DNA of 35,688 nt from a virus. Shown in pieces: positions 1-35,688 of the stretch. The first letter of the stretch is position 1; each line of letters starts with the position of its first letter. The notes below the pieces were generated by a model. That model was not told the DNA's origin. It ran no database searches and saw nothing but the letters and a program-made list of their open reading frames with translations. The stretch spans positions 1 to 35,688 of IMG/VR virus record IMGVR_UViG_3300000553_000141. The stretch is one strand, 5' to 3'. A program made the translations under genes and the position numbers.

Positions 1-204
1 GCACCCCTTACAATCGAAAACTTGAAAGCAACGACTGCGTGGGATTTTATTTCAATGTTAGCTCCAAATAGGGTTAGATTTACTGTTATTCCTGAGAAAA
101 CCGAAGTAATAAAACAAACTGGTCGCGTTTGTCCATTTTGCAAGCATGCATTGGCCAAATATCCTAATGGTAGCTGCGGTTGTCAGAATGTTAATTGTCT
201 GTAA
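1..204 (+). CDS. C-terminal part of an unknown zinc-ribbon protein (5' truncated)
   Basis: The frame is open from the first base of the window to a TAA at 202-204, so this is the 3' end of a longer gene. A TTG at 22 could act as a start, but nothing marks it as one. The last third carries CPFC, CGC and NC cysteine groups, a pattern that fits a small zinc ribbon. No enzyme motif is visible. The next gene begins 12 bases downstream on the same strand. Function is unknown; only the zinc-binding suggestion is supported. Confidence 0.55.
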   Translation, partial: APLTIENLKATTAWDFISMLAPNRVRFTVIPEKTEVIKQTGRVCPFCKHALAKYPNGSCGCQNVNCL

Positions 205-216
205 CAAAGAAATATA

Positions 217-387
217 ATGATTAAAATACTACAGTATATACTTGGTTCTGGAGCAATTATAATGTCAATTTGGATTGCTTATGAGAGTGGATTTCAGGCT
301 GGATATCGGTTTGGTAGTCAAAAACCCAAAGATGCCACACCAGAAGATTGTAATAATCCTAATAATCCTTGGAATAAACAACAATGA
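217..387 (+). CDS. small single-pass membrane protein, 56 aa
   Basis: The ORF starts MIKILQYILGSGAII. Residues about 4-23 are hydrophobic and end in aromatic residues, which looks like a membrane anchor or uncleaved signal. The remaining roughly 30 residues are polar, with an Asn/Pro-rich tail (NNPNNPWNKQQ). Its TGA overlaps the ATG of the next gene (ATGA at 384-387), which suggests translational coupling. The upstream ribosome binding site (AAAGAAA) is weak. Small membrane proteins like this are common in phages. No family is recognised. Confidence 0.6.
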   Translation: MIKILQYILGSGAIIMSIWIAYESGFQAGYRFGSQKPKDATPEDCNNPNNPWNKQQ

Positions 388-677
388 AATATAAATATTA
401 TTTAATGGTTGATAATGGTTGTCAGTGGGAAACTGTTATAATCAAGATTGACGAAAATGATAAGGTCGTTGATAATGAACAATTGAACGGACAAATTCAA
501 GGACCATTTATTAAAAACATAGCGGATAGAGAATTACACTTTTCCAACCGGCAATATTTAAACAATTGGTGGTATGGTTGGTCTATTTCTGAAAAAGAAT
601 ATAATACTTTAAAACGGCTTGTAACACTTTATTTCAGTTATAAAGAATATTTGGACACCTTGGGATTACAGTCCTAA
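384..677 (+). CDS. hypothetical protein, 97 aa
   Basis: This short soluble protein (MKYKYYLMVDNG) is rich in Tyr, Trp and Asn, with no membrane segment and no recognisable catalytic motif. Its start overlaps the stop of the small membrane protein by ATGA, so the two are probably co-translated. Its 3' end overlaps the convergent gene at 666-959 by 12 bases. Function is unknown. Confidence 0.6.
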   Translation: MKYKYYLMVDNGCQWETVIIKIDENDKVVDNEQLNGQIQGPFIKNIADRELHFSNRQYLNNWWYGWSISEKEYNTLKRLVTLYFSYKEYLDTLGLQS

Positions 678-959
678 TAGTGCTTGAATTTCTTTATAAG
701 ACATCCCTTCTTTGTAGATTTCTGCAAATTTAGCTGCCATACCACTATCGACCCATCTTGCCATTGCCTCTGACCAACTTAATTCGGTATTAGTGATCTG
801 GCTTTGTTCCCATTTAAAAATTTCGACAATTTTACACTGAATTACGAGGCGATTACTATATTTCGCGTCATGGAGTATAAGCTCTTTTATAAAGCAATAA
901 TCAGATTGACAGTTAGAGCCACACAATTCTTTAAGTAATGTTTTTGTAATTTTAGCCAT
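666..959 (-). CDS. hypothetical protein, 97 aa, minus strand
   Basis: The protein begins MAKITKTLLKELCG. It contains a small cysteine group (CGSNCQSDYC), and its C-terminus (YKEGMSYKEIQALLGL) could form a small helix-turn-helix. It lies alone on the minus strand among plus-strand genes and converges with 384-677. A near-perfect sigma70-type promoter lies directly upstream with its -10 only six bases from the ATG, which supports a real and possibly leaderless gene. A small regulator is possible, but this is inference. Confidence 0.55.
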   Translation of the reverse strand: MAKITKTLLKELCGSNCQSDYCFIKELILHDAKYSNRLVIQCKIVEIFKWEQSQITNTELSWSEAMARWVDSGMAAKFAEIYKEGMSYKEIQALLGL

Positions 960-965
960 AGTATT

Positions 966-993
966 ATTATATAATACACGAGGAGAATGTCAA
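966..993 (-). promoter_or_regulatory. consensus sigma70-type promoter
   Basis: On the minus strand TTGACA (988-993) is followed after 16 bases by TATAAT (966-971). Both hexamers match the bacterial consensus exactly. The predicted transcription start falls at about 959-960, the first base of the 666-959 gene, so its mRNA would have little or no leader. In AT-rich DNA a TATAAT alone would mean little; the exact TTGACA at a permitted spacing is what makes this credible. Confidence 0.55.
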
Positions 994-1027
994 GCATATT
1001 AATCAAAAATAAATGTAAAATAATCTT

Positions 1028-1065
1028 ACGTTTTATGTTCTTACTTACTACTTATATACAAGAGG
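1028..1065 (+). promoter_or_regulatory. mobile-gene upstream element of HE1
   Basis: ACGTTTTATG (1028-1037), ten bases, then CTACTTATA (1048-1056), followed by the SD-like AAGAGG and the ATG at 1074. The same pieces at the same spacing occur upstream of HE2 and HE3, and with one extra base upstream of the IS607 recombinase. It probably acts as a phage promoter travelling with, or captured by, these genes. The match was made by eye. Confidence 0.4.
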
Positions 1066-1073
1066 TTACAAAC

Positions 1074-1229
1074 ATGGGAAGAAAAAAATTAAATAGAACG
1101 AAGGAAGAAACCAATGAACAATCCAGAATTAGAATGCAAAGATATTACGATAACCACAAGGACAAAATCCTTGAAAAAAGAATGCGCCGATATTGGGAAG
1201 GAAAGAAAATTAAAACAGAGGCAACGTGA
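1074..1229 (+). CDS. HE1 N-terminal MGRKK module (frame 0), 51 aa
   Basis: The reading frame MGRKKLNRTKEE...RYY closely resembles modules at 3387-3530 and 29190-29348 (minus). It is basic and repeats an R-Y-Y-x-x-H-x-x-x-I pattern that looks like a DNA-binding or linker segment. The ATG at 1074 has an SD (AAGAGG) eight bases upstream; the longer frame back to 987 has no such support. It ends at a TGA at 1227, after which the nuclease body continues in the +1 frame. In that +1 frame a TAA at 1090-1092 blocks translation from further upstream. The module and nuclease are therefore probably joined by a +1 frameshift, or the gene is broken. Confidence 0.6.
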   Translation: MGRKKLNRTKEETNEQSRIRMQRYYDNHKDKILEKRMRRYWEGKKIKTEAT

Positions 1230-1932
1230 CATAGAAAGAAGACTTCGGGACAAGGCCAAACATAATTCCGATTGTAAGGAATGGAGAAGAAAAAATAAAA
1301 TCAAATGTAATGAGAAACGACGGCTTAATACATTATCTAAAAAAAATTATGATAATATGAATGATTTGGAATTATTATCCGCTGTAGTTTCAGAAATAAA
1401 AACAAAAATATATTTAAAAAATTGGAACAAAAATAATGCTACACGTGTAAAAAAATATAGAAAAACATATGAAAATAATGTTAGATTGCATCCAGAAAAA
1501 TATAGGGAAAAAAATAAAGAATTACGAAAAAAACAAAAGCATGAATGGCACAAAAAACACAAAGATGAACAAAATCGCTTGTCAGCTATAAGAATTAGAA
1601 ATAGGAAAACTATAGATATTAACTATAGAATATCGTGTAATTTGAGAAGTAGACTTAATTCCGCTATAACGCGTAATCACAAACAAGGGTCCGCCGTTAA
1701 GGATTTGGGGTGTACTATAGAAGAATTTAAACAATATATAGAATCTAAATTTCAACAAGGTATGACTTGGGAAAATTATGGGCCATACACTTGGCACATA
1801 GACCACATTGTGCCTTTATCTTGGTTTGATTTAAGTGACAGAAATCAATTATTGTTGGCGTGTAACTATACAAATTTACAACCATTATGGGCAGAAGATA
1901 ACTGGTCTAAAAATAAGTTAACAAATTTGTAA
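1114..1932 (+). CDS. HNH homing endonuclease HE1, nuclease frame
   Basis: This is the catalytic part of a free-standing phage HNH endonuclease. A long Lys/Arg-rich region (about residues 1-165) resembles the basic spacers of these enzymes. The C-terminal HNH core runs from DINYRISCNLRSRLNSAI through the Cys-containing DLGCTIEEF to WHIDHIVPLSWFDL and ends NLQPLWAEDNWSK; the His pair and Asn of the beta-beta-alpha fold are present. The first ATG in this frame (1114) lies inside the module frame, so the true N-terminus is probably supplied by the 1074-1229 frame through a +1 shift. HE2 is a close paralogue over the last 110 residues. Such enzymes cleave DNA lacking their own gene and spread it by repair. 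Confidence 0.8.
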   Translation: MNNPELECKDITITTRTKSLKKECADIGKERKLKQRQRDIERRLRDKAKHNSDCKEWRRKNKIKCNEKRRLNTLSKKNYDNMNDLELLSAVVSEIKTKIYLKNWNKNNATRVKKYRKTYENNVRLHPEKYREKNKELRKKQKHEWHKKHKDEQNRLSAIRIRNRKTIDINYRISCNLRSRLNSAITRNHKQGSAVKDLGCTIEEFKQYIESKFQQGMTWENYGPYTWHIDHIVPLSWFDLSDRNQLLLACNYTNLQPLWAEDNWSKNKLTNL

Positions 1933-1940
1933 TCGGTGAT

Positions 1941-1950
1941 TATATTTATA
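1941..1950 (+). promoter_or_regulatory. TATATTTATA start-proximal motif
   Basis: TATATTTATA is followed by five bases and the ATG at 1956. The same ten bases occur four bases before the ATGs at 4725 and 30087, and nine or ten matching bases occur before 28338 and 21033. It is a candidate late-type phage promoter. Confidence 0.45.
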
Positions 1951-1955
1951 ACTAA

Positions 1956-2138
1956 ATGAAAACTTCATGGATTGATGTAGATGATGCGGACTGGGATATG
2001 GAAACGGAATCATTTAATACATGGTCACGGATATCAAAGAAAAATGATAAAATTAAAAGAGATATTAGACCAACGGTTAAGATGGATAGTTGGTTATATA
2101 GACAGTTACGGAGCCATTCATTATCAATTAGTGAATAA
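1956..2138 (+). CDS. possible small acidic protein, 60 aa
   Basis: MKTSWIDVDDADWDME begins five bases after a TATATTTATA motif. The first half is acidic and Trp-rich, the second half basic. It overlaps the next candidate gene (start 2044) by 95 bases in another frame, which is long for real neighbours. It may be a genuine small gene. Alternatively it may be the N-terminus of the 2044-2304 product, separated from it by a frameshift. The motif favours the 1956 ATG being used. No family is recognised. Confidence 0.35.
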   Translation: MKTSWIDVDDADWDMETESFNTWSRISKKNDKIKRDIRPTVKMDSWLYRQLRSHSLSISE

Positions 2139-2304
2139 AGGAGATTTTCCTGATACACATTTGGGTATATGGGGTAGCGCTGCAAAAATGAATAAGTGGA
2201 GGTGGATACCAACAGAACCAAACCATTTGCACACTTATAATCAACCATTAGACCCAGAAGATGAAGATAAAATTTGGCAAATTATAGATAGGTATAGATT
2301 GTGA
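2044..2304 (+). CDS. hypothetical protein, 86 aa (MIKLKEIL start)
   Basis: The start MIKLKEILDQ at 2044 is preferred to the in-frame ATG at 1981 because the extra residues are compositionally odd and the downstream gene begins in the same way (MIKLVEIA). The body (YIDSYGAIHYQL, WRWIPTEPNHLHTYNQPLDPEDEDKIW) reads like a compact globular protein. Its TGA overlaps the GTG start of the nucleotidyltransferase (GTGA), so the two are probably one translational unit. Function is unknown. Confidence 0.5.
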   Translation: MIKLKEILDQRLRWIVGYIDSYGAIHYQLVNKGDFPDTHLGIWGSAAKMNKWRWIPTEPNHLHTYNQPLDPEDEDKIWQIIDRYRL

Positions 2305-3323
2305 TAAAATTAGTAGAAATAGCACAACAAGTAATTAAAGAAGGTGGTAAAGCTTTCGGTGATAGAGCCAAGAGAATGACTACTTCTGAAATGCATGTTG
2401 TATTTAATGAACTTAAAGACAAAATTGGAAAATATTTTGGTAAATTTGAGATTGCTAAATCATTACCATCAAAGGAATCGCATGGGGATTTGGATATTGT
2501 TACCCTCAATGATAAAGGATTAAACATATTTGAATTTCTTAAACAACAATATGGTGATGCTATTGAAGATACATTGAAATCAGGTAATGTAAATAGCTTC
2601 TTATTTCGTTCACAATCTTTAGGTAAATCGGTTCACGTTGACATTCTTACAACTGGTTCAGAAGAAGATTTTAATCCACAATATGAGTATTTATCATATG
2701 GAGATTTTTCCGGAATATTGGGAGTAATGAGCCGAAGACTTAGATATAATTACGGAACTCTCGGATTTTTTAAAATATTTGAAGACAAGAGAAAACAATA
2801 TCATTATATTTTGATAACCAAGGATTTACGGGAAGGGTTAAAAATTTTGGGATTTGAATCTGTAATGGGAGAATTTGATAATATACAAACCAATGATGAT
2901 GTTGTTAAATTCATATCGTCTTCACCATTATTTGATAGTGATTATTACAAAAATATGATGCTCAATAATTCTGATCGCAAACGATGTAGAATTGGTAGAA
3001 AGTCTGCCGATGAAATTCGTAATAAATTGTCTTCCATGAATAAACATAGAAGCATTGAAGACAATGACCATTTTCTAAAGAAACTATACCCAAATTATTA
3101 TAAAAATTTACAACGAGAAATTGAAAAAATTGAAAATGTAGTGGTTATAACTAAAAAATATACTGGAGATTGGATTTTGCAAAATTTCCCCCAAATTAAG
3201 CCCGGAAAAGTGATAAACCAAATAAAAACATACTGGAAATCTCTTTATAACGACAATATTGATGGTGTACCCGAAGAAACACTAAAACAAGTTACACAAA
3301 ATTATATCAATTCATTAAAATAA
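2301..3323 (+). CDS. Pol-beta-like nucleotidyltransferase, 340 aa
   Basis: The motif SLPSKESHGDLDIV (about residues 54-67) followed by KSVHVDIL (about 109-116) supplies the usual acidic triad of the nucleotidyltransferase fold (D63, D65 and D114). The helical C-terminal half has no further recognised motif. Such enzymes transfer a nucleotide to RNA, protein or a small molecule; the substrate cannot be told here. The gene starts with GTG overlapping the previous stop (GTGA), and its first residues (MIKLVEIAQQVIKE) resemble other short start peptides in this window. It lies between two related homing endonucleases. Fold confidence is fair; role is unknown. Confidence 0.65.
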   Translation: MIKLVEIAQQVIKEGGKAFGDRAKRMTTSEMHVVFNELKDKIGKYFGKFEIAKSLPSKESHGDLDIVTLNDKGLNIFEFLKQQYGDAIEDTLKSGNVNSFLFRSQSLGKSVHVDILTTGSEEDFNPQYEYLSYGDFSGILGVMSRRLRYNYGTLGFFKIFEDKRKQYHYILITKDLREGLKILGFESVMGEFDNIQTNDDVVKFISSSPLFDSDYYKNMMLNNSDRKRCRIGRKSADEIRNKLSSMNKHRSIEDNDHFLKKLYPNYYKNLQREIEKIENVVVITKKYTGDWILQNFPQIKPGKVINQIKTYWKSLYNDNIDGVPEETLKQVTQNYINSLK

Positions 3324-3337
3324 TTAAAGATTTTTTG

Positions 3338-3375
3338 ACGTTTTATGATTTGACGTTATATTTATTAGTATGGAG
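3338..3375 (+). promoter_or_regulatory. mobile-gene upstream element of HE2
   Basis: ACGTTTTATG (3338-3347) is followed after nine bases by TATATTTATT (3357-3366), then AGTATGGAG. The HE3 upstream region matches almost base for base at the same spacing, and HE1 and the IS607 recombinase match in part. If TATATTTATT acts as a -10, transcription would start at or after the ATG at 3370. That would leave GGAG as the SD for the ATG at 3387. Confidence 0.45.
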
Positions 3376-4134
3376 AATAACACTATATGGGAAGAAAAAA
3401 GTTACATAGAACCGAAGACGAACTTAAAAAACAACGACGAATTAGATCAGACAGATATTATGAAAAACATGGGGAAGAAATTAGAAAACGAAATCTCGAA
3501 AGATACTTTAGAAATAAAAAAACTGTATAACAAAAAATATTATCAAAAACACAAAGAAAAAATAAAAACACGATCTAAGAATTATTATAAAAATAATATA
3601 AATGCGGTTAAAACTCGTATAAAAACAAATGCAAAAAAGATAGCTAAATATAAAACGGAATATAGAAAACGACCAGAAACAATTAAACTCGCTAAAGATT
3701 ATAATAAGCAATATAGAATAGACAATTTTGACAAAATAAAAATTTCTGATAAAATGTGGAGAGAAAAAAATAAAGAGTGGGTAAGAGAAAGGAGACGAAA
3801 TTATTGTCGTAAGAAATTCAAGACAGATATTAATTATAAACTCCGGGCATCTTTAAGAAATCGTTTACACAGTGCTATAATTGGTAATCAAAAGGCTGGA
3901 AGTGCGGTTAGAGATTTGGGATGTTCAATTGATGAACTGAAGAAATACATCGAATCAAAATGGTTGCCGGGAATGTCATGGGATAATTGGACGCTTGCCG
4001 GTTGGCACATTGACCATATTACCCCCTTATCATGGTTTGATTTAACGAATAGAGATCAATTGCTCATCGCTGTTCATTACACAAATCTTCAACCATTGTG
4101 GTGGGATGATAATTTGCGTAAACTAGCAAATTAA
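3370..4134 (+). CDS. HNH homing endonuclease HE2, nuclease frame
   Basis: The open frame begins at an ATG three bases after TATATTTATT. Its first 50 residues (MENNTIWEEKSY) are the out-of-frame reading of the conserved module and are probably not the native N-terminus. From about residue 52 it shows KLYNKKYYQKHKEKI repeats, then a basic spacer. It ends in the HNH core: DINYKLRASLRNRLHSAI, DLGCSIDELKKYIESKW, WHIDHITPLSWFDL and NLQPLWWDDN. The core is very similar to HE1. The protein probably starts at 3387 and reaches this frame by a +1 shift near 3516-3522. If the shift is a sequencing or real mutation, the gene is damaged. Confidence 0.8.
   Translation: MENNTIWEEKSYIEPKTNLKNNDELDQTDIMKNMGKKLENEISKDTLEIKKLYNKKYYQKHKEKIKTRSKNYYKNNINAVKTRIKTNAKKIAKYKTEYRKRPETIKLAKDYNKQYRIDNFDKIKISDKMWREKNKEWVRERRRNYCRKKFKTDINYKLRASLRNRLHSAIIGNQKAGSAVRDLGCSIDELKKYIESKWLPGMSWDNWTLAGWHIDHITPLSWFDLTNRDQLLIAVHYTNLQPLWWDDNLRKLAN
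3387..3530 (+). CDS. HE2 N-terminal MGRKK module (frame 0), 47 aa
   Basis: MGRKKLHRTEDELKKQ...RYYEKHGEEIRKR, ending in TAA at 3528. It matches the HE3 module at most residues, while many codons differ only synonymously (CAT/CAC, CTT/TTA, ATT/ATC, AGA/CGA). The protein in this frame has therefore been under selection. A GGAG lies about 11 bases before the ATG. The frame runs into a run of seven A at 3516-3522, directly after which the +1 frame continues with another YY-x-KH-x-x-x-I repeat. This is an obvious place for a +1 slip, or for an indel. Confidence 0.65.
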   Translation: MGRKKLHRTEDELKKQRRIRSDRYYEKHGEEIRKRNLERYFRNKKTV

Positions 4135-4202
4135 CCTTAAAAATGTGTCAAAACACGATGTTATTAATAATATTTAATCATACTCTTATGTTTTTTAGAT
4201 AA

Positions 4203-4676
4203 TTACAAGTGATTGCCTAAAAACTGATAATTAATGGTTAAATGGCAATTATTATTTAAAATATTTGTTTTTATATCTTGGTATACAGCGATTCCTGATA
4301 TAAGCTTACCATGAAAGGGCAAATTAATATTGAATAAATGAGCAAAATAGTGACCACCAACGGGATTCAAGTAGTCATCGGCCATATCACCATTATTTTC
4401 AATACGGATTCTTCCAAAACAATTTAAAGCATCTTCTTCCAATAAAATAAACGATTTGCAATTCTCAACTACTGTTTTTAATGGAGAATTAAATAACAAT
4501 ACATCAAAATCATACTTAATTTCCCTGGTAATCACAACAAATACCGAATTAATAATACCACTTACCGATACATTTGGTTGACCTCCAAGAATTAAAAATT
4601 TATTACCCAATACCAAATTTTGGCTATTAAATGCCCCCGTTTCATGCAATTTAACTTTTATTGTTCCATATGACAT
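4203..4676 (-). CDS. hypothetical protein, 157 aa, minus strand
   Basis: MSYGTIKVKLHETGAFNSQN is followed by alternating hydrophobic beta-like stretches (LVLGNKFLILGG, IINSVFVVITREI, FDVLLFN). It has no membrane segment or catalytic motif. The composition suggests an all-beta protein. Divergent transcription from the tail-fibre region makes a small virion or head-decoration protein conceivable, but this is a guess. A TATTTATA motif lies six bases upstream of its ATG on the minus strand. Confidence 0.5.
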   Translation of the reverse strand: MSYGTIKVKLHETGAFNSQNLVLGNKFLILGGQPNVSVSGIINSVFVVITREIKYDFDVLLFNSPLKTVVENCKSFILLEEDALNCFGRIRIENNGDMADDYLNPVGGHYFAHLFNINLPFHGKLISGIAVYQDIKTNILNNNCHLTINYQFLGNHL

Positions 4677-4682
4677 ATCTCA

Positions 4683-4690
4683 TATAAATA
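4683..4690 (-). promoter_or_regulatory. TATTTATA start-proximal motif
   Basis: Read on the minus strand, TATTTATA lies six bases before the ATG at 4676. Its mirror partner for the divergent gene is at 4711-4720. The two copies face outward, 20 bases apart. Confidence 0.4.
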
Positions 4691-4710
4691 GAATAAATCA
4701 CATCCAGAAT

Positions 4711-4720
4711 TATATTTATA
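4711..4720 (+). promoter_or_regulatory. TATATTTATA start-proximal motif
   Basis: TATATTTATA lies four bases before the ATG at 4725, the first gene of the plus-strand adhesin operon. It is the same sequence and nearly the same spacing as at 1956 and 30087. Confidence 0.45.
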
Positions 4721-4724
4721 TCAA

Positions 4725-4943
4725 ATGAGACAACTTATACAAAAACGTCGTGGCCCCAATGGAAAAATTACAACATATATAATAAATGTTCCAAGTTATG
4801 ATGATACCGTCGTTGTTAGTAGTGGTGGCGACGATGATGATGTTGACGGTGGAGGCGGCGATGGATCAGGTGGCGGCGGCGGATATTCAGGAATTTGGAC
4901 AATTGGAATATCGACAATTGGTGGTGGAGATGTTCTTAGTTAA
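4725..4943 (+). CDS. small Gly/Asp-rich protein, 72 aa
   Basis: MRQLIQKRRGPNGKITTYIINV is followed by an acidic run (DDDDVDGGGG) and a glycine-rich stretch ending GIWTIGISTIGGGDVLS. The pattern resembles short glycine-rich virion or fibre-tip proteins. The start is supported by the TATATTTATA motif four bases upstream. It precedes the 1123-residue adhesin by 15 bases and is probably co-transcribed. Function is unknown. Confidence 0.5.
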   Translation: MRQLIQKRRGPNGKITTYIINVPSYDDTVVVSSGGDDDDVDGGGGDGSGGGGGYSGIWTIGISTIGGGDVLS

Positions 4944-4958
4944 AAGTGAGATAAATTT

Positions 4959-7900
4959 ATGTCAAATACAATAAAAACAGTGACAAATTTAAAAAATTTA
5001 TGGGTAGATGGTTATACTCCAAATGGTTCAGACTTTTCTGATGTGTTTACTACAATGGTGGCAAATACATCTGGTAGTGGTGATGTCGTGATTACAAGTG
5101 CAACTGGAAACATTAAGGTTAATAATAATACTGTTATTTTGGATAGTATGACTTCATCGTTATCTGTAGCATCGGCTTCTTATATTACCCCCGGAGCAAC
5201 ACTATACATAGTCTCTGGTTCAAATGACACTAACTCGTCATATATTGAACCATATAATTTACCCACTGGCATTCCCTATACACCACCATTTAAAGAAGGA
5301 AGAATGTTCTACAGTTCCGATTACAATAACTGGGTTTATTATAATGACCAAGATTTCGGAGTACATATTGGAAAAGAAGTAATCTGGAAAGTATATAACA
5401 ACACAGGAACTACATTAACTATGGGAAGTCCCGTGTATCTTAGTGGATCAACCGATGGAAATATCCCCGATGTCTATCCATGTATTGCTGATGGTTCATT
5501 TACAAAAATTGATACGGTTGGTGTAATTAGAGCAGATATTCCTGTTGGAGAGGTTGGATATGTTATTCAGGCAGGAGTTATTCATAATATAGATATGGCA
5601 GGATTTAATACCGGAGATTCTCTTTATATTTCATCAATATTAGGAGCATTAACCAATGTTCCTCCTGTGTACCCATTTGAGCAAATAAGAGTTGGTAACT
5701 GTCAGACATCTGGGATAAATGGCAGTCTTGTGATTTGTCCAGCATTCTTTATTCCTCCGATTATCCCATACGCAGGAATGACTACGGGCCCCACGATTAC
5801 GTTTGATGGAACTGGGTCCATTATAGTTTCTTCTGGAAGTGTTAACCTATATTTAAATTCGGATGGGGCTGGAGATGTTTATTCCTTTCCAGTTCATGCA
5901 ACCACTATGTCTCTGATTACTGGTTCTACAAATTATATTGTTGTAAAACATGAACCTTCTGATGGAGGTGTGTACCAACTCACCACCGATTCATCATATG
6001 CAAATGGAGTTTCTATTGTTAGAGTCGCACACATTGATATTAATACCGAAGAAAATCCGTGGGAATTACACATCTTTAACGTTGGAATTGTAGGATTTGC
6101 GTTGGCAAATAAGATAAATAATAAAGACATATCTCTTTATGGTTTCCAAAGACAATATGGATTGGTGTTATATACAACTGGGTCACCTACCAATTTTGGG
6201 ATAACAGATGGTAAGATTTGGTATGGTTCAAATCCCACTATTATATCTGAGTATAACACGACTGTTCCCAACAATGAGTGTTATCATTATATAAATTCTG
6301 CAAGTGTTTGGACATATGTTAACACTCCTGGATATGACAATTTAAATTATAATGATTCATCTGGTTTGGTTCCTTTATCGGACAGTAAATGGACAGTGAA
6401 TTACATTTATCGGCTTGTTGCTGGGTCTACAGATGCTTCTATTATTTTGGACACCAATCAATATGATTCGGAGATTTTAGCATCGACGAATTCAACTATC
6501 CCAGAATTACCACAAACATTTAATGATATTGGAATGTTAGTTGGAAGGATTATAGTTCAAAGTGGTTCTACTGTTCCTACAATAGAATCGGCGTTTGGTG
6601 TAACATTTAATTCATCAGTAGCCACTAACCATGAAAACCTACTTGGATTACAGGGAGGAACTGCTGGACAACACAATCATTTAACATTAGAAGAATACAC
6701 TGGAACTGGAACTGGAGTTTTTGTCAGACAGACCAATTCAACAATAACTGGTTCAATTACAACAGCAAGTTATTCTGTTAATTCCGTTACTGCGTCATAT
6801 TCATTGGTGTCAACATCATCATCATATGGATTAACAGCAAGTTATATTGGTGCTGGTAATATAACAACTGGAACAATAAATAATAGCAGATTGCCTTCTC
6901 AAATTAATATAACTGGAATTACTGGTTCATTAAATGGCACGTCTAGTTGGTCTACTAATTCATTGACGGCATCAAGTATTAATTTCACTCCAACCACATC
7001 TAGTTACTCTAATAATTCAACATCTTCAAGTTATTCAATATCATCTAGTAATTCTATTCTTGCACTAACAGCATCAAGTATTAACTTTACTCCAAATTTA
7101 TCTAACACAGCAAGTTATATTCTTGGTTCAAATGTTAGTGGCAAGGTTTCAACGTCAACAACCTCAGATACCGCTAGTTATAATATCAGCAGCAGTCACT
7201 CATTAAATAGTGATAATAGTATTAGTGCATCATATTCATTAAGTTCAAGTTATTCTACCAACTCAACAACTTCATCTTATATTGATGCTGGCAACATAAC
7301 AACCGGTACATTAAATAATTCAAGATTACCAACACAGATTAGTATAACTGGGATTACTGGTTCATTAAATGGTACATCAAGTTGGTCTACTAATTCATTG
7401 ACGGCATCAAGTATTAATTTCACTCCAACCACATCTAATACAGCAAGTTATGTTCTTGCAAGAGATATTAGTGGTACAATAACTAACGCTTCAACTGCAT
7501 CTTATTTAAATAGTGGCACATATACAATTACTTCAAGTTGGTCTAATAATTCTGTATCAGCAAGTTATGCTCCAGATGCACCTACTGCGTCTTATGCTAA
7601 TAACGCATTATCAAGTAGTTACGCTTTAAGTGCATCTTATTCATTATCAAGTAGTTATGCAAAATCGGCATCATATTTATTTGGAACAGTTGGCGCATCT
7701 ACAACAACCAATGCTGCACTAACAATTTTATCTGGTTCCTTGTTAACTACTGCGTCTGTTGGTGTAGTAGAATATGATGGTGTTAATTTCTATGGGACCA
7801 CAGATACTACTGGTGGCCGTGGTGCTATCCCAACTACACAATATTTTGTATTAACTCAAACTGGAAGTGCTATAACTACAATTGCTAACTTTTTTGGAGC

Positions 7901-8330
7901 AAATTCCAACATTTCGTTAGCATCTAATGGTCTATATGAAATAGAAATAATAATGTTCTTTACCAAAGCAGGACCTGCTGGTACTGGTACATACACGTTT
8001 ACTTATAATGCTGCACCAACAAATTTAAGCTTTGATTTAATATCAACGGTTCCAGCTGGTGTTATAGCGCCAACCTCAATAGCTAATAATAGTTCTCTGT
8101 TTTCACAAGTATATAATAATACGTCATCTCCTTATTCTTATACAGATGGTGGCAATTTGGGTACTGCTACACACTATAGAAAATTTAAAATTCTTTTAGT
8201 TGCTGCTTCCACAACAAACTATATGAAAATTCAAGCAACATCTAGTGCAGGAACAATTACTCCGGGAATAGGCAGTCGTTGGTGCTGTAAGAGATTATCT
8301 TCTACTAATGTTGGCAATTTCTCAGCATAA
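4959..8330 (+). CDS. large tail fibre / adhesin with ASY repeats, 1123 aa
   Basis: The N-terminal 30-40% (MSNTIKTVTNLKNLWVDGY) contains a beta-rich section with VYNNTGTTLTMGSPVYL and DIPVGEVGYVIQAGVI. The linker QHNHLTLEEYTGTGTGVFV leads into about 270 residues of short ASY/SSY repeats that probably form an elongated trimeric shaft. The last roughly 200 residues (VLTQTGSAITTIANFFG to SRWCCKRLSS) look like a jelly-roll receptor-binding head. The start has an SD (GTGAG) eight bases before the ATG. A segment of about 50 residues (from GNITTGTINNSRLP) is duplicated 145 codons apart. The protein probably contacts the host surface; the receptor cannot be inferred. Confidence 0.8.
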   Translation: MSNTIKTVTNLKNLWVDGYTPNGSDFSDVFTTMVANTSGSGDVVITSATGNIKVNNNTVILDSMTSSLSVASASYITPGATLYIVSGSNDTNSSYIEPYNLPTGIPYTPPFKEGRMFYSSDYNNWVYYNDQDFGVHIGKEVIWKVYNNTGTTLTMGSPVYLSGSTDGNIPDVYPCIADGSFTKIDTVGVIRADIPVGEVGYVIQAGVIHNIDMAGFNTGDSLYISSILGALTNVPPVYPFEQIRVGNCQTSGINGSLVICPAFFIPPIIPYAGMTTGPTITFDGTGSIIVSSGSVNLYLNSDGAGDVYSFPVHATTMSLITGSTNYIVVKHEPSDGGVYQLTTDSSYANGVSIVRVAHIDINTEENPWELHIFNVGIVGFALANKINNKDISLYGFQRQYGLVLYTTGSPTNFGITDGKIWYGSNPTIISEYNTTVPNNECYHYINSASVWTYVNTPGYDNLNYNDSSGLVPLSDSKWTVNYIYRLVAGSTDASIILDTNQYDSEILASTNSTIPELPQTFNDIGMLVGRIIVQSGSTVPTIESAFGVTFNSSVATNHENLLGLQGGTAGQHNHLTLEEYTGTGTGVFVRQTNSTITGSITTASYSVNSVTASYSLVSTSSSYGLTASYIGAGNITTGTINNSRLPSQINITGITGSLNGTSSWSTNSLTASSINFTPTTSSYSNNSTSSSYSISSSNSILALTASSINFTPNLSNTASYILGSNVSGKVSTSTTSDTASYNISSSHSLNSDNSISASYSLSSSYSTNSTTSSYIDAGNITTGTLNNSRLPTQISITGITGSLNGTSSWSTNSLTASSINFTPTTSNTASYVLARDISGTITNASTASYLNSGTYTITSSWSNNSVSASYAPDAPTASYANNALSSSYALSASYSLSSSYAKSASYLFGTVGASTTTNAALTILSGSLLTTASVGVVEYDGVNFYGTTDTTGGRGAIPTTQYFVLTQTGSAITTIANFFGANSNISLASNGLYEIEIIMFFTKAGPAGTGTYTFTYNAAPTNLSFDLISTVPAGVIAPTSIANNSSLFSQVYNNTSSPYSYTDGGNLGTATHYRKFKILLVAASTTNYMKIQATSSAGTITPGIGSRWCCKRLSSTNVGNFSA
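6945..7002 (+). repeat. 58-bp direct repeat, copy 1
   Basis: This stretch is identical to 7380-7437 and lies inside a longer, diverged duplicated segment (about 6850-7002 and 7282-7437). The offset is 435 bases, exactly 145 codons, so the frame is kept. Perfect identity over 58 bases suggests recent duplication or gene conversion within the fibre shaft. Confidence 0.85.
7380..7437 (+). repeat. 58-bp direct repeat, copy 2
   Basis: Second copy of the repeat at 6945-7002, encoding the same shaft segment (SWSTNSLTASSINFTPTTS). Recombination between the copies would delete or add 145 residues in frame. Confidence 0.85.
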
Positions 8331-8343
8331 AATGTAAGGATTT

Positions 8344-9003
8344 ATGTATAATAATCAAAATTATGGATGTTTAATGTTGGCAATTGAACCAAAATTTGGC
8401 AAGAACATTGTTAAATTTGGTAAAAAAATGATTCCTGAAAAACATTTATACCTTAACAAGGCGGATGATATTAATGGGTATGAATCTGCTCCACACATCA
8501 CGGGAAAATATGGTTTTACCACGGATTTAACCGACAATGATATTAAACAAATCATTTCAGAATTAACCGGCTTTATCAATGAAGAAATGAATGACATTAT
8601 ATATGTCAATAGTGGGGATGGTGGTGGTAGAGGCAGAACATTAAATGGCGATGAATCAAGAGTAAATACTAATTCGGTTACATGTGAAGGAAATGAGGAT
8701 AAAATAATCAAGCCGAAGAAAAAATTATTATTGGGTATCAATGGTATCAGTTGTTTTGAATGCAGGGATTATGATGTCGTAAAGCTGGATATATTGCAAA
8801 ATCCCATATTGAACAAAATACATGCATTAGCACCAAGATTTCCTCACATTGACACACAAGAAAAATATGTTCCTCATATAACCATAGCATACATTAAAAA
8901 GGGACTATTTCCGCACACAAAAACGGGGTTAAATATACCCGTTCAGATTTCGGGGTTTCATTACTCTGGAATAGATAATTCCAAACGGTACTACGAAATA
9001 TGA
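8344..9003 (+). CDS. 2H phosphoesterase-like protein, 219 aa
   Basis: Two H-x-T motifs are present: APHITGKYGF (H51, T53) and VPHITIAYI (H178, T180). With the N-terminal strand YGCLMLAIEP this is the signature of the 2H phosphoesterase superfamily, which includes 2'-5' RNA ligase/CPDase-like enzymes and the phage anti-CBASS protein Acb1. These enzymes hydrolyse or form 2'-linked or cyclic phosphodiesters. A poorly conserved Gly/Asn-rich insert (about residues 90-120) separates the two halves. The start has AAGGA six bases upstream, and the stop overlaps the next ATG (ATGA). Its place inside the adhesin operon is unexpected. The fold is well supported; the substrate is unknown. Confidence 0.75.
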   Translation: MYNNQNYGCLMLAIEPKFGKNIVKFGKKMIPEKHLYLNKADDINGYESAPHITGKYGFTTDLTDNDIKQIISELTGFINEEMNDIIYVNSGDGGGRGRTLNGDESRVNTNSVTCEGNEDKIIKPKKKLLLGINGISCFECRDYDVVKLDILQNPILNKIHALAPRFPHIDTQEKYVPHITIAYIKKGLFPHTKTGLNIPVQISGFHYSGIDNSKRYYEI

Positions 9004-10718
9004 TTAAATTAATCAAACCTGATGATATAACGTCCAATCCGTTTATTGTTAGCATGACCTTCAAATCAACAGACAATGGCACCGCTTTTATGTTGTATGA
9101 AAGTCTTTGCAATGGAAATATTATAACAATGTCAGGAATTAACCAAATCATCAATGTATCCGTACCATACTTTTCTCAAATTGCTGCGACAGGGGGAAAT
9201 GGGGCATATTCATTCACATTAACATCGGGGGAGTTGCCTGTAGGATTAACATTAAGTTCTACGGGGATTATATCAGGAACCCCAATATCCACGGGGGATT
9301 ACTCCTTCACGATAGAAGTTTCCGATAGTAATTCGTGTCTGGGAGAAGAATCCTACTCATTATCTATAGAATGCCCGGTGATTACCACCTATCTTGGCCA
9401 AACATCATATTCTGTGTATAATAATTTTATTGACCCGATTGTTTCCAGTGGAGGATCCGGTGGGTATTCCTATTCAATTTCAAACGGGGTACTACCGGTG
9501 GGTGTAATAATGGAAATAGTAGAGCCGTATGGATGGGTTATTCATGGAACACCGATGTCTACAGGTTCTTATCCATTTACAATATCATCAATTGACTCTT
9601 CTGGATGTGTTGGAAGCTCCGAGGAAAATCTAAGCATTTTTGTTAATCAATACACATGCCCGAGTATAACCTTAAATCCAACTATAATAGATTCGCCAAT
9701 TGGAACATTATACAATGCACAGATAACAGCATCAGGAGGAACAGCACCGTACATATATTCCATAACAAGTGGGTCACTACCGATTGGTTTGGTGTTAAAT
9801 CCGGATGGTTCAATTACGGGGACTCCCACAGTATCTGGTACATATACCTTTACATATCAAGCAGTAGATTTCATGGGATGTATAGTTAATAAGAATTATT
9901 CAATAAAAATTTATACGTTGTATACTCTATGGCAGGGGGTTCGTAGCAATGATGGTACAATATTGAGTGGTCCTGTTTCCGGTGGCGCTACTGTTTATCC
10001 AGATCCTATGTATAGGGTATATACCATTAATCCAGAAATATACACCAATGTCACTATTGGAGAGTATTTTGGAGAAGGAACTCTGTATTTATCCCCAGGA
10101 TTTTCAAACATCACAAACGCCTCTATAGTGTATAGTGTTGTGGGTGAATATCCAATAACAATAAATTCTAATAATCTTCCATCTATAAAAACATTAAATA
10201 TAGCCACGGGCACTACAAGTAGTATATCAACCATACAATCATCATATTGCCCAGCACTTCTTGAAATATCAATTATCGGACCGGATTATAAAATTTCTAC
10301 TATAGATGTTTCACATAGTACAGTATTAAAAGAAATTTCAATTGTATCCGACTGTATTATAACCACGATTAATGCTTCTGATTCACTATCCACAAATTTT
10401 GGTATAGAGTATAATGGAAATGTTGCAATATCTACTATCGATATGTCAAATTGCGGCCAATTGGGATCATTAAAAATTTGGGGTGCCGGTGACATCTCTA
10501 TAACAACCCTTGATATGTCAAATTGTAACAATTTGCTGTCATTACAGCCTGCTGGTGCAGGCAACTTCTCTATAACAAACATCAATGTCAGAAATTGTTC
10601 ATCAATAACATCGATTGATTTGGCATATTTATCTGATGTCGGAACTGCGTATGTTGGTGGGGCAAGTACATATGTCTCTGCTTCATTCGTGTCTGCTGGA
10701 TGGACAGTATTACCATAA
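9000..10718 (+). CDS. adhesin with three Ig-like (He_PIG) domains and LRR-like end, 572 aa
   Basis: Three putative Ig domains of the He_PIG type follow one another. Each has the sequence SGxLPxGLxL...GxIxGTP...G.Y.FTI.V.D (about residues 55-125, 128-215 and 225-305). After a beta-rich linker, residues about 390-560 repeat an I-x-T-I-D-M-S-N-C-x-x-L pattern like a leucine-rich or BspA-type solenoid. The architecture suits an extracellular, carbohydrate- or protein-binding virion protein. The ATG overlaps the phosphoesterase stop. The first 45 residues resemble no fibre base seen elsewhere in the window. Confidence 0.75.
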   Translation: MIKLIKPDDITSNPFIVSMTFKSTDNGTAFMLYESLCNGNIITMSGINQIINVSVPYFSQIAATGGNGAYSFTLTSGELPVGLTLSSTGIISGTPISTGDYSFTIEVSDSNSCLGEESYSLSIECPVITTYLGQTSYSVYNNFIDPIVSSGGSGGYSYSISNGVLPVGVIMEIVEPYGWVIHGTPMSTGSYPFTISSIDSSGCVGSSEENLSIFVNQYTCPSITLNPTIIDSPIGTLYNAQITASGGTAPYIYSITSGSLPIGLVLNPDGSITGTPTVSGTYTFTYQAVDFMGCIVNKNYSIKIYTLYTLWQGVRSNDGTILSGPVSGGATVYPDPMYRVYTINPEIYTNVTIGEYFGEGTLYLSPGFSNITNASIVYSVVGEYPITINSNNLPSIKTLNIATGTTSSISTIQSSYCPALLEISIIGPDYKISTIDVSHSTVLKEISIVSDCIITTINASDSLSTNFGIEYNGNVAISTIDMSNCGQLGSLKIWGAGDISITTLDMSNCNNLLSLQPAGAGNFSITNINVRNCSSITSIDLAYLSDVGTAYVGGASTYVSASFVSAGWTVLP

Positions 10719-11203
10719 TGAAAACCGATATACCATTTATAGTTAGAACGGGAAATTGGAAAGCCAGGGTTTTGATTAATATAGACGATGGAATAACAGA
10801 AAATGATTACATTGAAGCTACTACAGAAGCAATAGAATCTTGTTTTGGCGAAGAAGAACAGGATAACTGTGAAATTTTAGAATTGTTTGATGACGAGGGC
10901 AAAAACTTTTTTGCATCCACATATAATGGCGATCCACTTGAAATACCAGATTTTCTTTTCGGCATATTAATCATTTGCTGTCTTGAAAAGGATTATAATA
11001 ATAAAAAGAAATGGAGATATTATTCATTAAGCAACATATTCGCCAATGCGGCCCAAACAGAAAATTATAATATGGCAGTATCATTAGAAAAGAAATGGAA
11101 AGGCCATATAACCAAATTATTGGAAAGACAGAAGAAGATTAAATTGGTTATAAAAAAGAAAAAAGAATCATTAAAAAAAGTTGACCGTAAGAACAAAAAG
11201 TAA
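10718..11203 (+). CDS. hypothetical protein, 161 aa, paralogue of 21765-22151
   Basis: The ATG at 10718 shares its A with the preceding TAA (TAATG), so it is preferred to the ATG at 10700. The product has a mixed N-terminal domain with the segment NDYIEATTEAIES and a helical, Lys-rich C-terminus (SLEKKWKGHITKLLERQKK). The 128-residue protein at 21765-22151 shares the DxYxEAxTxAIE motif and a similar downstream helix (YNAYKVLINASYHRYAK), so the two probably form a phage family. In T4-like phages small proteins beside fibre genes may be assembly factors, but no specific role is supported. Confidence 0.6.
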   Translation: MKTDIPFIVRTGNWKARVLINIDDGITENDYIEATTEAIESCFGEEEQDNCEILELFDDEGKNFFASTYNGDPLEIPDFLFGILIICCLEKDYNNKKKWRYYSLSNIFANAAQTENYNMAVSLEKKWKGHITKLLERQKKIKLVIKKKKESLKKVDRKNKK

Positions 11204-11258
11204 TATAATAGTATAGTTTATAGGTAATACATTTATTGAAAAATAGTGAAAATAAATG

Positions 11259-11293
11259 ACATTTTATGAAACCTTAAAACTACTTATTAGTAT
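11259..11293 (+). promoter_or_regulatory. mobile-gene upstream element of IS607 tnpA
   Basis: ACATTTTATG (11259-11268), 11 bases, then CTACTTATTAGTAT runs up to the ATG at 11294. It matches the segments upstream of HE1, HE2 and HE3 with one extra base of spacing. It is probably the promoter of the recombinase gene. Confidence 0.4.
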
Positions 11294-11896
11294 ATGATTA
11301 AACTATCTGAATATGCTAAGAAGCACAATGTGACTTATAGAACAGCATTTAACCATTTCCACAAAGGACTAATTGTGGGGGCATATCAATTACCAACTGG
11401 AACGATTGTCATCCCAGATGGAAATGATTTCACACCAAATAAATCTGAATATATAATAACATACGCAAGGGTATCATCATCCGAAAATAAAGACAATCTA
11501 GAGTCACAATCAAAACGACTACTAGATTATTGCAATGCTAATGGTTGGAAGACACATGACAACATAAAAGAGATTGGTAGTGGATTAAATGATAAACGTC
11601 CAAAACTTTTGAAATTTCTTTCTGATGGCAAGGCCACAAAATTGGTGGTTGAACATAAGGACAGATTAAGTAGATTTGGTTCAACTTACATTGAACAGGC
11701 CTGTAAACATTTCAACTGTGAAGTGATTTACATAAACGAATCACAAGAAGAAAAAGAAGACCTAGTGCAAGATTTCGTGAATGTAATTACTTCATTTTGC
11801 GCTCGACTTTATGGGCAACGAAGAAGTAAACGAAAGACCGAACAGTTAATTAAAGAACTCCAAACAAATGATTCGATCAACAAAAACAAGTCTTGA
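11294..11896 (+). CDS. tnpA: IS607-family serine recombinase (TnpA)
   Basis: The N-terminus (LSEYAKKHNVTYRTAFNHF) is a MerR-like helix-turn-helix. The catalytic domain begins YARVSSSENKDNLESQ, with S61 the likely nucleophile, and continues with GSGLNDKRPKLLKFL and VVEHKDRLSRFG, which carries the conserved active-site arginines. The C-terminal CARLYGQRRSKRK motif is typical of IS607 transposases. The length of 200 residues is normal for the family. The enzyme moves the element by serine recombination through a circular intermediate with little target specificity. Confidence 0.92.
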   Translation: MIKLSEYAKKHNVTYRTAFNHFHKGLIVGAYQLPTGTIVIPDGNDFTPNKSEYIITYARVSSSENKDNLESQSKRLLDYCNANGWKTHDNIKEIGSGLNDKRPKLLKFLSDGKATKLVVEHKDRLSRFGSTYIEQACKHFNCEVIYINESQEEKEDLVQDFVNVITSFCARLYGQRRSKRKTEQLIKELQTNDSINKNKS

Positions 11897-13070
11897 ATTC
11901 TCTAATACTGAGAAACTCAACCAACTTCATTCTTTTCTTGAAGAATATAGAACAGTTGTATCAAAATTTGTTGATATTCTTTGGACAGAAGAAAAGATTT
12001 CTCCACTAATTCCAAATGAAATAACTTCACAAATCACTACTTGGTTATCCGCAAGAGCGATTCAATGTGCTGCAAAACAAGCATCAGGAATTGTTAGAGG
12101 AACTAGAACAAAACAAAACAGAAGATTGTGGCAAATTAACAAGTTCATTAAAGATGGGTGTGCAAAGAAAGCAAGAAAACTCCAACGAATCTATGATAAT
12201 ATTAAACAATCTAAGCCAAATATTGATAATGTAGAGTGTGAACTTGATGCGAGATTTGTTGAAATTAATTTGAATAACCAAACCAGTTTTGATGGTTGGA
12301 TAACATTAACCTGTCTTGGAAATAAATTAAAATTAGAACTTCCATTCAAGAAACATAAACACTTTAATAAGATGCTGGAAAATGGTAAAATTAAAACTGG
12401 TGTTAGATTGTCCAAAAAGAACATAACTTTTATGTTTGACATAGAAGATATTAACTTAAGAAACGAAGGAACAACTCTTGGAATTGACATTGGACAAACT
12501 ACAACTCTATCTTGCAGTGATAACCAATCACTTGATTCTTGTCCACATGGTCATAATTATGCTACCATTTGTGCTAAATTAGCCAGAAAGAAGAAGGGAA
12601 GTAAAGCATTTGGTAGAAGTGAAACTCATAGAAGCAATTATTTACATTACATAGTTAATAAATTAAATTTAGATGGTGTTAGAATTGTAAACAGAGAAAA
12701 TATCAAGAATCTAAGAAAATTTTCTAATACTTCAAGAAAATTGAAGCATTGGAATTATGCCGAACTCTTTGATGTGTTGGATAACAAACTTGCGGAACAA
12801 GGTGTCCTTGTGAACAAGGTAAATCCAACATACACAAGTCAAAGATGCTCGATGTGTGGATGGACCCGGAAAGCGAACAGGAAAGGCAAGCAATTCAAGT
12901 GTGATAAATGTTTTCACGAACAGGATGCGGATTTGAATGCTTCCAAGAATTTAGCTCTCAACCTTGTTTCGATCAAGAAGCAAGAACGATTACAGCATAA
13001 AAGTAGGATTGGTTTCTATTGGAATGTTGTAAGCAAGGAACCTATAGTTCCTAGTGTTCAGAAAAGTTAA
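11868..13070 (+). CDS. tnpB: TnpB RNA-guided nuclease of IS607 type, 400 aa
   Basis: The RuvC-like residues are all present: D207 in GIDIGQT, E277 in RENIKNL and D355 in DADLNASKN. The zinc ribbon pairs CSMC (327-330) with CDKC (345-348). The N-terminal half matches TnpB helical and wedge regions in length. TnpB proteins cleave DNA under guidance of an omega RNA transcribed from the 3' end of their own gene, which keeps the element in place after excision. The start overlaps tnpA by 29 bases. The gene shows no frameshift or missing motif, so it is probably active. Confidence 0.9.
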   Translation: MIRSTKTSLEFSNTEKLNQLHSFLEEYRTVVSKFVDILWTEEKISPLIPNEITSQITTWLSARAIQCAAKQASGIVRGTRTKQNRRLWQINKFIKDGCAKKARKLQRIYDNIKQSKPNIDNVECELDARFVEINLNNQTSFDGWITLTCLGNKLKLELPFKKHKHFNKMLENGKIKTGVRLSKKNITFMFDIEDINLRNEGTTLGIDIGQTTTLSCSDNQSLDSCPHGHNYATICAKLARKKKGSKAFGRSETHRSNYLHYIVNKLNLDGVRIVNRENIKNLRKFSNTSRKLKHWNYAELFDVLDNKLAEQGVLVNKVNPTYTSQRCSMCGWTRKANRKGKQFKCDKCFHEQDADLNASKNLALNLVSIKKQERLQHKSRIGFYWNVVSKEPIVPSVQKS

Positions 13071-13092
13071 TTTCATAAATTTCAATGAAATT
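13036..13092 (+). ncRNA. hairpins at tnpB 3' end, candidate omega-RNA part
   Basis: Two hairpins follow one another: AGGAAC/GTTCCT with a five-base loop (13036-13052), and AATTTCAT/ATGAAATT with an eight-base loop (13069-13092). In TnpB elements the guide RNA covers the 3' end of tnpB and the right end, so these stems are reasonable candidates. The second stem includes the ATG at 13085. A plain transcription terminator is less likely because no T-run follows. Confidence 0.35.
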
Positions 13093-13339
13093 AGTAACTA
13101 TTATGAATGATACTATAGAAACTCCAGTTGTTGAAGTTAAACCGTTAATTCCAAAAGCAAAGGCTATATTTGTATATAAATTTGAAAGTGGGAATTTTAA
13201 TAAAGTTAAATATACTGTTACCGCCAAAACTCATGAAGAAGCATTGGAAAAATTAAGACATGCTATTGGTATAGATGATGTATCAAAACTCAAATTGGAA
13301 GAAATGATTGAGTGGAAGATTGAGAATGGCAAGTCTTAA
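13085..13339 (+). CDS. hypothetical protein, 84 aa
   Basis: A short protein with FVYKFESGNFNKVKYTVTAKTHEEALEKL, which resembles small beta-alpha phage proteins. Starts at 13085 or 13103 are both possible. The first lies inside a hairpin at the end of the IS607 element, so 13103 may be the native phage start. Its stop overlaps the stop of the convergent fibre gene by four bases. Function is unknown. Confidence 0.5.
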   Translation: MKLVTIMNDTIETPVVEVKPLIPKAKAIFVYKFESGNFNKVKYTVTAKTHEEALEKLRHAIGIDDVSKLKLEEMIEWKIENGKS

Positions 13340-16221
13340 ACTATTCCATAGGCTCTTGCACTAATAAGCCTCATGTATTGATTGGCCCCAGAAGCATCCG
13401 TAACCCCGGCGAAACTCGCTGTACCGCTTGCGGAGGTTGGTATCATAGTCGTTGTGAACCCAGTGGCCATGTCATCCGCCCCAGAATTTCCTATCCACAC
13501 CGATGCCCTGAGAGTATTACTTGTAAGCGAACATTGCCCGTTTAAACAGGAGTCCTGGACCAGAGTGTATACTCGATTTGCCCCAGAACCATTATACCCC
13601 TCAAATTCTGCTTCCAATTTTATCATCGAATAATTATTTTGGGGAACCACTAGAGATCCGGTAAGACTTGTTGCCGGACCACACCAACACACACATGTTG
13701 GTGTTGGTAATGCGGGATTATATCCAGTAATATATACCATTGTCCCTGGTTTTAATGGTGCATAGGAAGCATATGATGCAGTTATTGCACGACTTGCTGT
13801 AACTTGATATGTGCCTGGATTTAGATAAGAAGAAGTATCGGCGCAACTAGCTGCTCCAGCAAAAATGGAAGTATTTGCTCCTGCAACATTTCCTATTACA
13901 TTACACCCCTTAATATAGCTTGCCGTATTTGCTAAATTTGGTGTAAAATTGATTGATGATGCTGTTGTAGAAGTTGTGGCAAAATTTGCAAGATTTGCTG
14001 TTAAGGAATAGTTTGCAGTACCAGCATTCGTTGCCCAGCTAGAAGTAATTCCATATGTTCCTAATGGCAAATAAGAGGAAGTGCTTGCCTGTACTGAATA
14101 ACTGGAAGAAACTGCATTATTTGAATTTACAGAGTATGAAGCAGTATTTGCCTGTACTGAATAACTGGAAGAAACTGAATTATTTGAATTTACAGAGTAT
14201 GAAGCAGTATTTGGAATAAAATTTATTGATGATGCCGTCAATGCACTTGTAGATGTATTAGAATTACAAGAATTTGTGGCAGTAGTTGCTGTATTACTCC
14301 AGCTTGATGTTATACTATAAACCCCCGGGGCTAAATAGGATGCTGATATTGCACATATCGAATTTGTAGAAAAACTTGAACTAGTTGAATTATTTGCAAA
14401 GCTTGCGGTAATACCATATACCCCAGGCATTAAATATGAAGAACTTGTGGATGTGCCGGTATTGTTTGCATAACTTGCTGTTTTGGCATAACTAGCAGAA
14501 ACCACATTTAATGCCCAGCTTGAAGTTATTGGATAACACGAACCAGTTATTAAAGTTGTTCCGCCGCTTCCACTATATCCTGTTAAAGCATAGCTGGCAG
14601 TGGTAGCATTACTGGCCGTAATATTGTATGAGGTTCCGGTTAAATTAGTGGCATTCGTTGCATTCGTTGCATTAACTGCATTTGTCGAATTGAGAGAGTA
14701 ACTCGAAGATTTAGCGTAACTTGCAGATACAGAGTTGTTTGCCCAGCTTGATGTTATTGGATATGTTGAACCCGTACTAAGAGTGGTTCCAGCGTTCAAG
14801 GCATAACTTGCTGTTAGCGATAAGCTTGATGTATTACTCCAACTTGAGGAAATTGGATATGTTGAACCTGTAACAAGAGTTGTGCCAGCGTTTAATGCAT
14901 AACTTGACGTATTACTCCAACTTGCTGTGATTGGGTATGTCGAGGCAGTTACAAGTGTAGTTCCGGCGTTTAAAGCGTAACTGGAAGTTGTAGAATTGTT
15001 GGACCAACTTGAAGTGACTTGGTATGTTGATGCTGTTACTAGAGTTGTTCCAGAATTCAACGCATAACTTGATGTATTACTCCAGCTTGATGTGATTGGA
15101 TAGCTTGAACCAGTTGATATTGTCGTCCCTGAATTTAAAGCATAGCTGGAAGTTATTGAATTATTTGAATAGCTGGCGGATTTAGCATAACTTGCAGATA
15201 CCGCATTATTACTCCAACTTGATGTTATTGGATATGTCGAGCCAGTAACTAGAATCGTTCCAGCATTTAATGCATAGCTAGAAGTAGTAGATGTTGTAGA
15301 GTTATTTGCCCAACTTGCTGTGATTGGGTATGTAGAACTAGTTACCAATGTAGTCCCAGCATTTAAGGCGTAACTTGCGGTATTAGAAGTTACAGAATTA
15401 TTACTCCAACTTGAGGTTACTTGATATGTCGATGCTGTTATAAGAGTTGTTCCTGCATTCACTGCATAACTGGCAGTTAAAGAGTTACTACTCGATATTG
15501 AATTATTGCTCCAACTTGATGTTATTTGGTACGTAGAACTTGTTACCAATGTAGTCCCAGCATTAATGGCATAACTTGCAGTTGTAGAATTATTAGACCA
15601 GCTTGATGTTATAGGATACGCAGAACCTGTAACAAGAGTTGTGCCAGAGTTTAGAGCATAACTAGCAGTGGTCGATGTGGCAGAATTATTGGAATAACTA
15701 GAAGAGGCTGAATTATTGCTCCAACTTGATGTAATAAGATATGTTGAACCAGTAATTAATGATGTTCCGGCATTCAATGCATAACTTGCTGTACTAGACA
15801 TTAGAGCATTACTGGAAGATATTGCTTTGGATGACCAGCTTGCAGTAATATTATAAGATGTACCAGTCAAATTTGTGGCATTAACTGAATTTGTTGAATT
15901 AACCGAAATACTTGCCGAATCACTATTCAACGAATAACTTGCTGTACTAGTATTTAAAGAATAACTGGAAGTATTTGATAAATTGGAAGTATTGGCGGTA
16001 TTAGATACCAACGCATAACTACTTGAATTTGCAAAATTGCTATAACTGCTTGATATTGACGAACTAGCATAACTCGCAGTTAAATTGTGGTCTGACAGAG
16101 AATATGATAATACTCGATAATTACTAAATGTGGTATCCCCATTGTCTCTTACAATAGGAACATAATCGGTATTTAGATTAACCGAGGATGTTATTAATTC
16201 GCTAAATTTTAATAGATTCAT
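13336..16221 (-). CDS. tail fibre with 12 AGTTLVTGSTYPITSSW repeats, 961 aa
   Basis: The N-terminus (FSELITSSVNLNTDYVPIVRD) matches the start of the two upstream fibres (DYIPF(V/I)RS), a likely particle-attachment module. The next roughly 780 residues are ASY/SSY repeats. They include 12 longer units of the AGTTLVTGSTYPITSSWSNN type, which probably form a trimeric beta-shaft. The C-terminal 150 residues (CVCWCGPATSLTGSLV to SARAYGIV) are non-repetitive and probably form the receptor-binding tip. It is the third gene of a cassette, with an SD AGGATAA overlapping the upstream stop. Expansion or loss of repeats is likely in the population. Confidence 0.75.
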   Translation of the reverse strand: MNLLKFSELITSSVNLNTDYVPIVRDNGDTTFSNYRVLSYSLSDHNLTASYASSSISSSYSNFANSSSYALVSNTANTSNLSNTSSYSLNTSTASYSLNSDSASISVNSTNSVNATNLTGTSYNITASWSSKAISSSNALMSSTASYALNAGTSLITGSTYLITSSWSNNSASSSYSNNSATSTTASYALNSGTTLVTGSAYPITSSWSNNSTTASYAINAGTTLVTSSTYQITSSWSNNSISSSNSLTASYAVNAGTTLITASTYQVTSSWSNNSVTSNTASYALNAGTTLVTSSTYPITASWANNSTTSTTSSYALNAGTILVTGSTYPITSSWSNNAVSASYAKSASYSNNSITSSYALNSGTTISTGSSYPITSSWSNTSSYALNSGTTLVTASTYQVTSSWSNNSTTSSYALNAGTTLVTASTYPITASWSNTSSYALNAGTTLVTGSTYPISSSWSNTSSLSLTASYALNAGTTLSTGSTYPITSSWANNSVSASYAKSSSYSLNSTNAVNATNATNATNLTGTSYNITASNATTASYALTGYSGSGGTTLITGSCYPITSSWALNVVSASYAKTASYANNTGTSTSSSYLMPGVYGITASFANNSTSSSFSTNSICAISASYLAPGVYSITSSWSNTATTATNSCNSNTSTSALTASSINFIPNTASYSVNSNNSVSSSYSVQANTASYSVNSNNAVSSSYSVQASTSSYLPLGTYGITSSWATNAGTANYSLTANLANFATTSTTASSINFTPNLANTASYIKGCNVIGNVAGANTSIFAGAASCADTSSYLNPGTYQVTASRAITASYASYAPLKPGTMVYITGYNPALPTPTCVCWCGPATSLTGSLVVPQNNYSMIKLEAEFEGYNGSGANRVYTLVQDSCLNGQCSLTSNTLRASVWIGNSGADDMATGFTTTMIPTSASGTASFAGVTDASGANQYMRLISARAYGIV
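14510..15800 (-). repeat. 12-copy coding repeat in fibre shaft
   Basis: Twelve copies of a coding unit, (A/S)GT(T/S)LxT(G/A/S)S(T/A/S)YPITSSW, are separated by variable numbers of ASY units. At DNA level the copies are similar but not identical, so this is an old, diverging array. It is not a CRISPR: spacing varies and the whole array is translated. Confidence 0.8.
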
Positions 16222-16222
16222 T

Positions 16223-18673
16223 TTATCCTATTTTTTGAAATCCAATGTATCCAGAATTTATACTTCCCGTAAGACTTCCACCAACAACCGTCATAGTCAG
16301 ATACCATGGTGTTCCACCAGTTATTAATTTTAATACTCCACGCAAATTTGCCGATATATCATATGCAGCACTTGTAGTTGTTAGACACAAGTTGCTGTTT
16401 GACCAGAACACTTTTGGGTTACCGTTATTGGCCCCGCCATATGTAGTTGGGTTACAAGTGTTTATATAATATGAGACAAATATTTTACTGGATGGATCTA
16501 CATTTGCGGTCAATGGCCCTGGAATAAAGGTTCCATCTGTTGCATACATTTGTACTGATGTTGCTCCGGTGTGTGTGTTATAATTTAAAAACGATTCCAT
16601 AATATAAGTCCCAATAGATGGGAACGTCATTGAATATATATAATAAGCATGAGGGGAACAACCTTGAGATATATTGTATATCGGCACGGATGTTATTGGG
16701 ATGTAACACATTTGGTTATAAGGACCGTTAATACGACCACTTACACAAAGATTATTTACATATGTTGTACAATTATTCGTAGCGGTTAGGTTGCTACCAA
16801 TAATAAATGAATCGGAGAAACCATTTGTCCAATTATCATGCCCGCCAAGAATAGCAGAACAACAACCATCCGAACAATTGTTTACTCCGCCAACAACAAC
16901 GGCCGAATAACCAGTTGAAGAATTTGAAACTCCTCCGCCAGCAAACGCACAATTCCCAGTTGATACATTGTTTAATCCTGCCACCGCTGTAGAATAGTTT
17001 GCGGATGCCTGTGTGTTATTTCCGCCACCAACGAAACTATAATTTCCACTTGCATCCCCACTTCCGCTTCGCAATGTTGAGTGTAATCCTCCAGACCCAG
17101 TAATATAAAGATTACAAAATTGTTCTCCATTTACTATTAATGTTCCGCCTATATTAATACCTCCGACATTAGTGGTTCCATTTACCGTTAAATCATTATT
17201 AATATTGGTTGATCCACTGACATCCATTGATCCACTGATAATATGAATTCCGTACACATTTAAGTTGTTTACATAGGTAGTGTAATCTGCGCTCGCTGTA
17301 ATGTTTGAGCCGATGATAAACGAATCAACATGGCCATTTAAACAATTTCCATTTCCACCTAATATTCCAGAATTAATTCCATCAACAACGTTATTTTTTC
17401 CACCTGCTATTACACCATAACAAGAACTTACTAGATTATTACACCCACCAAGCACAGTGCTTCCCGTCTGATTGGCAAAATTGTTATATCCTCCTCTTTC
17501 AGTTGCGGAGTCTCCACCGAAAGACCCAGTAGTAATTACGCCGCTACCTCCACCGCCGCCACCACTATAAGACATCGTTACGTTTCCAATCCCACATGAT
17601 GGAGAAATCGAAAGGCCACCAATAACAGATATTTGAGTTACTCCAGTATTAGATATTGTCACGGAACCAGTTCCTGATACTGGGTCGATTGATATACCGC
17701 TTCCTGTTTGTATTTGAATCACTCCGGAATTACAAATTGATACAATTCCTGTTCCTGATTCTGGGTTAATTTTAATTCCGCTTCCTGTACAAATTTGGGA
17801 TACTCCAGAACCGGCACCACCACCGAAAATACTTCCACTAACACAAAGATTGTTTACGTATGTGGTACAATTATCTGTAGCACATAGATTGCTACCGACA
17901 ATAAAGGAATTTGAATATGTTGAGTCTATAATGTTTTCACATCCACCAAGTATACCAGAATAGCTCCCAGATACAATGTTATTGTTTCCCCCACCCAAAA
18001 CTGTACTATAATCACCCGCGTAGTTAACAGCGTCAGCCCTAACAGTTGAAAGAATTCCTGAACTTGTTACAAAAAGACCAGCACCTCCCCCTCCAACAGG
18101 CCATACATATCGTGTTCCTTGGTTGTTCCAATCTATACCACCACTTATATGTAATGTTCCGCTAATAGTCATATCACCATATAAAGATTCGCTTCCACTC
18201 ACATTAAGACTGCCACTTATTGTATCTGTTCCGTAAACTGTTTCGCTTCCGCTAACATACCAACTGCCAGTTACGCTTCCTGTTCCATATAAAGATTCGC
18301 TTCCACTTATTAACGTACTGCCACTAACAGTCAATATACCATAAACTGTTTCGCTTCCTGATATATTTAAACTGCCTGTAATAGATTCGCTTCCCGATAC
18401 ATTTAAACTCCCTGTAATAGATTCGCTTCCCGATACATTTAAACTCCCTGTAATATTTAAGGATCCACTAATATTATAACTACCACTATTAATACTACCA
18501 GTTCCAAATGTTCCGCCGGATGGAGGAATACTACTAGAAATAAAATTTATGATTGAGATTTTGTAATTATTTTGATCCCAAGTATTTCCACCACAACTTC
18601 TAATAAACGGAATATAATCACAAGATGTAATAATGCTTGATGTTGTATTAAATTGACTTATTTTTGTTGACAT
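16223..18673 (-). CDS. tail fibre with SGSLNVSGSE and YadA-like head repeats, 816 aa
   Basis: The N-terminus (KISQFNTTSSIITSCDYIPF) matches the neighbouring fibres. Residues about 60-180 are 12-residue repeats of the SGSLNVSGSESITG kind. The middle contains head-type repeats such as STVLGGCNNLVSS and YSTAVAGLNNVSTGN, resembling left-handed beta-roll heads of trimeric autotransporter adhesins. Each block is followed by SFIIGSNLTATNNCTTYVNNL. The C-terminus (YIGFQKIG) matches the 436-residue fibre. The stop is embedded in the SD of the next gene (ATAGGATAAAATG). It is a trimeric fibre by inference. Confidence 0.75.
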   Translation of the reverse strand: MSTKISQFNTTSSIITSCDYIPFIRSCGGNTWDQNNYKISIINFISSSIPPSGGTFGTGSINSGSYNISGSLNITGSLNVSGSESITGSLNVSGSESITGSLNISGSETVYGILTVSGSTLISGSESLYGTGSVTGSWYVSGSETVYGTDTISGSLNVSGSESLYGDMTISGTLHISGGIDWNNQGTRYVWPVGGGGAGLFVTSSGILSTVRADAVNYAGDYSTVLGGGNNNIVSGSYSGILGGCENIIDSTYSNSFIVGSNLCATDNCTTYVNNLCVSGSIFGGGAGSGVSQICTGSGIKINPESGTGIVSICNSGVIQIQTGSGISIDPVSGTGSVTISNTGVTQISVIGGLSISPSCGIGNVTMSYSGGGGGGSGVITTGSFGGDSATERGGYNNFANQTGSTVLGGCNNLVSSCYGVIAGGKNNVVDGINSGILGGNGNCLNGHVDSFIIGSNITASADYTTYVNNLNVYGIHIISGSMDVSGSTNINNDLTVNGTTNVGGINIGGTLIVNGEQFCNLYITGSGGLHSTLRSGSGDASGNYSFVGGGNNTQASANYSTAVAGLNNVSTGNCAFAGGGVSNSSTGYSAVVVGGVNNCSDGCCSAILGGHDNWTNGFSDSFIIGSNLTATNNCTTYVNNLCVSGRINGPYNQMCYIPITSVPIYNISQGCSPHAYYIYSMTFPSIGTYIMESFLNYNTHTGATSVQMYATDGTFIPGPLTANVDPSSKIFVSYYINTCNPTTYGGANNGNPKVFWSNSNLCLTTTSAAYDISANLRGVLKLITGGTPWYLTMTVVGGSLTGSINSGYIGFQKIG
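18381..18455 (-). repeat. tandem 36-bp coding repeat
   Basis: A 36-base unit encoding SLNVSGSESITG is repeated directly and almost perfectly, followed by diverging copies to about 18200. In-frame slippage here would change shaft length. Confidence 0.7.
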
Positions 18674-18674
18674 A

Positions 18675-19985
18675 TTATCCTATTTTTTGGAATCCGAGAT
18701 AACTCATAGAACATAAGCATACAGGATGTGTAACATTACAAGAATTAAAACATAGATTTATTGTAGATGTTCCGTTGGTTTGGATTATTCCTCTAAGTTG
18801 TGAACTCATTTCTCCATGGTACGCAAAATTCAAATAAACGGGGGTGGTGCATGCAAATAAATAATCATTTGAACCAGGGCCAGATGGGTTTCCTGTAGCA
18901 ACATCGCCAGAATTATATTGATTATATCCATTAAAACTGAAATTTGATGAATGTCCCGAATTACATATTGAAACACTTCCTCCAGCGGAGAGTCCAGGAG
19001 AAGCGACATACGTTGTGTTAACAAAAAACAATGATCCCTCAAAAATATACGTTCCTGCTACTGGTAAAGTAAATGACAAATCGGTTATTAGACATGAGGA
19101 ATGAGATGCTGTTAATGAAGTATTTACGAATTTATATTGCATCGAATTGTCGAGATAACTGGCCGTTAACGAATAACTAGACGTATTTGCTCGAATAGCA
19201 TAACTTGCTGTTGTAACAAAACTGGCGGTTACTGCTTGACTTGAGGATAGTGCATAACTAGCTGTTGTAGCATAACTAGAGGTTACTGCTTGACTCGCTG
19301 ATAACGCCCAGCTTGAGGTTATATCGTAAGTTCCGGGTATCAAATATGATGATGTTAATGCATTAGTAGCCCAGCTTGATGTAGCGTATAAATTTCCCGA
19401 TACATATTCATTGCCACAAACATTTAAATTATTAACAAACGTTGTACACGATGCAGTTGCGGTTAAGTTTGATCCAATGATAAATGAATCACTAAACGAA
19501 GAATTTGAATTATCGTGGCCACCCAATATACCAGAACATTGTCCGTTAGTCACATTAGTACACCCACCCAAAACAACACTCCACGGTGCATTGGCAAAAT
19601 TATTACTATTAATTCGTTGTGTAGATGTCGTTGATGATCCCGTTGTATATAATCCCCCGGATCCTCCGGTCCCGCCGACAGAACTAATTGTAACTATGCC
19701 CAGCCCATTACTAGGACTAATAGTTATGTTGCTTCCCGTTAATATTTGGAGCACACCAGTGTTGGATACAGTAACGGTTCCCGTTCCAGAGGATGGACTA
19801 ACATTTATACCAGATCCCGAACAGAGTTGTGTAACTGAACCACTTACTCCGTTCATGAAATCACTAACTAAGATTTTATAATTATCTGCGTCCCATCCAG
19901 TACCAGTACTTCTTACAAATGGTATATAATCACATGAAGAGTTGATATTGCTGGACGTAGTAAATTGGCTAATAGGTTTTGACAT
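18675..19985 (-). CDS. short tail fibre paralogue, 436 aa
   Basis: This is the first gene of the three-gene fibre cassette. The N-terminus (PISQFTTSSNINSSCDYIPF) and the C-terminus (YLGFQKIG) are shared with the 816-residue fibre. The middle has VLGGCTNVTNGQCSGILGGHDN head repeats and a short ASY shaft. The tip (about 290-430, PVAGTYIFEGSLFFV) is probably a beta-sandwich. TATAAATA motifs (TATTTATA on the coding strand) lie 10 and 16 bases before the ATG. The three paralogues with different tips suggest a multi-receptor or exchangeable set. Confidence 0.75.
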   Translation of the reverse strand: MSKPISQFTTSSNINSSCDYIPFVRSTGTGWDADNYKILVSDFMNGVSGSVTQLCSGSGINVSPSSGTGTVTVSNTGVLQILTGSNITISPSNGLGIVTISSVGGTGGSGGLYTTGSSTTSTQRINSNNFANAPWSVVLGGCTNVTNGQCSGILGGHDNSNSSFSDSFIIGSNLTATASCTTFVNNLNVCGNEYVSGNLYATSSWATNALTSSYLIPGTYDITSSWALSASQAVTSSYATTASYALSSSQAVTASFVTTASYAIRANTSSYSLTASYLDNSMQYKFVNTSLTASHSSCLITDLSFTLPVAGTYIFEGSLFFVNTTYVASPGLSAGGSVSICNSGHSSNFSFNGYNQYNSGDVATGNPSGPGSNDYLFACTTPVYLNFAYHGEMSSQLRGIIQTNGTSTINLCFNSCNVTHPVCLCSMSYLGFQKIG

Positions 19986-19995
19986 AATATTTTTG

Positions 19996-20009
19996 TATAA
20001 ATATAAATA
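19996..20009 (-). promoter_or_regulatory. double TATTTATA motif upstream of fibre cassette
   Basis: Two overlapping copies of TATTTATA read on the minus strand, 10 and 16 bases before the ATG at 19985. It is the probable promoter of the 13336-19985 operon. Confidence 0.4.
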
Positions 20010-20027
20010 TCAATAAATCGATGAATT

Positions 20028-20042
20028 CCACAAATTTTGTGG
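20028..20042 (-). terminator. perfect inverted repeat between operons
   Basis: CCACAAA and TTTGTGG surround a single T, eight bases past the stop of the 20050-20535 gene. It can form a short hairpin, but no T-run follows on the minus strand, so termination is uncertain. It could also be a protein-binding palindrome upstream of the fibre promoter. Confidence 0.3.
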
Positions 20043-20049
20043 TAAAAGA

Positions 20050-20535
20050 TTAAAACTTTAGAAAATTGCTTGAGATTGGTATAACACGCCATGACTGAAA
20101 CAATAGTTCGGGAGGGACCATATTAGGAGATTTTCTTGGGATTAATGGATAATTTCCTTTATTAAATGCCCTGCTAACAAATTCGCTGCAAAACCATTTG
20201 TTGGGATTATCAATGCTTCGATCCAATGGAAACCCCAACAATCCCATGAAATCATATCCATGACCGATCTGAGACATTGTAAAGTTAACAATTGCTTCTT
20301 GGTCTTTGTCTGATAATGTTATGGCTGGACGACAAAGGCACCATTTTTCAGATTCTAATGGGGCAATATCTCTTACCCGAACCCCACCTTTTGGCCTTGC
20401 CCCAATTACCTTTCTATCGCCAAGACAAATTTCAACATGATCAAATATACTGTCAGTCCACCATTTAACGACCTTGCCTGCAATTGTTCCAGAATCTAAA
20501 AATATTAAATCACATCGTTTTGCTTGAATAAACAT
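20050..20535 (-). CDS. permuted papain-like (YiiX/C92-type) hydrolase, 161 aa
   Basis: FDHVEICLGD (H33) lies before YDFMGLLGFP and WFCSEFVSRAF (C116). The order His before Cys, and the sequence (W)FCSE(F), mark the permuted NlpC/P60-like family of papain-fold amidases and peptidases. Members cleave peptide or acyl-amide bonds; in phages a cell-wall or lipid-linked substrate is plausible. No signal peptide is present. It starts directly after the stop of the upstream gene, which suggests an operon with 20536-21033. Confidence 0.7.
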   Translation of the reverse strand: MFIQAKRCDLIFLDSGTIAGKVVKWWTDSIFDHVEICLGDRKVIGARPKGGVRVRDIAPLESEKWCLCRPAITLSDKDQEAIVNFTMSQIGHGYDFMGLLGFPLDRSIDNPNKWFCSEFVSRAFNKGNYPLIPRKSPNMVPPELLFQSWRVIPISSNFLKF

Positions 20536-21033
20536 TTAATCCTCTGTTTCGTTGAAATCTCCGCTGTCTTCCATGTCTTCTCTGAATTTATCAAAGTCTT
20601 CCTCTTTTAATCGCAAAAATTCTGTCAACGAAATCACAAAAAATATTAATTCCTTTTTGGATAATTTCTTCTTTTTCAACATCTCACTTAGTGCATGAGA
20701 ATTTTCTCTTACCTTAATCAATCGTTTGTCATTAATATGATATGTTTTTCTTTCGGTTGATTCCTCGACTTCTTCGGCTTCTTCCTGTTCCTTCTCGGTT
20801 TCTGTCTTGGGAGGTATGATTAATCCTGGAATTTTATGATCGTTGAGATATCCGATGGTATGTTCAAATAGTTCTTCTCTTAAAAGTTCTTGTAATTCGT
20901 ATTTAGTGGAACAGTCGTTTTTATGGGTTTTTATGAAATTATCAATGGCAGTTGCTTCCACTTTTTTTGATATGTTGAATATTTTCAATATTCCGCTGGA
21001 ATTCAAAATATGGTTGACTTGTTTATTTTCCAT
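20536..21033 (-). CDS. hypothetical acidic/charged protein, about 165 aa
   Basis: The second ATG (21033, MENKQVNHI) is preferred to the one at 21039 because it lies four bases after an AATATTTAT motif, the spacing seen for other genes here. The protein is helical and has a Glu-rich linker (EKEQEEAEEVEES) in the middle and an acidic tail (EDMEDSGDFNETED). It has no catalytic motif. It might be a head or scaffold-type protein, but there is no direct support. Confidence 0.5.
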   Translation of the reverse strand: MENKQVNHILNSSGILKIFNISKKVEATAIDNFIKTHKNDCSTKYELQELLREELFEHTIGYLNDHKIPGLIIPPKTETEKEQEEAEEVEESTERKTYHINDKRLIKVRENSHALSEMLKKKKLSKKELIFFVISLTEFLRLKEEDFDKFREDMEDSGDFNETED

Positions 21034-21037
21034 ACCC

Positions 21038-21046
21038 ATAAATATT
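21038..21046 (-). promoter_or_regulatory. AATATTTAT start-proximal motif
   Basis: The motif lies four bases before the ATG at 21033, so the spacing rule selects this start. The upstream ATG at 21039 overlaps the motif itself. Confidence 0.4.
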
Positions 21047-21069
21047 GTTACATATAATATAACAACAAC

Positions 21070-21792
21070 TTATTCTTCTTTATGCGGATATTCTTTTGTG
21101 TCATGGACGGAACCAAGTAGTCTGTCCGGATTATTAATCCATTTCTCTCGCTTTTTACATTTGACCCAAATTTTCCCAGTTGTAAACGCACAATTGTAAC
21201 AGAGTATTTTTATGTTTTCGAGTTTATGATTTTTACTGTTGCCGTCTTCAAATACAATAAGCAACGGCATCTTATTATCAATAATTCGGTGTTCTTTAAA
21301 CCCGCATTGTTCACAGCAATATTTTTTAAGTCCAGACCTTAACAGTTTATGTTTAAGTCTGAAAATTGGGTACTCTGGATATTTACCCTCAAGGATGTCA
21401 GACAAAGGATATTTGCCTTTATTGGGGTTTTGTGGTTTGTCTATACCCTTTCCACCGAAATTTTTGACCTTGCCATACAAATTATACATCGTGGCATATT
21501 TTCTGTATGTGATATAACTGACACCAAGTTTTCTGGCCACTTCTATTTCACTTATGGCACCGACCTGCGCCTCTACAATTTCAGATTCTAATAGCGGCTT
21601 GGCTCCCAGCCCACGCTTTCTGTTTTTACTGATAGGAACGAGTTCCATTGGGTTTCCAGCAAGTTCGGCCGAAAGCTGTTTGGCCGTTGGAATATCATTG
21701 GTGAGAGATTCAAGTCCGGCCACCTTCTTCCTTAATTCAGACAGCTCCTGTAAAACTCTCTCTATTATTTTGTCTTTGACTTCTTCTGACAT
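21070..21792 (-). CDS. HTH plus degenerate HNH-like zinc protein, 240 aa
   Basis: An N-terminal coiled coil (about 5-30) precedes a helix-turn-helix (EIEVARKLGVSYITYRKYA, 82-100) and an HNH-like zinc fold at 159-206. The zinc cysteines (CEQC and CYNC) and the Asn of the N-x-x-LENIKIL segment remain. The first His position is Phe (IVFEDGN) and the final CH is CA (CYNCAF). The metal-binding catalytic histidines of HNH nucleases are therefore missing. A former homing endonuclease turned into a DNA-binding regulator is the simplest reading. Its ATG lies within the 3' end of the 21765-22151 gene (28-base overlap). Confidence 0.6.
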   Translation of the reverse strand: MSEEVKDKIIERVLQELSELRKKVAGLESLTNDIPTAKQLSAELAGNPMELVPISKNRKRGLGAKPLLESEIVEAQVGAISEIEVARKLGVSYITYRKYATMYNLYGKVKNFGGKGIDKPQNPNKGKYPLSDILEGKYPEYPIFRLKHKLLRSGLKKYCCEQCGFKEHRIIDNKMPLLIVFEDGNSKNHKLENIKILCYNCAFTTGKIWVKCKKREKWINNPDRLLGSVHDTKEYPHKEE

Positions 21793-22151
21793 GGTTTATC
21801 CTCTTCAAATTGCGAGCAGATCGGACCATCATCCAAATCTATATTATTTATCTTCTTAAATTCCGCCCTTAAAATTTTTGCATATCTATGATATGACGCA
21901 TTTATCAGTACTTTATATGCGTTATATAGTTTGAATTTTTTCTTGTCAGGTTCATCCTTGATTCTTGCCTCGATGAATGGGACCATTATTAATTTTTTAT
22001 CTTTAATATTCAGTTCTATTGCCTGTGTGCAAGCTTCCAGATATATATCGTCGCAAATATCTGAATCGACGGATATCTCCCGTTCAAAATCTTTTAATTT
22101 GGCAAATGAAACTACAATCGTTTGTGGCTTTACTTTTGTAACTTTTTTCAT
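21765..22151 (-). CDS. hypothetical protein, 128 aa, paralogue of 10718-11203
   Basis: It contains DDIYLEACTQAIEL and a helix YNAYKVLINASYHRYAKILRA, similar in order and spacing to the 161-residue protein by the adhesin operon. The C-terminus has a short Cys-containing, Lys-rich tail. It overlaps the helicase stop by four bases (ATGA) and the next gene by 28, so it is part of a tight operon. Function is unknown. Confidence 0.55.
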   Translation of the reverse strand: MKKVTKVKPQTIVVSFAKLKDFEREISVDSDICDDIYLEACTQAIELNIKDKKLIMVPFIEARIKDEPDKKKFKLYNAYKVLINASYHRYAKILRAEFKKINNIDLDDGPICSQFEEDKPCQKKSKTK

Positions 22152-24793
22152 AGTTTTAAATCCCCGTCGTTTAATAGTTCGAGATTGTCCAGTTTTTGTT
22201 TGACATTGTTGGCAACCTTTTCTTCAATAGTTCCGGAGATATATACAAATCGAATTATACTTTTGCTCTTGGAATTTTCTCTGACTGTTCTTCCGGTTAC
22301 CTGTTTCATTTTAAATGCACTATCATCCGGAGAAATTATAGAAATTCTTGGGTGGTCGCCATCCAAGTCCCCAATGCTCAGTCCAGTTCCTCCGGCAGCA
22401 CTATTGATTATGATAACCCGTTCGGTATTATTTTGAAAATCTTGTTTGTTTTTTTCTCGAACCTTATCTCCGACTCTACCATCAAAAATACATTTGGTAT
22501 TTAATCGTTCTGCCAATGCATCTATAGAAGCAGAAAAATTTAAGAATATTACTGCGGACATCCCCGCTTCAATTGCTTCATTAACCATCTCCAATATCAA
22601 TGGCAATTTAATCATCTCGGTTTTTTCTCTTGCCCTTAATCTGATAGTAAGCTCATTTTTGCAATCTTTCTTAATTTTCTTGTCAATTTTCTTTAGTTCC
22701 ATGTTCATCTCATCATAGATTTGATTGATTCTTTTAGTGCTGTCATCATCCAAATTATACGGACTAATTTCTGTTTCATATTCGGGGAAATTGGGGATTT
22801 CGTCTCGTCTCAATCTAACACCCCTATCCGAAAACAATGATTTGTGTATTCTTTTCAACACTTCCTTATCATTATTAAATTGGAATCCCCAGCGACCCTT
22901 TGTACACCCATTATCATATAAAAACTGATAATAATCTTTTGGACCCTTGAACATTTGTAAACACGTCCCGATTGTACGGAGTTCGAGGGGGGTGGTGGCT
23001 ATGCTTGCACTCAAAAACATCTGTTTTATTCCCTGTTTATACGCTTTCATACAGGTTTTGCTGTTTTTTGTCTTGAAATTCTTCAATTTATGGGCTTCGT
23101 CCCATATAATAACCGCATCTTTTGGCAATTTCCATAAAAATTCCTCTTTATGGGTCTTTTTATTCTTTATATATGAGGCAATTGGAGAGTCTGACTTACC
23201 ACGAATCAATGATTCATAATTAACAATGCCTATACAATTGTTTTTGATTGCAAAGTGGTTATCTATGACATCTTGCCACTGGCTAATAACTGCCTTTGGA
23301 CAGATTACTGCAAATTTGACACCAAGATCCCTTACTACACCAATGGAAGTATAGGTATTATGCGTAACTGTAAAATCTTTCATCAAATATCGATGATTAT
23401 TATCCAATGTAAATCCGTAATAATTTCCTATTCCCAGCGGTTCTACTCCAAACGATGTATGTAATACATTCTTTGGCTGAAGCCTTGGCTTGGAAAATTT
23501 TCGCCTAAGTTTACATGGGATGTCATTTGCACCACTAATACTTATTCTCCAATATTTGTTTGCGTATTTCTTACCCTTGTATGTCCATGTTCTATCAACT
23601 TTATTAGCTGTCGTGCAATACCCTAACGATCTGGACAATTCTACGATTTGATCGCAAAATGAATCATTTTTACAAGACACTTCATATCCACCATTACAAT
23701 ACGATGATCCACCAGAATCAATTATTCCAACCAACAAATTAATACGGGTAGTTCTATCATTGTGAAGATAATGCTCCGGTATAAACTTTATTTTATTCCG
23801 GGTTAACCCCAATTCTCGCATCTTATCTAGTAGAGGATTGGTGCCGCACATTTTTCCCCTAATATTATATGGGCGACATTTTGCAACTTTAGTCTCGTTG
23901 ACTTTTTTTGGGTTTCCAATGACCAATCTTAATCCTAGATCTTCAGAAAAATCTTTTAAAAATTGTTGGATTTCCGTGTCAATATCTGCAACAGATATTT
24001 CCATCCTGCACCACGTTCCATCTCCCAACCACAACCCAAGGAAATATGCATCTACCGAAATATCCTTTTTCGGATATTCCACACCATTTCTAAAAAGTTT
24101 CCATTCTGAATGAAACCTTGTAGATGATGTACATTTAAAAATATATTCTCTTACAGAAAATTCTGATATCTCCTTTGTACTTGTATTTATCAATACCAAT
24201 ATGTGCTCACCGTTAACGCCAAAAGCTTCTCCCCCAGTATATGGGTGTATATTAAACAAATCTCCATATCCGCGCGATGTAGATAATACATTTCGCACAG
24301 TAGAATCGTCTCCCATTAATTTATCACCAATAACAATGTCTTCTACTTTTTTGAGAGAACCGTCTAACATTCTTATTAATGTACCGGCTGGATGGCATTT
24401 TCCTACGCCCATTTCACTACCATCGATTGCACCTGACCACTGTTCCAAAGCGGAACACAATTTACCGGCAGAATCAACTTGCCATGTTCTAAGACCATCC
24501 TTTAACGAAATCTCTCGTGGTGGTAAAAAGAAAGTCGATTCTTTAATTATTGGTTTCTTATCTTCAAACCCTTTGAAATTATGTAAAAATGGATGGGTTT
24601 CCAGAAGATACCAATCGTTCTCCCTCTTAGTGACGTTAAACCCCTTATCTCTAAGCGCAAAGGAATTCTTTCTCCAGTAGTCAAAGAATTGTGCTCTGTA
24701 CTTTGTAGGAATAAGCCACTCTCGTTGATGATTTTCACCAAATTTGGTATCAATCTTAACAGGCTCACTCCATTTAACGTTCAAGCTAAACAT
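22148..24793 (-). CDS. UvsW/SNF2-like SF2 helicase containing an intein, 881 aa
   Basis: The exteins form a superfamily 2 ATPase. Walker A is GSEMGVGK|TYTSIG, interrupted after K132. Motif II is DEAH (565-568), motif III SAS (595-597), and motif VI QVTGRTVREN near the end. Without its 347-residue intein it is 534 residues, similar to UvsW-type phage helicases that unwind branched DNA and R-loops. The N-terminal 90 residues are a substrate-binding-like region. The gene is active only if the intein excises, because Walker A is split. It overlaps the next gene by ATGA. Confidence 0.8.
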   Translation of the reverse strand: MFSLNVKWSEPVKIDTKFGENHQREWLIPTKYRAQFFDYWRKNSFALRDKGFNVTKRENDWYLLETHPFLHNFKGFEDKKPIIKESTFFLPPREISLKDGLRTWQVDSAGKLCSALEQWSGAIDGSEMGVGKCHPAGTLIRMLDGSLKKVEDIVIGDKLMGDDSTVRNVLSTSRGYGDLFNIHPYTGGEAFGVNGEHILVLINTSTKEISEFSVREYIFKCTSSTRFHSEWKLFRNGVEYPKKDISVDAYFLGLWLGDGTWCRMEISVADIDTEIQQFLKDFSEDLGLRLVIGNPKKVNETKVAKCRPYNIRGKMCGTNPLLDKMRELGLTRNKIKFIPEHYLHNDRTTRINLLVGIIDSGGSSYCNGGYEVSCKNDSFCDQIVELSRSLGYCTTANKVDRTWTYKGKKYANKYWRISISGANDIPCKLRRKFSKPRLQPKNVLHTSFGVEPLGIGNYYGFTLDNNHRYLMKDFTVTHNTYTSIGVVRDLGVKFAVICPKAVISQWQDVIDNHFAIKNNCIGIVNYESLIRGKSDSPIASYIKNKKTHKEEFLWKLPKDAVIIWDEAHKLKNFKTKNSKTCMKAYKQGIKQMFLSASIATTPLELRTIGTCLQMFKGPKDYYQFLYDNGCTKGRWGFQFNNDKEVLKRIHKSLFSDRGVRLRRDEIPNFPEYETEISPYNLDDDSTKRINQIYDEMNMELKKIDKKIKKDCKNELTIRLRAREKTEMIKLPLILEMVNEAIEAGMSAVIFLNFSASIDALAERLNTKCIFDGRVGDKVREKNKQDFQNNTERVIIINSAAGGTGLSIGDLDGDHPRISIISPDDSAFKMKQVTGRTVRENSKSKSIIRFVYISGTIEEKVANNVKQKLDNLELLNDGDLKL
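23357..24397 (-). other. in-frame intein in helicase Walker A, with LAGLIDADG domain
   Basis: The intein covers residues 133-479. It begins CHPAGTLIRMLDGS (block A), has VNGEHILV (block B), and ends YGFTLDNNHRYL and FTVTHN, followed by Thr+1, so all splicing residues are present. The endonuclease domain has LGLWLGDGT as motif one, but the second motif reads LVGIIDSGG. The position usually occupied by the metal-binding Asp of LAGLIDADG is Gly. Splicing is probably intact while cleavage may be lost. Confidence 0.85.
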
Positions 24794-24797
24794 GAGA

Positions 24798-25115
24798 TTA
24801 ATCGCCAGTTTCAGTTCGATATTTGGAATTTCTTATAGACTCGAAGATATTACATTTCATTTGTCTTCCATCACTGTGTATGATCCCGATATTGAAATAT
24901 TCTCCTAATGATGAAACGAAACTAATACCATTATCATCATCACCAGGATTGCCAAGATCTGAATAGTCTTGCATCCAGCGTGTTCTATTTCTACCAAATT
25001 GTCGTTGAACTGTGCCCTCAAGATGTTTAACCAATGCAGTTGGGTCATTAAATGCTACGAATGACTGTGCCTTCGGTAATGTTGTATCTACTACATAGAA
25101 CTGTTTATTTGCCAT
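24798..25115 (-). CDS. hypothetical protein, 105 aa
   Basis: MANKQFYVVDTTLPKAQSFVAFND is a beta-rich start followed by ALVKHLEGTVQRQFGRNR, and the gene ends five bases before the helicase start. An AAGGA SD lies before the ATG, and a TATATATTAG block lies further upstream. Operon placement suggests a replication-related role, but no motif is recognised. Confidence 0.6.
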   Translation of the reverse strand: MANKQFYVVDTTLPKAQSFVAFNDPTALVKHLEGTVQRQFGRNRTRWMQDYSDLGNPGDDDNGISFVSSLGEYFNIGIIHSDGRQMKCNIFESIRNSKYRTETGD

Positions 25116-25181
25116 AATTTAATTTTCCTTAATTACTAATATATAACACATTGCAATAAAATACAAGTTATTATATTAAAA

Positions 25182-25493
25182 TTATCCGTATAATAACTGT
25201 TTTTTTGTATTAACTTGGGTTGGTGTTTCTATAATACCCATTTTAGATTTAAGCATTCTTAATGCTATTACAGGAGACATTGTTCCTGTAGAAAATCCAA
25301 TTATACCATATTTCTGACAAAATTCTTCTAATGCTTTCACATCTTCATTTTTATACTCTACCTTGGGTAGCAATGGCTCTTCTCCATTATCTCTCTGTTG
25401 CTTACGCTTAACAAGCATAGCATGGATTGGATCATAATTACCCATGTTTTGGGGAGAATTTCTTATTTCAGGATATTCGTCAAAACCATTCAT
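25182..25493 (-). CDS. hypothetical protein, 103 aa
   Basis: A Pro/Asn-rich start (EYPEIRNSPQNMGNYDP) is followed by a compact helical segment (VKALEEFCQKYGIIGFSTGTM). The ATG overlaps the preceding stop (ATGA). It is located directly after the virion-type protein 25490-26494 in the same operon. Function is unknown. Confidence 0.55.
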   Translation of the reverse strand: MNGFDEYPEIRNSPQNMGNYDPIHAMLVKRKQQRDNGEEPLLPKVEYKNEDVKALEEFCQKYGIIGFSTGTMSPVIALRMLKSKMGIIETPTQVNTKKQLLYG

Positions 25494-26494
25494 GCTTTAT
25501 TAATACCAGACATAATTATAGAATCATTATATGGATTCTTTCCGTTTTCTTTTTCTATAATAGCAGTAATTAGCTTGGCCGCAATCGACTTGTTATTCAA
25601 GTCTATCTTAGCGTCCGGCTTAATACCAAGTTTTTTACAAACAAAATTGATATATGCGGGAGTGTCATTTTCGTTTTTGGGAGCCCATCGACTTATAATG
25701 CCACTAACAGTATTCAGATTGTATTTTGCTTCATATGTTTTTAATGTTTTAAAAAGTGCCCTAATACCATTTTCGGGAGTGTCAAATATTAAAAATTTTC
25801 CATCATTACCTGTCATTCCATGCCACTTATCAGTTCCTTTGACTATATTGCCGGGATTATTATTTTTAATCCCCCTGCTTTCAGAACTCACTGATACAGG
25901 TGGTTTTGAATGTGAAGCAAAGACACTTCCCGGAGTTATGATTTGACTCATTCCCATTAGACCAGCAGCAGCCAATCCTTTTAAATTTCCCATTCCTTCA
26001 TTCAATTGACCTTTATCTGACCAAACATTTACTCCACGAAGAAAAATCTTTTTAAGGAGAAGTAACAATGCTTTGGCAGTCTTTTTTCCTTCCGGCGTAG
26101 AATATGATCCCTTACCAGAATAATTTAAACCACTAATAATAGAACTAATCTTTGAACCAGTGATTCCCATCTTAATCAACTTTGTCTTTAGTCCCCGCTG
26201 GTCTTTAAGTAAACCAATCTTGTTTAACAAATCTTTTGCAATAATAAGATTGTCTTCATAAATTTCCTTGTCACTCGCTTTATCACCATATAGATTATGA
26301 GCAGAAACTTCTTTTCCAGCATCATAATCAGGAACAACTTTACCAAATTTGCTTAAATCAATATCTTCGCAGGGCTGCACGGATAAATTATCAAGTTCTC
26401 CGTTGTCATTAGTAGGATCTATAACAATTGGACCATCAGATGTTTGTTCTCTCAAATCGTTTTCTGTCAGCACGAAGAAATCTTTATATTTCAT
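25490..26494 (-). CDS. virion protein with RGIKNNNPGN (transglycosylase-like) domain, 334 aa
   Basis: Residues 206-330 match the phage structural/lysozyme-like family with RGIKNNNPGNI, FDTPENGIRALFKTL, GIISRWAPKNENDTPAYI and IEKENGKNPY. Members are usually virion-associated and thought to act on peptidoglycan. A hydrophobic stretch (about 172-193) precedes this domain. The N-terminus (MKYKDFFVLTE) resembles the capsid-targeting peptide of T4 internal proteins (MKTYQEFIAE), with LTE fitting the (I/L)xE cut site of the T4 prohead protease. It could therefore be packaged in the head and processed; that part is inference. The SD is AGGATAA, overlapping the upstream stop. Confidence 0.75.
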   Translation of the reverse strand: MKYKDFFVLTENDLREQTSDGPIVIDPTNDNGELDNLSVQPCEDIDLSKFGKVVPDYDAGKEVSAHNLYGDKASDKEIYEDNLIIAKDLLNKIGLLKDQRGLKTKLIKMGITGSKISSIISGLNYSGKGSYSTPEGKKTAKALLLLLKKIFLRGVNVWSDKGQLNEGMGNLKGLAAAGLMGMSQIITPGSVFASHSKPPVSVSSESRGIKNNNPGNIVKGTDKWHGMTGNDGKFLIFDTPENGIRALFKTLKTYEAKYNLNTVSGIISRWAPKNENDTPAYINFVCKKLGIKPDAKIDLNNKSIAAKLITAIIEKENGKNPYNDSIIMSGINKA

Positions 26495-26495
26495 A

Positions 26496-27833
26496 TTATC
26501 CTATTGAAATTCGTGAACCATTACGTCTAGCACCATTACAATTTTTCGTGTGGTCTGGGTCAATTGTATGGTCCATCTTGTTAACCGTTAAACCATCTTC
26601 ATTGATTTTTCCCTCATCCCAACCAGTAGGTTCGTCAGCAGTTCTATACATATCACAATTGTTTTCTATATCACTACAACCACTGCAAATCCAATCTTTA
26701 GCACCAATTTCCGATTTATTCGTTACTGGTTTTTCTTGTTCACAACTTCCACACCACTGTTTTGGCAAATTTGAATCTTCTTTTACTAATTTATGTTTCT
26801 TGGCTCTCAATGCAAAATTGATTTGTGACATTGCTACCTTGTTAGCATGAGGTACTGGTTTGCCCTGTTCCTCTTGTGCATCATTCTTTTTATGAAGCGC
26901 AGATTTCATTTTATTCAAATCTTCTACGGTTTTGTTATCAAACATACCTTTACGCGCAGGATGAACAGCCTTTTGGATCCATTTCTTACCAGTTTCTCCA
27001 ATCATACCACATTCACAGACACACTGGCCCTTGGAATCGCATTTATCTGTATCCGTGCACCCGCAGGGGCATGTAGATTCTTCGCAATGTTCATCCAATC
27101 CCGGTTCATGTTTTAAATCATCAAACGCTACTTTTTCTACCGTTCCGTCTGTATATTCCACGTTTGCTTCTCGTACATCTGGAAATACTGCTTTAATTAT
27201 GACCGGTTCATGAATATGCCTTCCCGCAGTTTTCCGTACTCTTGCTCCAACTGAAAACGACTCTCCTGTTTGTTGATCAAACTTTTCTCCCGCCATTTCA
27301 TTGACAGTTTCCAAAATAAAAAAATCTTTATATTTCATAGTATTTTCCTCTAACTTACCGACCATTAATTTTCCTGCATTTTTAAGGACATCAATAACAA
27401 GTCTCCATGCTTCTCGAATATCGTTTCTATCTCTAGATTTTAATAACAAATTAACCTTTTCTTTTTCAGGTTCCTTGGCAATGGTATAAAACATATAAAG
27501 TTCTCTGAAACCCAGTGCTTTTTGATTTGGATCATCAAATATTGTGTCCGCATCAGACGATGATACAATTTCCTTAACAAATTTATTATAAGGAAGAACC
27601 TTTGATTTAGATGTTGGTTTGGTTATTTTATCGTATGATTTACCATTTGCATCCCAATCAATTTTCCATCTACGACCTTTCATGGCTTTATCACCAATAA
27701 TTGGGTCGGATGGCTCTCCACTACCTATAGATTTCCAGTCTGATTCTCTGAGTTTCATTAGTTCTCTTAAAGTTACCATCTTACCATTTGATAAATATCC
27801 TACCGGTTTGTTTAATTCTTCTGACCAATTCAT
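26496..27833 (-). CDS. two-part virion-like protein with Cys-rich domains, 445 aa
   Basis: Residues 1-165 form a charged, helical domain. Residue 166 starts MKYKDFFILETVNE, nearly the same as the N-terminus of the next gene, and is preceded by a strong SD (GAGGAAAATACT). Residues about 195-240 look like an SH3/KOW-type beta domain. 250-276 is a cysteine cluster (CPCGC, CVCEC), and 361-387 a zinc ribbon (CGSC, CSGC). The gene may be an in-frame fusion of two genes, or may make a second product of 280 residues from 27338. It ends RISIG, its stop lying in the next SD. The function is unproven. Confidence 0.6.
   Translation of the reverse strand: MNWSEELNKPVGYLSNGKMVTLRELMKLRESDWKSIGSGEPSDPIIGDKAMKGRRWKIDWDANGKSYDKITKPTSKSKVLPYNKFVKEIVSSSDADTIFDDPNQKALGFRELYMFYTIAKEPEKEKVNLLLKSRDRNDIREAWRLVIDVLKNAGKLMVGKLEENTMKYKDFFILETVNEMAGEKFDQQTGESFSVGARVRKTAGRHIHEPVIIKAVFPDVREANVEYTDGTVEKVAFDDLKHEPGLDEHCEESTCPCGCTDTDKCDSKGQCVCECGMIGETGKKWIQKAVHPARKGMFDNKTVEDLNKMKSALHKKNDAQEEQGKPVPHANKVAMSQINFALRAKKHKLVKEDSNLPKQWCGSCEQEKPVTNKSEIGAKDWICSGCSDIENNCDMYRTADEPTGWDEGKINEDGLTVNKMDHTIDPDHTKNCNGARRNGSRISIG
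27336..27350 (-). promoter_or_regulatory. internal ribosome binding site and start
   Basis: GAGGAAAATACT followed by ATG (27338) lies inside the 445-residue ORF. It is as strong as any true start site in the window and precedes a peptide that resembles a real N-terminus elsewhere. Confidence 0.5.
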
Positions 27834-28018
27834 TAGAGTAACTTCTTAAACCAACCGGCTTCTTGCCCATTTTTCTTATTACGTCTTTCGATGCTATCAT
27901 TATAAGCAGTGGCTACATCAGGATCACACTCTTTCCACTTTGGATTACGTTTAGCTACCATTTCATCGATAATTTTTTGGACTTCATTAACACTAACTTT
28001 TAGATCGTCTGTATTCAT
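27833..28018 (-). CDS. hypothetical protein, 61 aa
   Basis: This small helical protein (VNEVQKIIDEMVAKRNP) ends GWFKKLL. Its TAA shares a base with the next ATG (TAATG), so translation is coupled to the 445-residue gene. It follows the 28027-28338 gene by eight bases. Function is unknown. Confidence 0.5.
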   Translation of the reverse strand: MNTDDLKVSVNEVQKIIDEMVAKRNPKWKECDPDVATAYNDSIERRNKKNGQEAGWFKKLL

Positions 28019-28026
28019 ATTTTCCT

Positions 28027-28338
28027 TTATAACTTGTCGTGTTTTGCGGTTTCTTCAAATATCCTAGTAAAATTATAATATTTATCAGAAATTGTTCCCG
28101 GAAATCCTAGAGTAATTGTTGAAATACACGGGGCTTCTATACACTTAAATCCCAACAATTCCGATGGACATGCCAATCCATAGGATAGTGGAAAAATAAA
28201 AATCATTTCTTTTGGTGCCTGTAATCCGGATTCTTGTTGGGCAACCCGTAATTTTGCAGATATGGTTTCTGTCATTTTCACGGTTCTGTTTTCCCCAAAA
28301 ATTTCCTTAATTAATTGTTTTAATTGAATTTTATTCAT
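28027..28338 (-). CDS. hypothetical protein, 103 aa (MNKIQLKQLIKE start)
   Basis: The start is fixed by an ATATTTATA motif four bases upstream. The first residues, MNKIQLKQLIKE, form an amphipathic start peptide of a kind frequent in marine T4-like phage proteins; IKE also fits the prohead protease pattern. The rest (MIFIFPLSYGLACPSELLGF) is not recognised. Confidence 0.55.
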   Translation of the reverse strand: MNKIQLKQLIKEIFGENRTVKMTETISAKLRVAQQESGLQAPKEMIFIFPLSYGLACPSELLGFKCIEAPCISTITLGFPGTISDKYYNFTRIFEETAKHDKL

Positions 28339-28342
28339 AACA

Positions 28343-28351
28343 TATAAATAT
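28343..28351 (-). promoter_or_regulatory. ATATTTATA start-proximal motif
   Basis: The motif lies four bases before the ATG at 28338 and is the probable promoter of the operon running from 28338 towards 20050. Confidence 0.45.
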
Positions 28352-28353
28352 CA

Positions 28354-28662
28354 TCAATATTCTCTAATTTCGTTTAATTTTTCATTATATCGTATGAATT
28401 TACATCCCAACCGTTTCTTTATCATATTCATTCTTCTCATATCTTTGTTTTTAAGATTTCCCCATTTGTCATAGTGCTTTGGTTCATCATATTCAAACAC
28501 TATGTTTTTCTCTTTATCGTATCCATCAAGAAAGAACCCCACGATTTTATATTCTCCGCCATTTAATCCATGTTTAAAATTATACCCATTTTGTTTTCCA
28601 TATTCATAAATATTTGACTGGAAGGAAACCCCTTCGGCTTTAGCCAAGGTGTAGTTGACCTA
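28354..28662 (-). pseudogene. HE3 C-terminal nuclease domain, EDxHD/Vsr-like, frame-separated
   Basis: YKIVGFFLDGYDKEKNIVFEYDEPKHYD, KNKDMRRMNMIKKRLG and CKFIRYNEK (read in pieces) match the Vsr-like EDxHD family of phage homing endonucleases. Acidic and His residues are present. The frame has no good start; it opens after a TAG at about 28660, with only TTG at 28647. The preceding zinc-finger ORF ends within the same 20 bases in another frame. The two therefore look like one gene split by an indel near 28660. Confidence 0.65.
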
Positions 28663-29368
28663 TAAATTTACATCCAATAGGATTCACATTAATATTAATA
28701 CTATTACAGCTTCGACAGAGCTTACCATCTAATAGTTTAACTAAATATGCAAATTTATAACGAATTTTCTTACTACAGCGTGGACAAATTCTAACCTTCT
28801 GTTCTAATGGTTTTAATTTAGAAGAAAGAGAACATGATTTGCACAGTTTGTTTCCTTTCCTTGCGTAATTTCTATGTGCCTTTGATTTGTGAATTATTAT
28901 TTTATTACATTTAGGACAATTTCTGTGAAAATCTTCGGTAACATAAACTTTCCACGGTTTATTTGGATTTAATTTCTTAGCACAAAATTTACAAATTCTA
29001 TTATGTTCAATCGCAAATTTCCAATTACCTTTTAACGAATATGATAACAATCTATTACATTTAGGACAGTTTCTTGTATATTTTTGATTTTTATCAATTT
29101 TCGTACTTCCACAAGATCTACATACCTGTTTTCTTTTTTCTGCGCGGGTTCTTCCTCCCAATGTTGCATAACACTGCTCTCTGCCACATTTAAGACAATT
29201 TCTTTTCCATTTCTTTCCTGTTTCTAAAATAATATTCGAGAGTTCTTTTTCGGATTTTGTCTCCGTGTTTTTTGTAATATCTAAGGTCTCGAATTCTTTT
29301 TTGTTCTCGTAATTCTTCGATTGTTCTGTGTAACTTTTTTCTTCCCATATATTTATATTAGTCTCCAT
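28640..29368 (-). CDS. HE3 zinc-finger frame of homing endonuclease, 242 aa
   Basis: From about residue 55 the ORF has five CxxC zinc knuckles or ribbons (CLKCG, CRSCGS, CPKCNR, CKFCAK, CPKCNK and further pairs), the DNA-binding half of a Vsr-like homing endonuclease. Its first 50 residues (METNINIWEEKSYTE) are again the out-of-frame reading of the MGRKK module. The open frame starts at an ATG three bases after CTATTTATT, as in HE2. A native product needs a +1 shift from the module and then a second shift into the nuclease domain. Confidence 0.65.
   Translation of the reverse strand: METNINIWEEKSYTEQSKNYENKKEFETLDITKNTETKSEKELSNIILETGKKWKRNCLKCGREQCYATLGGRTRAEKRKQVCRSCGSTKIDKNQKYTRNCPKCNRLLSYSLKGNWKFAIEHNRICKFCAKKLNPNKPWKVYVTEDFHRNCPKCNKIIIHKSKAHRNYARKGNKLCKSCSLSSKLKPLEQKVRICPRCSKKIRYKFAYLVKLLDGKLCRSCNSININVNPIGCKFIGQLHLG
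29190..29348 (-). CDS. HE3 N-terminal MGRKK module (frame 0), 52 aa
   Basis: MGRKKLHRTIEELREQKRI is followed by RYYKKHGDKIRKRTLEYYFRN, nearly the same as the HE2 module, with many synonymous codon differences. The frame stops at TAA (29190-29192). The zinc-finger frame is +1 relative to it, as in HE1 and HE2. A purine-rich GAAAGAAATGG, a possible slip region, lies where the two must join. Confidence 0.65.
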   Translation of the reverse strand: MGRKKLHRTIEELREQKRIRDLRYYKKHGDKIRKRTLEYYFRNRKEMEKKLS

Positions 29369-29400
29369 ACTAATAAATAGTATGTCGAAAGATAAAACGG
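29363..29400 (-). promoter_or_regulatory. mobile-gene upstream element of HE3
   Basis: On the minus strand CCGTTTTATC, ten bases, then CTATTTATTAGTATGGAG. The last 18 bases differ from HE2 only at the first position. Spacing is the same as for HE1 and HE2. Confidence 0.45.
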
Positions 29401-29421
29401 CGAAATATAACCAACTATATT

Positions 29422-30087
29422 TTAAAGATAAAACTCAATAAAAGATATACCCTCGGCTAATTGTTTATCTACCCCATTTATTCCTAAAAAATCTAAATCT
29501 CGATAATAACGAGGATTTTTTTTCAAATTTTGAACCACTACCTCACGGGCCTTGCTTTTGTTTTTAAAAAACATTTTATGAAGTTCCACTGACATGCCCA
29601 TAATTATGTCATCAGGAGTGACTGTTTTCTTTAATTTCTTAATGTCATCATCAGACGGACCAGTAACTCGATAGTTATTGTACATATCCACTTTATTAGC
29701 ACCAACGGGATAATACATACTTGGATGATTACTAGCAAATGACCCGGGATTTTGACTTACATTAGGACTTTCAAATGTTCCTACTGAATTTGACGACATA
29801 CCGGCAGAATATTGACCCATGCCGGCACCATCACCATACTCATTAATTTCTCCCTGTCTAGAATGTGTAAATGCTAATCCAGAGCGAGAACTCTGGTCAT
29901 TGTCTTCGTTGTTATGATAATTATTTTCATCGGAGTTGGTATCGTTCTGTTGTTTGGCAAAACAATCATAACATAACCCCCCACCTTCCCCACCGGAGTC
30001 ACTGATAACATCACCGCATTGCAAACATCTGGGTAAATCATCTTCATTAATATATTGTAATGCTAATTCTCTATAATTATTGGCCAT
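29422..30087 (-). CDS. zinc-ribbon protein with low-complexity linker, 221 aa
   Basis: The N-terminus carries CLQCG and CYDCF (about residues 21-43), a zinc ribbon. A disordered Asn/Ser/Gly-rich linker (45-130) leads to a helical C-terminus (PDDIIMGMSVELHKMFFKNKSKAREVVVQNL). The start is fixed by TATATTTATA four bases upstream. The C-terminal helical region resembles domains in other T4-like phage unknowns, but no function is established. Confidence 0.6.
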   Translation of the reverse strand: MANNYRELALQYINEDDLPRCLQCGDVISDSGGEGGGLCYDCFAKQQNDTNSDENNYHNNEDNDQSSRSGLAFTHSRQGEINEYGDGAGMGQYSAGMSSNSVGTFESPNVSQNPGSFASNHPSMYYPVGANKVDMYNNYRVTGPSDDDIKKLKKTVTPDDIIMGMSVELHKMFFKNKSKAREVVVQNLKKNPRYYRDLDFLGINGVDKQLAEGISFIEFYL

Positions 30088-30091
30088 ACCA

Positions 30092-30101
30092 TATAAATAT
30101 A
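30092..30101 (-). promoter_or_regulatory. TATATTTATA start-proximal motif
   Basis: On the minus strand the motif TATATTTATA is followed by four bases and the ATG at 30087, exactly as at 4725. Confidence 0.45.
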
Positions 30102-30128
30102 ACCAAAGATGTCTATATTAACGATTAT

Positions 30129-30665
30129 TTATCGGAATGAAGGTCTAAGTAGACGCCATCTATCTGAATCAATGGGTATTGTTCCATTATCTATGTTCTT
30201 AATCGTTGTAAGTGCTTCGTCTATAGTATTATAGATGTATTTGTGTGGAATGGTTCCGAAGACCCAAAACGGAGTTTTTGCGCGGCCACCCTCTGTTACA
30301 AAGAAAATTGGTTTTTTGGAATAATTTGCAGAAAACATTTCTTCCCATGCACCACAAGTAGGAAAGTGTGGATTGATATAACAAAATACGAAATCTACAA
30401 TGTCTACACATCTTAAATCTTCTGACCGAACCTTTTTCATAATTGCTGATACTTCGTCGTATTTTTCAGAAGCAATTAAATCTTTAAGTTTAAATTGAAC
30501 GTCGTTATCTTCTTGGGTAGAATTGACAAATGGATGATTATATGGGTTTAATACAATAATACCCATTTCTTTTAATTGATATTCAACGTTATTACGCCAT
30601 GGTTTCCCATCGACATATTGCATTTGACCGCATAAATATACTCTAGTTTTATTCAGTAGATTCAT
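30129..30665 (-). CDS. nucleoside 2-deoxyribosyltransferase-like protein, 178 aa
   Basis: KTRVYLCGQMQY at the N-terminus, WRNNVEYQLKEMGIIVLNPYNHP, and VDIVDFVFCYINPHFPTCGAWEEMF fit the nucleoside 2-deoxyribosyltransferase/TIR-like Rossmann fold, with the acidic W-E-E segment near the active site. The start at 30665 (MNLLNKT) is chosen because it sits next to the fold; an in-frame ATG at 30683 adds six residues. Such enzymes move or hydrolyse the base of a nucleotide, possibly supplying or modifying phage precursors. It overlaps the preceding gene by 17 bases. Activity is not proven. Confidence 0.65.
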   Translation of the reverse strand: MNLLNKTRVYLCGQMQYVDGKPWRNNVEYQLKEMGIIVLNPYNHPFVNSTQEDNDVQFKLKDLIASEKYDEVSAIMKKVRSEDLRCVDIVDFVFCYINPHFPTCGAWEEMFSANYSKKPIFFVTEGGRAKTPFWVFGTIPHKYIYNTIDEALTTIKNIDNGTIPIDSDRWRLLRPSFR

Positions 30666-30969
30666 ATTTGGAAAGTTTCTCAATTTGTTCTAATTTATCT
30701 TTCAAGTTTTTAATTTCTCTATCACGCCAATATAATGCGTTAATAGTGATTGCAATGATTTGTGCAGGCGTTTCATCTTCCCACGTTCTATCTAGTGCCG
30801 GTTTTAATTCATTAATTAATAGTTCAAGATTATTAGATTCCGGTTGATATGTAGTCATAGTAGTCCAATATGGATTCCAAGACCAACCTTTATATTCATG
30901 AATTGTACATGGATGATAATACATTTTATTACACATCTGACAAAAATATTGTGGATCGCCGGTTGCCAT
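30649..30969 (-). CDS. small zinc-finger-like protein, 106 aa
   Basis: FCQMCNKMYYHPCTIHEY at residues 9-26 is a short Cys/His cluster that could bind zinc. The C-terminal third (WRDREIKNLKDKLEQIEKLS) is a coiled coil. The ATG directly follows the small ORF 30971-31099, two bases apart. It is not recognised as a known clamp-loader small subunit. Confidence 0.5.
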   Translation of the reverse strand: MATGDPQYFCQMCNKMYYHPCTIHEYKGWSWNPYWTTMTTYQPESNNLELLINELKPALDRTWEDETPAQIIAITINALYWRDREIKNLKDKLEQIEKLSKYESTE

Positions 30970-30970
30970 A

Positions 30971-31099
30971 TTATTTATTCCAAAATTTTATCAATTTTTC
31001 TCTAAAAGCACTTTTGATTGTATCATAAGTATAGTATTTTACAAACATAAAATTACCATCACGATTCTTTTCCAATCTATATTCATAATACACATACAC
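30971..31099 (-). CDS. small protein of 42 aa downstream of clamp loader
   Basis: A GTG at 31099 is preceded by GAGGA at good distance and opens MYVYYEYRLEKNRDGNF, ending FREKLIKFWNK. It fills the gap between the clamp-loader C-fragment (stop at 31116) and the 30649-30969 gene. Composition looks like that of real small phage proteins. No family is recognised. Confidence 0.45.
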   Translation of the reverse strand: MYVYYEYRLEKNRDGNFMFVKYYTYDTIKSAFREKLIKFWNK

Positions 31100-31115
31100 T
31101 TGTCCTCGTATCCCA

Positions 31116-31841
31116 CTAACGAAGTTCTTTAAGAAGTCTTGCAATAGTTGCCATAAATGTTATCTCCCGGTCTACTACAAAAGATGACTGGAAAACCCCC
31201 TCTGCCAAAATTAAAATAGATACAACTTCCTTTCCTCTCGAAAACTCCGATGAATGTTCATACAGGAAACTATAAAATTCATCATAAAATCTTACATCAG
31301 AATCAGCAACCAATTGTCTAATAGAATTGAATGTTGATGACGTTGGATTTTTCAATAACTCCAATATCTTCAATTTAACATCATTATCAATCGCGTTATG
31401 CTTATTAATTACAAGTTTGCCATTATTTACTGATTGTTGTGCAAAGTTAATTACCTTACGCATATCAGGATAGTAAGTATTTACGATATAGCCCAAGTCA
31501 TCAATAGCAAACCCAATCTTCTCTTTATCTAAAATACTCTTGAGAAGCATAGCAACATCTTTCTTTGCTGGGGTCTCAACTTTGAATACTTGACACCTTG
31601 AAACAATTGGTGGTATCATTTTCTCAATATAATTGCAAGTTAAGATGAATCTTGTATGTAAAGAGAAGGTTTCAATCAAATTTCTAAGTGCTGCTTGGCC
31701 TTCAAGAGTAATCGCATCACAATTTGATGTAAGAATTTGAGTTTTTCCAACAAAAAAGTTATGATTTTGATGAACCGACAAATCATATGTATGTCGCTTT
31801 GTATCTAATTTTTTTATACTTTTAATTTTTAGGCTTAACAT
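31116..31841 (-). CDS. clamp loader large subunit, C-terminal piece with intein B C-half
   Basis: Residues 1-40 are the C-terminal half of a split intein (HTYDLSVHQNHNFF and QILTSN, then C+1; the penultimate residue is Ser rather than His). Residues 41-241 are clamp-loader ATPase: CDAITLEGQAALRNLIE continues Walker B, and CNYIEKMIPPIVSRC is the sensor/arginine-finger (SRC) motif, followed by lid and collar helices. The piece lacks a P-loop, so it can only work after trans-splicing to the 32866-33732 product. Its start overlaps the preceding endonuclease gene by 20 bases. It corresponds to the C-terminal two thirds of T4 gp44. Confidence 0.9.
   Translation of the reverse strand: MLSLKIKSIKKLDTKRHTYDLSVHQNHNFFVGKTQILTSNCDAITLEGQAALRNLIETFSLHTRFILTCNYIEKMIPPIVSRCQVFKVETPAKKDVAMLLKSILDKEKIGFAIDDLGYIVNTYYPDMRKVINFAQQSVNNGKLVINKHNAIDNDVKLKILELLKNPTSSTFNSIRQLVADSDVRFYDEFYSFLYEHSSEFSRGKEVVSILILAEGVFQSSFVVDREITFMATIARLLKELR
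31722..31841 (-). other. split intein B, C-half (40 aa)
   Basis: MLSLKIKSIKKLDTKRHTYD to LTSN, followed by Cys+1. Length and sequence order match C-halves of canonical split inteins such as gp41-1 and NrdJ-1 (35-42 residues). Confidence 0.85.
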
Positions 31842-32832
31842 ATTGAATTAATTTATTGTATTGTTTAATATTATACTTTGAAAATTTACTTTTGTCAACA
31901 TAATTCAAAATATTAGATTCGTTTATCCACACAAATTTTATATTATTTTTTAAACAATACGAAATCACAGCGTCCATTTTTTCTTTTTGTGTAATAAAAA
32001 CACTTCTCGGTTTCAACTCATATAAAATGTTGTTACTTTTATCAAAAAAATCAACGATTGTAATTCTAGAATTTCCATTCTTATCTATATATGGAACCCG
32101 AACCACCTCATACTCACACTGCCGATTTGATATATAAAAACACGCTTCCCACGAACTTCTAAATTTAATTATTTTATTATGGATTTTTATTTTAGATTCC
32201 CAGTGTGTCCAGCTATTTGTTATGGTTGGGGTGAACTCCCCCCTTTTAATTTTATCTTTTAATACCAACGATTGTTTCATTGCGGAATTTCTAATTTGGG
32301 CTTTCCCGGCGGCGGTTCCAAAATGTTTAATTAACGAAGAGGATATTTTTTTCCCCGATTTTCTACACGATTCTACCCACGACTTTCTTCCAACATTTGT
32401 AGATAATTTTTGTTTCCATCCAAATCTAACAGCATTTTGACGAGATTCTTCCATATTTTTTAGTTCTAATTTTGTGTGTAAATGTTTAACCGCGTTTTGA
32501 TTTGAAAATTCTTTTAGTTTTGAACAAGATTCGCAAAAATTTCCAAAATTATTTAAATCTTTTCGTTTTGAAGTATTGTTACATTTTGGATTTTTACATT
32601 TAGGAATTGGTAATTTCCAACAGGTTTTCCATATATATTCATATATAATTTTAGTTTTAGATAATGGAAAATGTTTTCTTAAATGTTGATACACACTATC
32701 TTTAAATTTAAGATTTTTACCACAATACGGACAGGACAATCTATCAAAAAATTTTATATCATCTATTTTATATGGCTCTGTGGGAGATTCCAATCTACAC
32801 TTTTGACATTTACAATTGTTTATATGCTTCAT
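31822..32832 (-). CDS. homing endonuclease inside split intein B, putative PD-(D/E)XK type, 336 aa
   Basis: The N-terminus has zinc clusters (CKCQKC, CPYCGK ending in H-x-x-x-H, CKNPKCNN, CESC). Then come short DNA-binding repeats (NAVRFGWKQKL, RKSGKKISSSLI). The C-terminus, KFRSSWEACFYISN, then VDFFDKSNNILYELKP and an IKFVWINES strand, looks like a PD-(D/E)XK nuclease with E...D...E-x-K (here ELK). It lies exactly between the two halves of split intein B and is probably the enzyme that spread this insertion. A CTATTTATC motif with a TTTTA block lies upstream. Confidence 0.7.
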   Translation of the reverse strand: MKHINNCKCQKCRLESPTEPYKIDDIKFFDRLSCPYCGKNLKFKDSVYQHLRKHFPLSKTKIIYEYIWKTCWKLPIPKCKNPKCNNTSKRKDLNNFGNFCESCSKLKEFSNQNAVKHLHTKLELKNMEESRQNAVRFGWKQKLSTNVGRKSWVESCRKSGKKISSSLIKHFGTAAGKAQIRNSAMKQSLVLKDKIKRGEFTPTITNSWTHWESKIKIHNKIIKFRSSWEACFYISNRQCEYEVVRVPYIDKNGNSRITIVDFFDKSNNILYELKPRSVFITQKEKMDAVISYCLKNNIKFVWINESNILNYVDKSKFSKYNIKQYNKLIQYVKPKN

Positions 32833-32854
32833 AATTATCCACTACCCTTCTATA

Positions 32855-32884
32855 GATAAATAGTCTCATTGTGTTGTAAAAGTC
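32855..32884 (-). promoter_or_regulatory. upstream element of intein B endonuclease
   Basis: On the minus strand TTGACTTTTAC lies 12 bases before CTATTTATC, then an SD-like AGAAGG. This resembles the blocks upstream of HE1-HE3 and IS607 but is more diverged. Confidence 0.3.
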
Positions 32885-33732
32885 AATATATTTTGAATAT
32901 TTTTAGAAATAATATCTTTCACTTTCATCTTTACAGGATTCCCGTTTTCATCATTAACATACCATTTATGTGAATCCGTACAAATTATTGTTTCTCCGTT
33001 CTCAAATTCTATCTCATAGACATCAGATTCTCCTTTATCAATTAGATAAAAAGGCCGCCATTCGATTTTTTGAGTATTAATATTCAAAGATTTAACCAAA
33101 TCAGATTCATCCTTTAACTCTTTAATTGGCATTTGTAATATATTACCATCTCTTAAAATAGTAACCAATGTTGTTTCATCCAAACATTCATCCAATACCA
33201 CAATTTTAATCGCATGAAAACCAGCAGATGATGCAAAGTCTTTAATCTTTGTGCGAATCACATCGATTCCATTTTCATCACTGGAATTAATGTATAAAAA
33301 GTCACAAGGAATATTCTTATATAGAATTTTGGCCGCTGCTGTATTATGACATATTATCCCCGATGATGTAATATATTCATGGGGGACATCAATCGATAAA
33401 TCATATACATCGCCCTCCGCCCCATTATTTGAAGATAAAATTGATAATTGTCCATGTATCGAATCTACAAGTTTCACATTTTTAATAAAATCAAATTTCC
33501 CATTAGACTTAACCAAATGGTTTTCATCACAGCAGATTTTAATATTATTTGATAAAACATATTCTCGTTTGACTCCATGTTTTTTAATTAAATAATTAAC
33601 CTTAGAATATAACAAAGTTGGCGTTTTTATATATAATTCTCTATTAATTTTTTGTGGGATATCATACTGATTATTGTCAATATTAAAAAAAGAAAATAAT
33701 GCTTGTATAGGAATTCTAAATGTTTTTTTCAT
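32866..33732 (-). CDS. clamp loader middle piece flanked by two intein halves, 288 aa
   Basis: The product has three parts. Residues 1-130 are the C-half of split intein A (block B CCDENHLV, then VYDLSIDVPHEY and ICHN). Residues 131-182 are clamp loader: TAAAKILYKN completes Walker A, and KIVVLDE begins Walker B. Residues 183-288 are the N-half of split intein B (CLDETTLVTILRDGN, VYEIEFENGETIICTDSHKW). It needs two trans-splicing events, one at each end. The ATG overlaps the stop of the upstream endonuclease (ATGA), so translation depends on that gene. Confidence 0.9.
   Translation of the reverse strand: MKKTFRIPIQALFSFFNIDNNQYDIPQKINRELYIKTPTLLYSKVNYLIKKHGVKREYVLSNNIKICCDENHLVKSNGKFDFIKNVKLVDSIHGQLSILSSNNGAEGDVYDLSIDVPHEYITSSGIICHNTAAAKILYKNIPCDFLYINSSDENGIDVIRTKIKDFASSAGFHAIKIVVLDECLDETTLVTILRDGNILQMPIKELKDESDLVKSLNINTQKIEWRPFYLIDKGESDVYEIEFENGETIICTDSHKWYVNDENGNPVKMKVKDIISKNIQNILTFTTQ
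32869..33186 (-). other. split intein B, N-half (106 aa)
   Basis: Starts at C183 with CLDETTLVTILRDG (block A) and contains CTDSHKW (block B). It ends where a contiguous intein would have its endonuclease domain, the canonical split position. Confidence 0.85.
33343..33732 (-). other. split intein A, C-half (130 aa)
   Basis: Block B (CCDENHLV) lies in this half, so the split occurs between blocks A and B. It ends ICHN followed by Thr+1. All residues needed for Asn cyclisation are present. Confidence 0.85.
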
Positions 33733-34688
33733 TGTTGTGTAAACTTTCTATTTAATTCGGTATATTCTTTAATATATGGATCTCGTTTTTTTACATTTGT
33801 GGTGTATGAATGGCAGGTATTACATAAAAAAATTAAATTTTTCCGTCTGTCATTTTTCTTATCAAAATCTATGTGATGCAAACAAAGTCTTGCATCCTTG
33901 TTTGATATTAAACATTTGCCGCATTTAAAATTTTGATTTTGTAGTATATCATATCTATAATTTTTATCATAAAACTTCCTAGTTCGTTCTCTATGAAGAA
34001 ACGTTTCATATTCATTAAATTCCAATAATGTCGATATAGTTTTATTCCAATACCTCTTAGCAAATTTCTTCTTTCCTTCTAATTCTCCGTAATATGACAC
34101 AAGTTCTTCCAATGTTTTATATTGATTCAACCCATTATTTCCCTTCTTATATGACAAATCCTCCCAAACATTGTTCTTCTTCAATGATTCAAACCACTTT
34201 TTATTTCTCTCTTCTACAATTTCATTCCCCCTATCGTATCCATATTTTTTTATCATTTTTTCTCTGCTAAATACTGATTGTCGTTCCTTTAATTTTAATT
34301 CAGCGTCCTCAACGGAATACCCCCTAGAAATATAATATTCAATTTTAGTATTAAACATTTGTGGATTATTTTTTCTATCAACTCGTTTTGAAAATCCAGA
34401 TTGAATTTCCTTTATCTTTTTATCAATTTCACTTAAATCTGTCCAACCACGTTCAATCCAAAACTCTTTCCTCAAAAATGTTTCACATTTAAGCCAATTT
34501 TGTATAAATTTTAGTAAATTTGACGATGTAATGGAAACGGTGGATTTTACCTTTTCATTAATTTCATTATATTTTGTTACATCAAATGATTTAAAATATT
34601 TATGTAAATTGTTCTTTATAATATATTTCTCCAATTCTTCTACAGAATGAATGTCTTCTTTCTTTATTTTGTGGTATGTTATAATCAT
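33729..34688 (-). CDS. HNH homing endonuclease inside split intein A, 319 aa
   Basis: The C-terminus has the complete HNH core CGKCLISNKDARL, CLHHIDFDKKNDRRKN, CNTCHSYT. The middle contains NUMOD-like repeats (YYISRGYSVEDAELKLKE, EKMIKKYGYDRGNE) usual in DNA-binding parts of phage HNH homing enzymes. It lies exactly between the two halves of split intein A. A TATATTTATA motif lies 27 bases upstream of the ATG. Its stop overlaps the next ATG. Confidence 0.85.
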   Translation of the reverse strand: MIITYHKIKKEDIHSVEELEKYIIKNNLHKYFKSFDVTKYNEINEKVKSTVSITSSNLLKFIQNWLKCETFLRKEFWIERGWTDLSEIDKKIKEIQSGFSKRVDRKNNPQMFNTKIEYYISRGYSVEDAELKLKERQSVFSREKMIKKYGYDRGNEIVEERNKKWFESLKKNNVWEDLSYKKGNNGLNQYKTLEELVSYYGELEGKKKFAKRYWNKTISTLLEFNEYETFLHRERTRKFYDKNYRYDILQNQNFKCGKCLISNKDARLCLHHIDFDKKNDRRKNLIFLCNTCHSYTTNVKKRDPYIKEYTELNRKFTQQ

Positions 34689-34715
34689 ATTGGTATTGGT
34701 ATTTCCCTATTCCTG

Positions 34716-34725
34716 TATAAATATA
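34716..34725 (-). promoter_or_regulatory. TATATTTATA motif upstream of intein A endonuclease
   Basis: The motif lies 27 bases before the ATG at 34688 and AGGAATAGGG follows it. The longer distance than elsewhere allows a normal leader with its own SD. Confidence 0.4.
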
Positions 34726-34731
34726 ACTAAT

Positions 34732-35013
34732 TTATTCAATAATCTCATATTTCTTTAAAATTTTATATTCATCATCCGACACATCCAGTTGAATGTCTAT
34801 ATATTCATTACCATCTAAACATTTACCTGTTCCGGGACTGCTGTTATAGAATAACAAATGAGGAATATCCTTCTTGTTAATAAAGGATTGTAAAGCATCC
34901 TTGAAAGATTTATCCGCAATATAGTCTTCCAATGTGGAAGGTCTAAATCTCTCCACCCAAATCGAATGGTTATTAACAACTGCTTCCGCTGGTATTCCAA
35001 AAAAATCATTCAT
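34732..35013 (-). CDS. clamp loader N-terminal piece with intein A N-half, 93 aa
   Basis: Residues 1-64 (HSIWVERFRPSTLEDYI to LLFYNSSPGTGK) are the start of a gp44-type clamp loader, ending at the Walker A Lys. Residues 65-93 (CLDGNEYIDIQLDVSDDEYK to EIIE) are a 29-residue intein N-half starting with Cys. The ORF ends there with a stop. It follows the sliding clamp by two bases, the T4 gene order 45-44. Confidence 0.9.
   Translation of the reverse strand: MNDFFGIPAEAVVNNHSIWVERFRPSTLEDYIADKSFKDALQSFINKKDIPHLLFYNSSPGTGKCLDGNEYIDIQLDVSDDEYKILKKYEIIE
34735..34821 (-). other. split intein A, atypical N-half of 29 aa
   Basis: Only block A is contained. Canonical N-halves are about 90-120 residues; very short ones are known from atypically split inteins such as AceL-TerL (25) and VidaL (16). 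The matching C-half is at 33343-33732. Confidence 0.8.
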
Positions 35014-35015
35014 TG

Positions 35016-35688
35016 TTATTCTCCTTTTAATTCTACCAAATAATATGTCGATTCAAAATCACCAGATACGAATCTCACCGAAGCCAACCCTGCATCACTT
35101 ATTTGCAATATTGCATCAGTACATTCGGAATTGGCATTCAAAATTTCTTTAAGATATTTGGCACTGAAATTAATTGATTTCCCCACGGTATCCTTGCCGA
35201 TTACAGGTTTTACATTAAGTTTAATACGATTACTATTTGTCGAAGTATTGCCAATAAACAATTCCAAGGCATTTTTCTTATTCATTGTCACGGTAAAAGT
35301 ATCAATATCTGATAATGCCGCCTTTGCCTTTAGAAATTTGGAAATAAAGTCTTGGGTCAATTCAATTTCTGCATTGAATGGAGGAAGTTTATTTATAGTT
35401 GGGGTTTTTGGAATAACACTTAAATCTGCGGTGACAAAATGAACATCTGTGGATGTATCATTAAAAGTCAAGGAAATAATTGTGCCATCGGCTTTTTTAT
35501 TCGGTTCTATTGTAACATCTTCTCCAAGAACTCCTAACATAGATTTTAATTTTGACGTATTATGTATTCCGATATTACAATCAGACGTAATGGCATCAAA
35601 CTTGTTATATTTTACCCCTACCAATACACATTTTTCAGGGGTGGTGGTAAGGGTTGATAACAATGTATTTTTTGAATCAATTACCAGT
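35016..35688 (-). CDS. sliding clamp (gp45-like), 5' truncated
   Basis: Without its start, at least 223 residues are in frame to the window edge; T4 gp45 has 228. The fold pattern (CNIGIHNTSKLKSMLGVL, DVHFVTADLSVIPKTP, KSINFSAKYLKEILN, FESTYYLVELKGE) matches T4-type clamps. The TTG at 35663 is not needed as a start, because the frame stays open past it. The clamp holds the polymerase on DNA and, in T4, activates late transcription. The adjacent clamp loader supports this assignment. Confidence 0.85.
   Translation of the reverse strand, partial: LVIDSKNTLLSTLTTTPEKCVLVGVKYNKFDAITSDCNIGIHNTSKLKSMLGVLGEDVTIEPNKKADGTIISLTFNDTSTDVHFVTADLSVIPKTPTINKLPPFNAEIELTQDFISKFLKAKAALSDIDTFTVTMNKKNALELFIGNTSTNSNRIKLNVKPVIGKDTVGKSINFSAKYLKEILNANSECTDAILQISDAGLASVRFVSGDFESTYYLVELKGE

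Follow-up and report, generated by a model that had tools for sequence, protein, structure and literature searches.

Fractured genes, each locus being broken in two, were reportedly described by Dassa et al. in 2009 (NAR 37:2560). That work is cited in PMC7090010 and in PMC6892783, the latter of which describes the DNA polymerase B of Pseudomonas phage MIJ3, with a split intein and an HNH gene. Atypical split inteins have also been described, among them AceL-TerL (25/104), GOS-TerL (37/115), and Cat-TerL (30/104) (PMC11766414), and the archaeal RFC small subunit has intein sites a (Lys51/Thr52), b, and c, with several inteins per RFC gene (PMC2814812). Precedents thus exist for fractured genes, for atypical split inteins, and for RFC inteins at GK/T (PMC11766414, PMC2814812, PMC6892783), and tandem protein trans-splicing of three segments has been engineered (PMC12707363, PMC11271493).

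The window analyzed here is the whole of IMG/VR record IMGVR_UViG_3300000553_000141, 35,688 bases of a bacterial virus and probably a fragment of a larger phage genome. Its minus strand carries, at 31116-35013 and immediately following a sliding-clamp-like ORF, a group of five ORFs. They resemble a fractured gene in that a split intein interrupts a phage replication/repair gene and the intein halves flank a free-standing endonuclease gene. Unlike the fractured genes, with their single break, this locus has two breaks, three pieces, and two different split inteins; likewise, it resembles MIJ3 in enclosing an HNH gene within a split intein in a replication gene and differs from it in having two fractures rather than one, and in a clamp loader. 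It is very probable that two independently mobile split-intein/endonuclease cassettes occupy this one gene and that two trans-splicing reactions rebuild its protein. The features are as follows.

35016..35687, minus strand: neighboring sliding-clamp-like ORF, truncated by the record end (phrog_12062, 1.3e-7, function unnamed)
34732-35013, minus strand: N-piece ORF, 93 aa
34822..35013, minus strand: N-extein, clamp loader residues 1-64, ending ...SPGTGK (Walker A Lys)
34735..34821, minus strand: IntN1, 29-residue N-half of intein 1 with Cys1, an atypical short half
33729-34688, minus strand: nuclease 1 ORF (P0002), 319 aa, between N-piece and middle piece
32866-33732, minus strand: middle-piece ORF, 288 aa
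33343..33732, minus strand: IntC1, 130-residue C-half of intein 1, ending ...IICHN (from intein_Cterm, profile, and fold)
33187..33342, minus strand: middle extein, clamp loader residues 65-116 (TAAAK...VVLDE)
32869..33186, minus strand: IntN2, 106-residue N-half of intein 2 with Cys1 and block B CTDSH
31822-32832, minus strand: nuclease 2 ORF (P0004), 336 aa, between middle piece and C-piece
31870..31898, minus strand: sigma-70 consensus promoter, 12/12, TTGACA-17-TATAAT, within the nuclease 2 3' end
31116-31841, minus strand: C-piece ORF, 241 aa
31722..31841, minus strand: IntC2, 40-residue C-half of intein 2, ending ...ILTSN (intein_Cterm 5.8e-7)
31119..31721, minus strand: C-extein, clamp loader residues 117-317, with Cys+1, sensor 1 TCNY, and SRC motif
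30129..30683, minus strand: downstream nucleoside-deoxyribosyltransferase-like gene, informative for synteny

A first-pass annotation had proposed that three of these ORFs are consecutive parts of a gp44-type ATPase, cut exactly between the Walker A Lys and Thr and inside Walker B, with intein blocks (Cys1, terminal Asn, and Thr or Cys at +1) at both cuts and a nuclease ORF in each gap, and each of these claims is borne out. The extein parts of 64, 52, and 201 residues join into a 317-residue sequence that matches the phrog_168 clamp loader at 243.6 bits (E 8e-72, positions 4-307 of 314), whereas the pieces taken singly score 51, 42, and 113 bits (E 4.3e-32 for the C-extein). In PDB, the joined sequence matches an archaeal RFC small subunit (1.6e-44) and T4 gp44 (2.3e-31). 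Walker A, Walker B, sensor 1, the SRC motif, and the full-length family match are all present once the pieces are joined, and by these matches the three ORFs are consecutive parts of one phage RFC/gp44-type clamp loader. An AAGGAG ribosome site lies immediately 5' of the N-extein. Intact homologues locate both cuts to the residue, GTGK/T in Walker A at site 1 and LDE/C in Walker B at site 2, with 52 codons between them. Site 1 is archaeal RFC site a, and site 2, which aligns with Glu110/Ala111 of Archaeoglobus fulgidus, is absent from RFC sites a, b, and c; the archaeal RFC inteins are catalogued as insertions into a single protein, unlike the split genes seen here (PMC2814812).

As a refinement of the first-pass annotation, intein 1 is an atypical split intein and intein 2 a canonical one. 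Intein 1 is split 29/130 and has the splice residues Cys1...HisAsn/Thr, with Thr at +1. Its N-half lies within the range of about 15-40 aa of atypical split inteins, and its block B (CDENH) is in the C-half; this block has Asp, which its relatives share, at a position that in inteins is usually Thr. IntC1 scores 17.6 bits against the NCBIfam intein_Cterm cut-off of 15.6 in the middle ORF. IntN1, at 29 aa, is below the length usable by the NCBIfam intein models; it can be aligned to the contiguous intein that LR756508.1 has at this site and to the split halves of L057, L060, L071, and L117. Against solved structures, the intein 1 profile matches DnaE inteins at E 1.4e-4 and VidaL only weakly, at 0.025, and an AlphaFold model of moderate quality for the middle ORF (pLDDT 64) has inteins as its best structural matches, including VidaL, Npu DnaE, Cat, and gp41-1. 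Intein 1 thus resembles the atypical TerL inteins and VidaL in its short N-half and long C-half and in its VidaL profile and fold match, and it differs from them in lying in Walker A of a clamp loader, in its somewhat longer C-half, and in having a canonical partner in the same protein.

Intein 2 is split 106/40, close to the canonical 100/40 and at the endonuclease position, and aligns with DnaE and gp41-1; its splice residues are Cys1...SerAsn/Cys, with Cys at +1. IntN2 scores 34.1 bits against an intein_Nterm cut-off of 24.5 (NCBIfam, middle ORF, E 4.2e-8) and matches Pfam Intein_splicing at 4.6e-11, and IntC2 scores 29.6 bits for intein_Cterm in the C ORF, above the curated cut-off. Joined, intein 2 matches Npu DnaE (3.5e-5) and also gp41-1 in PDB. 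Like these it has a 106/40-type split and a DnaE-like ...SN end, and unlike them it sits in another host gene and at another insertion site. The Asp in block B of intein 1 and the Ser before the last Asn of intein 2 count somewhat against splicing, though DnaE inteins share this Ser. A search of annotated phages with intein 2 gave no match. Inteins 1 and 2 have no significant mutual similarity. Group I introns break many phage genes (PMC12363816), and the gaps could in principle be such introns, carrying nuclease genes and removed from RNA; we give this next to no credence, as the window has no Rfam match, intein models match on both sides, and relatives hold in-frame contiguous inteins at the same sites.

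The ORF between the halves is an endonuclease at both sites, of HNH and PD-(D/E)XK-like families as judged from sequence. P0002 combines a repeated RGY..E-type N-part with an HNH C-part and matches HNH endonuclease families in PHROG, with E values as low as 5e-8; 3' relics of a P0002-type gene are found in L057 and L060. P0004 has a zinc-finger-like N-part and a PD-(D/E)XK/TnsA-like C-part, with matches to the phrog_15427 endonuclease (5e-20) and to a Pfam TnsA_N-like family (8.7e-5, under the cut-off). Its AlphaFold model from two sequences reaches a pLDDT of 34, so the assignment of a nuclease fold comes from the sequence matches. P0004 as a single query had no match in viral contigs, and its relatives, including a nuclease of 38% identity at the same site in L073, surfaced only through the intein-2 alignment.

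Relatives of this clamp loader show both sites in many states. Uninterrupted homologues in related contigs, a check named by the first-pass annotation, are found in L004/L005 (72% identity, 319 aa), in L006 (55% identity), and in about 40 more distant genes. The sliding-clamp-like neighbor also stands beside the clamp loader in L004 and L006, and in L006 the nucleoside-deoxyribosyltransferase-like gene lies immediately 3' of the intact gene, as it lies downstream in the window. The 484-kb uncultured phage LR756508.1 has its contiguous intein exactly at site 1, without a nuclease. A scan with the intein-1 alignment gave relatives split at site 1: L061 and L062 with a different nuclease type, L057-L059 with an HNH relic in the gap, and L071 with no nuclease and a 10-nt gap. 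L072 has a contiguous intein at site 1 without the segment around the break and groups with the split L057 and L060 (98/99 support), so it was apparently re-fused from the split state. When the alignment of intein 2 was used for scanning, about 47 clamp-loader loci, some of them near-duplicates, turned up with this intein at site 2. Most hold a P0004-like nuclease, L085, L105, and L115 are split without one, L075 and L077 have a contiguous intein 2, and L076 is split at site 1 and contiguous at site 2. In all, dozens of single-site versions were seen, empty, contiguous, split with a nuclease, and split without. Scanning genome contigs with an alignment of the middle ORF gave no match, nor did comparing the locus with annotated phages at the DNA level.

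At least two other environmental viruses, L060 (IMGVR_UViG_3300009451_000109) and L117 (IMGVR_UViG_3300012271_000374), have the clamp loader divided among three ORFs with the cuts at sites 1 and 2, a recurrence showing that the three-piece arrangement is not chance. Both have extein parts of 62, 52, and 203 residues, intein splits of 27/130-131 and 101-102/40-42, and only relics of the nucleases. In L060 the first gap retains an HNH 3' end (39% to P0002 258-319, E 1e-12) and the second the 3' end of a P0004-like gene (38%, E 6e-11); in L117 the 45-nt first gap holds the last codons of an HNH gene, identified by eye, and the second a P0004-like relic. A further advance on the first-pass annotation is therefore that the double fracture is present in more than one contig and persists elsewhere after loss of both nucleases. 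The extein tree groups the window with the empty L004 and L006 (98/94 and 99/96) and places L060 and L117 together in another supported clade with single-site versions (100/99). The double state thus stands in two clades, and a single double invasion common to the window and L060 by descent was dropped in view of these separate groupings. Separate gain in the two clades is the simplest reading, and older presence of the double fracture with later losses is possible. In haloarchaea, double inteins arise mostly by invasion of an allele in which one intein is already present (PMC10643990), a pattern that fits the many single-site versions seen here.

Evidence of function comes from codon positions. 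Between the window and L060, third positions are the most diverged in 7/7 segments (37/15/56% by codon position in IntN2 and 22/11/44% in IntN1), and the intein segments are under protein-level constraint although L060 has neither nuclease. The second intact clamp loader that the first-pass annotation had named as counterevidence is absent from the 35.7-kb record and from the 161.7-kb contig of L111, which is fractured at site 2; the 115-119-kb contigs of intact relatives also lack a second copy. The constraint, together with the lack of a second copy in the relatives' contigs, argues that the three pieces are a working clamp-loader gene. As the record is a fragment, another clamp loader could lie elsewhere in the genome, leaving these pieces as a decaying pseudogene or an assembly artefact, but this is most unlikely with all ORFs open, codon positions constrained, the arrangement recurring in contigs from other samples, and no further copy beside the fractured gene of L111. 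A similarly slight chance attaches to the pieces assembling noncovalently into a working ATPase with no splicing. Split NrdA of phage Aeh1 and gp43 of phage 25, broken by free-standing endonucleases, do work (PMC2988022); their breaks, however, are without intein halves, whereas here four intein halves keep splice residues and constraint even where nucleases are lost, contiguous inteins sit at the same sites, and the cuts fall inside Walker A and Walker B themselves. The three-piece clamp loader is real and recurrent and probably functional.

Expression of the C-piece may involve the promoter at site 2. The sigma-70 consensus lies 28 nt upstream of the C-piece ATG, recurs perfectly at the corresponding position in L116 and L121 and at 11/12 in L119, and is expected from shuffles of the region 0.005 times per 3.9 kb. 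The protein sequence there (e.g., VD...YN) favors such hexamers, and shared protein sequence may partly explain the recurrence; the codons that the hexamers occupy in L121 and L119 differ from those in the window and L116. A strong promoter before every downstream piece was considered and dropped, as only some site-2 loci have one, with none at most other site-2 loci or at any site-1 locus. The nuclease ORFs overlap the start of the downstream piece, by 4 nt at site 1 and 20 nt at site 2 in the window and by 29-41 nt in L052, L061, L062, and L073. This overlap and the site-2 promoter may explain why nuclease 3' ends survive decay.

In the mechanism that we propose, each cassette, consisting of a split intein and the gene of a homing endonuclease, would have invaded the clamp-loader gene independently. 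Three precursors, N-extein-IntN1, IntC1-middle-IntN2, and IntC2-C-extein, would then undergo trans-splicing at Walker A through Cys1/Thr+1 and at Walker B through Cys1/Cys+1 to give a normal 317-residue ATPase. The topology IntC-extein-IntN is used for making cyclic peptides, and the middle ORF has this layout as IntC1-extein-IntN2. IntN1 with IntC2 would miss the middle of the fold, and IntN2 with IntC1 would hold it twice; the differing split sites (29/130 and 106/40) should therefore prevent both mispairing and self-cyclization of the middle piece. This would be like the engineered scheme, in which two orthogonal split inteins join three pieces, man-made there and natural here.

No natural gene with two split inteins was found in the mostly non-subscription literature searched, and two fractures in one gene look to be new. 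We consider it likely that natural tandem trans-splicing routinely makes an essential replication ATPase from three pieces translated separately, by means of an atypical and a canonical split intein that are naturally orthogonal, that this state occurs in two or more phage lineages, and that it has been kept after both endonucleases were lost. If true, this would give a precedent from nature for assembling a protein from three pieces, until now an engineering scheme, and a source of split-intein pairs that already coexist in one protein. The clamp-loader gene also displays, at two sites defined to the residue, almost all stages of the intein life cycle, namely, empty, contiguous, split with a nuclease, split with a relic, split with nothing, and, in L072, apparently re-fused, so that the order in which events occurred and what being split costs become directly testable in a single gene.

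A third intein of this record, a contiguous one, interrupts the SNF2-type helicase gene of the window; it contains a homing-endonuclease domain that matches Pfam Hom_end_hint at 8e-16 and Hom_end at 2e-9. Its insertion point, Walker A GK|T, is like that of site 1 in the clamp-loader gene.

22148-24793, minus strand: SNF2-type helicase with the intein

Breaks at Walker A GK|T are also found in RadA-like and UvsX-like genes (loci L064, L065, and L066), where they enclose nucleases and the intein N-halves are short. In the cultured Vibrio phage vB_VmeM-32 (KU160494.1, locus L052), fractured UvsX and gp41-like helicase genes adjoin each other (29-1996 and 2331-5406), each enclosing a nuclease, and both are carried as "hypothetical proteins" in the annotation. 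The intein of the gp41-like helicase is split with a short N-half, and the nuclease that it encloses contains the repeats seen in P0002, the HNH-type nuclease at site 1 of the clamp loader.

Walker B breaks (DE|C) outside the clamp loader likewise enclose nucleases similar to P0004, the PD-(D/E)XK/TnsA-like nuclease of site 2. The broken gene encodes the terminase large subunit in the T4-like phages and a helicase in the Lak phage.

L054, 1929-4778: Yersinia phage phiR1-RT, P0004-like nuclease in a DE|C break
L055, 467-3567: Shewanella phage Thanatos-2, P0004-like nuclease in a DE|C break, fused behind the intein N-half
L056, 2205-5001: Prevotella phage Lak-B2, P0004-like nuclease in a DE|C break

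The small contig L060, whose three-piece clamp loader has lost both nucleases, holds one copy of a 53-nt element in each of the resulting gaps (6093-6145 and 7177-7229) and no further copy across the contig; the two are 92% identical, and the element includes a CCCCT/AGGGG hairpin. This contig has a second fractured gene (3877-5480), in which an intein C-half precedes an IMP-dehydrogenase-like C-piece and a nuclease ORF lies immediately upstream. LR756508.1 (locus L007), a 484-kb uncultured phage, also seems to carry an intein C-half in front of the C-part of a DNA polymerase (745-2610, ...VVHN|TDSVFY), and its clamp genes lie downstream of this C-part.

Several other elements and ORFs of the window were observed.

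11294-13070, plus strand: IS607-like element within a phage record, with serine resolvase (Pfam, 7e-19), then TnpB-like protein (Cas12f1-like TNB, 7e-19)
4959-8330, plus strand, and 13336-19985, minus strand: very long ORFs with degenerate Ser/Thr-rich repeats, e.g., SSYALNAGTTLVTGSTYPITSSWSN
28354-29368, minus strand: overlapping ORFs 28640-29368 and 28354-28647
993, minus strand: sigma-70 consensus promoter, just ahead of ORF 666-959

The Ser/Thr-repeat ORFs are probably tail-fibre-like. The overlapping ORFs look like the zinc-ribbon and restriction-like parts of a single nuclease, possibly frameshifted. The promoter at 993 is the second in the window to match the consensus at 12/12 positions, which suggests that the phage uses host-type promoters.
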